From an uncultured Anaerolineaceae bacterium (GTDB lineage: Bacteria > Chloroflexota > Anaerolineae > Anaerolineales > Anaerolineaceae), in assembly GCA_927443345.1 (NCBI GenBank), contig CAKMKJ010000032.1:1-56036 (forward strand): a stretch of 56,036 nt of DNA. Direction: 5' to 3'. The notes below the pieces were generated by a model that ran no database searches, had not been told where the DNA came from, and saw only the letters and a program-made list of their open reading frames with translations. Shown piece after piece: positions 1 to 56,036 of this stretch. The stretch's first letter is position 1. Each line of letters begins with the position of its first letter. A program made the translations under genes and the position numbers.

Positions 1-783
1 ATAAAAAGCCAAGCCGGAAGCTGCAACTGCTGTGGCAAAATGACGCATGGTTTGTGCAATTACAATGGTAATAAAACTGCGATTAAGAATTGTCGCCTTA
101 ATGGCCTGTCCCAATTTAACTTTTTCACCTTCAAGGGTAGAGGATCTTTCAAACATTCCCCTGGTTGAAACCAATAAAGCTGCTGCTGAAATAACGCCCA
201 AGATTATGCCCATTATTGGCCAACCAAGTATCGTGGCTATTGTTATGGGGAGAGCTGCGCCGATGATCAACCCCACGGTCATAAAAATGTTCATTTTCAC
301 CGCGACACTCGTTCGCGCGTGATACTCAGAAAACATTTCTGGCAGTAAGGAATAATAAGCAGTTTGTACAACTGTAGCTGTTGATTCAAAAAGAAAAAGT
401 CCAACTATAAACCATATTAATAAGGAGATTGGACTTTTTAGCCCATCAAAGGGTACCAGGAATAACAGGGCGAAAAATAACGCATAAGGAATGGTGCCAA
501 AAAGGATGTATGGAATTCGCCTTCCCCACCTGGTTTTTGTGCGATCTGATAAATACCCCATGACTGGATTATTGATAGCATTATAGATGGCATATCCTGT
601 CATTACCATTGCAGCCCAGACAGGTGATAATTTCTGGATATCAACATAGAAAAATAGAATTACAGCACCAACAGCTTGATAAGGGATGGAACAACCCAGA
701 TTTCCAAGACTGTATGCCCATTGCTGAAGACTTGAGGTCGAGATAACAGAATCTTTTACCAGAGGATTTGCTAGTTTAATCAT
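1..783 (-). CDS. MFS sugar symporter, GPH family (C-terminus outside window)
   Basis: Cytoplasmic-membrane cation:sugar symporter of the glycoside-pentoside-hexuronide (GPH) family. The reading frame opens at an ATG complementary to 781-783, preceded by a GAGGT ribosome site, and stays open for 261 codons to the window edge, so only the N-terminal half is present. The family signature between helices 2 and 3 is clear (GYLSDRTKTRWGRR), followed by several hydrophobic helices. It is the last visible gene of the minus-strand operon that begins with lacI at 7845 and follows the GT-like gene by 59 bases. Substrate is unknown; the operon context suggests an oligosaccharide or glycoside that is also handled by the upstream ABC importer. 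Confidence 0.85.
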   Translation of the reverse strand, partial: MIKLANPLVKDSVISTSSLQQWAYSLGNLGCSIPYQAVGAVILFFYVDIQKLSPVWAAMVMTGYAIYNAINNPVMGYLSDRTKTRWGRRIPYILFGTIPYALFFALLFLVPFDGLKSPISLLIWFIVGLFLFESTATVVQTAYYSLLPEMFSEYHARTSVAVKMNIFMTVGLIIGAALPITIATILGWPIMGIILGVISAAALLVSTRGMFERSSTLEGEKVKLGQAIKATILNRSFITIVIAQTMRHFATAVAASGLAFY

Positions 784-842
784 AGAACCTCACGCAAAAA
801 TAGCGTTGATTGAGAATCAGTTATTCTTACTACTACGACAAT

Positions 843-2363
843 CTACCTTTTCCATTTCTTGCCAGTAGCTAATTCTACGCATTTGTATGCGCCGTCATAG
901 ATGCCAATGCTTTTATTCTTAACAATACAATCACAAAACATCTCAAGCAGATCGTTATGATTCACCAACATATCAATAGCCTGCAAGGTTTGCGGAATAG
1001 AATTTGCTTCAACAGTTCCTTCACCCAATTCTGCACCTCGAATTGCCCCCCATTTTTCATGTCCACCGACGCGCGCATTAAATATTTTCGGCACCGGATA
1101 GAATGCTAATTCGCTGGGTTTCGTGATCATTACATCAATCACTCTCATCAGATAATTTGTTGAATATACTGCGTGAAAAGTGTTGTCATGCAGGAAGACA
1201 TGAATACCCTTAGCTGGATGGTCACGTAATTTGTCTGCAGTTTCCTGGGTGTCCTCCCATGTAAAATGGGTTTCAATGCTCGACGAATAATCCTTCAATT
1301 CATTCTGCAACCAGGTCCAGTTACTCTTATGGTCGCCCAGATTTACAAACAAAGCAACCTTGCCAGCCTTGATCAATGGAAGACAATACTCAATGATGGC
1401 TTTGAAAAGTTCCCTTTGAGCACCTGCTCCGCCCATGGTCAACAATAAACGTCTCGGTTCATTATTTTTCATACGCTTGATTCGAGCGTCGCAGTCAATT
1501 TCAATATTTTCAACCAGTTCATGGTCAATATGAGCACCGGTAAAGTAAACGGCATCTTCAGGGGCAGGTTTCAAAATCTTGGCCTTATCATCAAAACCGC
1601 GCATTGTCCTGAATCCGTAGTAGGCAGATGGTGACTGAATGCCGTGCTTTGCTCCTTCAGTGAGTTGGAACGCCATTGGCCAGTTATCAAACACCATATC
1701 TACAACGTTCGTCATTCCTCCTGCTACTGCTCCCATACAATTCCACATATGCGAAGTCAACATGGGCATTTCAGAGGGCAAAGTTTCGTATAGGTTGCGG
1801 AACAATTCAGACATTTTGTAATCTTTGATATTGGTTTTTAGAAATCTCCAGGGCCACGTTACTATCCAGTTATTAAGTAGCGTGTCCAGAATTGGAAGGG
1901 AGGGATCTCCTGTTGTCAAAATTTCCCAGATGTATTTGTTGAAGAGTTTACTCTGCTGAGAGACACGAGAAAAGTAACTGTAATTCACATTACACCAATT
2001 GATAACGTCAGTAGTTATTCCAGGAATAGCCAAAAGATCCAACCATAATGGAGTGAAACCCATCGCTTTTGCACAAGAAGCACCTGCCATTGCGATGCGA
2101 TAATGACCGTACCCCATACGGATTGTTGAAATTATCACACTGTCTTTGACAGAAATTGGTTCTCCAGTGCCATCTCTCAAAATATCCTTTATTCCCAGAA
2201 TTGGACCAAGGTAATTATTTGGGTGGACACTAAGAGTATATTTTTCGTTAGGATCATAGTGGAACTTGCGCACGAAAAAATTCTGCCATCGATCCGTCGC
2301 TTTGGATTTGCCAACAGATAAATCATTACCATAGAGGGAATATTTTCCATTTGCTTTTTTCAT
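843..2363 (-). CDS. Unrecognised protein, possible GT-B fold (MurG/MGDG-synthase-like)
   Basis: I do not recognise a named family. Over 506 residues it has no signal peptide or obvious membrane helix. Two segments recall GT-B glycosyltransferases of the MurG/monogalactosyl-diacylglycerol synthase type: an early glycine/histidine turn (STIRMGYGHYRIAMA, near residues 80-94) and, in the second half, a beta-turn (LLLTMGGAGAQRELF) plus a late KPSELAFYPVPKI stretch where such enzymes bind nucleotide-sugar. Many Trp, His and Asp residues lie between. ATG is preceded by GAGGAG. It is co-directional with two ABC permeases (45-base gap) and the symporter downstream, so a role in handling the imported sugar or a glycolipid is possible. 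Function is not assigned. Confidence 0.55.
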   Translation of the reverse strand: MKKANGKYSLYGNDLSVGKSKATDRWQNFFVRKFHYDPNEKYTLSVHPNNYLGPILGIKDILRDGTGEPISVKDSVIISTIRMGYGHYRIAMAGASCAKAMGFTPLWLDLLAIPGITTDVINWCNVNYSYFSRVSQQSKLFNKYIWEILTTGDPSLPILDTLLNNWIVTWPWRFLKTNIKDYKMSELFRNLYETLPSEMPMLTSHMWNCMGAVAGGMTNVVDMVFDNWPMAFQLTEGAKHGIQSPSAYYGFRTMRGFDDKAKILKPAPEDAVYFTGAHIDHELVENIEIDCDARIKRMKNNEPRRLLLTMGGAGAQRELFKAIIEYCLPLIKAGKVALFVNLGDHKSNWTWLQNELKDYSSSIETHFTWEDTQETADKLRDHPAKGIHVFLHDNTFHAVYSTNYLMRVIDVMITKPSELAFYPVPKIFNARVGGHEKWGAIRGAELGEGTVEANSIPQTLQAIDMLVNHNDLLEMFCDCIVKNKSIGIYDGAYKCVELATGKKWKR

Positions 2364-2407
2364 TTTTCGATCTCCTCAATGTTCTTAATAAATAAATTAT
2401 TGATCTC

Positions 2408-3616
2408 TTATCCTTTAACACCGCTGCTCATAGCGCTTTCAATAAAGAATCGCTGACCCAGGATATAAAGCAAGAATGGCGGCAAAATAGAAATTGCTGC
2501 ACCAGCCAAAATTAGATTCGCAGAATCAGAAGCCCTGCCTCGAAGCATATTCAAAGTTAAAGTTAATACATGATTCTCATAATTCCCCGTATTGATAATC
2601 ACCAACGGCCAGAAAAAGCTATTCCATGCATATAAGAACGTAAAAGTGGCCATGGTGGCAAGAGCAGGCGCTGCTGCTGGTAGAAAAATACTGTATAGAA
2701 TTTTAAATCGAGAAGCACCATCAATTAGAGCAGCCTCTTCAATTTCTTTTGGCACGGTAATAAAAAACTGCCGCATTAAAAACGTGCCGTAGGCTGAGAA
2801 TATCCAGGGGAATATTAGCGCCGCTAATTTATCTGTCCATCCAAACAACACCATTAATTGGTAGAGCGGGATTATTAGCATGACAAAAGGAATCATAATT
2901 GTTCCCAGATAAAAAACGAATAATTTGTCTTTTCCAGGAAAACGCAATCGCGCAAAAGCATACCCCCCCATTACTGATGTGACCAATTGTCCAATCACAA
3001 CAAACAATGTCACAAGGATGGTGTTTGTTAAGCTGCGTCCCATGTTTTCCATAGTCATTACACGCGTATAATTCTCGGGATGGGCAGTAACTTTGGTGAC
3101 TGGCTGGCTAGTTCTAACCACCTGAAACACTTCGCGCGAAAAATCTTCAGGATCAATAAATCGACCAAGCGCGGTTTTGCCAACCTGAACAAGTTGCACG
3201 ATATTCCCATTTATTAATACGTCCATAATGGGCTGAACAGTTCCATCTGGCATAACAAACTGCTCACCAGACTCAGAGGGCTTGGCCTGGTCTAATGGGA
3301 CGGAATAAGTGATGGATTGGTTATCTGTTTCAGCATAAATTCCTGCCGGGATACCGGATTCTACCAAAGCGAATTCGCTCTGAACCCCGTCTTTTTCAAT
3401 AAGGTAAAGTGGAACAGGTTTCTCAAATCCTTCCAATGAAATTTCCACTCCCTCCCGTGGCAATAATCGTGGAGGGTAATTAAAAGTATCATCTGGCGTT
3501 TTTAAAGAAGTAGTCACCATGAAGATAAATGGAAATAACATTATCAACGCAAAAAATGTCAGGATTAAGTAGGCCCCCAAATTAGTTAGAAAACGTGACA
3601 ATTTGAATGATTTCAT
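2408..3616 (-). CDS. Sugar ABC permease, MalG type, with large extracytoplasmic insert
   Basis: Inner-membrane subunit of a CUT1 carbohydrate ABC importer. The C-terminal half holds the usual permease core with the EAA loop (EEAALIDGASRFKILYSIFLP) that contacts the ATPase. Length is 402 residues, against about 270-300 for usual MalG homologues. The excess is a hydrophilic segment of roughly 120-130 residues between helix 1 (about 14-36) and the permease core (about 190), predicted outside the membrane. Start ATG has GGAGG at good distance. It follows the MalF-type gene by 9 bases. No ATP-binding subunit lies in this operon, so a shared MsmK/UgpC-type ATPase elsewhere is needed. Confidence 0.85.
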   Translation of the reverse strand: MKSFKLSRFLTNLGAYLILTFFALIMLFPFIFMVTTSLKTPDDTFNYPPRLLPREGVEISLEGFEKPVPLYLIEKDGVQSEFALVESGIPAGIYAETDNQSITYSVPLDQAKPSESGEQFVMPDGTVQPIMDVLINGNIVQLVQVGKTALGRFIDPEDFSREVFQVVRTSQPVTKVTAHPENYTRVMTMENMGRSLTNTILVTLFVVIGQLVTSVMGGYAFARLRFPGKDKLFVFYLGTIMIPFVMLIIPLYQLMVLFGWTDKLAALIFPWIFSAYGTFLMRQFFITVPKEIEEAALIDGASRFKILYSIFLPAAAPALATMATFTFLYAWNSFFWPLVIINTGNYENHVLTLTLNMLRGRASDSANLILAGAAISILPPFLLYILGQRFFIESAMSSGVKG

Positions 3617-3625
3617 ATCGTCCTC

Positions 3626-5305
3626 CTAAACATCGTATGCGCCTGTCTTACGTTGACTTCGGAACTGCAACAAGGTAACTGAAAATATTACAATGAACAA
3701 TACCCATGCGATGGCTGCCGCATACCCTTGTTGGAAACGTTGAAACCCGTTTTGGTAAAGGTAGAGAACAATTGTGAGCGTAGATGTCCCCGGGCTGCCC
3801 GGCGGGTTAGTCATGATAAATACTTGTTCAAAGACTTGAAACGCCTGGATGGTGGTTGTCGTAATAACAAAAAATGTAGTGGGAGCTAAAAGCGGTAAAG
3901 TAATCTTCCAGAACTTTGCCCATCTACCTGCCCCATCAACTGTTGCAGCTTCGTAAAGCTCTTTCGGAACATTTTGCAAACCAGCCAGGAACAGAACGGT
4001 ATTAAAGCCCATGGTTTGCCATGCTGAAACAATAATTATCGCCAATAAAGCGGTGCGGCTATCAGAGAGCCATCGAATTTGAGCTTGAGGATAGCCTGTT
4101 GAAAAAATATTATTAATGAAATCAAGCCCAATGGTTATAAAGTAATTGATATATCCAACCGTCGCATTATAGAGCCATTGCCATATTAGTGAGATTCCGA
4201 CTACAGCGGCAATGCTCGGCAAGAAATAAATTGCACGGAATATTTTCATCCCCGGGATTTTGCTATTTAGTATATTAGCGAGAAACAATGCCGGAATTGC
4301 ACTCAAAGGTACGGTAACGATTCCAAAAACGATTGTATTTCTTAATGCAATCCAGAAGCGCGCGTCAGCAGCACCAAGTACGTAAGATTTGCCGAACATG
4401 TTAAATCGCAAAAGTTCACTAAATATTGAACCGTCCATCACGTTGAAAAAATCTTGTGAAGAATTGGCAAGTTGTTTAAGATTTAATTGAAATAACTTAA
4501 AATAGTTAGTCAGACCAATAAAATTGGAATTTCCAAACGCGTCCCAATCTGTAAGGCTGATGTAGAAAGAAAAAACCAGCGGAAAAGCAAAGAAAATTAG
4601 AAACCCGATTAAATTTGGAGATAAAAACAAGTACCCTTCAAGGGCTTCTGTTTGTGCATTAGTACGGTTCAAATAGAGAGCAGTAGCCTCTCTCCACATA
4701 GCCCAGATCGCTAGTCCAAATAATATTGAGATAAACACAATTACAAAATTAGTGGGAATAATCATCTGTTTGGCAAGGAATATCAAAGCCGGGATCAAAC
4801 CAGCTTTAATTAGAAATATTGCAAAAAAGATCAAAGCAATATACTTTCCAATTTTATGGAACATCTCCTCAATATGAATTCGGTAATGGAAACGATCGCC
4901 GGCCGTATAAACGAGGTATCCGATCAACACACCTGACAACCAACCGATTGAAGAGCCAAATGTATTAGCCAGGGCATCGACTCCTAGGAAAACACCAAGG
5001 TTTTGAAAAAGGAATAATATAGAGATGATTAAACCTAAATAATTAACAACGAGAGAAGCAGTTCTTCCCTGGCGTCGGTTTTTTATAAGTTGGATTCCTG
5101 AATAGAAACTTCCAATACTTAACAATCCAAGAAGGATTGCAGCAATATAAGATAACCAAACAGGAATTTTGCCGAATCCGTGCTCATAAAGAATAATAAA
5201 AAGTAAGAAAATACCTGAAAATGACAATAAAAAATGCCAATATGTAGCAACTTTGATTATCATCTGGGTTTGCTTGATGCTTTTTTGGTCATTTTCTAAT
5301 TGCAT
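3626..5305 (-). CDS. Sugar ABC permease, MalF type, with N-terminal multi-helix extension
   Basis: Partner permease of the CUT1 importer. The canonical core begins near residue 220 with the LSPNLIGFLIFFAFPLVFSF helix and includes the EAA loop (ELYEAATVDGAGRWAKF). The first ~215 residues hold about six additional hydrophobic helices absent from ordinary MalF-type permeases of about 300 residues, although E. coli MalF itself also has extra N-terminal helices. I chose the ATG at 5305 and not the one 15 bases upstream, because GGAGGT lies 4 bases before it and the upstream ATG has no such site. The gene follows the binding-protein gene across a strong stem-loop. Confidence 0.85.
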   Translation of the reverse strand: MQLENDQKSIKQTQMIIKVATYWHFLLSFSGIFLLFIILYEHGFGKIPVWLSYIAAILLGLLSIGSFYSGIQLIKNRRQGRTASLVVNYLGLIISILFLFQNLGVFLGVDALANTFGSSIGWLSGVLIGYLVYTAGDRFHYRIHIEEMFHKIGKYIALIFFAIFLIKAGLIPALIFLAKQMIIPTNFVIVFISILFGLAIWAMWREATALYLNRTNAQTEALEGYLFLSPNLIGFLIFFAFPLVFSFYISLTDWDAFGNSNFIGLTNYFKLFQLNLKQLANSSQDFFNVMDGSIFSELLRFNMFGKSYVLGAADARFWIALRNTIVFGIVTVPLSAIPALFLANILNSKIPGMKIFRAIYFLPSIAAVVGISLIWQWLYNATVGYINYFITIGLDFINNIFSTGYPQAQIRWLSDSRTALLAIIIVSAWQTMGFNTVLFLAGLQNVPKELYEAATVDGAGRWAKFWKITLPLLAPTTFFVITTTTIQAFQVFEQVFIMTNPPGSPGTSTLTIVLYLYQNGFQRFQQGYAAAIAWVLFIVIFSVTLLQFRSQRKTGAYDV

Positions 5306-5350
5306 GGCTACCTCCGTCATATTTGTACGCCAGCCAATTCATAACAATAA

Positions 5351-5383
5351 AATTTCCTCCCTACAAAGAGTAGGGAGGAAATT
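5351..5383 (-). terminator. Stem-loop between binding-protein and permease genes
   Basis: Perfect 14-bp inverted repeat (5351-5364 and 5370-5383) with a 5-base loop, just after the stop of the solute-binding protein and upstream of the permease. On the minus strand it is followed by a weak U-rich run (TTTATTGTTAT). It fits a leaky terminator or 3'-stabilising hairpin that lets the binding protein be made in excess over the permeases, as known for maltose-type operons. Confidence 0.75.
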
Positions 5384-5394
5384 CTTACTAGAAA

Positions 5395-6762
5395 CTATTG
5401 TTCAAAAGCTTTATTGGCTTCAACACAAATGGTTTTTTGGTAATCTTCAATGGTCAATTCACCATTGAGAACTTTTGAAACCATGGGTCCCATGATTGAA
5501 TCGTAATTTGGCCAGCTTCCAGCCCATAATGGACCTTCAGCGGTTGGCTTATTGGCATCAGCAATACCATTTAGGAATGCTTGATTATTTGCCGGAGGAG
5601 TAAAGGTTAAGAAGGCATCAAAAGCTTCCTGGCTCATGCGGCTGGGAATATTAGCTCCAAGAGCAGCAATTTTGCCTTGTGTTTCAGCGGTAGTAAGCAT
5701 TTGAACCAGTTTCCAGGCTTCTTCAGGATGTTCTGTTTTTGCATTGACAACATATGCACCCCAGAATAACCAGTTACCTTGACCACTTGCACCGGTTGGC
5801 AATTCTACGACATCCCAGTTAAAATTAGCATTAGCGCGAACGCCGGGTGTTGCCCAACGGCCATTTTGGAACATGGCGACTTTGCCGGCCATGAAGGGAG
5901 GTTCGCTGTCTTCACCATAAGGGACAGCTACTTTATCTTCAACGTAGAGTTGACGCTCAAAGGTTAAGCCTGCAATTGCTTCCGGAGTATCCAGCCCGCA
6001 TGCTGTCCGGTCTGCATTGTAGAAGTTACCGCCGGCGGAGTTGATCCATACGCCGTAAGGACCCCACCATGCGTTCGCGCCATATCCGTATACATCAGAT
6101 CCCAATGCTTGAACCTTCTTGGCAACATCCAAGAAAGCTTCCCAGGTCCATTTACCCTCTTTAGCTAATTCACGAGGATCATCTGCACCGGCTTCGGCAA
6201 TCAGATCAAGATTGAGATACAATGCAAAGGTTGAAACATCACGGGGAAGACCCCAAAGTGCTTCACCAGTCATATTAGTTTCTGGATTAAAAGTCAAGTG
6301 ATACATCGGGCCGGGATAGAAATCGCCAGCGCTAAAACCATCAGTCGCATCTGCCATGGATTTCATGTCCAAGATTAATCCACGGGTCGCAAAATCAGCA
6401 ACATCAGTTCCTGGGATCCAGAATACATCTGGAGCTGTGCCTGCACCGATCTCGGTCTTTAATACATCTTGATAACTTGAAGTTTCAGAACCACCTGGTT
6501 CATAAACAAGCGTAACACCATCCATGGCGGCATCAAGATCAGCGCTTACAGATGAATAAACATCGATTTCCGCTTGATTGTCAGGTCGAGTTCTCCAGCG
6601 CAAAGTGACATCCATGGGTTCAGGTTCCATAGTGGCAGGAGCCTCTGTAGGGGCTGCTGTCTCAACCGGTGCTGCAGTTTCAACGACAACGGGGGCACAT
6701 GCAGACATGACCATTGCAAATACAATGATCACACTTAAAACCAAAAACATTTTTCTAGACAT
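5395..6762 (-). CDS. Extracellular sugar-binding lipoprotein (CUT1 ABC importer)
   Basis: 455-residue family 1 solute-binding protein that captures a carbohydrate outside the membrane for the two downstream permeases. It has a lipoprotein signal peptide with lipobox MSAC (Cys22), followed by an Ala/Pro/Glu/Thr linker and a mature domain with the typical features of this family (GTAPDVFWIPGTD; PFMAGKVAMFQNGRWA; YVVNAKTEHPEEAWKLVQML). ATG follows TGAGGAGAG. It is the first structural gene after lacI (66-base gap). The substrate cannot be read from sequence. Confidence 0.92.
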   Translation of the reverse strand: MSRKMFLVLSVIIVFAMVMSACAPVVVETAAPVETAAPTEAPATMEPEPMDVTLRWRTRPDNQAEIDVYSSVSADLDAAMDGVTLVYEPGGSETSSYQDVLKTEIGAGTAPDVFWIPGTDVADFATRGLILDMKSMADATDGFSAGDFYPGPMYHLTFNPETNMTGEALWGLPRDVSTFALYLNLDLIAEAGADDPRELAKEGKWTWEAFLDVAKKVQALGSDVYGYGANAWWGPYGVWINSAGGNFYNADRTACGLDTPEAIAGLTFERQLYVEDKVAVPYGEDSEPPFMAGKVAMFQNGRWATPGVRANANFNWDVVELPTGASGQGNWLFWGAYVVNAKTEHPEEAWKLVQMLTTAETQGKIAALGANIPSRMSQEAFDAFLTFTPPANNQAFLNGIADANKPTAEGPLWAGSWPNYDSIMGPMVSKVLNGELTIEDYQKTICVEANKAFEQ

Positions 6763-6828
6763 TTTCTCTCCTCATAGATATTTTGGCACGACAGATTTCT
6801 ATTACGCTTGGTCGATAATATTAATTAT

Positions 6829-7845
6829 TCACCTCCTTTTCTTTACTTCAGATGTGGAATTGCGAATAACCAATTCAGGTGTATAGAGAAGCTGCTGAAT
6901 TTCTTCGCCAGGATTTTCTTTTTTATTTATTAGTAACCGCACCGCATTATGTCCAAGAATTGGAACATCTTGCCTGATTGTTGTAATTGATGGATTGAAA
7001 TAAGAAGACAAAGGCATATCATCAAATCCAACTATTGAAACATCTTCGGGGATACGCCAATCGATCTTCTGCATAAAATGTATTGCCCCTGTGGCCATTC
7101 TGTCATTTTGAGCAAATATTGCTGAAAAATTCATCCCTTGTTTTATCAGATTCTCAACACCTACTTGACCAGATGTGGCTGACCAATCACCAGAATAGAT
7201 AAGCTCCTTTTCAAAAGGCAAACCTGCTTCATCCAAGGCTTTTTTATAACCATTGATTCGATCCTGAACACAATCTTCTTCAAGAGGACCAGAGATTAAT
7301 GCTATCTGTTTATGTCCTAACGATAAAAGATGTTTGGTGGCAAGATATCCACCTTGTTTATCATCAAGTGCAACCGAAGCCAAGCCTTTTGTTCGGGGTC
7401 TTGCTCCCAGTAATACAACCGGTACATCTTTTGGTAAATATAGGTAACGCTTATCGGCATAAGGGTTGATCACAAGCAATCCTTCAGTGCGACGGCTTTG
7501 AACCAATTGCTCAACCAGGTTTTGAAAACTTGAAGCGTCAGGAGCAGTAGCGCTAATTAAAAAATAACCATGTTCGCGAGCATAGGTCTCTGCCCCCTCG
7601 ATCATGCTTGCGAAAGTATAGTCTGTTAGATTAGGAGAAATACACGCAAATGTACGCGTGCCACCATAAGACATTGACCGTGCAATAGCACTTGGATGGT
7701 AACCAAGCACTTCAATTGCATCGTCGACTTTTTTTCGGGTTTCCGGGTTTATCCGATCATACTGATTAATAACCCGTGAAACGGTCTGATGTGAAACGCC
7801 AGCCAGTTGAGCGACATCCCGAATTGTTGGTCGTTTTGAAGTCAT
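6829..7845 (-). CDS. LacI-family transcriptional repressor
   Basis: 338 residues: N-terminal LacI helix-turn-helix (TIRDVAQLAGVSHQTVSRVI, residues about 6-25) and hinge, then a periplasmic-binding-protein-like sugar sensor domain with the usual endings (GFDDMPLSSYFNPSITTIRQD). It most likely represses its own operon: two adjacent ACCGGT palindromes overlap its start point of transcription. The genes after it (binding protein, two permeases, GT-like protein, symporter) run in the same direction and are probably co-controlled. The effector is presumably the imported sugar or a breakdown product. Confidence 0.92.
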   Translation of the reverse strand: MTSKRPTIRDVAQLAGVSHQTVSRVINQYDRINPETRKKVDDAIEVLGYHPSAIARSMSYGGTRTFACISPNLTDYTFASMIEGAETYAREHGYFLISATAPDASSFQNLVEQLVQSRRTEGLLVINPYADKRYLYLPKDVPVVLLGARPRTKGLASVALDDKQGGYLATKHLLSLGHKQIALISGPLEEDCVQDRINGYKKALDEAGLPFEKELIYSGDWSATSGQVGVENLIKQGMNFSAIFAQNDRMATGAIHFMQKIDWRIPEDVSIVGFDDMPLSSYFNPSITTIRQDVPILGHNAVRLLINKKENPGEEIQQLLYTPELVIRNSTSEVKKRR

Positions 7846-7868
7846 ATCATTCTTCTTTTATCGCTGTA

Positions 7869-7896
7869 ATGTGACCGGTCATGTGACCGGTAACAT
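7869..7896. promoter_or_regulatory. Tandem LacI-type operator
   Basis: The 11-base word ATGTGACCGGT occurs twice with a 12-base period (7869-7879, 7881-7891). Each copy is centred on a CpG palindrome: TGACCGGTCA at 7872-7881 and ATGTGACC/GGTAACAT at 7881-7896 (7 of 8 pairs). Central CG palindromes are typical of LacI-family sites. They lie over the predicted start of lacI transcription, so autorepression is likely. Confidence 0.75.
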
Positions 7897-7897
7897 T

Positions 7898-7926
7898 ACT
7901 ATACAAATTTTCCTCAGGTTTGTCAA
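7898..7926 (-). promoter_or_regulatory. Sigma-70-type promoter of the lacI/sugar operon
   Basis: On the minus strand: TTGACA (7926-7921), 17-base spacer, TATAGT (7903-7898). This is near-consensus. The start of transcription would fall at about 7891, inside the tandem ACCGGT operator. Confidence 0.75.
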
Positions 7927-8238
7927 TAGTCTATTTTCCACTTATGACAATTGTCTTAATGATTAGGGTTTTTTTTCCACCAGAGATTGAATATAGTTTC
8001 TATCACTGGATGAACAAAACCACCTGGATATGGTCGATGGAACTGCTACAACCATTTAATATGCGAAATCTGGATATTTGCATATTGGAAAAAAGACCCA
8101 AGGCAATTATCAGGCTACAGAGATTGCATAAGCAAGTACAATTATGTCTATAGAGCAAGCTTACAACATGCTGTGCAAATTACAGTCAGTTATGTGAACC
8201 TGGCCTTTTGGTCTGTAATAAAGTTGATCGTATTGTTA
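7927..8238. other. Intergenic stretch, no gene supported
   Basis: AT-rich region between the divergent lacI and aldolase promoters. Short open frames exist but none has a ribosome site or recognisable protein. I see no repeat, hairpin terminator or RNA gene. Confidence 0.5.
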
Positions 8239-8267
8239 TTGAATTTTTCACAAAAAAAGGGTAAAAT
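8239..8267 (+). promoter_or_regulatory. Promoter of the aldolase-regulator unit
   Basis: TTGAAT (8239-8244), 17-base spacer, TAAAAT (8262-8267). The start point would be near 8274, immediately before the inverted-repeat operator at 8275, so a bound regulator would block it. Confidence 0.55.
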
Positions 8268-8274
8268 AAGTTAT

Positions 8275-8298
8275 CAATTGTTCATAAATGTACGATTG
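8275..8298. promoter_or_regulatory. Inverted-repeat operator, probable SorC-type site
   Basis: CAATTGTTC, 6-base spacer, GTACGATTG: a 9-base inverted repeat with two mismatches. Geometry and left half are identical to the perfect repeat at 16883-16906 in front of the shell operon. Placed just downstream of the predicted start point. It links this gene pair to the BMC regulon. Confidence 0.6.
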
Positions 8299-8338
8299 TT
8301 TACAAGAATAAATTTCCCCAAAAGATTGGATTTTCAAA

Positions 8339-9301
8339 ATGGCAAAAATCATATACACCGATCTTGATATCGAACAGGCTGCTGCAGAAGGAAAAACCAG
8401 TCTGTTTCTTTCTGAAGATACGGTGCTCACCGATATGGCTTATGAAAAAGCTAAACTTCTTGGGATTGAGCTGCAACAAACACAGAATGACCAGCCACCA
8501 TCCGCCCCAATAAGGCCTTACCTTACATCCAGCACAATCGTGCCTGATCTACCAAAGCTCTTGAACACGTTAGAAACTGCTTTCCGTAATAATTCTAAAG
8601 AAGAATCTAATCCTGGTCACCACGATATCCTTGGCTTTACACCACAAACTTGTGAACAAGATTTGCGCGAAGCAATTATTCTAACTGGACAAATCCTTTA
8701 TAAAAGTGGTTTGATGGTTTCAAATGATGGCAATATTTCTGTACGGATGGCTGATGGTAATATTTTGATCACACCGTCGGGTGTTACTAAAGGCAGAATT
8801 TCTCCTGAGGATTTAATTGTGATTAATCTCGACGGTAAAACTTTGAAACAAGCCTCGAACCGAGAACTTAAACCAACATCTGAACAACCAATGCATCTCG
8901 AAATTTACCGTCAACGACCAGATGTTAGAGCAGTAATTCATACTCACCTCATCTTTGCCAATGCATTGGCAATCTCTCATGGCAAAGTACGCATGGATGT
9001 AATTCCGGAAGCAGCCATAGCTTTTGGTGATGTTCCAGTGACTGACTTCGCACTACCCTCATCAAATCAAAATGCAGAAGCCATTCACGAGTTAATCAAA
9101 ACACATGATGTCATGCTCATTCGCAACCATGGCAGCCTGGCTGTTGGTAAAAACCTTGATGAAGCCTTGATAAACACAGAACGTCTTGAACATGTTTCAA
9201 AAACGTTGACCTTTGCAGAACTTCTTGGTGAAGTTAACACGCTGCCAAAGGATATGCTCCAAATGATCGCAGGGATTGTTCAAAATAAAACAAACCAATA
9301 G
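8339..9301 (+). CDS. Class II aldolase with N-terminal BMC-associated module
   Basis: Zn-dependent class II aldolase (fuculose-1-phosphate/ribulose-phosphate aldolase family) expected to split a ketose-1-phosphate into DHAP plus an aldehyde. The catalytic domain starts near residue 100. It holds the SNDGNIS and TPSGVTK phosphate-binding turns (about 128-151), catalytic Glu182 and zinc ligands His201, His203 and His264. Residues 1-62 are an extra module that aligns without gaps with the first 62 residues of the small protein at 19943-20464 (32 identities), ending in a common APIRPY motif; residues 63-97 are a linker. Such an extension on an aldolase next to shell genes suggests targeting to the compartment. 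With mtnK/mtnA homologues nearby, 5-methylthio- or 5-deoxy-ribulose-1-phosphate is the favoured substrate; fuculose- or rhamnulose-phosphate is less likely because no matching isomerase or kinase is present. Confidence 0.88.
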   Translation: MAKIIYTDLDIEQAAAEGKTSLFLSEDTVLTDMAYEKAKLLGIELQQTQNDQPPSAPIRPYLTSSTIVPDLPKLLNTLETAFRNNSKEESNPGHHDILGFTPQTCEQDLREAIILTGQILYKSGLMVSNDGNISVRMADGNILITPSGVTKGRISPEDLIVINLDGKTLKQASNRELKPTSEQPMHLEIYRQRPDVRAVIHTHLIFANALAISHGKVRMDVIPEAAIAFGDVPVTDFALPSSNQNAEAIHELIKTHDVMLIRNHGSLAVGKNLDEALINTERLEHVSKTLTFAELLGEVNTLPKDMLQMIAGIVQNKTNQ

Positions 9302-9379
9302 GCCAGATTTTGAGGTATTGGAATTTAACCGTTAAGATTAAGCCATAAAATCAGAAACTGAAGGGAAAAGAACAAGCGT

Positions 9380-10315
9380 ATGGCAGAAAATAATCAAGAC
9401 GAAATGATGGTGATCGCAGCCTGGCTGTACTACGGGGAGCATATGACACATGAGGAAATTGCTGGTGAGTTACATATGTCGCGGGTCAGCATCACTCGTC
9501 TTCTACAACGTGCTCGAATGGAAGGCGTAGTTCAATTTACAATCACACGTCCGCTTCCTGAGCAATTCAAACTTGAAAGCCGTTTGAAAGAAAAATTCAA
9601 CATCCGTTCGGTTACGATTACTAAATCCATGGCAGATCCAAACGACACCATTAAGGAAGTGTGCCGTTACGCAGCCGCGACACTAAAAAAGCATTTATTT
9701 CGTGGTTGTCGGTTGGGTGTTGCATTCAGTTCCACACTTGGCAATATGGTGGATTTTTTGGACGGCAATTCAACACCAGTTGGTATCACTATCCAGGAAT
9801 TAGCTGGCACTTACCTCTCACCCAATGCACCTTATGGAATAAGTTGGCGTATTGCCGAAAAGTTGAATGCAAAAATTATCTCTTTGCCGATCCCGGTTGT
9901 TGTTCAGAGCGAAGAAGTTCGCGATGCCATGCTTCAAGAACCCAGCATCAAAGCAGCAATGTTAGGAATCCCGCAAGTAGATTTAGCAATTGTCGGTCTT
10001 GGCCGTATTGGTCGTGATTCTACACTTGTTAAAACCGGACATTTTACACCAGAGATGATGTCGTCACTCAAAGGACAAGGTGCAGTCGGAGACATCCTCC
10101 TGCATTTCTATGATCGAGACGGCAGCTATGTTTCCAACCCAATACAAAATCGCATGGTCATCTTAAAGTGGGAAGAACTTCAAAGGATTCCGAATGTGAT
10201 TGGGGTTGCTTCTGGAGTAAATAAAGTTGAAGCGATCAAAGGTGCCTTACGAAGCGGCACTGTTCATCATCTTGTCACGGATATGGAAACCGCCATGGCG
10301 GTCATGATGGATTAG
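9380..10315 (+). CDS. SorC/DeoR-type sugar-responsive regulator
   Basis: 311 residues: N-terminal helix-turn-helix (MTHEEIAGELHMSRVSITRL, about 23-42) and a large C-terminal sugar-phosphate-binding domain of the SorC family (GVAFSSTLGNMVDFL; VDLAIVGLGRIG; AVGDILLHFYDRDG). Members bind phosphorylated sugars and release inverted-repeat operators. It follows the aldolase by 78 bases in the same direction. Inverted repeats with a GTTC-N6-GAAC core lie before the aldolase, before the transporter-mtnKA operon and before the shell operon, so this is the best candidate for the regulator of the whole locus. The ligand is probably a sugar phosphate made by the MtnK/MtnA homologues. Confidence 0.88.
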   Translation: MAENNQDEMMVIAAWLYYGEHMTHEEIAGELHMSRVSITRLLQRARMEGVVQFTITRPLPEQFKLESRLKEKFNIRSVTITKSMADPNDTIKEVCRYAAATLKKHLFRGCRLGVAFSSTLGNMVDFLDGNSTPVGITIQELAGTYLSPNAPYGISWRIAEKLNAKIISLPIPVVVQSEEVRDAMLQEPSIKAAMLGIPQVDLAIVGLGRIGRDSTLVKTGHFTPEMMSSLKGQGAVGDILLHFYDRDGSYVSNPIQNRMVILKWEELQRIPNVIGVASGVNKVEAIKGALRSGTVHHLVTDMETAMAVMMD

Positions 10316-10369
10316 TTATAACCATTTTTGTGGATCTTTGAGTCCTTATACCCTAATATTTATAAACAA

Positions 10370-10402
10370 AAAAACCACAACCCTTTATCGGCTGTGGTTT
10401 TT
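10370..10402. terminator. Bidirectional terminator between regulator and mtnA
   Basis: AAAAACCACA (10370-10379) pairs with TGTGGTTTTT (10393-10402) around a 13-base loop. The A-run and T-run on either side make it usable in both directions, as expected between the convergent regulator and mtnA genes. Confidence 0.85.
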
Positions 10403-10426
10403 ATATTGGATCAAGCAGATGGTTCT

Positions 10427-11512
10427 TTAATAACCAGCATCTTTCTTCTTTTTAAATATTTCTTTTAAACTCAGGCTAAAAGGAGGTCTTGCAATGCCAA
10501 ATTCAGTAATGATCGCAGTAATAAATCGAGCATCAGTCACATCAAATACCGGATTGAAGATTTTTACACCTGTTTCTGGCGCCATAGGCTTTTCATACCA
10601 TTTTTTTGACACTTCATCAGGATTTCGCTCTTCAATGTGAATATCCCAGCCAGTTGGTGTATTCATATCAATAGTAGATGTTGGAGCACATATATAGAAT
10701 GGAATACCATAGTTGTGAGCCAAGATTGCCACTCCGGATGTACCGATCTTATTGGCAGTATCACCATTGGCAGCAACACGATCACAACCGACAAAGACCG
10801 ACTGGATCCAGCCATTACGCATTACAGTAGAGGCCATATTATCGCAAATTAAGGTAACATCCACACCAGCTTGCGCCAGTTCAAAGGTGGTCAAACGAGC
10901 TCCTTGCAATAAGGGGCGGGTTTCATCAGCAAACACTTTGAAGTTGTAACCACGTTCCTGCCCAAGATACATGGCTGAGGTGGCTGTGCCATACTTACCG
11001 GTTGCCAATGTGCCCGCGTTGCAATGGGTCAAAATACCAGTATTGGGCTGCAAAAGAGATAGGGCATATTCACCTATAGCTTTATTGGTACGAATATCTT
11101 CTGCTTTTATTTCTTCAGATTGAACCCGCAAGGCTTCTTTTATTTCTGGAATGGATTTACCTCGATTTGCAAGTAAACATGCCTCCATTTTGTCCAGAGC
11201 CCAAAACAAATTTACGGCTGTTGGTCGAGAAGATGCTAAATATTTTTTTACCTCAGAAAACTCTTTATAAAAAGAATCAGCATCTGTTGCCTTCGAATTT
11301 TTTACACCGAGATATGCTCCATAACCGGCAGCAATTCCGATAGCTGGCGCTCCACGTACACGTAATTCATAAATTGCTTCCCAAATATCAGCTTGTTCTG
11401 TCAGATGAAGATATAAAACTTCGTTTGGCAGCAAGGTCTGATCTAGAATCACCAGAGCACTGTTTTTATCATCCAGAGAGACTGTCTCCAGGTCAAAAGC
11501 TTTGTTTTCCAT
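10427..11512 (-). CDS. mtnA: S-methyl-5-thioribose-1-phosphate isomerase-like
   Basis: 361-residue aldose-1-phosphate to ketose-1-phosphate isomerase of the MtnA/eIF2B-like family. Diagnostic residues are present: Cys164 in [11 protein letters not shown] and Asp244 in [10 protein letters not shown], plus the [10 protein letters not shown] motif (about 51-60) and NKIGT. In methionine salvage it makes 5-methylthioribulose-1-phosphate; in the DHAP shunt the same enzyme also takes 5-deoxyribose-1-phosphate. It is the last gene of the minus operon (transporter, mtnK, mtnA), 27 bases after mtnK, and no later methionine-salvage genes (mtnB, mtnC/mtnW/mtnX, mtnD) occur in the window, which favours the aldolase route. 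Ribose-1,5-bisphosphate isomerase is less likely because the MtnA-type Cys/Asp pair and the kinase partner fit MtnA. Confidence 0.9.
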
Positions 11513-11539
11513 TCAATAATCCTATTGGTTGAAGTACTG

Positions 11540-12763
11540 CTATAGCGTAGCAGCGACATCTTTGAGAGTTTTTAAGAATTCGGCTCCAGATTTGTAGGTT
11601 TCGCGAGCCATGATAAATCTTTTTGCAGACAGCAGACAAATACGTTCTGCACGCAGCCGTGCTTTTTCATCTGCAATAGTGGTAATGTCTTTAACTTGGG
11701 CCAAACCCACGATCCTGCGTGATAATTCCATACCAGTAACCGCGGCAGTGTCACTCAATACGGTTTGCAGATACCATTCCTGGAATCCTGGTACTTTAGC
11801 TAATACTTCGGTAACGTTCTTTTGCCAGGCGATATTAAATTTTTTGATGAAAAGATCGACCACTTCTACAATGGTCTTCTCCACCCATCCGATATAATCC
11901 GCTTTTTCGGTTGTGTCACTCATTGTTGCATCTGCGTTTGCCCAGGCAAAAATCATATTTGCGACCACGTTACCGATATCATAGCCCATGGGGCCATAGA
12001 ATGCGAACTCAGGGTCAATTACCTTGGTCGAGTCAGTTTTGATAAAAATCGACCCGGTATGAAGGTCGCCATGAATTAAGGATTGTGCGTGGGTTAAGAA
12101 TTCAAATTTTAACTTGGCGACTTCCAGAAGCAATTGCTCATCGTTGTATATTTCTTGCTCAACCCATTCTTGATTGGGCGGAAAAACGATATTACGGTTA
12201 TTGTAATTATTGAATGGTTCAGTATAAACAAGGTCTTCTGAAATTTCACACAATTCTGGATTGATGAAACTCTTGACCATTGCTTTCTTTTTCTTGTGAT
12301 CCAAAACTACATCGGTAGTTAACAAAAGCGTATTCACCATGAATGTAGAAATATCATCTGCAAAGCGCGGGAATTTTTGATGCTGGATAAGTGCAGCACG
12401 CATGATAACGTGATCTGAAAGATCTTCCATGCAGCAAGTACTCATCACATCATCATACTTGTAAACGAGGGGTACCAAGCCAGGCGCTAAATCATGCTCT
12501 AATTGTAAAATTTCAGCTTCAATGCGGGTGCGGTCAGTAGACAACACAAAAGCATCAGAAATTCTTGCAGTATGACCTGCTTGTTTGATAATGACTGATT
12601 TACCGCTTTTTGTATCCCACACACGGAAAATATAATTAATATTTCCGTCTCCGATTTCTTTGCCCTCTAATATTGAATCTGGAGCGAAAAAATCCAATTT
12701 TTCGCGGGCATATTCAACGACATCTGATGGTTTCATTAAGAAATAGGAATCAAATCTGGACAT
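11540..12763 (-). CDS. mtnK: 5-methylthioribose kinase-like
   Basis: 407-residue ATP-dependent sugar kinase with the aminoglycoside-phosphotransferase fold, phosphorylating C1 of 5-methylthioribose (or 5-deoxyribose). Visible motifs are the N-lobe glycine region ([13 protein letters not shown], about 36-48), catalytic loop HGDLHTGSI with Asp233, and the DPEF motif (Asp250-Glu252) that replaces DFG in this family. Length matches MtnK. ATG follows CGGAGGAAA. Sits between the ABC permease and mtnA in one operon, implying that the free sugar enters from outside and is trapped as the 1-phosphate. Confidence 0.9.
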
Positions 12764-12790
12764 CGAGTTTCCTCCGATTAATTTTTAGAA

Positions 12791-13792
12791 TCACTTTTTG
12801 CGGAAGTAGGTCAACGCTAGTGCCAGCACCAGAACTGACCCTTTAATAATATTCAATGAATAATAGGGAACAGACATCATGACCAATCCATTTTCAAGAA
12901 TACCGACTAGCACCGCTCCAGCAAATGTGCCGATTGCATTGGGTCGACCAGCCCCGGCAACTGAAAGACCGATAAAAGCTGCCGCAACGGATGGCATCAA
13001 ATATCCTGCACCAGCATTAATTTGGGCAGAACCGATCCGTGAGGCCAAGATAATGCCGCCAACCGCCGCAAGTAAAGCTGAAAGTAAGTAAGCCAAAGCT
13101 CGATAACGATCAACTGGAATACCAGAAAGTCGGGCAGCTTCCATGTTCCCACCCACAACATATAGATACCGACCATATTTGGTGTAGGTTAAGAAGACAT
13201 GAGCCAACGCAACAACAACAAGCATGATAATGATAATCGTGGGAGCTGTTCCAATTGTTTTAAAGATATCAGGTATGATTCCAAAAGTGGGAGTACCGTC
13301 CAGGCGCGGCATCCCTTGACTAATAGAACCACCTCCAGCATAAGTCATCGCCACACCTTCAAAAATGAAAAGTGAAGCCAAAGTCACCAGCATGTCTGGA
13401 ATTTTCACCTTTACTATTAAAAACGCATTGAACGCTCCGACTACCATTGCAACGACAAGCGTAACCAAAATAGCAGGCACAGTTGGCATGCTATGCCAAA
13501 CAAACATAGAAATAACCAATGTATCAGCAAATGTAGCCATGGATCCAATCGAGAGATCAAACCCATTGATTGTCAATGAAATCGTGATACCAATCGCAAT
13601 CACAGTGACGATCGAAATACTACGAAGAATCGTCGTTATGTTGGATGGTGTCATAAAAATATCTGGCATCGATATTGAAAAAAACAACAACAAACCAACG
13701 ATTGCCAAAATAGTTCCCCACTTGGTGACAAAATTCATCAAAACCGTTTGAATGCGGACTTTATCTTGTTGAACATTTGAGGATAGAGCCAT
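12791..13792 (-). CDS. Ribose-type ABC permease (RbsC family)
   Basis: 333-residue membrane subunit of a CUT2 importer for monosaccharides or ribosides, about 8-10 hydrophobic helices. Family motifs: TINGFDLSIGSMATFAD, GGNMEAARLSGIPVDRYR and the late GAVLVGILENGLVMM. Start ATG overlaps the end of the ATPase gene region (3-base gap) with GGAGG upstream. Works with the ATPase at 13796 and the binding protein at 15577. Substrate inferred from the kinase and isomerase downstream: methylthioribose, deoxyribose or a related pentose. Confidence 0.9.
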   Translation of the reverse strand: MALSSNVQQDKVRIQTVLMNFVTKWGTILAIVGLLLFFSISMPDIFMTPSNITTILRSISIVTVIAIGITISLTINGFDLSIGSMATFADTLVISMFVWHSMPTVPAILVTLVVAMVVGAFNAFLIVKVKIPDMLVTLASLFIFEGVAMTYAGGGSISQGMPRLDGTPTFGIIPDIFKTIGTAPTIIIIMLVVVALAHVFLTYTKYGRYLYVVGGNMEAARLSGIPVDRYRALAYLLSALLAAVGGIILASRIGSAQINAGAGYLMPSVAAAFIGLSVAGAGRPNAIGTFAGAVLVGILENGLVMMSVPYYSLNIIKGSVLVLALALTYFRKK

Positions 13793-13795
13793 GGA

Positions 13796-15316
13796 TTACT
13801 TACCTCCAGTTGAATAGAAGAGTAGTTTTTCTTCGTCAGTATTTGCTGTTTCAAGTTCTTTGGCAATCTGACCATCATACATCACATAAGCACGATCGGT
13901 GATCCCCAAAATTTCGGTAAACTCACAGGTAGCATAAATCACACCTTTGCCAGCAACTGCCAGTCGACCGATTAACTCAAAAATATCGTGTTTTGCCCCG
14001 ACATCTACACCTTTGGTAGGCTCATCAAAAATGAATACATCTGCATCAGCATTTAACCATTTGCCAACAGCCACTTTTTGTTGATTGCCGCCTGAAAGAT
14101 AAGCCACTTTCTGATTTTCATTAGGGGTTTTGATGGACAATTCAGTGATCATATTTCGTGCATTTAATTTCTCTAAAAGAGATTTAATAAAACCCAATGG
14201 AGTAGAAAATTTTGCAAGCGTGGCAGCAGAAAGGTTTGAGAAAACAGGTTCCTCCACAAGAACGCCTTCCTTTCGCCGCTCTTCAGGCACAAGGGCTAAT
14301 CCCTGTGAGACTGCCGAAAATGGAGAGTTAATTGTTCTTTTGATACCTTTTATTTTAATATCACCAGACTTGGTTTTAAGGCTTCCAAATATTGTTTTGC
14401 ACAACTCAGTTTTTCCTGCGCCAACTAGCCCGGTCACACCGACTATCTCACCAGCACGCACATATAAACTAACATCTTTAACAGATCCCTCTTTTTCTGT
14501 AAGATGAGCGACTTCAAAAAGAGTATCTCCAATATTGGCTTTACGTTTAGGAAACACCTCTGAGAGCTTCTGTCCAAGCATAAACTCCACAACTTTTGCC
14601 ACACTCAAATCCGCTACCGATTGACGAGTTACAACCTGGCCATCTTTCATAATGGTGATATCTTTGCAAATCTCAAATATCTCAGGCAAACGATGAGAAA
14701 TAAAGATGATGCCAACATTATGATTATCAGCTAAATCTTTTAAAAGCCGAAAAAGTTCAACCGTCTCTGTATTTGAAAGTGGCGCTGTCGGCTCATCCAA
14801 GATCAAAAAGCGACAATCTTCAGCAATCGCCCGAGCGATTAGAACCATTTGTTTTTGAGCTAGCTTAAGATTCTGAACAATCTCATTTGTATCAATTTGA
14901 ATATTCAATCGTTTAAGTATCTGGCGTGCTGCTTGATGGATTTTTGGCCAATGGACAAATACCTGCCGCCCCATTTTGTTGACCAGAACATTTAACATAA
15001 TATTTTCTGCCACAGATAAATAAGGCACCAGCGCAGTATCGACTTCCTGGTAAACAATTTCGATACCTAGATTTTTGGCGTCACGTGGAGAGCGAATTGC
15101 CACTTCATTGCCATTTAGGAAAATCGAACCTGTATAATGATTGTATGCGCCTGCCATGATTTTCATCAGGGTGGATTTACCTGCGCCATTTGCACCAACT
15201 AACGCATGGATATTGCCACTTTCAATGTTAATATCTACATTCGAAAGAGCTTTAACACCTGGAAATTCAATTGAGATACCTTTCATCTCTAACTGATTCA
15301 ACAATTGCGTTTCGAT
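13796..15316 (-). CDS. Ribose-type ABC ATPase (RbsA family), probable ATC start
   Basis: Tandem ATP-binding subunit of the importer. First domain: Walker A GANGAGKST and LILDEPTAPLSNTE Walker B. Second domain: degenerate Walker A (GLVGAGKTE), signature LSGGNQQK and FIFDEPTKGVDVG. The first canonical start is a TTG at 15304, but it lies 18 bases from the SD sequence AAGGAGG (15329-15323). An in-frame ATC at 15316 sits 6 bases from it and adds four residues, giving the N-terminus (M)ETQLLNQLEMKGI, a usual length for RbsA-type proteins. I therefore prefer ATC; TTG at 15304 is the alternative. About 505 residues. Confidence 0.9.
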   Translation of the reverse strand: METQLLNQLEMKGISIEFPGVKALSNVDINIESGNIHALVGANGAGKSTLMKIMAGAYNHYTGSIFLNGNEVAIRSPRDAKNLGIEIVYQEVDTALVPYLSVAENIMLNVLVNKMGRQVFVHWPKIHQAARQILKRLNIQIDTNEIVQNLKLAQKQMVLIARAIAEDCRFLILDEPTAPLSNTETVELFRLLKDLADNHNVGIIFISHRLPEIFEICKDITIMKDGQVVTRQSVADLSVAKVVEFMLGQKLSEVFPKRKANIGDTLFEVAHLTEKEGSVKDVSLYVRAGEIVGVTGLVGAGKTELCKTIFGSLKTKSGDIKIKGIKRTINSPFSAVSQGLALVPEERRKEGVLVEEPVFSNLSAATLAKFSTPLGFIKSLLEKLNARNMITELSIKTPNENQKVAYLSGGNQQKVAVGKWLNADADVFIFDEPTKGVDVGAKHDIFELIGRLAVAGKGVIYATCEFTEILGITDRAYVMYDGQIAKELETANTDEEKLLFYSTGGK

Positions 15317-15448
15317 ATTACACCTCCTTGCGGATGGCAGGATGAAGGATGAAATAATGTAAGAATAATAGCATTAACTGAGCAATAAAAATTACTAATT
15401 AACTGAATTATGACTTTTAAGAAAAAAGGACTTACCTTTTCCATTATT

Positions 15449-15501
15449 ACTGCTCAGCCTGGAGCATAAATTGATGCCAATTTTGAACCAGGCCAAGCAG
15501 T
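15449..15501 (-). terminator. Stem-loop in the 260-base gap after the binding-protein gene
   Basis: Two 6-bp arms separated by a symmetric CA/CA mismatch: ACTGCT-ca-GCCTGG (15449-15462) pairs with CCAGGC-ca-AGCAGT (15488-15501), 25-base loop. It lies between the binding-protein stop (15577) and the ATPase start, with no clear U-run, so probably an attenuating or stabilising hairpin. The rest of 15317-15576 shows no gene. Confidence 0.5.
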
Positions 15502-15576
15502 CTTCATTTCTTGTTCTTTTCAACGGCAGAATAAAAAATCATCCAACCAGAAGACTTTTACTACCGAGGCGTTGAA

Positions 15577-16710
15577 CTATTTTACGTAATATGCGCGAAG
15601 AACATCCATCCAAGTTTCATTGAATGCATCCGATTTACCCCAACCTTCAATAACATCCTTGAGGTTTTCCATATTGGTGTCGGGTTTCAAATCAGATTGT
15701 TTAATCAATTTTGCTTCGAGGTCATAATTGGCAGGAAGTTCTTCTCCAGCAAATTTCTTGGCTAACAAACGCATGTCAACAATACCAATCAACCGTGGAT
15801 CAACAGCGGCTGTTGAATACCAGACAGAGTTCTCTTCACGCATCAAATTCATGTCTTGATTTGAAATATCGATAGAGATTAGGGCAATGTCTGTACGTCC
15901 AGCGTCAACCAATGCTTTATAAGCGCCTTTAGCCATTTCATCCCATGAACCCCAGATTGCATCCACGGTTCCTTCGGGATATTTAGCGAGGATTGCACCA
16001 ACTTTTGCAGCGATATCACCCTGAACATCCTGGAAATTCGATGGTCCGATAGTTTCAAGGGTAACCAACTTACCTTCTTCTAAAAATTCCTGGTAAATGG
16101 TTTCGCGGCGATCCAAGGGAGGAACGCCAGGGCCCCACCACAATTTGATAACACGAGCAGGGTTGCCATCTTTGCTTAAGGCAGCGATTTCAGTGAGAGA
16201 GAGTTCTGCCAGAGCAAAATCATCCTGGAAAGTTGTGGTAATTTCTGGCAAGTTAACGCCGTCTTTGTCGATGACTGTGTCGAAGGTTACGACTTTAATA
16301 CCTGCATCAACTGCCGGCTTGAGCATATCGTAGGAATAATCAGCTTTTCCATGAGAAATGATTAAGCCATCATAGCCTTTTTGAATGGCTTGGGCAACCA
16401 GATCTTGAAATTTGACATCATCATTATCTGCAATGAAAGTATCAACAACAAAACCGAAAGATTCGCCTTCTGAGCGGGCGCCATCAAGGAATTGTTTGGT
16501 ATGGTCATCAGAGGGGAGGTTACGAATGACCGCGATCTTTAGACCGGGGGTTACACCAGCCGGAACGCCTTCGAGGGGGTTGGCTGTTTCTTCAGCAACA
16601 GCTTGGGTTGCATCTTCAACAACTGCCTGGGTCGGTTCTGTTGAGGCGGCCGGAGCGCAGGCGCTCAGCAAGAACACAGTGATAAGCACTAAACCTAAAA
16701 TCTTTCTCAT
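15577..16710 (-). CDS. Ribose-type ABC sugar-binding lipoprotein
   Basis: 377-residue periplasmic-binding-protein type I lipoprotein, CUT2 class. Signal peptide with lipobox LLSAC (Cys18) and a Ala/Thr/Glu linker; then the two-lobe domain (LKIAVIRNLPSDDHTKQFL; GYDGLIISHGKADYSYDML; DAIWGSWDEMAKGAYKALVD). I start at the ATG at 16710, which has AAGGAG 7 bases upstream; the GTG two codons earlier overlaps the SD. First gene of the minus operon that continues with ATPase, permease, mtnK and mtnA, and divergent from the shell operon. Confidence 0.92.
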   Translation of the reverse strand: MRKILGLVLITVFLLSACAPAASTEPTQAVVEDATQAVAEETANPLEGVPAGVTPGLKIAVIRNLPSDDHTKQFLDGARSEGESFGFVVDTFIADNDDVKFQDLVAQAIQKGYDGLIISHGKADYSYDMLKPAVDAGIKVVTFDTVIDKDGVNLPEITTTFQDDFALAELSLTEIAALSKDGNPARVIKLWWGPGVPPLDRRETIYQEFLEEGKLVTLETIGPSNFQDVQGDIAAKVGAILAKYPEGTVDAIWGSWDEMAKGAYKALVDAGRTDIALISIDISNQDMNLMREENSVWYSTAAVDPRLIGIVDMRLLAKKFAGEELPANYDLEAKLIKQSDLKPDTNMENLKDVIEGWGKSDAFNETWMDVLRAYYVK

Positions 16711-16772
16711 CTTCACTCTCCTTATAGTATTTATTTGTAGATATGGTTGGATGGCATCTCTACCATGCGATC

Positions 16773-16800
16773 ATTATAAACGAAAAAAATAAAAGTTCAA
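16773..16800 (-). promoter_or_regulatory. Promoter of the transporter-mtnK-mtnA operon
   Basis: Minus strand: TTGAAC (16800-16795), 16-base spacer, perfect TATAAT (16778-16773). The -35 box overlaps the GTTC-N6-GAAC repeat at 16795-16808, which fits repression by the locus regulator. Confidence 0.6.
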
Positions 16801-16808
16801 TACTGAAC
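16795..16808. promoter_or_regulatory. Short operator GTTC-N6-GAAC
   Basis: GTTC-AATACT-GAAC, the same core and spacing as the perfect repeat at 16883-16906 but without its outer arms. It overlaps the -35 box of the minus-strand promoter. Confidence 0.5.
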
Positions 16809-16882
16809 ATTTGTTAATGGTCAAGGAAAAATTTTTTCGTTTTTAAGATCTCACGGTTATGAAGATTATAATGCTCATTATT

Positions 16883-16906
16883 CAATTGTTCAATAACGAA
16901 CAATTG
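16883..16906. promoter_or_regulatory. Perfect inverted-repeat operator of the BMC locus
   Basis: CAATTGTTC, spacer AATAAC, GAACAATTG: perfect 9-base arms, 6-base spacer. Lies 35 bases before the -35 box of the shell operon and about 80 bases upstream of the divergent transporter promoter. Same geometry as 8275-8298. SorC/DeoR-type regulators recognise comparable AT-rich dyads; binding here is inferred. Confidence 0.65.
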
Positions 16907-16940
16907 TTTTATGACATTTATCCTTTTGTGTATTTAATAA

Positions 16941-16969
16941 TTGACTTTTTCATAGTGAATGGGTACAAT
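16941..16969 (+). promoter_or_regulatory. Promoter of the shell operon
   Basis: TTGACT (16941-16946), 17-base spacer, TACAAT (16964-16969): five of six matches in each box. Start point near 16976 leaves a leader of about 140 bases before the first BMC-P gene. No strong leader hairpin was seen. Confidence 0.75.
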
Positions 16970-17115
16970 TTGTATAAATGTGCATTAATGAACTTTGGTT
17001 CAATCAAAGCTTTAGCACATTCTATCCAATAACCACCACTTTTTTACTAATTAGATAACAACAGGCAACCTTAGTGTTTTTTGTGATACCAAAGAAAAGG
17101 TTAACGGAGAAAACC

Positions 17116-17409
17116 ATGCTAATTGCAAGAGTAATCGGCAACACTGTTTCCACTGTTAAAGATGAGCGCCTTGTCGGCCGCAAATTGATGATTGTGCGCC
17201 AAACAGATGAATATGGTGCTCCACAAGGAAAACCTTTTGTTGCCGTAGACACTGTTGATGCGGGTGTTGGCGATTTAGTACTGACCTGTTCTGGCTCATC
17301 AGCTCGTCAGACTAACCAGACTAAAGACACTCCGGTTGATGCTGTAATCATGTCGGTGATCGACTCTCTCACTGTTGACGGAAAAACTGTCTTCAGCAAA
17401 AATGCATAA
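17116..17409 (+). CDS. BMC-P vertex protein 1 (EutN/CcmL/PduN family)
   Basis: 97-residue pentameric vertex protein that caps the corners of a microcompartment shell. Typical opening MLIARVIGNTVSTVKD, the central KLMIVRQ strand, the AVDTVDAGVGDLVL turn and the final DAVIMSVIDSL strand. I start at ATG 17116 with GGAG 6 bases upstream; an in-frame ATG at 17074 would add 14 residues with no ribosome site. First gene of the shell operon; 25 bases before the aldehyde dehydrogenase. One of three BMC-P paralogues in the operon. Confidence 0.93.
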   Translation: MLIARVIGNTVSTVKDERLVGRKLMIVRQTDEYGAPQGKPFVAVDTVDAGVGDLVLTCSGSSARQTNQTKDTPVDAVIMSVIDSLTVDGKTVFSKNA

Positions 17410-17434
17410 TATCAATTAAGGACACCTGACCCTT

Positions 17435-18898
17435 ATGTTTAAAGATCTCGCCTCCATTCAAGAAGCTCGCGAAAAAGTTTCACTGGCTTATGAAGCCTGG
17501 AAAATATGGAGCCATGCCACGCAAGCAGAGGTAGACCGTGTCTGTGAAGCAATGGCAGAGGCAGGAGTTCAATCTGCTGAACGACTCGGAAAAATGGCTC
17601 AAGAAGAAACTGGTTTTGGTATCGCTGAACACAAAAAATTGAAAAATATCGTTGGCTCAAAACTGGTATGGGAGAGTATCCGCAGTCAAAAGACGGTGGG
17701 AGTAATTAACCATGATGCTCAGCGTCGGGTGTATGAAATTGCCTGGCCCATGGGTGTCATCGCAGGTCTTGTACCTTCTACCAACCCAACTTCAACAACG
17801 TTTTTCAAATCTCTCATAGCCCTAAAAGCACGAAATGCAGTCATTTTTTCTCCACACCCAAGTGCAGCGCGCTGCACAAATGAAGCCGCTTATGTGATGG
17901 CTCAAGCCGCCGAAAGAGCTGGCGCTCCTCACGGATTAATCGATTGTATGCAACAGGTATCTTTGCAAGGCACTCAAGAACTCATGACCCACAAGCACAC
18001 GGCTCTAATATTGGCGACTGGCGGCACCCCCATGGTACGCGCTGCCCACTCAACCGGTAAACCGGCTTATGGTGTGGGACCTGGTAATGTACCTGTATAC
18101 GTTGACCGAAGCGCCGATTTAGAAAAAGCAGCTCGATATATTGTTGCTTCAAAATCATTCGATTGTTCAACCATTTGTGCTTCGGAACAATCCGTTATTG
18201 CAGACCGCCCCATCGCAGCCCAACTTGCGGAATTAATGCATGCACAAGGTGCATATTTCTGCTCAGAGAACGAAACCAATGCTCTGCGAAAGTCAGTATT
18301 TCAACCCGATGGCAGTATGAATGTTGCATTGGTGGGCAAACCCGCCCGATATGTGGCTACTTATGCTGGTTTCAGCATCCCCGATTCTGCGCGTGTTTTG
18401 GTAACCCCCTTAATCAAAATCGGACGAGATGAACCTCTTTCTCACGAAAAGCTGACTACGGTTTTAGGTTGGTACGAAGTTGAAGGCTGGGAACGCGGTT
18501 GTGAGGTTTCTATGGCATTGATTGAAACAGGGGGTCGAGGCCACACTCAGATAATCTACGCGCAAGACGAACGTGTTATTCTAGCGTTTGGACTTGAAAA
18601 ACCTGTTTTCAGAATTCTGGTCAACACAATGGGCACTTTAGGTGCAACCGGCTTGACCACTGGCTTAATGCCATCTTTCACGCTCGGTTCTGGTGGTGTT
18701 GGCGGTGCAATCACTGGCGACAACATAACAGCCTCCCATTTAATTAATATAAAACGGTTGGCGTATGAACTAAAAGAACCACCATCTGACGTCCTGGCCC
18801 CTGCAAATCTGCCTGATGTTCCTCGCACGGAAGAGCTTGAAAAATCGATTCTGGAAGTTACACGTGAAATTCTTGAAGGTAAGAATAACCATTTTTAA
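17435..18898 (+). CDS. CoA-acylating aldehyde dehydrogenase, BMC core enzyme (PduP/EutE-like)
   Basis: 487 residues, oxidises an aldehyde to acyl-CoA with NAD+. Nearest in style to PduP/EutE and the N-terminal half of AdhE: GLVPSTNPTSTTFFKSLIALKA segment (about 111-132; split here as GLVPSTNPTS and TTFFKSLIALKA), and catalytic Cys248 in STICASEQ. The last ~18 residues (EELEKSILEVTREILEGK) form a predicted amphipathic helix after a Pro-rich linker (LAPANLPDVPRTE), the hallmark of a C-terminal encapsulation peptide. It is the only aldehyde-processing oxidoreductase in the operon; no PduL-type phosphotransacylase or alcohol dehydrogenase is present. Substrate inferred: the aldehyde released by the class II aldolase. 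Confidence 0.92.
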   Translation: MFKDLASIQEAREKVSLAYEAWKIWSHATQAEVDRVCEAMAEAGVQSAERLGKMAQEETGFGIAEHKKLKNIVGSKLVWESIRSQKTVGVINHDAQRRVYEIAWPMGVIAGLVPSTNPTSTTFFKSLIALKARNAVIFSPHPSAARCTNEAAYVMAQAAERAGAPHGLIDCMQQVSLQGTQELMTHKHTALILATGGTPMVRAAHSTGKPAYGVGPGNVPVYVDRSADLEKAARYIVASKSFDCSTICASEQSVIADRPIAAQLAELMHAQGAYFCSENETNALRKSVFQPDGSMNVALVGKPARYVATYAGFSIPDSARVLVTPLIKIGRDEPLSHEKLTTVLGWYEVEGWERGCEVSMALIETGGRGHTQIIYAQDERVILAFGLEKPVFRILVNTMGTLGATGLTTGLMPSFTLGSGGVGGAITGDNITASHLINIKRLAYELKEPPSDVLAPANLPDVPRTEELEKSILEVTREILEGKNNHF

Positions 18899-18967
18899 TA
18901 ATGGTAGTTATTTATTCATGTACCTTAAATAATTAAATTTTCTGAAGGAAAAGGAAGGAAGTAAAAA

Positions 18968-19282
18968 ATGGATACATCACAAATCGCTTTAGGAATGGTT
19001 GAAACACGAGGATTAGTAGGTGCAATTGAAGCTGCCGACGCAATGGTAAAAGCTGCCAACGTGGAATTGATCGGTTCTGAATATATTGGCGGTGGTTTTG
19101 TTACAGTAATGGTCCGTGGTGATGTCGGCGCTGTTAAAGCCGCAACTGACGCAGGCGCTGCTGCCGCAAAACGTGTCGGTGAATTAGCTTCGGTTCATGT
19201 CATCCCCCGACCGCATGTTGATATCGATATGATTCTCCCTAAACGAAGTAAAGGCAGTTTTGCCGGACGTAGCGAAAAGTAG
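18968..19282 (+). CDS. BMC-H hexameric shell protein (PduA/EutM-like)
   Basis: 104 residues, single BMC domain forming the hexagonal shell tiles. Opening [20 protein letters not shown] and the [19 protein letters not shown] strand-helix are textbook. The pore loop reads GGG (41-43) where PduA has GSG. The C-terminal tail after residue 82 ([21 protein letters not shown]; basic, last 20 or so residues) is longer than the minimal domain. Purine-rich GGAAGGAAG precedes the ATG. It is the sole BMC-H gene here, so it probably makes most of the shell. Confidence 0.96.
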
Positions 19283-19287
19283 ACAAG

Positions 19288-19914
19288 ATGGCTGAGACCC
19301 TTTCTTTAAGATGCTATTGCCTCATTGACCGAATGCAGGCTCAATATGCTGCCTTCATTGGTTCAGTCACACAAGGTGACCTGCCAACTGAAGGCATGTC
19401 TGCCCTCTATGTTGAAATGGCTCCTGGCAATGAGGTTTTTCGCGTGGTTGATATTGCTCTAAAAGCAACTGAAGCTCACCCAGGTGCTCAAATTGTAGAA
19501 CGCGAATATGGCATGTTTGAAGTCCATTCAAAAAACCAGTCGGATGTTTTGGAAGCTGGAGATGTAGTACTCAATCGCCTGGGATTAACCGTCAATGATC
19601 GCATTCGTCCGCAAGTGGTTTCAACCCAAGTAATTACTCGGGTAGATCCGTACCAGGCTCAACTCATCAACAGGTTTCGCCGAGGGAGTATGCTCGTGCC
19701 TGGACAAACCATGCTCGTCTTGGAGTGTTCACCGGCTGCATATATTAATTATGCAGTAAATGAAGCCGAGAAAAAAGCCAGTATCAACTTAATTCATGTT
19801 TCTTCTGTCGGAAGATTCGGTCGCATGTGGCTTGCGGGCAGTGAAGCTGAAATTGTTACTGCTCGAGACGCCGCCATTCGCGCCCTTGAAAGCCTTGAAG
19901 GAATTGCGGCTTAA
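19288..19914 (+). CDS. BMC-T trimeric shell protein
   Basis: 208 residues with two tandem BMC-like domains (about 35-105 and 130-205), forming a pseudohexameric trimer. Domain 1 is recognised by MSALYVEMAPGNEVFRVVD and DIALKATEAHPGAQIVE; domain 2 by MLVLECSPAAYINYAVNEA and GSEAEIVTARDAAIRALESL. The first ~30 residues and the inter-domain stretch (RIRPQVVSTQVITRVDPYQA) are not typical PduT. No Cys pattern for an iron-sulfur cluster is visible, so it probably serves as a metabolite pore and not an electron conduit. Starts 5 bases after BMC-H. Confidence 0.88.
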   Translation: MAETLSLRCYCLIDRMQAQYAAFIGSVTQGDLPTEGMSALYVEMAPGNEVFRVVDIALKATEAHPGAQIVEREYGMFEVHSKNQSDVLEAGDVVLNRLGLTVNDRIRPQVVSTQVITRVDPYQAQLINRFRRGSMLVPGQTMLVLECSPAAYINYAVNEAEKKASINLIHVSSVGRFGRMWLAGSEAEIVTARDAAIRALESLEGIAA

Positions 19915-19929
19915 CACAGACTCATTAAC

Positions 19930-19945
19930 AAGGAGGTGACTCATC
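19930..19945 (+). promoter_or_regulatory. SD sequence followed by an ATC start
   Basis: AAGGAGGTGA (19930-19939) is almost fully complementary to the 16S rRNA 3' end and lies 6 bases (from AGGAGG) before ATC at 19943. The frame is closed just upstream by TGA (19937-19939). No ATG, GTG or TTG is available in frame until ATG 20000, 57 bases later and inside the conserved module. The ATC aligns exactly with the initiator Met of the aldolase. Confidence 0.7.
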
Positions 19946-20464
19946 GCAAAAACATTTTACACTGAGCATGATATTGAAGATCTGGTAAAACGTGGAACCA
20001 TGTCTCTAACATTGAGCGATAACGTTGTAGTTACCGATCTTGCATACGAAAAAGCACATCAATTGGGGATGAGTTTGGTTAGTCCTAAAACCATTCAACC
20101 ACCAGCCGCGCCAATACGTCCTTATATCTCTAAAGAACAAAAGAATGAGTCGATTGAACTAAAAATAGCGCAAGCTCCATCTTTCATTAATTTTGAAAAT
20201 AATATTTCTTTTAATAAACGAGAGCTTGTTTCAAACACAAGTGACCCTATAAAAGCTATGGGCCTCACCGCAATGGCTGTAACCCAGAATGATACTGAGA
20301 ACACAACAGCCGGGTATCCAAAGCCCACAAATGCCACCAGGATTGATTCAACTGATTTGCGTCACCGTGTTCATGAAGAAGTTCAGTTGCGATTTGGAAA
20401 AGTAGATCCAGCTCTTCTCGAAAAGACAATACAACGTGTTTTCACCAGACTTGGAATTGAGTAA
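19943..20464 (+). CDS. Small BMC-associated protein, EutQ-N-like module
   Basis: 173 residues if it starts at ATC 19943; from ATG 20000 it would be 154 and would lose the first strand of the module. Residues 1-62 match the N-terminus of the class II aldolase without a gap (32 of 62 identical: AK--YT--DIE, G--SL-LS, TD-AYEKA--LG, QPP-APIRPY). The middle (63-125) is low-complexity and Ser/Thr/Asn-rich. The last ~38 residues (LRHRVHEEVQLRF; PALLEKTIQRVFTRLG) form a predicted helix pair. From memory, both ends resemble the N-terminal half of EutQ, without its cupin domain. It lies between BMC-T and two BMC-P genes. Likely an adaptor or scaffold between cargo and shell; not an enzyme by any motif I can see. 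Confidence 0.75.
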   Translation: MAKTFYTEHDIEDLVKRGTMSLTLSDNVVVTDLAYEKAHQLGMSLVSPKTIQPPAAPIRPYISKEQKNESIELKIAQAPSFINFENNISFNKRELVSNTSDPIKAMGLTAMAVTQNDTENTTAGYPKPTNATRIDSTDLRHRVHEEVQLRFGKVDPALLEKTIQRVFTRLGIE

Positions 20465-20467
20465 TAA

Positions 20468-20788
20468 ATGCTTCTCGGTAAAGTTACAGGAAACGCCATC
20501 TGCAGCATGAAATACCCCGGCATGGAAGGGTTCAAATTACTTCTTGTTCAACCACTCAACAAGAGTCTTGAACCCATTGGCACTCTTCAGGTCGCTGTTG
20601 ATACGACCCAAGCCGGAGAAGGTGACATTTGTGTAATGGTTCGCAGCCGAGAAGCCTGTTTGGCCCTCAATGAACCAATTGAAATACCAATTGATCTGGC
20701 TTTAGTTTCCATCGTCGACCAACACACTCTAAAGCCTGATACTGACTTTGACTTTGTTATGAAGACTGGCTGGAATTCATTCAGTTGA
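20468..20788 (+). CDS. BMC-P vertex protein 2
   Basis: 106 residues, EutN/CcmL fold: MLLGKVTGNAICSMK opening, KLLLVQPLNK strand, AVDTTQAGEGDICVMV turn and LALVSIVDQ final strand, then a tail of about 20 residues longer than in the other two paralogues (TLKPDTDFDFVMKTGWNSFS). Begins 3 bases after the small EutQ-N-like gene, so translation is probably coupled. Its divergence from the neighbouring copies suggests different partners or vertex positions. Confidence 0.92.
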   Translation: MLLGKVTGNAICSMKYPGMEGFKLLLVQPLNKSLEPIGTLQVAVDTTQAGEGDICVMVRSREACLALNEPIEIPIDLALVSIVDQHTLKPDTDFDFVMKTGWNSFS

Positions 20789-20798
20789 TCGGAAGTAA

Positions 20799-21080
20799 AT
20801 GATAATCGCAAAAGTAATCGGTACTATTGTTACAACCATAGGGCACGTCCACTTCAAAAACCGTCGAATCCTGATTGTTCAACCTCTCGGAGACGACGAT
20901 GGAACCTATGATGAAGATTTTATAACGCTGGACAATACACAGGCTGGTATTGGTGATACAGTTCTTGTCCTTCGTGAAGGGTCTGGCGCAAGACAAGTGT
21001 TAAATAATCCACAAAGCTGTATCGCCTCGGTAATTGTCGGAATTGTAGACTCAGTTTATATTGCACCAAAATCTGCATGA
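20799..21080 (+). CDS. BMC-P vertex protein 3
   Basis: 93 residues, EutN/CcmL fold: MIIAKVIGTIVTTIGH opening, RRILIVQPLGDDDG strand and acidic loop, LDNTQAGIGDTVLVLREGSG turn region and ASVIVGIVDSV final strand. More similar in plan to BMC-P 1 than to BMC-P 2. Starts 10 bases after BMC-P 2 with GGAAG upstream. Three vertex genes for one BMC-H and one BMC-T is more than the minimum of one. Confidence 0.93.
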   Translation: MIIAKVIGTIVTTIGHVHFKNRRILIVQPLGDDDGTYDEDFITLDNTQAGIGDTVLVLREGSGARQVLNNPQSCIASVIVGIVDSVYIAPKSA

Positions 21081-21156
21081 TGTAATTGAAAGTATATACC
21101 CAGGCATTGGTTAAACATTTTTTGAAATAATTAAAAGCAAATTTGGAGTAATTCAA

Positions 21157-22107
21157 ATGCCCAACTCATCCCAAACAGAAGTGCCTTCCAACTGGAAGGA
21201 AAATGCCTCACGAATTGCGAATCGCATCCGGCTTCGTGTTCTTGAACATGTGCTTACAAACAATGGCGGATATATGAGTCAGGCCTGTTCATCAGCAGAG
21301 CTCTTTGCTGCTCTCTATACTCGCATTGTAAATTTAGCCCCTTCTGAAGCCCCTATGATTCCAGCACCATTCAAAGGTGTACCCGCAAGCAATAATTCTC
21401 TATATACTACGGGTGGAATTTACAATGGTCCGCAGGCTGCCCATTTAGATCGATTTATATTCTCGCCGGCCCATTATGCGCTTGTGCTTTACGCTACCCT
21501 TATTGAGGTTGGGCGAATGTCTCCTGAAGGGCTCAAACAGTTCAATCAAGATGGAAGTTCAGTAGAAATGATCGGTGCAGAACATTCACCTGGCTGTGAA
21601 GTAACTAATGGATCACTGGGTCAATCAATTTCTCAGGCAGTAGGCATTGCATTAGGCCGCCGACTAAAAGCTGAAACTGGGCGTGTTGTCGTGATGATGT
21701 CGGATGGAGAATTTAACGAAGGTCAAACCTGGGAGGCAATTGCTTCCATGAGTCATTACAAGTTAGACAGCATGTTAGTCTATGTCGATGTCAACGGGCA
21801 GTGTGTAGATGGTAAATTGAATGAAACCATGAATGTTGAACCTCTACAATCTCGCCTGGAGGCATTTGGAGCGCGCGTTTTTAGTGTAAATGCGCATGAT
21901 CTGGAGGCACTTGCTGCACCAGCGGAATTAGCTCCTGATGGACGCCCAATCTTCGTTTTGAGCTACTCCAACCCGACACAGGGTTTACCCCTTTTACAAA
22001 ATCGCGCCCCTAAATTACATTATCTGCGTTTCAAAGACGAAGCTGAACGCGAATCCTATCTTACTGTTTATCAATCCATGCTGGCAAATATGCCGGCTGC
22101 TGAATAA
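21157..22107 (+). CDS. Transketolase N-terminal subunit
   Basis: 316 residues, the thiamine-diphosphate pyrophosphate-binding half of a two-subunit transketolase. The metal/ThDP motif is MSDGEFNEGQTWEA followed by VDVNGQ about 30 residues later; family contacts H-S/P-G (GAEHSPGCEVTNGSLGQ) are present. Single-chain transketolases are about 620-670 residues; here the chain ends before the pyrimidine domain, which is the next gene (11-base gap). GGAG stands 8 bases before ATG. Placed directly after the shell genes and before the RuBisCO-like gene, so its donor or acceptor is probably an intermediate of the same pathway. Split transketolases are also known in D-apulose-phosphate breakdown. Confidence 0.92.
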   Translation: MPNSSQTEVPSNWKENASRIANRIRLRVLEHVLTNNGGYMSQACSSAELFAALYTRIVNLAPSEAPMIPAPFKGVPASNNSLYTTGGIYNGPQAAHLDRFIFSPAHYALVLYATLIEVGRMSPEGLKQFNQDGSSVEMIGAEHSPGCEVTNGSLGQSISQAVGIALGRRLKAETGRVVVMMSDGEFNEGQTWEAIASMSHYKLDSMLVYVDVNGQCVDGKLNETMNVEPLQSRLEAFGARVFSVNAHDLEALAAPAELAPDGRPIFVLSYSNPTQGLPLLQNRAPKLHYLRFKDEAERESYLTVYQSMLANMPAAE

Positions 22108-22118
22108 GGCAGAATAAA

Positions 22119-23126
22119 ATGGAAATATTATCCAAAGTTCATGCTACGAATTTGGTCAAATGGGCCAAAGATAAACCCCAAGTGTTGGTGCTCTCTGCAG
22201 ATCTTACCAGTTCTACTGAAGTGGATGACTTCCAAAAAGCTTATCCGGATCGCTTTTTTTCTTTCGGATTAGCCGAAGCCAACATGATGAGTGCGGCAGG
22301 CGGATTGGCACGTGAAGGATTTCTCCCTTTTATTCACACATTCGCGGTTTTCATTTATCGCCGAGCTTTCGACCAGTTGATCGATTCGGTTGCTTATCCA
22401 AACCTGCCCGTACGCATGGTTGGATTTTTACCCGGTATCGTTACACCAGGTGGAATTACTCACCAAGCGATAGAAGATGTAGCCCTGCTGCGCTCCGTGC
22501 CAAACATGACTATTGTTGAAGTGGCGGATGCAACTGAAATTGAAAGTATCCTGACAGGCACAGAGAATATTCGAGGCCCTATTTACTACAGGATGCTCCG
22601 CGGTGAAGTTTCGCGCTTGTTCGCAAAAGACGAACCCTTCAAACTCAACACTGCTCGCATACTCAGCACGGGCAATGATATAACCCTGCTATCGTCCGGG
22701 ATTTGTACTGAAGAAGCCATGCGAGCCACAACCATACTAAAACAAAGAGGTGTTGCAATTCAACACTTACATATTTCTACCCATAAACCGTTTGACGATC
22801 CTTCGGTTATCCAAGCCTGCTCAGAAGCACGGTTGGGAGTAATCACAATGGAAAACCATACCATCATCGGTGGACTTGGATCAGCAACAGCCGAATTAAT
22901 CGCCACGAATGGGTTGGGTAAATCGCTGCAACGCATTGGTTTGAAAGATACATTTGCTCACGGAGCAAGCAAACCATACCTCATGCGCGAATACGAAATG
23001 GATGCATTAGCGCTGGTTCAAACAGTTGAAAAAATGGTCGGCCACGACCTGGACATCAACGAAATTGACTTGCAATCTGTGCGACTTCAAGCTGTGCATA
23101 GCGCAGCTAAAGCGGAGGCGCTGTAA
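22119..23126 (+). CDS. Transketolase C-terminal subunit
   Basis: 335 residues, pyrimidine-binding and C-terminal domains of the same two-subunit transketolase. The catalytic Glu region is FFSFGLAEANMMSAAGGLAREG (about residues 46-66; contact Glu in GLAEAN), with HTFAVFIYRRAFDQLI after it and a C-terminal Rossmann-like domain (ITLLSSGICTEEAM; GVITMENHTIIGGLGS). The split families include DXS-like and transketolase-like proteins; the order N then C and the lengths fit transketolase. Overlaps the next gene by one base (TAATG), which implies tight co-expression with the RuBisCO-like protein. Confidence 0.92.
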   Translation: MEILSKVHATNLVKWAKDKPQVLVLSADLTSSTEVDDFQKAYPDRFFSFGLAEANMMSAAGGLAREGFLPFIHTFAVFIYRRAFDQLIDSVAYPNLPVRMVGFLPGIVTPGGITHQAIEDVALLRSVPNMTIVEVADATEIESILTGTENIRGPIYYRMLRGEVSRLFAKDEPFKLNTARILSTGNDITLLSSGICTEEAMRATTILKQRGVAIQHLHISTHKPFDDPSVIQACSEARLGVITMENHTIIGGLGSATAELIATNGLGKSLQRIGLKDTFAHGASKPYLMREYEMDALALVQTVEKMVGHDLDINEIDLQSVRLQAVHSAAKAEAL

Positions 23127-24265
23127 TGCATCTAGTTACCCCTCCATTAAGCGGCGAACGGTTTCAGGTAATCTACCGAATAAACGGTAGTTATGATGAG
23201 GCTATGGCTAAAGCCCAAGACGCTTGTATCGAACAAACCGTCGAGTTCCCTGCCGACCTCTTACCAGCGGGTGATATACCGAACCATATCATTGGACGGA
23301 TCGAAGGGGTTAACAAAAGTTTTAATGATTTCAACGATATAACCATTTCTTATCCGGTGGAAGATGCCGGCGGTGATCTTGTGCAACTGTTGAATGTCAT
23401 ATTTGGAAACACAAGTATTAAACCGGGTATTCGAGTTGAAAAATTGATTTTGCCAACTGCTATTCTGAGCAAATTTCAAGGACCGAGATTTGGAAGAAAC
23501 GGTTTGAGAAGTTTATTAAAAGCACCCGCGCGACCGATGCTCTGTTCAGCCATCAAGCCCATGGGGTTAACAAGCGAGCAGTTTGCTGACCAGGCATTTC
23601 AATTCGCATCTGGTGGAATTGACATCATCAAAGATGACCATGGATTGGCTGACCAACCCTTCTCGCCTTTCAGAGAGCGTGTGGCACGATGCGCAGAGGC
23701 CGTGCAACGCGCAAATGCCAAGAGCGGGTCTCACAGTATCTATATGCCAAGTTTGGGGTCGCGTGCAGATCAAATAATCGAAAAAGCCTATTATGCCAAG
23801 AGCGTTGGTGCCGGTGGTTTTCTTGTGCCGCCAGGATTAGTGGGTTTTGACATCATGAGAGTGTTGGCTGATGATAACTCACTTGCATTACCAATTATGA
23901 TGCATCCTTCGATGATTGGCAGTTTTGTCACTTGCCCAACCACTGGTTTTTCTCATTACACCCTTTTCGGGCAGCTTACTCGCCTGGCAGGAGCAGACGC
24001 CACGATATATCCCAACTGGGGAGGACGTTTTGCATTTAGTCGTGAGGAGTGCATTTCTATAGCTGCTGGCAGCCAGGAAGACCTGGGACATATCAAACCG
24101 ATCTTCCCTACACCTGGTGGTGGTATGACAATTGATCGGATCCCGGAAATGCTGGATGTGTACGGTAAAGACCTAATTTTTCTCATGGGCGGAGGGTTGC
24201 ACCGCATCAAACCCACCCTGGTTGAATCAAGCGCCTATTTCAGAAATCTTGTGGAGAATATGTAA
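23126..24265 (+). CDS. RuBisCO-like protein (form IV), not a carboxylase
   Basis: 379 residues with the RuBisCO large-subunit fold: small N-terminal domain (to about 130) and TIM barrel. Mapping by eye onto RuBisCO: Lys144 (=K175) and carbamylation Lys169 (=K201) with Asp171 (=D203) are kept; K177 is Met146, E204 is His172 (IKDDHG), the loop-6 region reads NWGGRFAFS instead of GTVVGK, and the S379 site is PTPGGG. The Mg2+/enolisation core thus survives while carboxylase residues are lost. Form IV members act as MTRu-1-P 1,3-isomerase (R. rubrum), enolase (YkrW/MtnW) or 3-oxo-isoapionate-4-phosphate decarboxylase (OiaX). Next to mtnK/mtnA homologues the isomerase role is favoured; to an extent the split transketolase also recalls apiose loci. 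Confidence 0.92.
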   Translation: MHLVTPPLSGERFQVIYRINGSYDEAMAKAQDACIEQTVEFPADLLPAGDIPNHIIGRIEGVNKSFNDFNDITISYPVEDAGGDLVQLLNVIFGNTSIKPGIRVEKLILPTAILSKFQGPRFGRNGLRSLLKAPARPMLCSAIKPMGLTSEQFADQAFQFASGGIDIIKDDHGLADQPFSPFRERVARCAEAVQRANAKSGSHSIYMPSLGSRADQIIEKAYYAKSVGAGGFLVPPGLVGFDIMRVLADDNSLALPIMMHPSMIGSFVTCPTTGFSHYTLFGQLTRLAGADATIYPNWGGRFAFSREECISIAAGSQEDLGHIKPIFPTPGGGMTIDRIPEMLDVYGKDLIFLMGGGLHRIKPTLVESSAYFRNLVENM

Positions 24266-24266
24266 A

Positions 24267-25397
24267 ATGAAATATCAGGTCATTGGCCCAAACGACCCAG
24301 CCCTGGAAGTATTAGCCACTCAACTCAAGGCTCATCCTGAATGGGAAACAGCATTAACTATTCTGCCTTGGGCAGAATATCAATCCAAAGTAACTGAAAC
24401 ACTCCAAGCCTCAACCAGTACTTACCAGGCATTATGCATACCCGGTCACATCTGGTTGCCAGGGTTTGCCGATGCGGGACAATTGGCTGCCTTCGAAGAA
24501 TTACTTCCAAATTTACCTGTAGATCGAATTGATGCTTATAAATCTGCCGAGATTATGCCTTCGGTGGCAGATGAGTGTCGATATAACAACTCACAATACA
24601 TTCTGCCTTTATTTACCGACGGGCATATTCTATTTTTCCGTAAAGATGTATACCCCTTAATTGAAAATAGTAGTGTCCCGATTATTGATCCATGTGGTTT
24701 GCCTGAAATTCTTGAAAACGCTCATTTAAAGGAAGGGATGTATCCCTTTGCGCTCAAAGCCCATTCAAGCGAAATCCTTACCGACTGGCTTCCATATCTT
24801 TGGGCTTTCGGTGGTGAAATTCTGGATGCAAAAAATCAACCTGCGTTTAACAGTGAAGCTGCAATCAGCGCATTAGAGTTTTACATTAGCCTCAAACGAT
24901 TCTGCCCGCCAGAAACTCATAATTTCGGCAATCAAGAAATCGCCGATGCACTCAAACAAGGGCGCGTTGCCATGGCAGCCAGTTGGGGCGGCCAGGCAGC
25001 GATGATTTTGGATGCTGCAAATCCTTTCAATACCTTCTTTGGCTCTGCGATCTTTACTTCTCCGTGGAATGCCACTTGGGGTGTCAGCATCCCTGCCAAC
25101 CAGCCGCAAACAGAACAGATCAATATTTTGAATGTACTATATGCAGCCGCTTCTCCCGCGCAGGATTTACTCGTTACCCAAATTGCAGGCAGCCCGGTTC
25201 GGTCCACAAGCTACTCACAAGAAGAATTATCAAAATATTCCTGGTTGCCCGCCCAATATGAAATGCTGCAACGGTGTAAGACGCTTCCAGCAAATCCCGT
25301 TTTGACTAGATACTTGGGTGCGCTTTATCAAGCTGTCTACCTGGCATTTACAGGTGAAAAAACACCTCAAAATGCACTCAATCAAGCTGCAAAATAA
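24267..25397 (+). CDS. Solute-binding-protein fold without signal peptide
   Basis: 376 residues resembling family 1 ABC sugar-binding proteins (for example PLFTDGHILFFRKDVYPLI; ALKQGRVAMAASWGGQAAMI; NPVLTRYLGALYQAVYLAF), yet the first strand of the fold begins at residue 2 and there is no signal peptide, lipobox or transmembrane helix. The preceding gene ends one base before the ATG, so no leader is missing upstream. It should therefore stay in the cytoplasm. Last gene of the shell operon, just before the terminator. Possible roles: sugar(-phosphate) sensor, chaperone or buffer for the compartment substrate. I know of no characterised BMC component of this kind; the assignment of the fold is firm, the function is not. 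Confidence 0.8.
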   Translation: MKYQVIGPNDPALEVLATQLKAHPEWETALTILPWAEYQSKVTETLQASTSTYQALCIPGHIWLPGFADAGQLAAFEELLPNLPVDRIDAYKSAEIMPSVADECRYNNSQYILPLFTDGHILFFRKDVYPLIENSSVPIIDPCGLPEILENAHLKEGMYPFALKAHSSEILTDWLPYLWAFGGEILDAKNQPAFNSEAAISALEFYISLKRFCPPETHNFGNQEIADALKQGRVAMAASWGGQAAMILDAANPFNTFFGSAIFTSPWNATWGVSIPANQPQTEQINILNVLYAAASPAQDLLVTQIAGSPVRSTSYSQEELSKYSWLPAQYEMLQRCKTLPANPVLTRYLGALYQAVYLAFTGEKTPQNALNQAAK

Positions 25398-25430
25398 GGA
25401 AAACTTCATTCCTTTTTTCTCCTTTCAAAA

Positions 25431-25454
25431 GGGCGGATCTTTTCTGATCCGCCC
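25431..25454. terminator. Terminator of the shell operon
   Basis: GGGCGGATC (25431-25439) pairs with GATCCGCCC (25446-25454) around a 6-base loop. AAAA precedes it, so on the minus strand a TTTT run follows the stem; on the plus strand the tail is GATTGGTTTAATT. Could serve both the shell operon and the convergent lpd gene. Confidence 0.8.
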
Positions 25455-25698
25455 GATTGGTTTAATTAATCCTGGATTGAGTTGAGAACATGAACGAGAA
25501 TATTTGATAAAAAAGCTCCAGATACCTCCCCCTATGGATAATATTCTTGACAACAAAATTCACTACCACTGGAGAGTCAATAATAAGGCCATAAATAATC
25601 AATCTGACTCATCATCAGGCTGAGAATTCTCAACATAGTCAACTATCTTTTGCAGAAAATACATCTATCAAGTGTACACAAGCGAGTTACACTTTATC
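25455..25698. other. Intergenic stretch, nothing recognised
   Basis: About 240 bases between the terminator and the end of the convergent lpd gene. I see no open frame with a ribosome site, no strong hairpin and no repeat. Confidence 0.5.
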
Positions 25699-27096
25699 TC
25701 AGATATGAATGGCTTTTCCTTCTGCCGCTTCAGCGGCCTCCATGAGCACCTCGCTGAGTGTTGGGTGTGCATGAATATTTTGAGCAATCTCAGTGATTGT
25801 TAACTCATTTTGTTGCGCCAGCGTTAATTCAGGTAATAGTTCTGAGACTTCAGGGCCGATCATATGAGCACCTAGAATCTCGCCATACTTTTCATCCACA
25901 ATTACCTTGACAAAACCTTCGCTATCGCCAAGACCGAGCGCTTTGCCATTGGCTTGAAATGGAAACTTACCTATTTTTATTTTCTTACCTAATTCAAGCG
26001 CCTGGGTTTCAGTGTAACCAAAAGAGGCCACCTGCGGCTGGCAATAAGTAGCCCGTGGAACCATCGCATAATCAATGGGTTGAGTCTGTTTGCCTGCAAT
26101 AGACTCAGCACAATGGATGCCCTGAGTGGAAGCCACGTGTGCCAGCAATAATTTTCCGGTAATATCACCAACAGCCCAGATTCCGGGGATATTGGTCGAC
26201 AGGCGACCATCCACTTCAATAAATTTACGATCAGTGAAATCAACCCCTAATTCTTCGAGCCCAAGATTGGAACTGTTGGGCTTAAACCCAATTGCCACAA
26301 GCACTTGTTCCGCTTCGAGGGTCAATTCACTTTCTTTTGAAGAAACCAATACTTTAACACCCTTGGCTGTTGTTTCGATTTTATGAACGCGGGTCTCTAC
26401 CAGGCATTTAATGCCACGTTTGGTGAATGCTTTCTGCAGCTCGGCGCTGATTTCTTCATCTTCAAGCGGTGCAATCCGCGGCAGCATCTCAACAATGGTT
26501 ACTTCGGCGCCATAAGAATTCCAAATTGTAGCAAACTCGAGTCCGATGGCTCCTGCGCCAATAATCACCACCGATTTTGGAAGTTTTTCTTGCAGAATGG
26601 CCTCTTTGTAGCTGACCACTTTTTCACCATCAATATTGACTCCAGGGAATGAAGCTACCTGACTGCCAGTGGCGATGATAATATTTTTTGCTTTGAGGGT
26701 TTGCTCTTTCCCTTCAACATCCGTCACGATCACGATCTCTTTCGACTTCAATTTAGCAGACCCCATGATGACCGTGATTTTGTTTTTCTTAATCAAAAAA
26801 CCAACCCCCTTGGTTAATCGATCAGATACCTGACGGCTGCGTTTTACTGCAGAACTGTAGTCCAATTTTAAGTTATCAAAAGAGAATCCAAACTCTTTAC
26901 TGCGCGCTCTTAAGGTATGAGCAATTTCTGCATTTTTCAGCAATGCTTTGGAAGGGATACAACCGATGTTCAAACAAACGCCACCCAGCCACTGTTTATC
27001 AATGATCGCTGTTTTCAACCCTAATTGTGAGGCACGTATTGCTGCCACATAGCCGCCGGGTCCTGCGCCAATAACGACCACATCAAATTCATCCAT
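25699..27096 (-). CDS. lpdA: Dihydrolipoamide dehydrogenase (E3)
   Basis: 465-residue FAD/NAD(P) disulfide oxidoreductase that re-oxidises the lipoyl group of the E2 subunit. N-terminal FAD motif VVVIGAGPGGYVAA, redox disulfide GGVCLNIGCIPSKAL, NAD motif VVIIGAGAIGLEFA, second FAD motif IWAVGDITG, and the C-terminal His-Glu base in HAHPTLSE. I start at ATG 27096, with GAGG 6 bases upstream; an ATG 17 codons earlier would add a non-conserved leader. Follows the E2 gene in the minus operon E1-E2-E3 after a gap of 138 bases. Confidence 0.95.
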   Translation of the reverse strand: MDEFDVVVIGAGPGGYVAAIRASQLGLKTAIIDKQWLGGVCLNIGCIPSKALLKNAEIAHTLRARSKEFGFSFDNLKLDYSSAVKRSRQVSDRLTKGVGFLIKKNKITVIMGSAKLKSKEIVIVTDVEGKEQTLKAKNIIIATGSQVASFPGVNIDGEKVVSYKEAILQEKLPKSVVIIGAGAIGLEFATIWNSYGAEVTIVEMLPRIAPLEDEEISAELQKAFTKRGIKCLVETRVHKIETTAKGVKVLVSSKESELTLEAEQVLVAIGFKPNSSNLGLEELGVDFTDRKFIEVDGRLSTNIPGIWAVGDITGKLLLAHVASTQGIHCAESIAGKQTQPIDYAMVPRATYCQPQVASFGYTETQALELGKKIKIGKFPFQANGKALGLGDSEGFVKVIVDEKYGEILGAHMIGPEVSELLPELTLAQQNELTITEIAQNIHAHPTLSEVLMEAAEAAEGKAIHI

Positions 27097-27234
27097 GTTT
27101 GCCTCGCAATCCTTTTGGGACGGAATATCAATAATTAACTTAATCAAAACCCTTCATTGTGGGTTAGGCTTTCTCTACAAGCTCCAGAAATGATTTCAGA
27201 ACGCATAATCCAAACGATAGAGTCGAATCAAGAA

Positions 27235-28488
27235 TTAGCTCCAGTTTTCCAGAGCTTCTTTGACCGCCATTAAAAACCGGTCTGCTCCTTCCCCATCCAG
27301 TATGCGATGGTCGAACACAAGTGAAAGATAGATCATGGGGCGAATGGCAATAGCATCATTGCCAGATGCATCAGTGATCACAACCGGACGTTTATGCATC
27401 ATGCCTGTTCCTAAGATGGCGGCTTGAGGCTGAAAAATGATCGGAGAGGCGAAAAGAGACCCGCCTGAGCCGTGGTTTGTTAATGTGAATGTTCCTCCCT
27501 TGACTTCATCTGGTAATAGTTTCTTGGCACGAGCACGCGTAGCAAGGTCATTTACCTTTTGCGCCAGTCCCTGCAAAGACAATAGACTCGCGTCCTTGAT
27601 CACCGGTACGATAAGACCTTGTTCACCGAGCGCTGTAGCCATGCCCAAATTAATATCGCGGTGAAGTTGAATACCATCCTCCGTCCATGAGGAGTTCACC
27701 ATCGGGAAAGACTTTAAACTTCTAACAATGGCTGAACAAAAATAAGCTGTCAAAGTAAGGTTGACACCTTGTGCAGCAAAAGCCGCCTTATTGGCTGCGC
27801 GGTGCGCAAGCACTTTGCTGAGGTCAGCATCCATAACCGTTAACACATGCGGGGATGTGTGCTGAGAATTCACCATGCGCTCGGCGATTTGTTTTCGCAA
27901 AGAAGAAAGCTGAATCAACTCCCCTGCCTGTGAAGATTTTTTGTCGCTCGTTTCGAGTTCGGGTGCACTACTAATGGGTGCAGATTTTGCAACCGTGGTT
28001 GAAGAAACTTCTTTTCGGGACTCCAAATATTTGAGAACATCCTCTTTGGTGACACGTCCATCCTGCCCTGACCCATTCACCTGATTTAGATCAATGTTGT
28101 TTTCCGCCACCATTTTTTTCACCAACGGAGAAACATGGCCAGTGTAGTTTGAACTTTTGGTAACAGCCTCAGGCACTTCAGGGGGTATGTCAGCCTTGGC
28201 CTCTGGCAAAGGAGGATTTTTCTTTGTTTTTTCTTCTTCAAATACATCACCCGGCTGACCAATCCAGGCCAGGGTTGACCCTACTTTAACTGTCTCATCA
28301 ATTTGTGCCAAAATTTTCAGTAAGGTCCCCGACGCCGGGCTTGGAATTTCAGTGGTTACCTTGTCTGTCTCCAGTTCGACAATCACTTCCATTTCTTTAA
28401 CCGTCTCACCTTCTTTTTTAATCCAGTTGACAACAGTTAATTCTTCAATACCTTCACCCATACTGGGGGCAAAAAGCCGAGTTGCCAT
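27235..28488 (-). CDS. 2-oxoacid dehydrogenase E2, dihydrolipoamide acyltransferase
   Basis: 417 residues: lipoyl domain (1-78, lipoyl-Lys43 in ETDKVT), Pro/Lys-rich linker, peripheral-subunit-binding domain (about 118-154; HVSPLVKKMVAENNID and GQDGRVTKEDVL), second linker and catalytic domain ending in DHRILDG with His394 and Asp398. One lipoyl domain only, as in BkdB/SucB-type proteins. GGAGG precedes ATG. Acyl specificity (pyruvate, branched-chain 2-oxoacids or 2-oxoglutarate) cannot be read from sequence; the partner E1 is of the fused branched-chain/pyruvate style. Confidence 0.94.
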   Translation of the reverse strand: MATRLFAPSMGEGIEELTVVNWIKKEGETVKEMEVIVELETDKVTTEIPSPASGTLLKILAQIDETVKVGSTLAWIGQPGDVFEEEKTKKNPPLPEAKADIPPEVPEAVTKSSNYTGHVSPLVKKMVAENNIDLNQVNGSGQDGRVTKEDVLKYLESRKEVSSTTVAKSAPISSAPELETSDKKSSQAGELIQLSSLRKQIAERMVNSQHTSPHVLTVMDADLSKVLAHRAANKAAFAAQGVNLTLTAYFCSAIVRSLKSFPMVNSSWTEDGIQLHRDINLGMATALGEQGLIVPVIKDASLLSLQGLAQKVNDLATRARAKKLLPDEVKGGTFTLTNHGSGGSLFASPIIFQPQAAILGTGMMHKRPVVITDASGNDAIAIRPMIYLSLVFDHRILDGEGADRFLMAVKEALENWS

Positions 28489-28497
28489 AAATCCTCC

Positions 28498-30915
28498 TTA
28501 TAAAACCTTTGGAAACCTAGAGGGTGCCTGTTCTTTCATGAGATCATAAACAGAATCAAAAATTGATTCTTTATTAGGTTTGGAATAATAATTACCATCA
28601 GCCCCATAAGCCGGGCGGTGACTTGCAGCCGCGAGTGTACGCGGTGGAGAATCTAAATATTGATACCCTTTTTGCACTTCAAGCACCTGCTGCATCATAT
28701 AAGCTGTCGCCCCGCCTGGCATATCTTCATCTAAAAAGAGAACGCGTGAAGTCTTTTTTAGTGATTCAACAATCATGCCATTGATATCGAAAGGCAAGAG
28801 TGATTGAATATCGATGATCTCACTATCAATGCCTACCGCAGATAGCATTTCACCTGCTTCAAGAGCGATGCGAACCAGAGCGCCATAGGTGACGATAGTT
28901 ACATCCTTGCCTGGTCGGAGGATTTCAGGTACACCTAGAGGAGTTGTATACTCACCAATATTGTCGGGTTTACGTTCCTTATAGCGATAGCCGTTTAATA
29001 CTTCAATCACTAAACCAGGGTCATCTGACTTGAGCAGGGTATTATAGAAACCAGCAGCCTGGGTCATATTTCGGGGTACCAGCACATGCATACCATGGAC
29101 CAGATTGAGGATGCCAGCCATCTGAGAACCTGAGTGCCAGATGCCAACCAAGCGGTGGCCGCGGGTGCGGATGATAACCGGTGCCTTTTGGCCACCTGCG
29201 GTCCGCCAGCGTAAACTGGAAAGATCGTCAGACATCAGTTGCAAAGCATATAGCAGGTAATCAAGGTACTGCATCTCACAAATGGGACGGAGCCCTCGTA
29301 ATGCCATGCCAATGGCTTGTCCAAGAATTGTGGCTTCACGAATACCAGTGTCGGCCACACGATAAATACCATATTTTTTCTGCATATCGTGAAAACCCTG
29401 GTTCACATCACCTAAAAAACCGACGTCTTCACCAAAAGCAATCAATCGAGGTTCTCTGGAGAAAGCCGCATCAAAATTGGCATTCAGAATTTCAAACCCC
29501 ATCACCGTTGGAGAGGATGAGGTGTATTCCGGCGGCACCGCGGGAACTTTAAAAGGAGACTCGGGTGATGTGGACAACAGGAATGATTCGTAATAACCTA
29601 AATTCTTCGTCTGAAGATCTCGGGCGAAGTTTTCGACTTCCTGCCGAGCTGAAGAGGGTTCGGCACGTGTCACCACCAGGCTGGAATGCAGTGTGGATGC
29701 AATATCATTGCGTTGGGGTTCTGGCAAATTTTCTAACGCGCCTATGGATTGTTCAATGTTTTCAGCGTGAGCAGTTGAATCAGTCAGATTGGTAAGCAAG
29801 GTGATCGCTTCACTGCGAAGTTGCCGTATAGGCGCTTGAAATGTCTCCCAGGCTGATTTTCTTGCAGCTTCAACAGTTGCCAAATCCTCTTCTTGCCATT
29901 GATCAATTTGCTTATCGCTTGCAACGCCTTCCGCGACGATCCATTTGCGAAATTGGGGTAAACAATCAAATTCTTTTTCCCACTGCATACGTTCAGGCGT
30001 TTTGTATCGTTCATGTGATCCAGAGGTTGAATGTCCCAGTGGTTGGGTGGCCTCAGTTACATGCACCAAAGCAGGGATGTGATATTGACGCGCGGTGGCT
30101 CCTGCTTGCTGATAGACTTTTAATAAGTCGGCATAATTCCAGGCATTGATTGAATAAAGGTCAAACCCTTTATCACACTCCTCAGCAGGGCATGGGTCCC
30201 GTTGAAAACCCTTGAGAATTGAATAGATATTTTCTTTAACCATCTGGAACTGGTTGGGAACGGATATTCCATAGCCATCATCGTAGATGGTAATGACTGC
30301 CGGAGCATGCAGCACACCTATTGCATTAACCGATTCCCAGAATAACCCCTCAGCAGTTGAGGCGTTACCAATTGTTACCCAGGTAACTTCATCACCATTG
30401 TGTGAAAAATCACTGAACTGTTTGAGTTCTTCCAACTTTCGGTATAACACAGAAGCATAAGACAAACCCACCGCGCGGGGCATTTGTGCCGCCACAGAGG
30501 CAATATCTGCAGATGTATTATATTTATCAACTTGCTTAAGCCAGTTACCATTTTCATCCAATAATCGCGATGAAAAATGATTGTTCATGTTCCTTCCACC
30601 AGAGTTAGGTTCCAGTTTTGGGTCCGGATTAGCGTAAATTTGGGCAAAAAATTGTTCCAGCGTCAGTGATTCCAACGCCAACATCCACGTTTGGTCACGA
30701 TAATAACCTGAGCGCCAATCTCCTTTTTGAAAAGCATGTGCAATCGCAATCTGGGCGAGTTCCTTTCCATCGCCAAAAATACCAAATTTTCCTTTTCCGG
30801 TAAGAACTTCACGTCTTCCAATTATTGAGGCCTGACGGGACTTATAAGCCAGTCGATAATCAGAGACGATCATTGAAGCATCCAGTTTATTTGTAGTTTC
30901 CTTCTCGCGTCGCAT
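28498..30915 (-). CDS. 2-oxoacid dehydrogenase E1, alpha and beta fused
   Basis: 805-residue ThDP enzyme with the alpha-like part (about 1-400; ThDP region GNASTAEGLFWESVNAIG and IYDDGYGISVPNQ) fused to a beta-like part (about 475-800; IAFGEDVGFLGDVNQGFHD, RWRTAGGQKAPVIIRTRGH, FLDEDMPGGATAYM). In most bacteria these are two genes (PdhA/PdhB or BkdA1/A2); fused forms are typical of some phyla. It decarboxylates a 2-oxoacid and acylates the E2 lipoyl group. The stop is 9 bases before the E2 start. Promoter visible upstream. Confidence 0.92.
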   Translation of the reverse strand: MRREKETTNKLDASMIVSDYRLAYKSRQASIIGRREVLTGKGKFGIFGDGKELAQIAIAHAFQKGDWRSGYYRDQTWMLALESLTLEQFFAQIYANPDPKLEPNSGGRNMNNHFSSRLLDENGNWLKQVDKYNTSADIASVAAQMPRAVGLSYASVLYRKLEELKQFSDFSHNGDEVTWVTIGNASTAEGLFWESVNAIGVLHAPAVITIYDDGYGISVPNQFQMVKENIYSILKGFQRDPCPAEECDKGFDLYSINAWNYADLLKVYQQAGATARQYHIPALVHVTEATQPLGHSTSGSHERYKTPERMQWEKEFDCLPQFRKWIVAEGVASDKQIDQWQEEDLATVEAARKSAWETFQAPIRQLRSEAITLLTNLTDSTAHAENIEQSIGALENLPEPQRNDIASTLHSSLVVTRAEPSSARQEVENFARDLQTKNLGYYESFLLSTSPESPFKVPAVPPEYTSSSPTVMGFEILNANFDAAFSREPRLIAFGEDVGFLGDVNQGFHDMQKKYGIYRVADTGIREATILGQAIGMALRGLRPICEMQYLDYLLYALQLMSDDLSSLRWRTAGGQKAPVIIRTRGHRLVGIWHSGSQMAGILNLVHGMHVLVPRNMTQAAGFYNTLLKSDDPGLVIEVLNGYRYKERKPDNIGEYTTPLGVPEILRPGKDVTIVTYGALVRIALEAGEMLSAVGIDSEIIDIQSLLPFDINGMIVESLKKTSRVLFLDEDMPGGATAYMMQQVLEVQKGYQYLDSPPRTLAAASHRPAYGADGNYYSKPNKESIFDSVYDLMKEQAPSRFPKVL

Positions 30916-30934
30916 AATAATCCTCTATTTAATA

Positions 30935-30963
30935 TTTATACCCTTTTTTATCTTTTAAATCAA
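30935..30963 (-). promoter_or_regulatory. Promoter of the 2-oxoacid dehydrogenase operon
   Basis: Minus strand: TTGATT (30963-30958), 17-base spacer, TATAAA (30940-30935), then an AGAGGA ribosome site before the E1 ATG. Confidence 0.6.
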
Positions 30964-30984
30964 AATATTCTTCCTTTTTGGAGT

Positions 30985-31014
30985 TTGTGCACAACTGTTA
31001 TGCGTTGATATAAT
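30985..31014 (+). promoter_or_regulatory. Possible promoter of the molybdenum hydroxylase operon
   Basis: Perfect TATAAT at 31009-31014, with a weak TTGTGC 18 bases upstream (30985-30990). GAGGAG stands before the first ATG (31082). Confidence 0.45.
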
Positions 31015-31081
31015 ACTTTTACAAATCATCTTGAGAAACTGAACTTATTAGCAGTATACGAAGAATTATGAGGAGCAGATC

Positions 31082-31954
31082 ATGTTCGATTGTGAAGTCA
31101 ATGTCGCTAAATCATGCACCGAATTAACCCAAATTCTCATTGAACCCTCTGCACGAATCCTCGCAGGTGGTACAGATATCCTCCCTGGTATGAGGAAGAA
31201 TTCAATTGGCAAACCAATCACATTGATTGACGTGAGTCAACTCAACGAGTTGAGTTATATCCGTGAACATGAGGGTCAAATTGATATTGGTGCCTTAACC
31301 ACGCATTCAAAATTGATTACCTCTCCGCTCTTGCTTCAGCATGCTCCTGCCCTGATTGATGCATGCGCAAGCATTGGTTCAACACAAACCCGCAATCGAG
31401 GCACGCTCGGAGGCAACCTGTGCAATGCCTCTCCTGCGGCGGATAGTGTTCCACCTCTGTTATGTTTAGAAGCCGTCGTCACCCTCAGCAGCCATGATAA
31501 TCAGCGGCAGGTACCTCTTTCAGATTTCATCATTGGCCCAGGCCGAACCTGTTTAAAACAGGGTGAATATCTCGACCACATCACTTTCGCAGTTCCACAA
31601 AAACACACAGGAACCAGTTTTATGAAACTCGGACGCCGCAACGGCATGTCTATTGCAGTCGTCAGTACCTCCGTTTTATTACGTCTTGATCAACAAGGCA
31701 ATATTGAGTATGCACGTGTGGCCTTCGGTTCAGCGGCGCCGACACCCATATGCAGCCATCATGCCGAAGCTGCGTTGACAGGAAAGACCCCCTCCGCACA
31801 ACTTTTTTCTGAAGCAGCCCAAGCCATGCGTACAGACATAAATCCAATTGATGATCTGCGTGCCAGCAGAGAATACCGCCTTCACAGCGCTGGCGTACTT
31901 TTACAGCGCGCTTTGCAGACCGCCTGGCATCAGGCAGAAATGGATTTGCGATGA
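31082..31954 (+). CDS. Molybdenum hydroxylase FAD-binding subunit (CoxM/XdhB-like)
   Basis: 290 residues, electron-transfer subunit of a xanthine dehydrogenase/aldehyde oxidase-type enzyme. FAD-binding motifs AGGTDILPGMR (about 27-37) and TRNRGTLGGNLCNASPAAD (about 105-123) are present, followed by the CO-dehydrogenase flavoprotein C-terminal domain. First gene of a five-gene plus-strand operon; overlaps the iron-sulfur gene by 4 bases (ATGA). The order M-S-L matches CO-dehydrogenase-like and nicotinate/xanthine-like clusters. No maturation (XdhC-like) gene is seen in the window. Confidence 0.92.
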   Translation: MFDCEVNVAKSCTELTQILIEPSARILAGGTDILPGMRKNSIGKPITLIDVSQLNELSYIREHEGQIDIGALTTHSKLITSPLLLQHAPALIDACASIGSTQTRNRGTLGGNLCNASPAADSVPPLLCLEAVVTLSSHDNQRQVPLSDFIIGPGRTCLKQGEYLDHITFAVPQKHTGTSFMKLGRRNGMSIAVVSTSVLLRLDQQGNIEYARVAFGSAAPTPICSHHAEAALTGKTPSAQLFSEAAQAMRTDINPIDDLRASREYRLHSAGVLLQRALQTAWHQAEMDLR

Positions 31955-32433
31955 ATAAACTGACTGTTCATTTCACTCTAAATCAACAAAGCATTAGACT
32001 TGAGACTTTGGCTGCAAGAAGCTTGTTGGATGTCTTGCGTGAAGATTTTGCGCTCACCGGCGCCAAAGACTCTTGCGGTGGTGACGGGGAATGCGGCGCC
32101 TGTACCATTTTGCTCGATGGAGAAGCAGTAAATGCCTGCCTGGTGCTGATCAGTCAGGTCGAAGGACGCCATGTGCTTACCATCGAAGGGTTAACACCAG
32201 ATGGCTCTTTGCACCCTATTCAGAATGCCTATGTACAGGCCGGCGCCATCCAATGTGGATACTGCACTCCCGGGATGGTGATGGCAACAAAAGCACTGCT
32301 CGATCACACACCGCAGCCAGATGAAACGCAGATCCGTGAAGCACTCGCTGGCAACCTGTGCCGCTGTACTGGCTACACAAAAATTGTACAAGCCGTTCAA
32401 TTTGCCGCTACGGAGTTGCATCATGACAACTAA
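31951..32433 (+). CDS. Molybdenum hydroxylase [2Fe-2S] subunit (CoxS/XdhC-like)
   Basis: 160 residues with two [2Fe-2S] clusters: plant-type ferredoxin ligands in DSCGGDGECGACTILLDG and the alpha-helical cluster ligands in CGYCTPGM and CRCTGY. Passes electrons from the molybdenum site to FAD. Overlaps both neighbours (4 bases upstream, 11 bases downstream), showing translational coupling. Confidence 0.95.
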   Translation: MNKLTVHFTLNQQSIRLETLAARSLLDVLREDFALTGAKDSCGGDGECGACTILLDGEAVNACLVLISQVEGRHVLTIEGLTPDGSLHPIQNAYVQAGAIQCGYCTPGMVMATKALLDHTPQPDETQIREALAGNLCRCTGYTKIVQAVQFAATELHHDN

Positions 32434-34720
32434 CACTTCTGTGATTGGTAAGCCCGAAATTCGCAAAGATGCTGCATTTAAAGCTACCGGCAAAGCTCAA
32501 TACACTGCCGATCTACAACCAGAACATGCTGCTTATGCGGTATTGGTTCGTTCACCCCATCATCATGCAGACATTCTCTCTATAGATAAAACGCTTGCTC
32601 TACAACAGCCTGGTGTTATTGCGGTTATTACCGCAGAAGACATTCCTGGGTTGAAAACATTTGGCCTTATCCCGGATCAACCTGCGCTCGCTATTAATGT
32701 AGTCAGGCACATTGGTGAACCAGTGGTCCTCGTTGTCGCCGCGGATAAAGCCAGCGCGCAATCCGCTGCCTCAAAAGTGGTGGTGGAATACAAGAAACTT
32801 AATGCGGTGCTAGACCCGATTGAGGCGCTCATCGATCCTTCTCCGCTTGTGCATCCCGCCGGGAATCTGCTTGCGCAGTTTAATGTTGAATCCGGTGATC
32901 TCGATTCAGGTTTTAGTAAAGCGGATATCGTATTTGAAGAAACATTTACCACACAAAGAGTAGCCCCTGCTTATATGGAAATGGAAACCTCTCTCGCAAG
33001 TTATCACCCAGATGGAACCATAAGCGTTTGGGTGAGCTCGCAAGAACCTTTCATTGATCGGGCACGGATAGCAGCCGCCCTCAACCTGGAAGTTGAAAAA
33101 GTGCACGTGCTCAGCACCGTTATCGGTGGGGCATTTGGTGGCAAAGAAGACTCCAGCCTCGCCATCATTACCGCAATCGCCGCATGGATAACAAAAGGAA
33201 CTGTACGGATGGTCAACAATCGCAGCGAATCCTTCGTTGCCCATCCCAAACGCCACCCTGTCAAAATTCATCTCAAAATCGGAGCTATGAATGACGGCAC
33301 AATCATTGCGCTTGATGGAAAAGTTTGGCTAAACACTGGTGCGTATGCTTCTTATGGCCCCGCAGTTGGCAGCCTGCTCACTGAAATGGTAGCTGGCCCT
33401 TATAACATTCCTAATGTAACTATCGAAACCAAGGTGATTTACACCCACACGCCTTACTCAGGCGCGATGCGAGGATTTGGCAGTCCGCAGGCGCATTTTG
33501 CTATTGAAAGTGCAATGGACATGCTTGCAGAACGGCTTAACATAGATGCAGTCGAAATTCGCCGCAAAAACATCTTACAAACAGGTGATACGCTACCCAC
33601 CCGTGTTCATTTGAATGAAACAGCACTCGGTCTTGAACCTATTTTGCAGCACGCTTCTGCCGCAGTTGCGCGTTTACGTAAGGTCAAAGCTAAACCCGGA
33701 AAACACAGCGGAGTAGGTCTGGCCTTGGCCATGCAAAGTATGGGCTTGGGAAACGGAATTCCAGATAATTCAAACCATAGGCTAGAATGGCTGCCAGATG
33801 GACGTGTTTTGATCCATCTTGGCGTACCAGATTTGGGTCAAGGGCTCGTCACTGTAGCAGAACAAATCACAGCAGAAGCACTCGGCCTGCCATTTGAGCA
33901 AGTTGTTTCTTCACCCTTCAATACCCATACCGTCCTTAACGGCGGTGTGGTGTGTGCCTCTCGCATGACTTACCTGGTTGGAAACGCCATGATTGCTGGT
34001 GCCAAGCATCTAATTCAGGAACTGATTGATCAGGCAGCCACGCTTCTCAATCAACCAAAAGACCAGATCACCTATGCATGCGGAAGGATTACCTTGCCTG
34101 ATGGCAATACACTTTCAGCTAGTGAATTTACCAGCCGGGCTGCTGAGCAGGGAAACCCGATTCTGGTTGAAGCCTCTGCGTGTTTCCCCTACCCCGAAGC
34201 TACAACACCGCAACACTTGCCTATTGGATTACCGCATGTGAAATTTTTATTTGGCGCACAGGTGGCTCGAGTCGAAGTGGATGCCGAGCTTGGCATTGTT
34301 GAAGTGACAGATTTAGTCGCCATCCACGATCCCGGCAAGGTGATTAACCGGCTTGGCGCTGAAGGTCAGATTGAGGGCGGCGTGGTGATGGGTATTGGCT
34401 ATGCGCTATATGAAGACATGAGCCTTAAATCAAACGACCAGTGGATCAATTGCTTTACTGAATATCTGCTCCCCACAAGTCTGGATGTGCCAATCAACCT
34501 TGAGGTTCAGATGCTCGAATACCCCGAGGGTGACGGCCCATATGGCGCCAAGGGTCTGGCTGAAATTTGCACCGTCCCCACAGCGCCGGCCATCACGAAT
34601 GCTGTCTACAATGCCATCGGTGTACGTGTCAAAGACCTGCCGATCACACCCGAAAAACTTTATCAAGCCAGTCAAACTCATATCGGTAATCACCAAGATA
34701 CAACTGAATCAAAACGATGA
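32423..34720 (+). CDS. Molybdenum hydroxylase catalytic subunit
   Basis: 765 residues of the xanthine dehydrogenase/aldehyde oxidase molybdopterin-binding family. Motifs: VIGGAFGGKED (about 233-243), SGAMRGFGSPQAHFAIES (cofactor-binding Arg-Gly-Phe-Gly), DLGQGLVTVAEQI, and the active-site Glu714 in GAKGLAE. The CoxL-type AYXCSFR loop of CO dehydrogenase is absent, so CO is not the substrate. Start chosen at ATG 32423; an upstream in-frame ATG would overlap deep into the iron-sulfur gene. Substrate (N-heterocycle, aldehyde or other) is unknown. Its PHP and mannosidase neighbours do not match a classical purine pathway. Confidence 0.92.
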   Translation: MTTNTSVIGKPEIRKDAAFKATGKAQYTADLQPEHAAYAVLVRSPHHHADILSIDKTLALQQPGVIAVITAEDIPGLKTFGLIPDQPALAINVVRHIGEPVVLVVAADKASAQSAASKVVVEYKKLNAVLDPIEALIDPSPLVHPAGNLLAQFNVESGDLDSGFSKADIVFEETFTTQRVAPAYMEMETSLASYHPDGTISVWVSSQEPFIDRARIAAALNLEVEKVHVLSTVIGGAFGGKEDSSLAIITAIAAWITKGTVRMVNNRSESFVAHPKRHPVKIHLKIGAMNDGTIIALDGKVWLNTGAYASYGPAVGSLLTEMVAGPYNIPNVTIETKVIYTHTPYSGAMRGFGSPQAHFAIESAMDMLAERLNIDAVEIRRKNILQTGDTLPTRVHLNETALGLEPILQHASAAVARLRKVKAKPGKHSGVGLALAMQSMGLGNGIPDNSNHRLEWLPDGRVLIHLGVPDLGQGLVTVAEQITAEALGLPFEQVVSSPFNTHTVLNGGVVCASRMTYLVGNAMIAGAKHLIQELIDQAATLLNQPKDQITYACGRITLPDGNTLSASEFTSRAAEQGNPILVEASACFPYPEATTPQHLPIGLPHVKFLFGAQVARVEVDAELGIVEVTDLVAIHDPGKVINRLGAEGQIEGGVVMGIGYALYEDMSLKSNDQWINCFTEYLLPTSLDVPINLEVQMLEYPEGDGPYGAKGLAEICTVPTAPAITNAVYNAIGVRVKDLPITPEKLYQASQTHIGNHQDTTESKR

Positions 34721-34735
34721 TGGCAAACAACACAC

Positions 34736-36025
34736 ATGAATAATCTCGCTATTGACCATATTATTCCGAAAACAGCCGAAGGAACCTATTACACCATCCC
34801 GTTTCAGGTACCTGATGGCGAGATTGACCGCATCACAGTGACTTACAGTTATTCTCGAATCTCAGGCAAGTTCAACCTCATATCGAACATGGTTAATATC
34901 GTTGATCTTGGCTTGATGGATGCAGATGAACGGTTTTTGGGTTGGTCAGGCAGTTCAAGAAAAACGGTTTATGTTGGCCCTTACGCAGCAACCAGCGGCT
35001 ACCTGATGACTGAAATCAAACCAGGCGAATGGCACATCCTGGTGGGGGCATATAAAATCCCCGAAGGCGGTCTGCCTGTGCATTATGAAATCACCTTTAA
35101 CCCCTTGCAACCGCGGTGGCTGTTAGGTGATCTGCACATGCATTCTACTGCTTCAGACGGCAAGCACGACATTTTCACCCTGGCGAAGATGGCTCAAAAC
35201 AAAGGCCTCGATTTTATCGCCGTTTCCAACCACAACAATTACAGTGAAAACCTGAATCTGCCGGTGGTGCCCGGGCTCACCTTCATCCCCGCCGTGGAAT
35301 GGACACACTATCAGGGACACATGAACTTTTTGGGTATTGCTGCGCCTTTCGAAAATTCTTTCGTCGCCAACAGCGAGCAAGAAATGTTGAATTTGGTCAC
35401 CAAAGCCAGAGAAAAAGGGGCTTTGGTATCAGTGAACCATCCGAAATGTAATTTTTGCCCTTACCTGTGGCATAGCAATGACTGCTTTGACCTGGTGGAG
35501 GTTTGGAACGGCCCCATGCGAAAAGTAAACATGGATGGAATTGCCTGGTGGCATGACAAGCTGATAGAAGGCCGCAAAATTCCGCTAGTCGGCGGTAGCG
35601 ACTTTCACAGAAGAGGGCACATCGTCAGGTTCGCACGTCCGGTTAACCATGTTTACGCCAGGTCACCGGCGGCTGCTGACATTCTTAAAGCCATCTCTCA
35701 AGGCCGTAACTATTTATCCGCTTCAGTGAAAGGCGTTCAACTAGACTTACACTACGGCGAAAGCATGATGGGTGACACGACCCCAAAACGAGATGGACAA
35801 ACACTCACCATATCAGCCAGCCGATTGCGACCCGGGATGCACCTCAAATTGGTCAATCAGGATGGCTTTGTCGTCGGATGGCGTCGCTTTAAAAATGGTA
35901 AACTGGATGCACAAGTGCCAGTTTCTGCATCATGGCGCTTTGCCTATTTGCTGGTATCACGCAACCTCTTCGGCATGGAATACGTGCGTGCAATTTCAAA
36001 CCCCATCTATTTTGACCAGGAGTAA
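34736..36025 (+). CDS. PHP-domain metallohydrolase, CehA/McbA-like
   Basis: 429 residues. An N-terminal beta-rich region (1-120) precedes a PHP metal-binding domain starting at LLGDLHMHSTASDG, with further ligands in VSNHNNYSE, PAVEWTHYQGHMNFLG, SVNHPK and GGSDFHRRGH. CehA/McbA-type members hydrolyse esters or phosphoesters; the precise reaction here is unknown. Starts 15 bases after the hydroxylase subunit, ends shortly before the GH38 gene, so it belongs to the same transcript. No signal peptide. Confidence 0.82.
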   Translation: MNNLAIDHIIPKTAEGTYYTIPFQVPDGEIDRITVTYSYSRISGKFNLISNMVNIVDLGLMDADERFLGWSGSSRKTVYVGPYAATSGYLMTEIKPGEWHILVGAYKIPEGGLPVHYEITFNPLQPRWLLGDLHMHSTASDGKHDIFTLAKMAQNKGLDFIAVSNHNNYSENLNLPVVPGLTFIPAVEWTHYQGHMNFLGIAAPFENSFVANSEQEMLNLVTKAREKGALVSVNHPKCNFCPYLWHSNDCFDLVEVWNGPMRKVNMDGIAWWHDKLIEGRKIPLVGGSDFHRRGHIVRFARPVNHVYARSPAAADILKAISQGRNYLSASVKGVQLDLHYGESMMGDTTPKRDGQTLTISASRLRPGMHLKLVNQDGFVVGWRRFKNGKLDAQVPVSASWRFAYLLVSRNLFGMEYVRAISNPIYFDQE

Positions 36026-36088
36026 TGCCCCATCGAACCGATCACGCTCATCAAAAAAGAAAAAAAACACCTGCATCGGCTAAAAAGA

Positions 36089-38956
36089 ATGCGTTCGTCT
36101 ATCTATACCAAAGTTGCACCCCTAAAAGTGGGTGTACATCCTTCTTCCGAGCCGATACCTCCCGGTAACCAAAATGATCTAAACTACCGTCCTATCCACA
36201 GCAAGGGTATTTGGGGCGGGGTTTACGATTGTGCCTGGTTTAATATGCGCGGGATCATTCCCGCTGGCGCTGCAGGCAAGCATATCGTTGCCCACGTGAA
36301 TGTCGGGGGTGAAGGCGCTGTCTATCAGGGGACGGAGCCCCAAAGTGCCATCACGTTAGTAATGAGCTACATAGACCGCTTGCAGTCAGGCGTCGGCAAA
36401 ACCATCATCGAGATTTCTCAAAAAGCAGACGCAAATCAGGAAGTGCAGCTTTACATCGATGCAGGCTATAACGGCTATTACGGCTATCCGTTTGGCTGGG
36501 GTATCTTCCAATACGCGGACCTGTGTGTGGTAAATGACGATCTGCTGGCCTATTACTATGATTACTTTTGCATCACTTCACTGCTTTCGACTACAACTAT
36601 AAAAACAGAACGAGCCAGACTCGACCAACTCCTTGATCAGAGTTACGCTGCGCTGGTGGCTTCAGTTGAAAAAGCACGCAGCATTCTCAAGCCATTATTT
36701 GAAGCACAGCCCGATGAATCGGTAGCCTTTACCGCGGTGGGGCATTCTCATCTTGACCTCGCCTGGCTGTGGCCAGTTCGCGAAACAAAACGCAAGGCTC
36801 AACGCACTTTTGCCAACCAACTGAGCAATGCAAATCGCTATCCTGATTACGTTTATGGCGCAAGCCAGCCCTGGCAGTTTGAATATATAAAAAACAACAC
36901 CCCGCAGCAGTATGCCGCACTGCAGCAAATGGCTGCACGCGGACAGTTGGAACTTCAAGGCGGGATGTGGGTTGAAGCAGACACCAATCTTGCCTCTGGT
37001 GAAGCGCTCATTCGGCAGATCCTCTACGGCAAAGATTTCTTCTTCAAAGAGTTTGGGCAGGAAATGAAGCTGTGCTGGCTGCCTGATGTATTTGGCTATA
37101 ATGGCAACCTGCCCCAAATACTCAAAAAGAGCGGTCTGCCTTATTTTATGACCATAAAACTCTCCTGGAATGAACATAATCGCTTTCCGTACCGCAGTTT
37201 TGTGTGGAAAGGCATAGATGGCAGCCAGGTGCTCGTGCACATGCCGCCGGATGACAATTACAACAGCGCAGGCAGCCCGGCTTGCACTCGCCATGCGGCT
37301 GACAATTACACCGAGCGTGAACAGGCGCCAGAAGGTCTGTTGGTTTACGGCATTGGTGATGGCGGCGGCGGACCGGGCGAAGCTCACATCGAATTGGTGA
37401 TGCGTCAGTGCAGGCTGGCCGGCAGTCCGCGCGTTACACCCGGCTCAGCCATCGGCTTCTTTGAAAAACTGAATCAATACAGAGATAAATTGCCCACCTA
37501 TAACGGCGAGCTTTACCTCGAAAAACACCAGGGCACCTATACAACCCAGGCAGCCAACAAGGCAGGTAACCGCCGCTGCGAATATGCGCTGCAAAACCTT
37601 GAAGCCTTGTGCGCGCTCGCCTGGCAAAAAGGCAGAGAATATCCGCAGGATCAACTGGATACCTGGTGGAAAGAAGTGCTGTTATATCAATTTCACGATA
37701 TTCTGCCAGGCAGCAGCATCACCCGTGTCTATGAAGAAAGCCGCGCGCGTTACGAAATCATATTGCATGAAATCACTGCCGAATGCGATGCGGTAATGCG
37801 CTTTCTTTCTGGCGGCGACAGCGGCTTTTCAGCTTTCAACCCCACAAGTTATCAACGTCACGAATACATTCGTCAGAATGACGCATGGTACCATGCCAGC
37901 CTGGCACCATACGGCTTTGCTCCGCTGCAAGAACTGCCGCCTCAAAATGAACTTAAATTTGGAGAAGACAGCATTGAAAACAAGTTTATCCGCGTGCGGT
38001 TTTCAGATCAGGGTGAGATCATCTCTGCAATTACCAAAAAAGATGGGGCTGAATATGCCGAGAGTCAACTAAACACCTTGCGCCTCTACCGCGACAAATG
38101 GCTGTTCTACAACGCCTGGGATATCGATTGGAAATACTTTACTAAACCCAGCAAGGTGCTAAAAGCCTACCGCCACGAAAGTTTCATTGACGGACCGACC
38201 GTCGTCCGCCGCAGCTATTTCAAGCACGGACGCACGACCCTGACTCAGGATGTGGTTTTATATGCGGACCGTCCCATAGTTTATTTTAAAACCAACTGCG
38301 ATTTTCACGAAACATTCAAAATGCTGCGAGCGGATTTTGACCTGGCGATTCATTCGCCAATTGTAACCTGTGATATTCAGCTTGGCAGCATAGAGCGCAG
38401 CACGGGCGATACAACCGATGTCGAAAAAGCCCAATTTGAAATCTGTGCCCATAAATATATTGATTTATCTGACGATGTGCGCGGCGCTTCGCTGTTGAAC
38501 GACTGCAAGTACGGACATCGCGTCAAGGGCAACCGCATCTCGCTCAACCTGCTGCGTTCACCCATTTATCCTGATAAAAAAGCGGATCGCGGCAAACACA
38601 GCTTTACCTATGCGCTGTTCTTACATCAAGGCGGCTGCGGCACCGATACATTGATGCACAGCTACCACCTCAACAAGCCAGTAATTCTGACCTCTGGTCA
38701 AGTGGATGTGGGCTCAATGGCGCAGACCGATAATCCAGCGGTAGTTATTGAAACCATCAAGCGCGCTCATAATGCAGATGGAATTATTTTGCGACTGTAT
38801 GAGAGCCAGGGTAAACCTGCGGCATGCCGACTGCAAACCATCTTATCATATATTGAAGCTATTGAAACTGACTTGATGGAAAATGAACTGGGCAGTATCG
38901 ATATTAACCGATTGGAGTTCACTCCTTTTGAAATCAAGACCATCAAATTTAAGTAA
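36089..38956 (+). CDS. GH38 alpha-mannosidase
   Basis: 955-residue glycoside hydrolase family 38 enzyme, cytoplasmic (no signal peptide). Catalytic and zinc residues are visible: HSHLDLAWLWPVRETKRK, nucleophile Asp333 in CWLPDVFGYNG, QFHDILPGSS, and a long beta-rich C-terminus. The first ATG (36089) has no ribosome site. The frame is open upstream to 36026, and an AGGAG at 36018-36022 lies 9 bases before an in-frame ATC at 36032, which would add 19 residues of plausible GH38 N-terminus; an A-rich tract (36053-36067) also leaves room for an indel that would join ATG 36025. Last gene of the hydroxylase-PHP operon. Confidence 0.9.
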   Translation: MRSSIYTKVAPLKVGVHPSSEPIPPGNQNDLNYRPIHSKGIWGGVYDCAWFNMRGIIPAGAAGKHIVAHVNVGGEGAVYQGTEPQSAITLVMSYIDRLQSGVGKTIIEISQKADANQEVQLYIDAGYNGYYGYPFGWGIFQYADLCVVNDDLLAYYYDYFCITSLLSTTTIKTERARLDQLLDQSYAALVASVEKARSILKPLFEAQPDESVAFTAVGHSHLDLAWLWPVRETKRKAQRTFANQLSNANRYPDYVYGASQPWQFEYIKNNTPQQYAALQQMAARGQLELQGGMWVEADTNLASGEALIRQILYGKDFFFKEFGQEMKLCWLPDVFGYNGNLPQILKKSGLPYFMTIKLSWNEHNRFPYRSFVWKGIDGSQVLVHMPPDDNYNSAGSPACTRHAADNYTEREQAPEGLLVYGIGDGGGGPGEAHIELVMRQCRLAGSPRVTPGSAIGFFEKLNQYRDKLPTYNGELYLEKHQGTYTTQAANKAGNRRCEYALQNLEALCALAWQKGREYPQDQLDTWWKEVLLYQFHDILPGSSITRVYEESRARYEIILHEITAECDAVMRFLSGGDSGFSAFNPTSYQRHEYIRQNDAWYHASLAPYGFAPLQELPPQNELKFGEDSIENKFIRVRFSDQGEIISAITKKDGAEYAESQLNTLRLYRDKWLFYNAWDIDWKYFTKPSKVLKAYRHESFIDGPTVVRRSYFKHGRTTLTQDVVLYADRPIVYFKTNCDFHETFKMLRADFDLAIHSPIVTCDIQLGSIERSTGDTTDVEKAQFEICAHKYIDLSDDVRGASLLNDCKYGHRVKGNRISLNLLRSPIYPDKKADRGKHSFTYALFLHQGGCGTDTLMHSYHLNKPVILTSGQVDVGSMAQTDNPAVVIETIKRAHNADGIILRLYESQGKPAACRLQTILSYIEAIETDLMENELGSIDINRLEFTPFEIKTIKFK

Positions 38957-39052
38957 AAGGGTTAATAATCGCCTGATTTAGTTAATGTCTACATACAAAA
39001 AAATGTCCCAGGTTTATTATGGACTACCTAAATAAATTGGAAGAGTCCAGCT

Positions 39053-39535
39053 TTATGCCAATATTACATCAACAATCACATCGATTGGCATTGCGATATC
39101 CACGACCAGTGCATCTTGTGGCTCTTCCAAAGTTTCAAACTGGCTGCGAAGCATTGCCGGCTGCATATAATGATCAGTGCGGGTATTCATCCGCGATAAT
39201 ATGAGATCATAACTGCCCTTAAGGTACACGATTTGAACATCCGCATTGCCAGACAATAAATGTTGACGATATATTTCTTTGAGCGCAGAACAAGCCAATA
39301 CCCCCTGTTTTTTCTCTTGCAGGCTTTTAGAAATCAGCGCGTTTAGTGCATTTAACCAGGGCAACCGGTCTTCTTCCGTTAATGGAATTCCGTTTGCCAT
39401 TTTCTCGATATTTGATGTGGGATGAAAATCATCAGCATCGAAAAAATCCCAGCCCAGTCTCTGGGCAAGTGCCTTGCCAACTTCAGATTTGCCAGATCCT
39501 GAGACGCCTATAATGATATAGAATCGTGGTTTCAT
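39053..39535 (-). CDS. gntK: Gluconokinase
   Basis: 160 residues, the usual size. P-loop GVSGSGKSEVGKALA (about 10-24), FDADDFHPTSNIEKM substrate motif, LACSALK, and DHYMQPAMLRSQFETLE near the end. Phosphorylates D-gluconate to 6-phosphogluconate. CAGGAG stands 4 bases before ATG. Convergent with the GH38 gene and separated by less than 100 bases; isolated from other gluconate genes in this window. Confidence 0.93.
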   Translation of the reverse strand: MKPRFYIIIGVSGSGKSEVGKALAQRLGWDFFDADDFHPTSNIEKMANGIPLTEEDRLPWLNALNALISKSLQEKKQGVLACSALKEIYRQHLLSGNADVQIVYLKGSYDLILSRMNTRTDHYMQPAMLRSQFETLEEPQDALVVDIAMPIDVIVDVILA

Positions 39536-39903
39536 GATCTCCTGGTAAATGTTTTTATAATTTTAACTTGTAAATTACCTGAATTATACAAGGGGGTGAT
39601 GTCTAGTAGAAATTCATTTATTAACGGCATTTTTTACTGATATTAATGATCGGTTAATTCTAAAAGTTACCTAAACAACTTAAAATCATAAAAGCGATAT
39701 AGATCAAGTCAGTAAACATAAATCGCGAATTTTGGATTTCTCAGCAAAAGACTGCCCATAATCCTCGATATGCCTTGTTTTTTTCGGGGATCTGATTTTG
39801 GTAAGCCATGGCTGCTCATATTGGTGAAGTTCTTGCAACAAGAATACTGCGTATTGCGAAGTTAAAAAGTTTCGAATAATAGTAAGAATTGAGAAGAAAT
39901 AAA
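39536..39903. other. Divergent intergenic region
   Basis: AT-rich region between gntK and the phosphatase remnant. A TATAAT on the minus strand (39588-39583) could be the gntK -10 box, but the matching -35 is poor. No gene, hairpin or repeat was recognised. Confidence 0.4.
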
Positions 39904-40316
39904 ATGCCGGCGATTTTATTTATTTGCACTGCCAATCAATTTCGGTCACCTATAGCTGCGGCCAGTTTTGCCCAAAAGCTATCTGCCTCCAGAACACCTG
40001 ATACCTGGCGGGTAGCTAGTGCAGGCACCTGGACTTCTTCAGGTCTTGCAGCCCACCCCAAAGCTGTCGCTGCCGCAGCACCTCTCGGTCTTGATATCTC
40101 AAATCATCAAACTCAAGAGGTGAATTCGAGCTTCATTTCAGAATTCGACTTAATTGTAGTGATGGAAAACAACCATAAAGAGTCGCTTGTCTTGCTTTAA
40201 CCATGCCCAAAGAAAATGTCACCTATGGCGCTATTACCGCACCTGATTTGATGAACAACAATATCCCCGATGTTGAAAAAATAAAAACCTATTTGAACAC
40301 CATGTTAAGCAATTAG
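39904..40316 (+). pseudogene. Low-molecular-weight protein tyrosine phosphatase, frameshifted
   Basis: The 5' part (39904-40200, 98 residues) has the phosphatase P-loop CTANQFRSP (C-x5-R-S) and the family strand SEFDLIVVMENNHKESL, then stops early after VLL. In another frame the missing C-terminus continues from about 40200: PKENVTYGAITAPDLM and NNIPDVEKIKTYLNTML, ending at TAG 40314-40316. One small indel near 40195-40203 would restore a protein of about 137 residues, close to the usual 140-160. It is either a recent pseudogene or a sequence error. The general-acid Asp would lie in the separated part, so the short form is probably inactive. Confidence 0.75.
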
Positions 40317-40340
40317 TTGAGGTTTTACTAACTCTGTAGA

Positions 40341-40371
40341 AAAAAATTTCAGGCCTGACCTGGAATTTTTT
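40341..40371 (+). terminator. Rho-independent terminator
   Basis: AAAAAATTTCAGG (40341-40353) pairs with CCTGGAATTTTTT (40359-40371) around loop CCTGA, 13 pairs including one T-G, with one extra T. Follows the phosphatase remnant. Confidence 0.8.
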
Positions 40372-40537
40372 TGCATTGACATGAAAACTAACATTCTTGA
40401 ATATCAAGATTTTCTAAAAAATCGTGAGGTCAGCCTAAAGTTGATTATCATGAACTACAATTAGAGAGAATAAATCCTGAGGGATTATTTAATATCCCCC
40501 CATACCAATATTGTTGGGATCATTACTGGAGAACTGC

Positions 40538-41818
40538 ATGCCGCCAATCACTAAAGAAACAGCACTCGAATATCACAAATTAAACGGAGTGCCTGGAAAA
40601 ATCTCAATCATCCCAAGTAAACCTTTGGATACTCAAACCGATCTTGGGCTGGCATATACCCCCGGCGTTTCATATCCGGTGCTTGAGATCGCCAGAGACC
40701 CTGATCTGGCTTATGAATACACCGATAAAGGCAACTTGGTGGCTGTCATTTCGAACGGCACGGCCATCCTCGGTTTGGGTGATCGCGGAGCGCTGGCCAG
40801 CAAGCCGGTTATGGAGGGCAAATCGGTTTTGTTCAAGAAATTTGCAGATGTGGATGCGATAGACATTGAAATTGATACGCATGACCCGGAGAAAATCATC
40901 CAGGTGGTTGAACTCATCGGTAAAACTTTTGGCGGTATCAACCTTGAAGACATTAAATCGCCCGAATGTTTTTACATTGAACGTATGCTTCAATCTAAAA
41001 TGGATATCCCCGTTTTTCATGATGATCAACACGGCACAGCGATCATCCTGGGGGCTGCCTTAATCAACGCACTCGAAATCAGCGGAAAGAAGATCAAAGA
41101 GATCAAGATCGTTTTTTCAGGCGCAGGCGCCGCTGCCCTCGCTTCTGCCAATCATTTTGTGAAAATTGGCGTACCACGAGAAAACATTTGGATGTGCGAT
41201 ATCAAAGGGCTGGTATATAAAGGCCGTAAAGAAGAAATGTTTCCTGAAAAGGAGAGCTTTGCCCAGGGGGAGCAAGCTGCAACGCTGGCAGAAGCGTTTG
41301 AAGGCGCTGATATGTTTGTGGGGCTTTCAGTGGCCAATATTGTCACCCCGGAAATGATCAAAAGAATGCGCCATGCGCCTGTGATTTTTGCCATGGCAAA
41401 CCCTGATCCCGAGATCAAGTTTGATCTTGCCAAACAAGCCCGCCCCGATGCCATGATCGGAACCGGCCGGTCTGATTTTCCGAACCAGGTTAATAATGTC
41501 TTGGGATTCCCCTTCATCTTTCGCGGTGCTTTGGATGTGCGCGCCAGCGCCATCAATGACCAGATGAAATTAGCAGCCAGTAACGCCCTCTCCGCTTTGG
41601 CAAAAGAACCGGTGCCTGCCAATGTCTTAAAAGCCTACGGTCTGACTCACCTTGAGTTTGGTCCAGATTATATTGTGCCCAAACCTTTGGATACACGCGT
41701 CTGTTTATGGGAAGCCCCCGCTGTGGCGAAAGCAGCCATGGAAAGCGGCGTCTCACGCATCAAGATTGACCTTGAAAAGTACGAGCAGCAGCTAAAAGAC
41801 AGGCTCAAAATAGAATAG
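40538..41818 (+). CDS. NAD(P)-dependent malic enzyme
   Basis: 426 residues, malate to pyruvate + CO2. Bacterial short form without the phosphotransacylase domain. Motifs: GLAYTPGVSYPVLEI, catalytic region SKPVMEGKSVLFKKFADVDA (Lys-Glu), DIKSPECFYIE metal site, HDDQHGTAIILGAAL and the nucleotide fold VFSGAGAAALASA. I start at ATG 40538, which has GGAG 6 bases upstream; an in-frame ATG at 40511 has no such site. Eight bases before the fumarase alpha gene, so fumarate to malate to pyruvate steps are co-expressed. Confidence 0.93.
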   Translation: MPPITKETALEYHKLNGVPGKISIIPSKPLDTQTDLGLAYTPGVSYPVLEIARDPDLAYEYTDKGNLVAVISNGTAILGLGDRGALASKPVMEGKSVLFKKFADVDAIDIEIDTHDPEKIIQVVELIGKTFGGINLEDIKSPECFYIERMLQSKMDIPVFHDDQHGTAIILGAALINALEISGKKIKEIKIVFSGAGAAALASANHFVKIGVPRENIWMCDIKGLVYKGRKEEMFPEKESFAQGEQAATLAEAFEGADMFVGLSVANIVTPEMIKRMRHAPVIFAMANPDPEIKFDLAKQARPDAMIGTGRSDFPNQVNNVLGFPFIFRGALDVRASAINDQMKLAASNALSALAKEPVPANVLKAYGLTHLEFGPDYIVPKPLDTRVCLWEAPAVAKAAMESGVSRIKIDLEKYEQQLKDRLKIE

Positions 41819-41825
41819 AGGCAAT

Positions 41826-42698
41826 ATGCGAGACTACACGAATGAACTGCTCGAATTGATTCGCCTCACTTCAACCAACCTCCCCAAACAGGTTGAAGAC
41901 CGATTAAAAGCAGCATTGGCAAACGAGGAACCCGGTTCCGCAGCGCAGGCTGCACTTGAGACAATCCTCAAGAATGTGGCCATGACCCGCAAGAATTCCA
42001 CTCCCATTTGTCAAGATTCAGGTACGCCCATTTTTTACATTCACGCCCCTGCATTCATAGATAGAGATGAATTGACTCGACAGATTCGCACAGCGGTTGA
42101 ATTGGCAACAAAACAATCTTACCTGCGCCCCAATGCAGTGGATGCGCTCACCGGCACGAACACGGGCAACAACCTCGGTGATGATTTCTTCCCAACCATT
42201 CATTTTCAAACGTCTGAAACAGATGTATTGACCATCGATCTGCTCTTAAAGGGCGGCGGATGTGAAAATGTAGGTGCGCAATATTCTCTGCCTGATGATA
42301 ATCTGAAAGCCAAACGTGATCTTGATGGCGTCAGAAGAGCTGCGCTGGATGCTGTTTACCAGGCACAAGGTGAAGGCTGCTCACCTGGTTTTCTTGGCAT
42401 CGCCATCGGCGGTGACCGCGGAACGTCTTATCTGGCGTCCAAAGAAGTTTTTTTACGCGACCCTGATGATAAAAATCTGAATGCCGATTTGGATAAACTG
42501 GAAGATCAAATTACGACAGAAGCAAACCAACTTGGCATTGGCCCCATGGGGTTTGGTGGTAAAAGTACTGTGCTTGGCACAAAAATAAAAACTGCCCACC
42601 GGCTGCCAGCTTCATTTTTTGTCACCATCTCATACATGTGCTGGGCTTACCGCCGCCACAAGATGATCATCATTGGTGCCAAGACCATTTACGAATAG
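41826..42698 (+). CDS. Class I fumarate hydratase, alpha subunit (or L-tartrate dehydratase TtdA-like)
   Basis: 290 residues, [4Fe-4S] N-terminal subunit of a two-subunit class I hydro-lyase. Cluster cysteines are in PICQDSGTP, KGGGCENVG and GEGCSPGFLGIAIGGDRG. Converts fumarate to malate with the beta subunit that follows (12-base gap). Tartrate dehydratase has the same architecture; the malic enzyme directly upstream favours fumarase. Confidence 0.9.
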   Translation: MRDYTNELLELIRLTSTNLPKQVEDRLKAALANEEPGSAAQAALETILKNVAMTRKNSTPICQDSGTPIFYIHAPAFIDRDELTRQIRTAVELATKQSYLRPNAVDALTGTNTGNNLGDDFFPTIHFQTSETDVLTIDLLLKGGGCENVGAQYSLPDDNLKAKRDLDGVRRAALDAVYQAQGEGCSPGFLGIAIGGDRGTSYLASKEVFLRDPDDKNLNADLDKLEDQITTEANQLGIGPMGFGGKSTVLGTKIKTAHRLPASFFVTISYMCWAYRRHKMIIIGAKTIYE

Positions 42699-42710
42699 AT
42701 CGGAGAAAGT

Positions 42711-43331
42711 GTGAAAAAACACCTCACCATCCCCATTAGTGCGGATGAAATCAAACGCTTGCATGTAGGTGACTCAGTGCTCTTAAGCGGCGTAATAATG
42801 ACCGGCAGAGATGCCTTCCACAAATGGATTCACGATGTCTTTATCAATAAGACCATTCCGTCAACTCAAGAAGATTTAGATATCCTAAAACAAATAAAGC
42901 CATTGCTGGATGAAGGTTTGATCTACCACTGCGGCCCTGTGGTGTCAGGGTTGGACTCAAAACAGTATCATTTTGTGGCCGCCGGCCCCACCACCAGCGT
43001 TCGTGAAGAGCCCTATCAAGCTGATGTGATTAAATTCCTGAATCTGCGGGGCGTGATCGGAAAAGGCGGCATGGGGCAAAAAACGCTTGAATCTTGTCAT
43101 GAAGCACCAGCGGTTTATTTCCATGCCATCGGCGGCGCGGCTGCCTTGATTGCTGAATCCATCGTCGAGGTGCTCGGTGTTCACAAATTGGAATTTGGGG
43201 TTCCAGAAGCGATGTGGATAATAAAGGTCAAAGACTTGCCTGTGATTGTCACCATGGACGCGCATAATGCCAGTTTGCATACAACTATACAGGAGCGTTC
43301 AAAAGCTGCAGTTGACACTCTGCTTACCTAA
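42711..43331 (+). CDS. Class I fumarate hydratase, beta subunit (or TtdB-like)
   Basis: 206 residues, C-terminal subunit. Motifs: GDSVLLSGVIMTGRDAFHKW, IYHCGPVV, AAGPTTSVREEPYQ and GKGGMGQKT. Starts at GTG 42711 with CGGAG 6 bases upstream. Forms the dehydratase with the gene before it; end of the three-gene malic enzyme-fumarase operon. Confidence 0.92.
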   Translation: MKKHLTIPISADEIKRLHVGDSVLLSGVIMTGRDAFHKWIHDVFINKTIPSTQEDLDILKQIKPLLDEGLIYHCGPVVSGLDSKQYHFVAAGPTTSVREEPYQADVIKFLNLRGVIGKGGMGQKTLESCHEAPAVYFHAIGGAAALIAESIVEVLGVHKLEFGVPEAMWIIKVKDLPVIVTMDAHNASLHTTIQERSKAAVDTLLT

Positions 43332-43451
43332 ATGAAAAATATGCAACCCTTCTTAAAAAAGTGTTTTTTAATGTAAGTCCGAGTTTATAATTTCAGGAAT
43401 AATAAAGCAGATGGTTTTATACTCCATTCCGAATATAAACAGGTGTATTGC

Positions 43452-44393
43452 ATGCTCATCCCTTTTAAATTAATTCCCAACTATAAAGAATATGTCTGGG
43501 GTGGAAAGAAACTGCGGCCTCAAGCTGACAAGACTGCCGAAGCCTGGATTGTCAGCGAGGAAGATATTGTCGCAGACGGCCCATATATCGGCAAAACCCT
43601 TGCCAAGGTCGTTGAACTTGAAGGAACCGCCTTGCTCGGCTCGAAGGTAGTTCAACGAACAGGCAGGCGTTTTCCTTTGCTGATTAAACTACTGGATTGT
43701 GCAGACTGGCTCTCATTGCAGGTGCATCCGAACAACGAACAGGCCAAAAAGCTGGCTGGCCCAACTCAATTTGGTAAAACAGAAGCCTGGTTTGTGGTTG
43801 ATGCTGACAAAGAGGCACAATTGATCAGCGGACTCAAACCCAACGTGACCCGCCAGGATATTCAAGCCGCTGCCGGAAAAAAAGAGATTCTAGACCTGGT
43901 GGAACGGCGGTCAGTAAAAGCCGGGGATACCATCTTTATCGCGCCAGGCACCATTCACGCGCTTGGCCCTGGATTGTTAATCTACGAGGTTCAACAAAAT
44001 TCAGACCTCACGTACCGCGTTTATGACTGGAACCGTCCGATGGACGGCACGAGAAAATTGCATATCGCTGAATCCATTGAAGTGCTTGACCCCAATGAGA
44101 AAGGGATTGTCAAGTCATTTGATGAAAAAGCGTTGTCATCTCCAATAAACACATTGGCTTCATGCCGCTATTTCACTTTAACCTTGATGCGCGGTAATCA
44201 AAGCAGTGTGAAGATCAATACCATGGGTGAATCTTTTGCGGTCATTACATCCATTGACAGCACCATCATAGTTAAAGGAAGTGATTGGTCCTTCACGCTC
44301 AATCCGTTGGAGACGTTATTTATTCCTGCTGAAGTTCCGCCTTTCGAGGTGGCGTTTACAGATGAAGGCAGAGCTTTGCTGGCAAGGTGCTAA
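43452..44393 (+). CDS. manA: Mannose-6-phosphate isomerase, class I
   Basis: 313 residues, zinc-dependent cupin-fold isomerase of mannose-6-P and fructose-6-P. Motifs: YVWGGKKL near the N-terminus, LSLQVHPNNEQAK with zinc His, KTEAWFVVDAD and FIAPGTIHALGPG. The short bacterial type (YvyI/ManA of Bacillus size). Start at ATG 43452 after AGG; a GTG three codons earlier overlaps that site. Could channel mannose released by the GH38 enzyme upstream, after phosphorylation by a kinase not in the window. Confidence 0.9.
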   Translation: MLIPFKLIPNYKEYVWGGKKLRPQADKTAEAWIVSEEDIVADGPYIGKTLAKVVELEGTALLGSKVVQRTGRRFPLLIKLLDCADWLSLQVHPNNEQAKKLAGPTQFGKTEAWFVVDADKEAQLISGLKPNVTRQDIQAAAGKKEILDLVERRSVKAGDTIFIAPGTIHALGPGLLIYEVQQNSDLTYRVYDWNRPMDGTRKLHIAESIEVLDPNEKGIVKSFDEKALSSPINTLASCRYFTLTLMRGNQSSVKINTMGESFAVITSIDSTIIVKGSDWSFTLNPLETLFIPAEVPPFEVAFTDEGRALLARC

Positions 44394-44420
44394 TCGAATC
44401 TAGTGAATGAATAACCGAAG

Positions 44421-44458
44421 AAAAAGTAGAGACGGTTCGTGAACCTCCTCTACTTTTT
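44421..44458. terminator. Strong bidirectional terminator
   Basis: AAAAAGTAGAG (44421-44431) pairs with CTCTACTTTTT (44448-44458); an inner GGTTC/GAACC stem (44434-44438, 44441-44445) extends it. T-run follows on the plus strand, A-run precedes. Separates the convergent manA and the sugar isomerase genes. Confidence 0.9.
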
Positions 44459-44479
44459 TTTCATTTTTATGTATATCAA

Positions 44480-45442
44480 TTACGCCCAGAACATTTCACC
44501 AGCGCTTTCCACCGTCACCACTTCCTTGAGTGCATCCAGACCCTTTTTCACACCTTCATCAAATGACATCATGCCGTCTTCATGTTCTAGCGATATGGCG
44601 TGATCATAGCCAATCATACGCAGGGCGGATACGATATCTTTCCAGACCTTGAGGTCGTGTCCGTAACCAATGCTCCTGAATGTCCATGAGCGGTGCGGAA
44701 TGTCGGTGTAAGGCTTGTGGTCGTTGCAGCCATTTACTGCTACATTGTATGGGTCTACATAACAATCCTTGCCGTGCACATGCACGATGGCTTCACCCAA
44801 TTTACGGATGGCGGCTACAGGATCCACCCCATTCCAGAAGAGGTGGCTGGGGTCGAAGTTGCAGCCCAATGCCGGGCCGCAAGCTTCACGCATGCGCAGC
44901 ATGGTTTCAACATTATAGATCAACATGCCAGGATGCATTTCAATGCCGATCTTCACTTTATGTTCTTCGGCAAATTTGGCCGTTTTCTGCCAATAGGGAA
45001 TGCCCACCTTATTCCATTGATAATCAAGGATTTCGCCAAAATGCGGCGGCCAGGGACAGGTCACCCAGTTTGGCATCGTATCGGTGGAAGAACCCGCCGG
45101 CAGACCAGACATACCGTTTACGACAGGTACCCCCAGCATCTCTGCCAGACGGATGGATTTGCGCAGAAGTTCATCCGAATCGGCGGCAATTTTCTTGTCT
45201 GGTCCGATGGGGTCCCAATGTGCACTAAAAGCGCTGATAATCATGCCGCGCGTTTCCACCGCTCTGAGATAGGCTTTACGTTTTTCGCTGCTCTCAAGCA
45301 GATAATCCAAGGCACAGTGGTGGGCGCCAGGCAAACCGCCAGTACCAATTTCAACAGCAGTAGCGCCATAAGAGAGTATCTTATCCAGAGCCTGTTCAAA
45401 GGGTAATTGCTGAAAAATTACAGAAAATACGCCAATCCGCAT
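44480..45442 (-). CDS. Sugar isomerase/epimerase-like TIM barrel (AP endonuclease 2 family) A
   Basis: 320 residues, xylose-isomerase-like barrel. Likely metal ligands lie in IGIEMHPGML, CNFDPSHLFW, VHVHGKD and SLEHEDG, the positions typical for sugar isomerases and 3-keto-sugar lyases of this fold. Longer than the other three such proteins in the operon. Distal gene of the ROK-controlled cluster, 40 bases after the Gfo/Idh gene. Reaction unknown; with the adjacent dehydrogenase it may act on an oxidised (3-keto) sugar. Confidence 0.85.
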   Translation of the reverse strand: MRIGVFSVIFQQLPFEQALDKILSYGATAVEIGTGGLPGAHHCALDYLLESSEKRKAYLRAVETRGMIISAFSAHWDPIGPDKKIAADSDELLRKSIRLAEMLGVPVVNGMSGLPAGSSTDTMPNWVTCPWPPHFGEILDYQWNKVGIPYWQKTAKFAEEHKVKIGIEMHPGMLIYNVETMLRMREACGPALGCNFDPSHLFWNGVDPVAAIRKLGEAIVHVHGKDCYVDPYNVAVNGCNDHKPYTDIPHRSWTFRSIGYGHDLKVWKDIVSALRMIGYDHAISLEHEDGMMSFDEGVKKGLDALKEVVTVESAGEMFWA

Positions 45443-45482
45443 AGGGTTGCTCCTTCATATAATATGTAATACGCAACATTTT

Positions 45483-46643
45483 CTATTTTACAACTTCAGA
45501 TACTTTTACCCAGCGATTTTCGAGTGCTGAAAGCCGAATTGCTTCACACAGTTCCATCTCATGATGACCATCTTCGAAGGTTGCAAATTTACCGGTTTCA
45601 GGCATTTTTCCAGTTTTGATTGCAGAATAGAATTGTTTGAATACCTGCACGAATGTGTCAGGGTAACCTTCTGCATGTCCACCCGGAAAACCGGTTAAGG
45701 CGCGTGAACTGGCGTGAAATAGAGAGGGGTCCTTGGAGAGAAGTTGATTGGGTTGATCTCTAAAGCCTATCCACAATTCATTCGGGTTTTCTTGCTGCCA
45801 ACGCATGGCTGATTTTGAACCACCAATTTCAAACCACAACATATTCTTGCGGCCAGCGCTGACCTGTGAAAGCGTGACATTACCAAGCGCTCCATTGCTG
45901 AACCTGAAGAGGATCAGTGCGACATCTTCTGTTCGAATTGAGACCTCATTCGTAGAACGGTTTTCTTCGAGCTTACCAGAATAAGTTTGCACCTCACCAG
46001 CGGGTTGAAGCCTGGTTTTATGCACAATCGAAAAATCAGCCATTACTTCTGTGATGCTCAATCCGGTCAAATAAGTGACCAGGTCCATCCAATGGGTGCC
46101 TATATCGGCAACGACTCTCAAATCACCGCCCTGCTCAGGTTCCAGTCGCCAGTTCCAATCATTTTTCAAGAACAGCCAGTCTTGAAGATAAGCGCCGTGG
46201 ATGAGGTATGGCTCACCCAAATCACCAGCGGAGATTCGCGCTTTGGCTTCCTGACAGATTGGATAAAACCGCAAATTGTAATTTACCGCTGTGAAGAGTC
46301 TTTTTTCTTTGGCAAGTTTTGCCAGTTCTCTTGACTCATCCATGCTCATGGCCAGGGGTTTTTCACATAACACATGCTTCCCGGAGAGCAGGGCTTGCTT
46401 TGCCTGATCAAAGTGTAAGTTGTTCGGCGTGCAGAGATGCACAACTTGAACCTCAGAATCAGCGATCACCTCTGTAAAGCTTTTATACCACTTGGGTATG
46501 GATAATTCTGAGGCGGTTTTTTGGGCTTCGTTTTCATCAATACCTGCCACACCATGCACTTCAACACCCAATCGTCTCAACGACTGAATGTGTGTTCTCC
46601 CCATAAAACCCAACCCAACTACCACTACCTTGGGATCACTCAT
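45483..46643 (-). CDS. Gfo/Idh/MocA-family sugar oxidoreductase
   Basis: 386 residues, NAD(P)-dependent dehydrogenase of sugars or inositol. Rossmann motif VVGLGFMGRTHIQSL (about 6-20), LCEKPLAMSMDESREL with catalytic Lys of EKP, and the C-terminal alpha/beta sheet domain with GDLRVVADIGTHWMDL. GGAGG before ATG. Sits between TIM-barrel genes; this pairing is common in pathways that oxidise a sugar at C3 or C1 before cleavage or isomerisation. Substrate unknown. Confidence 0.92.
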   Translation of the reverse strand: MSDPKVVVVGLGFMGRTHIQSLRRLGVEVHGVAGIDENEAQKTASELSIPKWYKSFTEVIADSEVQVVHLCTPNNLHFDQAKQALLSGKHVLCEKPLAMSMDESRELAKLAKEKRLFTAVNYNLRFYPICQEAKARISAGDLGEPYLIHGAYLQDWLFLKNDWNWRLEPEQGGDLRVVADIGTHWMDLVTYLTGLSITEVMADFSIVHKTRLQPAGEVQTYSGKLEENRSTNEVSIRTEDVALILFRFSNGALGNVTLSQVSAGRKNMLWFEIGGSKSAMRWQQENPNELWIGFRDQPNQLLSKDPSLFHASSRALTGFPGGHAEGYPDTFVQVFKQFYSAIKTGKMPETGKFATFEDGHHEMELCEAIRLSALENRWVKVSEVVK

Positions 46644-46714
46644 TCTTCCTCCAAATAATTAATATTCAGTTCAGTAAAACAGTAGCCATAAAAATAAAAA
46701 ATAATAACAGAATT

Positions 46715-46740
46715 GGGAAGGATTTATTATTCCTTCCCAA
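46715..46740 (-). terminator. Intra-cluster terminator or attenuator
   Basis: TGGGAAGGA (46715-46723) pairs with TCCTTCCCA (46732-46740), 8-base loop; on the minus strand a U-rich stretch follows. Lies between TIM-barrel B and the Gfo/Idh gene and may reduce expression of the last two genes. Confidence 0.75.
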
Positions 46741-46748
46741 AAATAAAA

Positions 46749-47576
46749 TTATAGAAGCTTGCTCAAATGCTCAAAACTACGGATTGCATCAGGAACAGTT
46801 CCACATTCTACACTGAAAACAATATCTGTGGGTGCATTTTTGGCGATTTCGATCATGCGTTTCCAATCCACCACACCATCACCACAAGCGCAGCCGACCG
46901 GCGTTCCTGATACTTTGCCTTTTTCTTCACCACTTTGCGAGAAACTGATATCTTTGGCATGCAAATGAACCAAGCGACTCGTGACATGAGACAGCCAGTC
47001 ATAAGTATCAGTAGTGCCAGCCAAATAGCTGTTGCCTGTATCATAATTGATGCCAATAGCAGGTGACTTGACCAGATCATAAATGCTGTCAAGACCTTCT
47101 TGTGATTTGGAATATTGCTGATGAGGTTCAATGCCAATCTTGATGCCGTAACGCTCAGCCACCATGGAAGCTTCCTTAAGCGTATAGGTCATCAAGGTAT
47201 AATCCATATCTCTGGTGGTCCATTCTGGTTTGGGTCCCTCATCGGTATTGACTACAGGTGCACCGGCATCCGACGCCCAGCGAATTGCCTGTTTAAGATA
47301 CTCGACGCTTATCTCTGGTTTGCATAATGGCGTGTGAGCAGAGACACCAGACATCTTGATGTTGTGTTTATCACACAGGTCTCTTGCCCAACGCGGATCG
47401 TCAAACATGGAGACGCTGTGAAAATAGCGGGCTTCACTTAATAATTCTCTCCCCCAGTGAACCATGGGTTCAAGATATTGGTACCCAATTTCGGCTGCCT
47501 TGGCGACGCCCCAATCAAAGGGTTTATCATGTGATCTGACAAACTCCATATTAATGCCTAATAAGATTTTGCCCAT
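46749..47576 (-). CDS. Sugar isomerase/epimerase-like TIM barrel B
   Basis: 275 residues of the xylose-isomerase-like TIM-barrel family. Probable metal-binding segments: IGIEPHQQYSK, GINYDTGNSY, LVHLHAKDIS and FSVECG. An unusual Cys pair/cluster GCACGDG near the end might touch the metal or be structural. Closely related in plan to TIM-barrel C just upstream (42-base gap), which suggests a duplication. Function in sugar conversion inferred only from fold and operon. Confidence 0.85.
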   Translation of the reverse strand: MGKILLGINMEFVRSHDKPFDWGVAKAAEIGYQYLEPMVHWGRELLSEARYFHSVSMFDDPRWARDLCDKHNIKMSGVSAHTPLCKPEISVEYLKQAIRWASDAGAPVVNTDEGPKPEWTTRDMDYTLMTYTLKEASMVAERYGIKIGIEPHQQYSKSQEGLDSIYDLVKSPAIGINYDTGNSYLAGTTDTYDWLSHVTSRLVHLHAKDISFSQSGEEKGKVSGTPVGCACGDGVVDWKRMIEIAKNAPTDIVFSVECGTVPDAIRSFEHLSKLL

Positions 47577-47617
47577 CTACCTACTCCTCAAAATAGAGAA
47601 CCGTTGATCAATCAAAA

Positions 47618-48490
47618 TCAGGATGCCATTCGTTTGTTGGCATCATCCACAACTTTGCGAACCCATGCCAGACTTTTTTCGATCATTGGTCCGCCCTGGC
47701 CTTCGCATTCCAGACTGACGACGCCATCAAATTTGTTATCCGCAAGAATATCAAAACACTTCTTAATATTCTCACCATTGACACCGTCACCGATGGCGCA
47801 TTGGCTCACAGCAATTCCCGTCAACTCTCCACGCAACGAAGAGGCAAGGGAGTCGCTGACATCTTTTACATGCACATGGCTGACCTTATTCTTAAATTTC
47901 TGCAGAAAAGCAACAGGGTCTTGTCCGGCAATGAAAGTGTTACCAGTATCCATATTCATTCTCAAATAGTCACTGTCAACAAATGACAGCATTTTTTCCA
48001 TGAACTCTGGTTTGGTGGTGTAATAACCATGGGGTTCGATATCTATGATCATTTTATAGCGTTCAGCAACTTCAATGATCTGGCTGTATGACCGTTTCAT
48101 CATATCAAGTGCTTGTTCGTTGGTGAGCCCTTTGGGTGCAAAACGATCATCCGTCGTGTCAACATGGTCGCATCCAGCCAGGTAAGCCCAGCGGATAGTG
48201 CGCAGCACATACTCAACACCTAATGATGCACCTTCTGGCAGAGACATCGGAAAAGCCGCGTCAATTTGCGAGAAACGTAAGCCGTATTTTGCTGCTTTTT
48301 CACGCCACATCATGGGATCTTCCCACATGGCAACGTGAGGTTGGTATCCAAGACCGTGGATCCAGCTCACTCCATCAATCATGCCGCATTCTACCCAATG
48401 CAAATCATTTTTTTGTCCCCATTGCAATGCTTGTTCAAAATTCCAATAACTGCTATTAAATGCGTCTGTATGAAAACCGATCTCGATCAT
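47618..48490 (-). CDS. Sugar isomerase/epimerase-like TIM barrel C
   Basis: 290 residues, same family. Segments IIDIEPHGYYTT, RMNMDTGNTFI, VSHVHVKDVSD and VSLECEGQGG line up with those of TIM-barrel B, including the shared late CxxGDGV motif (SQCAIGDGV versus GCACGDGV). First gene after the binding protein; a stem-loop separates them. SD AAGGAG is 11 bases from ATG, longer than usual. Confidence 0.85.
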   Translation of the reverse strand: MIEIGFHTDAFNSSYWNFEQALQWGQKNDLHWVECGMIDGVSWIHGLGYQPHVAMWEDPMMWREKAAKYGLRFSQIDAAFPMSLPEGASLGVEYVLRTIRWAYLAGCDHVDTTDDRFAPKGLTNEQALDMMKRSYSQIIEVAERYKMIIDIEPHGYYTTKPEFMEKMLSFVDSDYLRMNMDTGNTFIAGQDPVAFLQKFKNKVSHVHVKDVSDSLASSLRGELTGIAVSQCAIGDGVNGENIKKCFDILADNKFDGVVSLECEGQGGPMIEKSLAWVRKVVDDANKRMAS

Positions 48491-48530
48491 GGATATCGAA
48501 CTCCTTTCATGGAAGTTGTCCTTTTTAAGA

Positions 48531-48561
48531 ATGAGCCCGCCCGAAAACCGAGCGGGCTCAT
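48531..48561 (-). terminator. Stem-loop after the binding-protein gene
   Basis: ATGAGCCCGC (48531-48540) pairs with GCGGGCTCAT (48552-48561) around an 11-base loop. GC-rich and 28 bases beyond the binding-protein stop; weak U-run on the minus strand. Fits a leaky terminator or mRNA-stabilising hairpin. Confidence 0.75.
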
Positions 48562-48589
48562 TTACTAGCAGGTACTAATTACATTCGAA

Positions 48590-49912
48590 CTAATCGACGG
48601 TGTCTTTATATTTATTCACATCAACATTTTGCCAGGGTCCTGGCCATGTGGGCAGGTCTTCGCCACCAGAGAGTGCATAGTGCAGTGGGGGCATTCCAGC
48701 GGTGATGTAGGAATCAAGATTTTCAGCGGTGATTTCTGGCTGGGGCAGAACCCAGTTTTGTTGTACGGTCTCGCCCTTGAGGAACATGACAGCAGCCAAG
48801 ACAGCGGTTCTCCACTGATAGGTCGGGAAGGTTGGGGCAATAGCGGTCAAGTTATTGGCTTTCCAATACTCGAGGTAGTCCTGCTGATCTTCACCAACCA
48901 TAACTTTCGGGGCGGGTAGACCGGCATCTTCGAAGGCTTCCAAAATGGAGACAGCGGTACCGCCAGCATCCATCCAGACGGCGTCAATCGTGCCGTATTT
49001 GGCGATGTAGTCGGTCACAACTGTGCTGGCTTTGAAGCTATCATAGGCAACGAATTCAACACCGATGACATTGAGCTGAGGATTCTGCTCGAAGATCTTG
49101 CGAGCTGCACCCCAACGTTGTTCAAGCACATCAACACCGGGCAGGATGCGGAAGGCCAAAACGTTTCCACCTTCGGGCAGATTGTCAACAACGAATTGTG
49201 CGCCAGAGATACCGAAGGCATAGCCGCCGATGGGACGCTCTGAAACAACGGGGCAGTCAGTCTGTGCGTAGCGGTCAAATTGGACAACGGGCATAACTTC
49301 GCAGGCCTTCTCAACAATCGGAGTTAAGGCTTCGCTGGTATTGGATGCAACAATTAAGATATCGCATTTTCCAGGAGTGTTGATGAGGTCTTGGATGTCA
49401 GCGATTTGTTTGGCATCATTGCCCTGGGCATCGAGGTGATAGAAGTTCTTGACCATACCTTCGGCTCGGAGGGCGTCAACCTGCTCGCGCATTGAAACAT
49501 AGCCAACCACACGCCAGGGATTGTTCACGCCGGCATTGGAGAAGCAGATATTGTAGGGTGCTTCTTTGGCTGCGAAATCAGCATATTCAGGATATTTGCT
49601 AATGTCTGTGCCATTTTCTACCAGGTATTGAAGGTAGATCGGGGCTTCAGGATTCAATGGTGCGAGGGACATCTGAGCCAATGAGGTCTCATAATCGGCA
49701 TCATTGAAGAACTGAGGGGCAACCACTGCGGTATCCATCTGTAAACCAGGATTGGCGGCGGCAACGGGTTCCTCAACGGCTGCTTCAGTAGCCACAGGGG
49801 CTTCTTCTTCAACCATGGGGGCTTCAGTTGCAACAGCGGCGGGGGCGCAGGCTGCAAGTGCCATTGTCATAACAACAATTAACGTAACGACCAATAACAA
49901 ACTCTTTTTCAT
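48590..49912 (-). CDS. Sugar-binding lipoprotein of CUT2 ABC importer
   Basis: 440 residues, periplasmic-binding-protein type I (ribose/xylose/rhamnose-like). Lipobox LAAC with Cys22, then an unusually long Ala/Glu/Val-rich linker and about 80 residues before the binding fold (YNICFSNAGVNNPWRVVGY). AGGAGGAG before ATG. Works with the two permeases and ATPase upstream in the same operon; the gap of 148 bases and the hairpin after it allow separate control of its level. Confidence 0.93.
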   Translation of the reverse strand: MKKSLLLVVTLIVVMTMALAACAPAAVATEAPMVEEEAPVATEAAVEEPVAAANPGLQMDTAVVAPQFFNDADYETSLAQMSLAPLNPEAPIYLQYLVENGTDISKYPEYADFAAKEAPYNICFSNAGVNNPWRVVGYVSMREQVDALRAEGMVKNFYHLDAQGNDAKQIADIQDLINTPGKCDILIVASNTSEALTPIVEKACEVMPVVQFDRYAQTDCPVVSERPIGGYAFGISGAQFVVDNLPEGGNVLAFRILPGVDVLEQRWGAARKIFEQNPQLNVIGVEFVAYDSFKASTVVTDYIAKYGTIDAVWMDAGGTAVSILEAFEDAGLPAPKVMVGEDQQDYLEYWKANNLTAIAPTFPTYQWRTAVLAAVMFLKGETVQQNWVLPQPEITAENLDSYITAGMPPLHYALSGGEDLPTWPGPWQNVDVNKYKDTVD

Positions 49913-50060
49913 GTGCTAAACTCCTCCTGTACTAGAAACGTTTGAATTTTATGTTCAACGATCACGTACTTGACTACATTATTGATCTAAACATCACCTC
50001 CTTCAAATTTTTATCTCGCTAGTTGAACCAGAAAAGTAACTTTAAATTTAGCGAGTCATT

Positions 50061-51065
50061 TTACTTTTTCTTTCGTGTGCTCAATGCGACATACGCTACA
50101 GCAGCAATGATGATGAGTCCTTGAACAGCGTCTTTATAAGGCTTTGGAAGCCCGAGAAGATTAAGCAAATTAAATATTGCTTCCATGGTGAAGGCACCAA
50201 ATACTACATTCATAACCGAACCCTTGCCGCCGCCTAAAAGCACACCACCCACGACACAAGCTGCAATAGTCTGCATTTCAAGACCTTCACCGATGGTTAC
50301 ATTCACGCCACCAAATCCGCCGATCATGATTCCACCGATGACGGCAAATAGTGAAGAGATGACGAAAGCTATCATACGAACTAATCGAACACGAACACCT
50401 GAAAGCTGGCTGGCCCTTACATTATCGCCAATGGCGAGAATTTGCTTGCCAAAGTTGGAGCGGTGATAAATAAAATAAGTCACCAAAGCCAATATTAGCA
50501 AGATTGCCAGGGCGTAAGGGAATCGATCAACCAGAGGAACATTCTCAAAGTAGCCCCGGCCAAATGCACGCCAGTTCTCTGTCAAATAACCACGGGGAGC
50601 GCCGCCAACCCAATATAACGCGCCGCCTTTGACCAATAGCATCATTCCAAGCGTTGCAATGAAAGACGGAATTTTGAGGTAGCTGACCACGAAACCATTA
50701 ACCAGACCGATCAACAAGCCCAGGGCTAACATTGTCCAAATCGCAGTAGGCATCATGGTTGGATCATTGTTGAGCAGCAGCGAACTACCTAGCACTACCA
50801 TAGTCACGATAGACCCAATAGAAAGGTCATAACCGCCTGTAGAAAGAACTATCATTTCTCCAATTGCCAGAATGGCTAAAGGGGAAGTACGCCGCAAGAA
50901 TGCCATAATGCCTGGGGTTGATTGATACGTGGGGCTAAGCAAACCCAGCACAATGAAGATGCCAAAGAAGATGAAGTAAACTGCTGGAATCCTTCTGATC
51001 CCATTCCAAATAGCTTTTAATATTTTTAGGATCTTTGAGGGCTGTTTCAAAGTAGTTGTCGTCAT
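50061..51065 (-). CDS. CUT2 sugar ABC permease 1 (RbsC family)
   Basis: 334 residues, about 8-10 membrane helices. Family motifs VLSTGGYDLSIGSIVTMV, AIGDNVRASQLSGVRV and GGVLLGGGKGSVMNVV. AAGGAG before ATG. Twelve bases after a second, clearly different permease, so the transporter probably uses a heterodimeric membrane part as in the rhamnose and autoinducer-2 systems. Confidence 0.92.
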   Translation of the reverse strand: MTTTTLKQPSKILKILKAIWNGIRRIPAVYFIFFGIFIVLGLLSPTYQSTPGIMAFLRRTSPLAILAIGEMIVLSTGGYDLSIGSIVTMVVLGSSLLLNNDPTMMPTAIWTMLALGLLIGLVNGFVVSYLKIPSFIATLGMMLLVKGGALYWVGGAPRGYLTENWRAFGRGYFENVPLVDRFPYALAILLILALVTYFIYHRSNFGKQILAIGDNVRASQLSGVRVRLVRMIAFVISSLFAVIGGIMIGGFGGVNVTIGEGLEMQTIAACVVGGVLLGGGKGSVMNVVFGAFTMEAIFNLLNLLGLPKPYKDAVQGLIIIAAVAYVALSTRKKK

Positions 51066-51077
51066 TCAAGGCTCTCC

Positions 51078-52073
51078 TTATGCCGCTTCTTTTTTGGAGC
51101 GGTATGTGTAACTTGCAACTGCCAAAACAATAATGGCACCACGCAAAACAGTCTTTAAGTATGGATTCATACCTAATTGATTAAAAACTGTATCGAGAAC
51201 GCCGAAGATTAAGACGCCAGCAAGAGTGCCCCATACACCCCCTTTACCACCAGCCAGTGCAGTTCCGCCAACCACTGAAGTTGCAATAGATTCAAGGTCA
51301 TAAAGCCCGTCAGGACCAACCCAGGGTGCGCCTGATTGCAGGCGGCTGACAAGGAATAAACCGGTTAACACTGCAGACATGCTGCAAAGGATGTGTGCGC
51401 CGATCACCACCCGATCAGTACGCAAACCAGAAAGGCGACCGACTTCAACATTTCCACCAACACCGTAGAGATGCGCTCCAAATTTTGTGCGATTTAATAA
51501 GAACCAGCCCGCGAAAACGACCAAGATCAATACAATGATCGCAACCGGTATTGGACCAAGCGTTGAATAACCAAAGAATTGAAAACTTTTCGGAACACTT
51601 CCGGTATAGTTTGAAAAAGTGGCATTGATGATGCCTTTAATAATCAGACTGGTCCCTAGTGTCGCGATAAAGGAGTTAATTCTTAATTTTGTGATGATCA
51701 ACCCATTAATTAGGCCGATTAAAATACCGATTCCAAAAACCACCAAAATTGCCAATGGCACATTCTCTGTTTTACCTTGCATGATGTAAGAAGACATCAC
51801 TGCTGTGATACTGATGGTGTAAGCAACTGAAAGGTCAATTGAAGCACCCACAATAACAAGGGTCTGCCCTACTGCCACAATACCAAGTGCCACCGAACGG
51901 ACGATGATGTTCAATAAGATGGCTTGATTGGTAAAAATCTGCCCGTCAGAAAATATTTGGTCTAAAATACCGCCGCCTAAAAAGATCACCACAAGAAAGT
52001 AATAAACTGGCGGTATGTTAACATGTCGCATGAATCGTTTGAAACGGTTTTCAGAAATGGAGGTAGTGGTCAT
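51078..52073 (-). CDS. CUT2 sugar ABC permease 2 (RbsC family)
   Basis: 331 residues with the same architecture: IVGASIDLSVAYTISITA, GVGGNVEVGRLSGLRTDR and GGTALAGGKGGVWGTL. I start at ATG 52073 because AGGAAAGGA lies just upstream and the ATPase stop (52075-52077) is only one base away; an ATG nine codons earlier would overlap the ATPase gene without a ribosome site. Confidence 0.92.
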   Translation of the reverse strand: MTTTSISENRFKRFMRHVNIPPVYYFLVVIFLGGGILDQIFSDGQIFTNQAILLNIIVRSVALGIVAVGQTLVIVGASIDLSVAYTISITAVMSSYIMQGKTENVPLAILVVFGIGILIGLINGLIITKLRINSFIATLGTSLIIKGIINATFSNYTGSVPKSFQFFGYSTLGPIPVAIIVLILVVFAGWFLLNRTKFGAHLYGVGGNVEVGRLSGLRTDRVVIGAHILCSMSAVLTGLFLVSRLQSGAPWVGPDGLYDLESIATSVVGGTALAGGKGGVWGTLAGVLIFGVLDTVFNQLGMNPYLKTVLRGAIIVLAVASYTYRSKKEAA

Positions 52074-52074
52074 G

Positions 52075-53661
52075 TTATTCCTTTCCTGCAGCAGAAACAC
52101 TTTGTGGTTCTTTAATATGTTTGCCGCCTGTAGCCATCAACATAATTTCAGGTTCACTTGATTTCGCGGGAAGTTCTCCCTCAATATGACCATCCCACAT
52201 GACCAAAACACGATCGCTCATGCCGATAATCTCAGGCAGTTCTGAAGAGATCATCAAAACGGCAATCCCTTTCTTGGTTAAATCACGAATCATGTCATGA
52301 ATGCTTGCCTTTGCTTCAACGTCAATACCACGGGTCGGTTCATCAAAAATAAAAATGTCAGCATCTGAAGCAAGCCATTTCGCGAGAACAACTTTTTGTT
52401 GATTGCCACCGCTTAGATATTGAACTTCACGGTCATAGGAATCTGTTCTGACATCTACTTGTTTGCCAAGATTAGGAACTAAATTTTTGGTTTTTCGAAT
52501 ACCATTTTTGAAAATAGGTCCAAAGACAAACTGAATTGCGCGTACTGTGAGCAGCATATTGTCTCGGATCGGCTGCTTGGGCAGAATCCCCTCAGACTTA
52601 CGATCTTCAGTCACAAAACCAATGCGATTCTTGATGGCTGTGGCCGGGTTCTTGATGATCATGGCTTTGCCGCGAAGTTCAACTGAGCCTGTGGTAAAGG
52701 GCTCTACACCAAAAACAGCTTGCGCCATTTCGGTTCGGCCGGAGCCCTGAAGTCCTGCGATGCCCAAGACTTCGCCCTTGCGAAGTTCAAAACTGATATC
52801 TTTCAGGAATTTATTGGAAGCGTTGGTGACCTTCAGCACAACTTCGCCAAAATCTTCAGGTTTTCCAAGCGGCGGGAAGTAATGATCCAAAGAACGACCA
52901 ACCATCATGTGAACCACATCCTCAGGTTTGACTTCGGTGACATTTACCGTTCCGACGAGCTGTCCATCTTTGAGCACAGTGATCTTTTCAGCAAAGTCAA
53001 AAACCTCAACCAACCGATGAGAAATAAAGATCACAGCCATGCCGTTTTCTTTCAATTTAACTACAAGGTCTAGCAACAATTTGACTTCTGTATAGGTCAA
53101 AGCTGCGGTAGGTTCATCCATAATCAGAACTTTTGCGTTAAATGAAATGGCCTTGGCGATTTCAACAAGCTGCTGTTCTGCCACCGACAGACTGCTGACC
53201 ATTGCCGTCGGAGAAATCATTTTTTCTACGCCAATCTCTCTCAACAGGTCTTCAGCATCTTTGTTCATTTTCCGAATATCAATAATGCCAAATTTCGATG
53301 GCTCACGGCCAAGGAAAATATTGTAGGCAACGGTACGATCTGGCAGTAGATTAAACTCCTGGTAAATAATCGTGATGCCTTTGTGTTGTGCCTGCTGCGG
53401 ATGTGAAAATGTAACTTTTTCGCCTTTCAAAAGGATACTGCCAGTGTCAGGAATGTAAGCTCCCGCCAGGATTTTCATCAAGGTGGATTTTCCGGCGCCA
53501 TTTTCTCCGACCACTGCGTGAATTTCGCCCGGCATAAACTTTAGCGAAACATTATCCAAAGCGACAACACCCGGAAAACGTTTGCTGATACTTTGAACTT
53601 CCAAGAGCGGTTCAATTCGGTTGGCTGTCTTTTCGTCTTTTTGTTTCTGTTCTTCTGTCAT
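52075..53661 (-). CDS. CUT2 sugar ABC ATPase (RbsA/XylG family)
   Basis: 528 residues, two fused ATP-binding domains: Walker A GENGAGKST and LIMDEPTAALTYTE in the first, GLQGSGRTE, LSGGNQQK and FIFDEPTRGIDVE in the second. Energises import with the two permeases. A ~15-residue charged extension stands before the first strand. GAGG before ATG; 27 bases after the epimerase gene. Confidence 0.95.
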   Translation of the reverse strand: MTEEQKQKDEKTANRIEPLLEVQSISKRFPGVVALDNVSLKFMPGEIHAVVGENGAGKSTLMKILAGAYIPDTGSILLKGEKVTFSHPQQAQHKGITIIYQEFNLLPDRTVAYNIFLGREPSKFGIIDIRKMNKDAEDLLREIGVEKMISPTAMVSSLSVAEQQLVEIAKAISFNAKVLIMDEPTAALTYTEVKLLLDLVVKLKENGMAVIFISHRLVEVFDFAEKITVLKDGQLVGTVNVTEVKPEDVVHMMVGRSLDHYFPPLGKPEDFGEVVLKVTNASNKFLKDISFELRKGEVLGIAGLQGSGRTEMAQAVFGVEPFTTGSVELRGKAMIIKNPATAIKNRIGFVTEDRKSEGILPKQPIRDNMLLTVRAIQFVFGPIFKNGIRKTKNLVPNLGKQVDVRTDSYDREVQYLSGGNQQKVVLAKWLASDADIFIFDEPTRGIDVEAKASIHDMIRDLTKKGIAVLMISSELPEIIGMSDRVLVMWDGHIEGELPAKSSEPEIMLMATGGKHIKEPQSVSAAGKE

Positions 53662-53688
53662 ATTAACCTCATTAAATTAAGGTGTCGC

Positions 53689-54537
53689 TCATGCAAGAAT
53701 TGCTTTTAAAAATTTCAAACCTTGTGATGCAATCGCATCCTGACTTGGGGCAATTTCTCTCCAGATACATACTGCTCGAGCAATCTCTTTAACTTGAGAA
53801 GTAAATGACTCAATCACAACAGGCCCGTCATACTTCGCTTCTTTCAAGGCCCGTGCAACTTCATTCCAATGCACCTGTCCGGTGCCCGGTATTCCGCGAT
53901 CGTTTTCGCAGGCGTGAAAGTGAAATATTCGATCGCCCGCTATAAGGATGGCCTTGGCACTGTCTTTTTCTTCCAGATGCATATGGAAGGTATCCAGATG
54001 GAAACCAACGTTTTTGCGGCCAACATCTAAAATAAATTGCATGCCCTGTGATACTACGTTGATCATGTCAGTTTCAAAGCGATTTAAGGGCTCAAAAGCG
54101 AGTTTGATGTTTTTGGGCGCTGCATAATCAGCCATTTCAGCGATCCCTGCCACGGCCAAAGCCCATTCAGCCTTTCGATCTTCGACTGATTCATAATGCG
54201 CTTTGCCCACAGAAGAATACATTGGGCCGCATACAACCGAAGCGCCAATTTGGTTTGCCGCATCAATTAACCAGCGGATGTATGTTTTGGCTTTTTCGCG
54301 AATTGTCGGTTCATTGCTGCATATATTCCGATCTGGCCCAAAAGCGCCACAAATAACACTTTGCAGACCATTCTGATCAAGAATTTGTTTGGCGGCTTGG
54401 ATATCAATTAACGATGGATTTTCAACAGAAATCTCAAATACGTCGTAACCCATTGATTTCACTTTGGGCGCTAATTCTCTGATCGCATCCGTTGTGCAGG
54501 GTGATACCCAGACAAAACTATTAACTCCAAAATTCAT
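53689..54537 (-). CDS. Ketose 3-epimerase-like (D-tagatose/D-psicose 3-epimerase family)
   Basis: 282-residue TIM barrel with the full pattern of the tagatose/psicose/L-ribulose 3-epimerases: metal-binding Glu in LAFEPLNRFETD, Asp in HLDTFHMHLEE, His in FHFHACENDRGIPGTG and Glu in VVIESF. Interconverts ketoses at C3 by Mn2+/Co2+-assisted proton transfer. Length matches (280-290). Directly after the ROK regulator (15-base gap), hence likely the first enzyme of the pathway whose sugar the ABC system imports; a rare ketose is the best guess. Confidence 0.85.
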   Translation of the reverse strand: MNFGVNSFVWVSPCTTDAIRELAPKVKSMGYDVFEISVENPSLIDIQAAKQILDQNGLQSVICGAFGPDRNICSNEPTIREKAKTYIRWLIDAANQIGASVVCGPMYSSVGKAHYESVEDRKAEWALAVAGIAEMADYAAPKNIKLAFEPLNRFETDMINVVSQGMQFILDVGRKNVGFHLDTFHMHLEEKDSAKAILIAGDRIFHFHACENDRGIPGTGQVHWNEVARALKEAKYDGPVVIESFTSQVKEIARAVCIWREIAPSQDAIASQGLKFLKAILA

Positions 54538-54552
54538 TCAAATACTCCTCAA

Positions 54553-55860
54553 TTACTCTTTATCACCACTGCTTGTGATTTGAGTAAACATATAATCCAT
54601 GGCTAAATTAATCGCACCAATTACACCGGCATTGGGACCAATGTCCGAAAAAACGATATGCAGATCTTTTGTAGCCAGAGGTAATGATCGATGAAGAACT
54701 GCCTGCCGAATTGAGGACAGGAACAAATTTCCGAGATTAGCCACTCCGCCGCCGATGACAACCATGGCTGGGTTAAAGAAATTGACCAGCCCGGCCAAAA
54801 CATCACCTATCGCCTGGCCGCTTTCACGAATGGATTCAATAGCGTAGGCATCACCTTCACGAGCGGCTGCGCCAACATCTTCAGAACTTAGTGCTTGACC
54901 ATTTTCTTCATAGAGCTTTAACAAGATGGGGCTTTTGCCTGCCTGTGCAGCGGTCAAACAACGTTCAGCAATTGCAGGTCCGGCTGCCACTGCTTCAAGA
55001 CAGCCTTTGTTACCGCAATGACACATCGGACCAAATTTATTGACGCCGATATGCCCAATATCTCCTGCGCATCCGTTTGTGCCGCGATAGATATTGCCTT
55101 CACACAAAATTCCTGCACCAATACCTGTGCCTATTTTTATAAAAATCAGGTTGTCGACACCTTTGCCTGCACCCTGGTACGTTTCACCTAAAGCCATCAC
55201 ATTGACATCATTATCAACGACCACATTGGCAGTCGGGAACCACTGCTGAACAGTTTGAATGATCGGATACCGATCCCAACCAGGCATGATGGGAGGAGAT
55301 ACAAGGGTGCCAGCCGAAAAATCAACCGGCCCCGGAACGCCGATGCCGATACCGTGAAGATTTGCGGCATCTAAATGATTATCTTGCAGCATTTTTTCAA
55401 TTAGCGAACACACCCTGCCCAACACCTTTATGGGACCATTTTTCACCTGGGCAGTTTCGCCATACCGATGCAGCAACTTGCCTGAATAATCTGAAATGCC
55501 AATATCGATGCTGGTGGCACCAATATCCACGCCCACCACCAGGCCGAGTTTTCCATTCAGGCTGTAAGTTTTTGAGTGTCTCCCACCGGTGTATTCTTTG
55601 CTTTGATTGGAGATTATGATTTTCTTAGCTAAAAGTGAATCAATACAGCCTGTAATTTTCGATCGTGAATAAGTGGTGGAATTCGATAAATCGGCTTTTG
55701 AGAATTCACTGTACTTGCGGATTAAGTCAATAATCTCTTTTTCAGAATCAGTGATAAATTGCCTGTTTGGCAAAGACTCAGCTAGATATAACCACTCTGG
55801 CATATCGAGGGACGTAAAAGTCCGGATCTTCTTCGGCAATCTAGCTTGACCGTTACCCAT
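54553..55860 (-). CDS. ROK-family transcriptional regulator (NagC/XylR type)
   Basis: 435 residues: winged helix-turn-helix (about 38-90; KADLSNSTTYSRSKITGCID) followed by a ROK sugar-kinase-like domain with GVDIGATSIDIGI phosphate motif, EXGH-type substrate region (CAGDIGHIGV) and the zinc motif CHCGNKGCLE. Regulators of this type release DNA when a sugar binds. A lead segment of ~30 residues before the helix-turn-helix is longer than usual. First gene of the minus-strand cluster; likely controls the epimerase, ABC transporter and downstream sugar genes. Confidence 0.92.
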   Translation of the reverse strand: MGNGQARLPKKIRTFTSLDMPEWLYLAESLPNRQFITDSEKEIIDLIRKYSEFSKADLSNSTTYSRSKITGCIDSLLAKKIIISNQSKEYTGGRHSKTYSLNGKLGLVVGVDIGATSIDIGISDYSGKLLHRYGETAQVKNGPIKVLGRVCSLIEKMLQDNHLDAANLHGIGIGVPGPVDFSAGTLVSPPIMPGWDRYPIIQTVQQWFPTANVVVDNDVNVMALGETYQGAGKGVDNLIFIKIGTGIGAGILCEGNIYRGTNGCAGDIGHIGVNKFGPMCHCGNKGCLEAVAAGPAIAERCLTAAQAGKSPILLKLYEENGQALSSEDVGAAAREGDAYAIESIRESGQAIGDVLAGLVNFFNPAMVVIGGGVANLGNLFLSSIRQAVLHRSLPLATKDLHIVFSDIGPNAGVIGAINLAMDYMFTQITSSGDKE

Positions 55861-56036
55861 TAATGATCTGTCTCTCTTTTATGGCAAATTTTTGTCAAAA
55901 AGCATAAAACAAAACTTAAGGACACCCTAAAAACAAAACTGTTTTTGGGCTGGTTCACTAATTCAATTTATTTAGTTGTTTAACCGGACGGTTAGTCCGA
56001 AGAAGTGACAGGTAATTACATGATTACATTGCATTA
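55861..56036. other. Upstream region of the ROK operon
   Basis: Contains a hairpin CCC-t-AAAAACA / TGTTTTT-GGG (55925-55949) and a short dyad CGGAC-GGTTA-GTCCG (55985-55999) that could be an operator. A TTGACA exists on the minus strand (near 55893) but I find no matching -10 box. No gene seen. Confidence 0.4.

Follow-up and report, generated by a model that had tools for sequence, protein, structure and literature searches.

The window analysed here, a 56,036-nucleotide stretch of DNA from an uncultured Anaerolineaceae bacterium, probably specifies a route in which a RuBisCO-like protein (RLP) acts as a 1,3-isomerase of the DeepYkr type, a split transketolase cleaves the product of this isomerase, a class II aldolase cuts the same ribulose-1-phosphate and the aldehyde dehydrogenase EutE forms acyl-CoA. 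The relevant genes are compiled in Table 1. The gene cluster looks suited to the breakdown of 5-deoxyribose-type waste sugars, as judged from the predicted functions of the deduced proteins.

Table 1. Features of the RLP region and the evidence for their assignment
Feature	Position	Strand	Evidence
Class II aldolase family protein	8339..9301	+	PF00596; nearest solved 6voq, DrdA 6btd
SorC/DeoR-type regulator	9380..10315	+	PF04198; NF053881 167 bits, below cut-off 420
MtnA, 5-methylthioribose-1-P isomerase family	10427..11512	-	TIGR00512 403 bits, cut-off 279
MtnK, 5-methylthioribose kinase family	11540..12763	-	TIGR01767 413 bits, cut-off 275
ABC transporter permease	12791..13792	-	PF02653
ABC transporter ATPase	13796..15304	-	PF00005
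RbsB-like sugar-binding protein	15577..16716	-	PF13407
BMC-P (EutN/CcmL) shell vertex protein 0	17116..17409	+	PF03319 104.8 bits
Acylating aldehyde dehydrogenase (EutE type)	17435..18898	+	TIGR02518 563.9 bits, below cut-off 620.1
BMC-H shell protein	18968..19282	+	PF00936
BMC-T shell protein, CcmP-like	19288..19914	+	NF053796 254 bits, below cut-off 340
u154, possible scaffold	20000..20464	+	Homology to SPU-locus u158 and aldolase N-terminus
BMC-P shell protein 1	20468..20788	+	PF03319
BMC-P shell protein 2	20799..21080	+	PF03319
Split transketolase N-terminal (TPP) subunit (TKN)	21157..22107	+	PF00456; nearest solved 6yak
Split transketolase C-terminal subunit (TKC)	22119..23126	+	PF02779+PF02780; nearest solved 6yaj
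RLP, DeepYkr clade, 379 aa	23126..24265	+	PF00016, tree, residues, model
SBP_bac_1-like protein	24267..25397	+	PF01547; start one base past RLP stop

The RLP is encoded by an intact open reading frame that matched PF00016 with an E-value of 2.7e-29 in a profile search and represents the sole match to this family in the genome (3.67 Mb, 94 contigs, 98.8% complete); its ATG shares 1 bp with the stop codon of the TKC gene. An AlphaFold model, built from the RLP together with 43 relatives, reached a mean pLDDT of 93.6. The assignment to form IV made in the sequence-only reading of this DNA is thus upheld by reading frame, profile match and model. The best structural matches to the model were the RLPs 2zvi (rmsd of 2.0 over 363 residues) and 3qfw (1.5 over 347 residues), tied at Z 46.2, so that YkrW and 3qfw are not separable by structure alone. 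By sequence, the top solved relative was 3qfw of R. palustris with 245 bits and 37% identity, the next one scoring 163 bits. A search of viral contigs for relatives of the RLP yielded 17 pattern matches, none of which was confirmed.

The RLP was aligned to the RuBisCO 6hun, whose position numbers we take to give the residue equivalences. It keeps K144 (K175), K169 (K201) and D171 (D203) and further keeps E36 (E60), N95 (N123) and H260 (H294). The carboxylase residues K177, E204 and K334 are absent, their columns being occupied by M146, H172 and R301, which sets the protein apart from RuBisCO. Each of the retained and exchanged residues named in the previous reading was recovered in this alignment, as was the lack of the Lys in loop 6; the Arg in its place, which is invariant within the clade, had gone unremarked. 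RuBisCO carboxylation chemistry relies on a Lys pair, and the loss of this pair fits a protein that would enolise but not carboxylate its substrate. Metal would presumably be bound with His replacing Glu, by analogy with the R. palustris enzyme. The combination of His204 and Arg334, a signature defined from the present alignment rather than taken from the literature, was detected in 3qfw and in all 90 clade rows (80 named loci, nine others and the window RLP) and in none of the 20 other rows, five of which contain Arg334, always with Glu204. In the YkrW structures 2oek, 2zvi and 3fk4 and in form III, position 204 is still Glu and position 334 is not Arg; OiaX keeps both Glu204 and Lys334. With respect to the set K175, K201, D203, His204 and Arg334, the window RLP and 3qfw are identical.

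A tree was computed from 99 RLP and RuBisCO sequences by a quick method with SH-aLRT as the only branch support; these rows included neither the R. rubrum RLP nor the Photo group. The tree placed the window RLP and 3qfw in one 79-row clade on a long branch with an SH-aLRT value of 100, and both the YkrW structures and OiaX branched outside this clade. The outgroup did not form one side of a branch, 3qfw was flagged as a long row and has a long branch, and 12 of the 80 named loci, all near-duplicate or truncated, were excluded (L080, L091, L093, L101, L106, L110, L120, L121, L122, L126, L127 and L133). According to the available text of PMC5893883, R. palustris possesses two RLPs, of which RLP1 is a DeepYkr member and an MTRu-1P 1,3-isomerase (kcat 1.3 per s) that converts 5-methylthioribulose-1-P into 1-methylthioxylulose-5-P and 1-methylthioribulose-5-P. 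The structure 3qfw is taken to be this RLP1, because the 50 structure entries listed contain just one further RLP of R. palustris, 2qyg, and this is titled rlp2. The window RLP appears by sequence to belong with the DeepYkr 5-(methylthio)ribulose-1-phosphate 1,3-isomerases, apart from YkrW and OiaX. The tree gave no firm placement with a group of different reaction, and the analogy with R. rubrum drawn previously, in which a 5-substituted ribulose-1-P is converted into a 1-substituted xylulose-5-P, is now a prediction backed by the tree, the active-site signature and the gene partners.

The gene partners were compared in 80 named loci representing the best 80 of 579 relatives, with best segments of 50-87% identity; a first count covered 76 loci, as four were lost in ORF calling, and a tblastn count covered all 80. 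Among these best 80 of 579, a transketolase subunit is located within 5 kb of the RLP gene in 59 loci by tblastn and an R. rubrum-type cupin in seven, and both together occur in none (Fisher p=3.7e-5, kinship ignored). Neither gene was found within 5 kb in 14 of the 80 loci, several of them on short contigs, and partners beyond transketolase and cupin may accordingly exist. When the count was restricted to the 50 loci flanked by 2.5 kb or more on each side, 37 contained transketolase, six the cupin, none both and seven neither. An eighth cupin, located 5.2 kb from the RLP gene of L139 (one of the 14 loci with neither partner within 5 kb), was included in the tree labels, a partner label being absent from 29 of the 99 rows. 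The cupin label required five changes on the tree, at least three of them on starred branches, compared with a shuffled mean of 7.7; the cupin loci are interspersed among the transketolase loci, yet more clustered than chance. This distribution is most plainly read as a single predicted RLP reaction whose product is handled by either of two enzymes.

The cupin of L084 matched Rru_A2000 (3jzv), the R. rubrum sulfurylase (PMC4958253, available text), with an E-value of 2.5e-41. An O-acetylhomoserine sulfhydrylase above cut-off is encoded close to two cupin loci, L084 and L139, and a truncated copy near L108; by their predicted products, the L084 and L139 neighbourhoods pair an RLP of this clade with the enzyme set of the R. 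rubrum shunt. MtnK and MtnA genes were detected within 5 kb in eight and ten of the best 80 of 579 loci, always in those with transketolase, and an MtnP-type phosphorylase gene in three, of which that of L082 scored above the methylthioinosine phosphorylase cut-off and below the MTAP cut-off. C. ljungdahlii and C. drakei carry a single run RbsB-ABC-ABC-MtnK-MtnA-TKN-TKC-RLP, and clusters of MtnK, MtnA, both transketolase subunits and RLP are also present in a Spirochaeta MAG, a Lokiarchaeota MAG and others. A Ponticoccus plasmid combines a BMP-family SBP, a purine-nucleoside phosphorylase, an amidohydrolase, MtnA and a Mo-oxidoreductase with the transketolase pair and the RLP.

Among solved structures, both transketolase subunits of the window are nearest to the Carboxydothermus split transketolase. 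In at least 95% of 51 N-subunit rows, Tyr39 occupies a position that is His in 6yak and human transketolase. Likewise, at least 95% of 51 C-subunit rows carry Gly111 in place of the Asp of 6yaj and a DXS. Glu53 of the C subunit is kept, and another split transketolase of the genome retains the His. The positions of Tyr39 and Gly111 presumably contact the donor sugar, and the two changes fit an unusual donor, short of proof. The transketolase reaction is not certain, as the subunits depart from canonical ones at conserved positions.

The genes between positions 17116 and 25397 form a co-directional run in the order BMC-P, EutE, BMC-H, BMC-T, u154, BMC-P, BMC-P, TKN, TKC, RLP and SBP-like, with gaps of at most 85 bp, and this spacing suggests co-transcription. 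The run includes the metabolosome gene set of BMC-H, BMC-T, BMC-P and aldehyde dehydrogenase, with BMC-T and EutE under their NCBIfam cut-offs. The presence of shell and acylating aldehyde dehydrogenase genes in the same run agrees with the earlier view of a form IV RLP in an aldehyde-type BMC operon. The placement inside a metabolosome is borne out only at the level of the operon, with its PF00936 and PF03319 shell genes and aldehyde dehydrogenase. A comparison of end lengths revealed no added encapsulation peptide in RLP, TKN or TKC relative to homologues outside BMC loci: the RLP has 11 residues before the anchor in five of five BMC rows (median of 13 in 63 others) and a C-terminal length of 21-22 in BMC rows (median of 22 in 72 others). 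A lumen location of the RLP is therefore hypothetical. By eye, the C-terminal helix of EutE resembles an encapsulation peptide, as do the C-terminal helices of u154, which also has an N-terminal BMC-locus module and matched nothing in Pfam and NCBIfam. No PF06130 match to a PduL-type phosphotransacylase was found in the genome. The SBP_bac_1-like protein has no evident signal peptide at its start, and a gene of this type is located within 5 kb of the RLP gene in 14 of the best 80 of 579 loci.

The MtnK and MtnA neighbours and the class II aldolase, absent from the sequence-only reading, alter the picture of this region. The aldolase bears an N-terminal BMC-locus module of about 95 aa that is common to u154 and the SPU protein u158. 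Its closest solved structures are 6voq (92 bits) and DrdA 6btd (88 bits), the latter being a 5-deoxyribulose-1-P aldolase (PMC6079011, available text). The protein did not reach the cut-off of any NCBIfam model listed, MtnB dehydratase included (94 of 137 bits), and its specificity is therefore judged by the neighbouring MtnK and MtnA. From these features the aldolase appears to be a likelier aldehyde source than the transketolase and also a likelier candidate for encapsulation than RLP and transketolase, which carry no comparable tag. The transketolase as the only aldehyde source was a candidate that the neighbouring class II aldolase displaced.

A close RLP was found in 12 of 147 genomes of the family; of the eight examined (all but G502, G503, G540 and G548), five are BMC-type and three (G422, G425 and G499, the last on a 4.6 kb contig) revealed no shell genes in the DNA read. 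The gene order aldolase-SorC, MtnA-MtnK-ABC-ABC-RbsB, BMC genes and TKN-TKC-RLP is conserved in all four BMC-type loci reaching that far (the window, L177, L178 and L179), the fifth (L064, also L180) being a 6.7 kb contig. A relative of the window aldolase was found in three of the best 80 of 579 loci, namely L071, L078 and L089. The first of these, from Alkalispirochaeta alkalica, contains TKN-TKC-RLP-SorC-SBP-RbsB-ABC-ABC, followed by genes for a CcmL-like BMC-P (below cut-off with 52 bits), a class II aldolase family protein and MtnK. The C-terminus of the aldolase resembles an encapsulation peptide by eye; in this apparently separate case, the tag sits at the opposite end of the aldolase. 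No relative of the window aldolase was detected in the available DNA of the MtnK-bearing loci L081, L103, L104, L105, L111, L119, L125 and L130, so that RLP and transketolase may do the job of the aldolase there.

The genome contains a second BMC locus that encodes RpiB and DeoC, whose N-termini resemble encapsulation peptides by eye, together with shell, EutE and u154 genes that are arranged as in the window. As DeoC and RpiB define the SPU type, which yields acetaldehyde and glyceraldehyde-3-P according to the available text of PMC8217296, the second locus is SPU. The paralogue pairs of the two loci are 61-81% identical, EutE sharing 65%, and the u154 pair is 37% identical over 86 aa. The genome's own SPU copies of DeoC (PF01791) and RpiB (PF02502) matched nothing in the window, where RLP and transketolase occupy their place, accompanied by aldolase, MtnA and MtnK. 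By its predicted gene content, the window locus is an SPU-like compartment with other signature enzymes.

In the proposed pathway, ABC uptake followed by MtnK and MtnA would provide a 5-substituted ribulose-1-phosphate. The RLP would then shift the carbonyl along the chain to give a 1-substituted xylulose-5-phosphate, that is 1-deoxyxylulose-5-phosphate from 5-deoxyribose or 1-methylthioxylulose-5-phosphate from methylthioribose, which the split transketolase with thiamine diphosphate would cleave into glyceraldehyde-3-phosphate and a two-carbon unit. The class II aldolase would split the same ribulose-1-phosphate into DHAP and an aldehyde, which EutE would turn into acyl-CoA in the metabolosome. 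We infer every catalytic step; 5-deoxyribose would be favoured over methylthioribose as substrate, and any enzyme would have only a predicted location in the shell. The predicted front end and RLP reaction are well supported. The 98.8% complete genome contains no dxr match and no dxs above cut-off, and among 14 control genomes dxr was matched in nine and dxs exceeded the cut-off in ten; the transketolase is therefore the only candidate seen for the RLP product. The boldest proposal is that the transketolase product might reach EutE. That the signature chemistry of a BMC is built here on a RuBisCO relative is a tentative proposal. The BMC-locus aldolase would do the same net job, which leaves the need for RLP and transketolase unaccounted for; the simplest idea is that BMC loci keep both routes, split between deoxy and methylthio sugars.

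A possible, albeit rather unlikely, variant retains the isomerase but assigns it to a methylthioribose branch: the RLP would form 1-methylthioxylulose-5-P, 5-deoxyribose would pass through the aldolase instead, and the transketolase would act like a phosphoketolase, expelling methanethiol from the thiamine enamine and leaving an acetyl unit. This variant provides separate jobs for aldolase and RLP/transketolase in one locus and is in line with the methylthioribose kinase family of MtnK and with a Cys/Met-metabolism PLP-family gene within 9 kb in three of 56 transketolase loci of the 76-locus count (L082, L095 and L111). However, none of these three genes reached the cut-off of an NCBIfam model listed, and they were rejected as O-acetylhomoserine sulfhydrylases, those above cut-off being located at cupin loci; the window contains neither a cupin nor a sulfhydrylase-type PLP gene, and the similarity of EutE to its deoxyribose-type SPU counterpart agrees with acetaldehyde. 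It is improbable that the RLP converts some other ketose phosphate in a hitherto unrecognised way, the transketolase then serving synthesis or exchange rather than cleavage: the distinct conserved residues of the transketolase subfamily and the redundancy of cleavage next to an aldolase would speak for it, but the active-site signature common to the R. palustris structure and the MtnK/MtnA and nucleoside-salvage context point to the DeepYkr reaction.

The remaining explanations carry far less weight. An MTA-isoprenoid shunt as in R. rubrum, in which the product would give 1-deoxyxylulose-5-P for isoprenoids, shares the RLP clade and the cupin found in seven of the best 80 of 579 relatives, but it is very unlikely in this organism because a dxr match and a dxs above cut-off are both missing from the 98.8% complete genome, as is a cupin from the window. 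It is just as improbable that the RLP is a YkrW/MtnW-type 2,3-diketo-5-methylthiopentyl-1-P enolase: its top two NCBIfam models are indeed enolases (215 and 170 bits), but neither score reaches its cut-off (409 and 514, respectively; 169.7 of 513.6 bits for TIGR03332), the protein lies outside the YkrW clade and the YkrW structures differ at positions 204 and 334. The suggestion, also made in the sequence-only reading, of an OiaX-type decarboxylase of an apionate derivative has the common RLP fold in its favour and is nevertheless the least credible, given a separate branch, a score of 82.7 bits against a cut-off of 700 for NF042437, the residues kept by OiaX, and OiaX neighbours (four-carbon sugar kinase, RpiB) unlike those of the window. 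Tree, residues and model scores thus led us to reject both the YkrW and the OiaX reading of the RLP.

The predicted DeepYkr-based route was also compared with known systems. It shares with R. palustris RLP1 and R. rubrum Rru_A1998 the clade, His204/Arg334 (through 3qfw) and MtnA in the pathway, and some close relatives of the window RLP have the R. rubrum-type cupin neighbour; the window differs in the split transketolase as partner, the BMC operon and a genome lacking a dxr match or dxs over cut-off. As in the drd cluster for 5-deoxyribose salvage (DrdK, DrdI and DrdA; PMC6079011, available text), an MtnK-type kinase, an MtnA-type isomerase, a class II aldolase and a transporter are clustered, but the window aldolase bears the BMC-locus module, and shell, EutE, RLP and transketolase are additional. 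The sulfo-TK pathway (SqwGH; PMC12890257, available text) resembles the proposal in that a transketolase acts on a modified ketose to release a C2 aldehyde. It was set aside on gene content, as no sulfoquinovose-enzyme family match was found in the window cluster and the partners RLP, MtnA and MtnK suggest that a ribulose-1-P is the substrate.

The isomerase family is known, and its partners and compartment appear to be a new combination; the accessible parts of the open-licence literature searched contained no joint role of a split transketolase and a DeepYkr RLP. These data propose a testable job for a gene trio, the split transketolase and the DeepYkr RLP, that is widespread in Clostridia, Chloroflexota, Spirochaetes and others, and Clostridium ljungdahlii and Alkalispirochaeta alkalica, which carry versions of it, are possible test organisms. 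The proposed route would add to the metabolosomes a type that differs from the SPU compartment by a swap of signature enzymes, and it would offer a disposal route for 5'-deoxynucleoside waste beside the known aldolase.

The gene that follows the RuBisCO-like protein (RLP) gene in the window encodes an SBP_bac_1-like protein whose N-terminus lacks an evident signal peptide, and a gene of this type lies within 5 kb of the RLP gene in 14 of the 80 loci representing the best 80 of 579 relatives. Further downstream, a few kb from the RLP gene, are genes for a xanthine dehydrogenase-type molybdenum hydroxylase, perhaps involved in purine disposal; a Mo-oxidoreductase gene likewise lies near the RLP gene on the Ponticoccus alexandrii plasmid, along with genes for purine-nucleoside phosphorylase, an amidohydrolase, MtnA and the split transketolase. 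The RLP gene on the Rhizobium plasmid is possibly broken. Directly past the operon, a 2-oxoacid dehydrogenase complex is represented by genes for its E1, E2 and E3 components.

Features of the window and of related loci
Feature	Sequence	Positions	Remark
SBP_bac_1-like protein	window	24267-25397	starts 1 base past RLP stop
2-oxoacid dehydrogenase complex	window	25699-30915	opposite strand
Molybdenum hydroxylase	window	31082-34720	
SPU-type second BMC locus	L157 (own genome, G000:C46)	8308-13709	
Nucleoside salvage genes, RLP	L144 (P. alexandrii plasmid)	608-9131	
RLP annotated in two pieces, MtnA adjoining	L143 (Rhizobium sp. RCAM05350 plasmid)	7995-9118	
RLP-transketolase locus	L071 (Alkalispirochaeta alkalica)	8032-20575	
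LsrF-like thiolase, SDR, RhaD-like aldolase, then TKN-TKC-RLP	L070 (Chloroflexota)	5073-9986	

The second BMC locus of the same genome comprises genes for RpiB, DeoC, EutE, BMC-H, BMC-T and three BMC-P proteins, and the BMC genes of the window are paralogues of those at this locus. The Alkalispirochaeta locus, whose sequence ends within the gene set, also carries BMC-P, MtnK and a class II aldolase family gene, the product of which has a C-terminus resembling an encapsulation peptide by eye.

The LsrF-like thiolase exceeds the cut-off in L070, and genes related to its upstream set also occur in the Chloroflexota loci L088 and L098. The presence of this thiolase, the SDR and the RhaD-like aldolase ahead of the split transketolase (TKN-TKC) and RLP genes suggests that these three loci represent another substrate variant.
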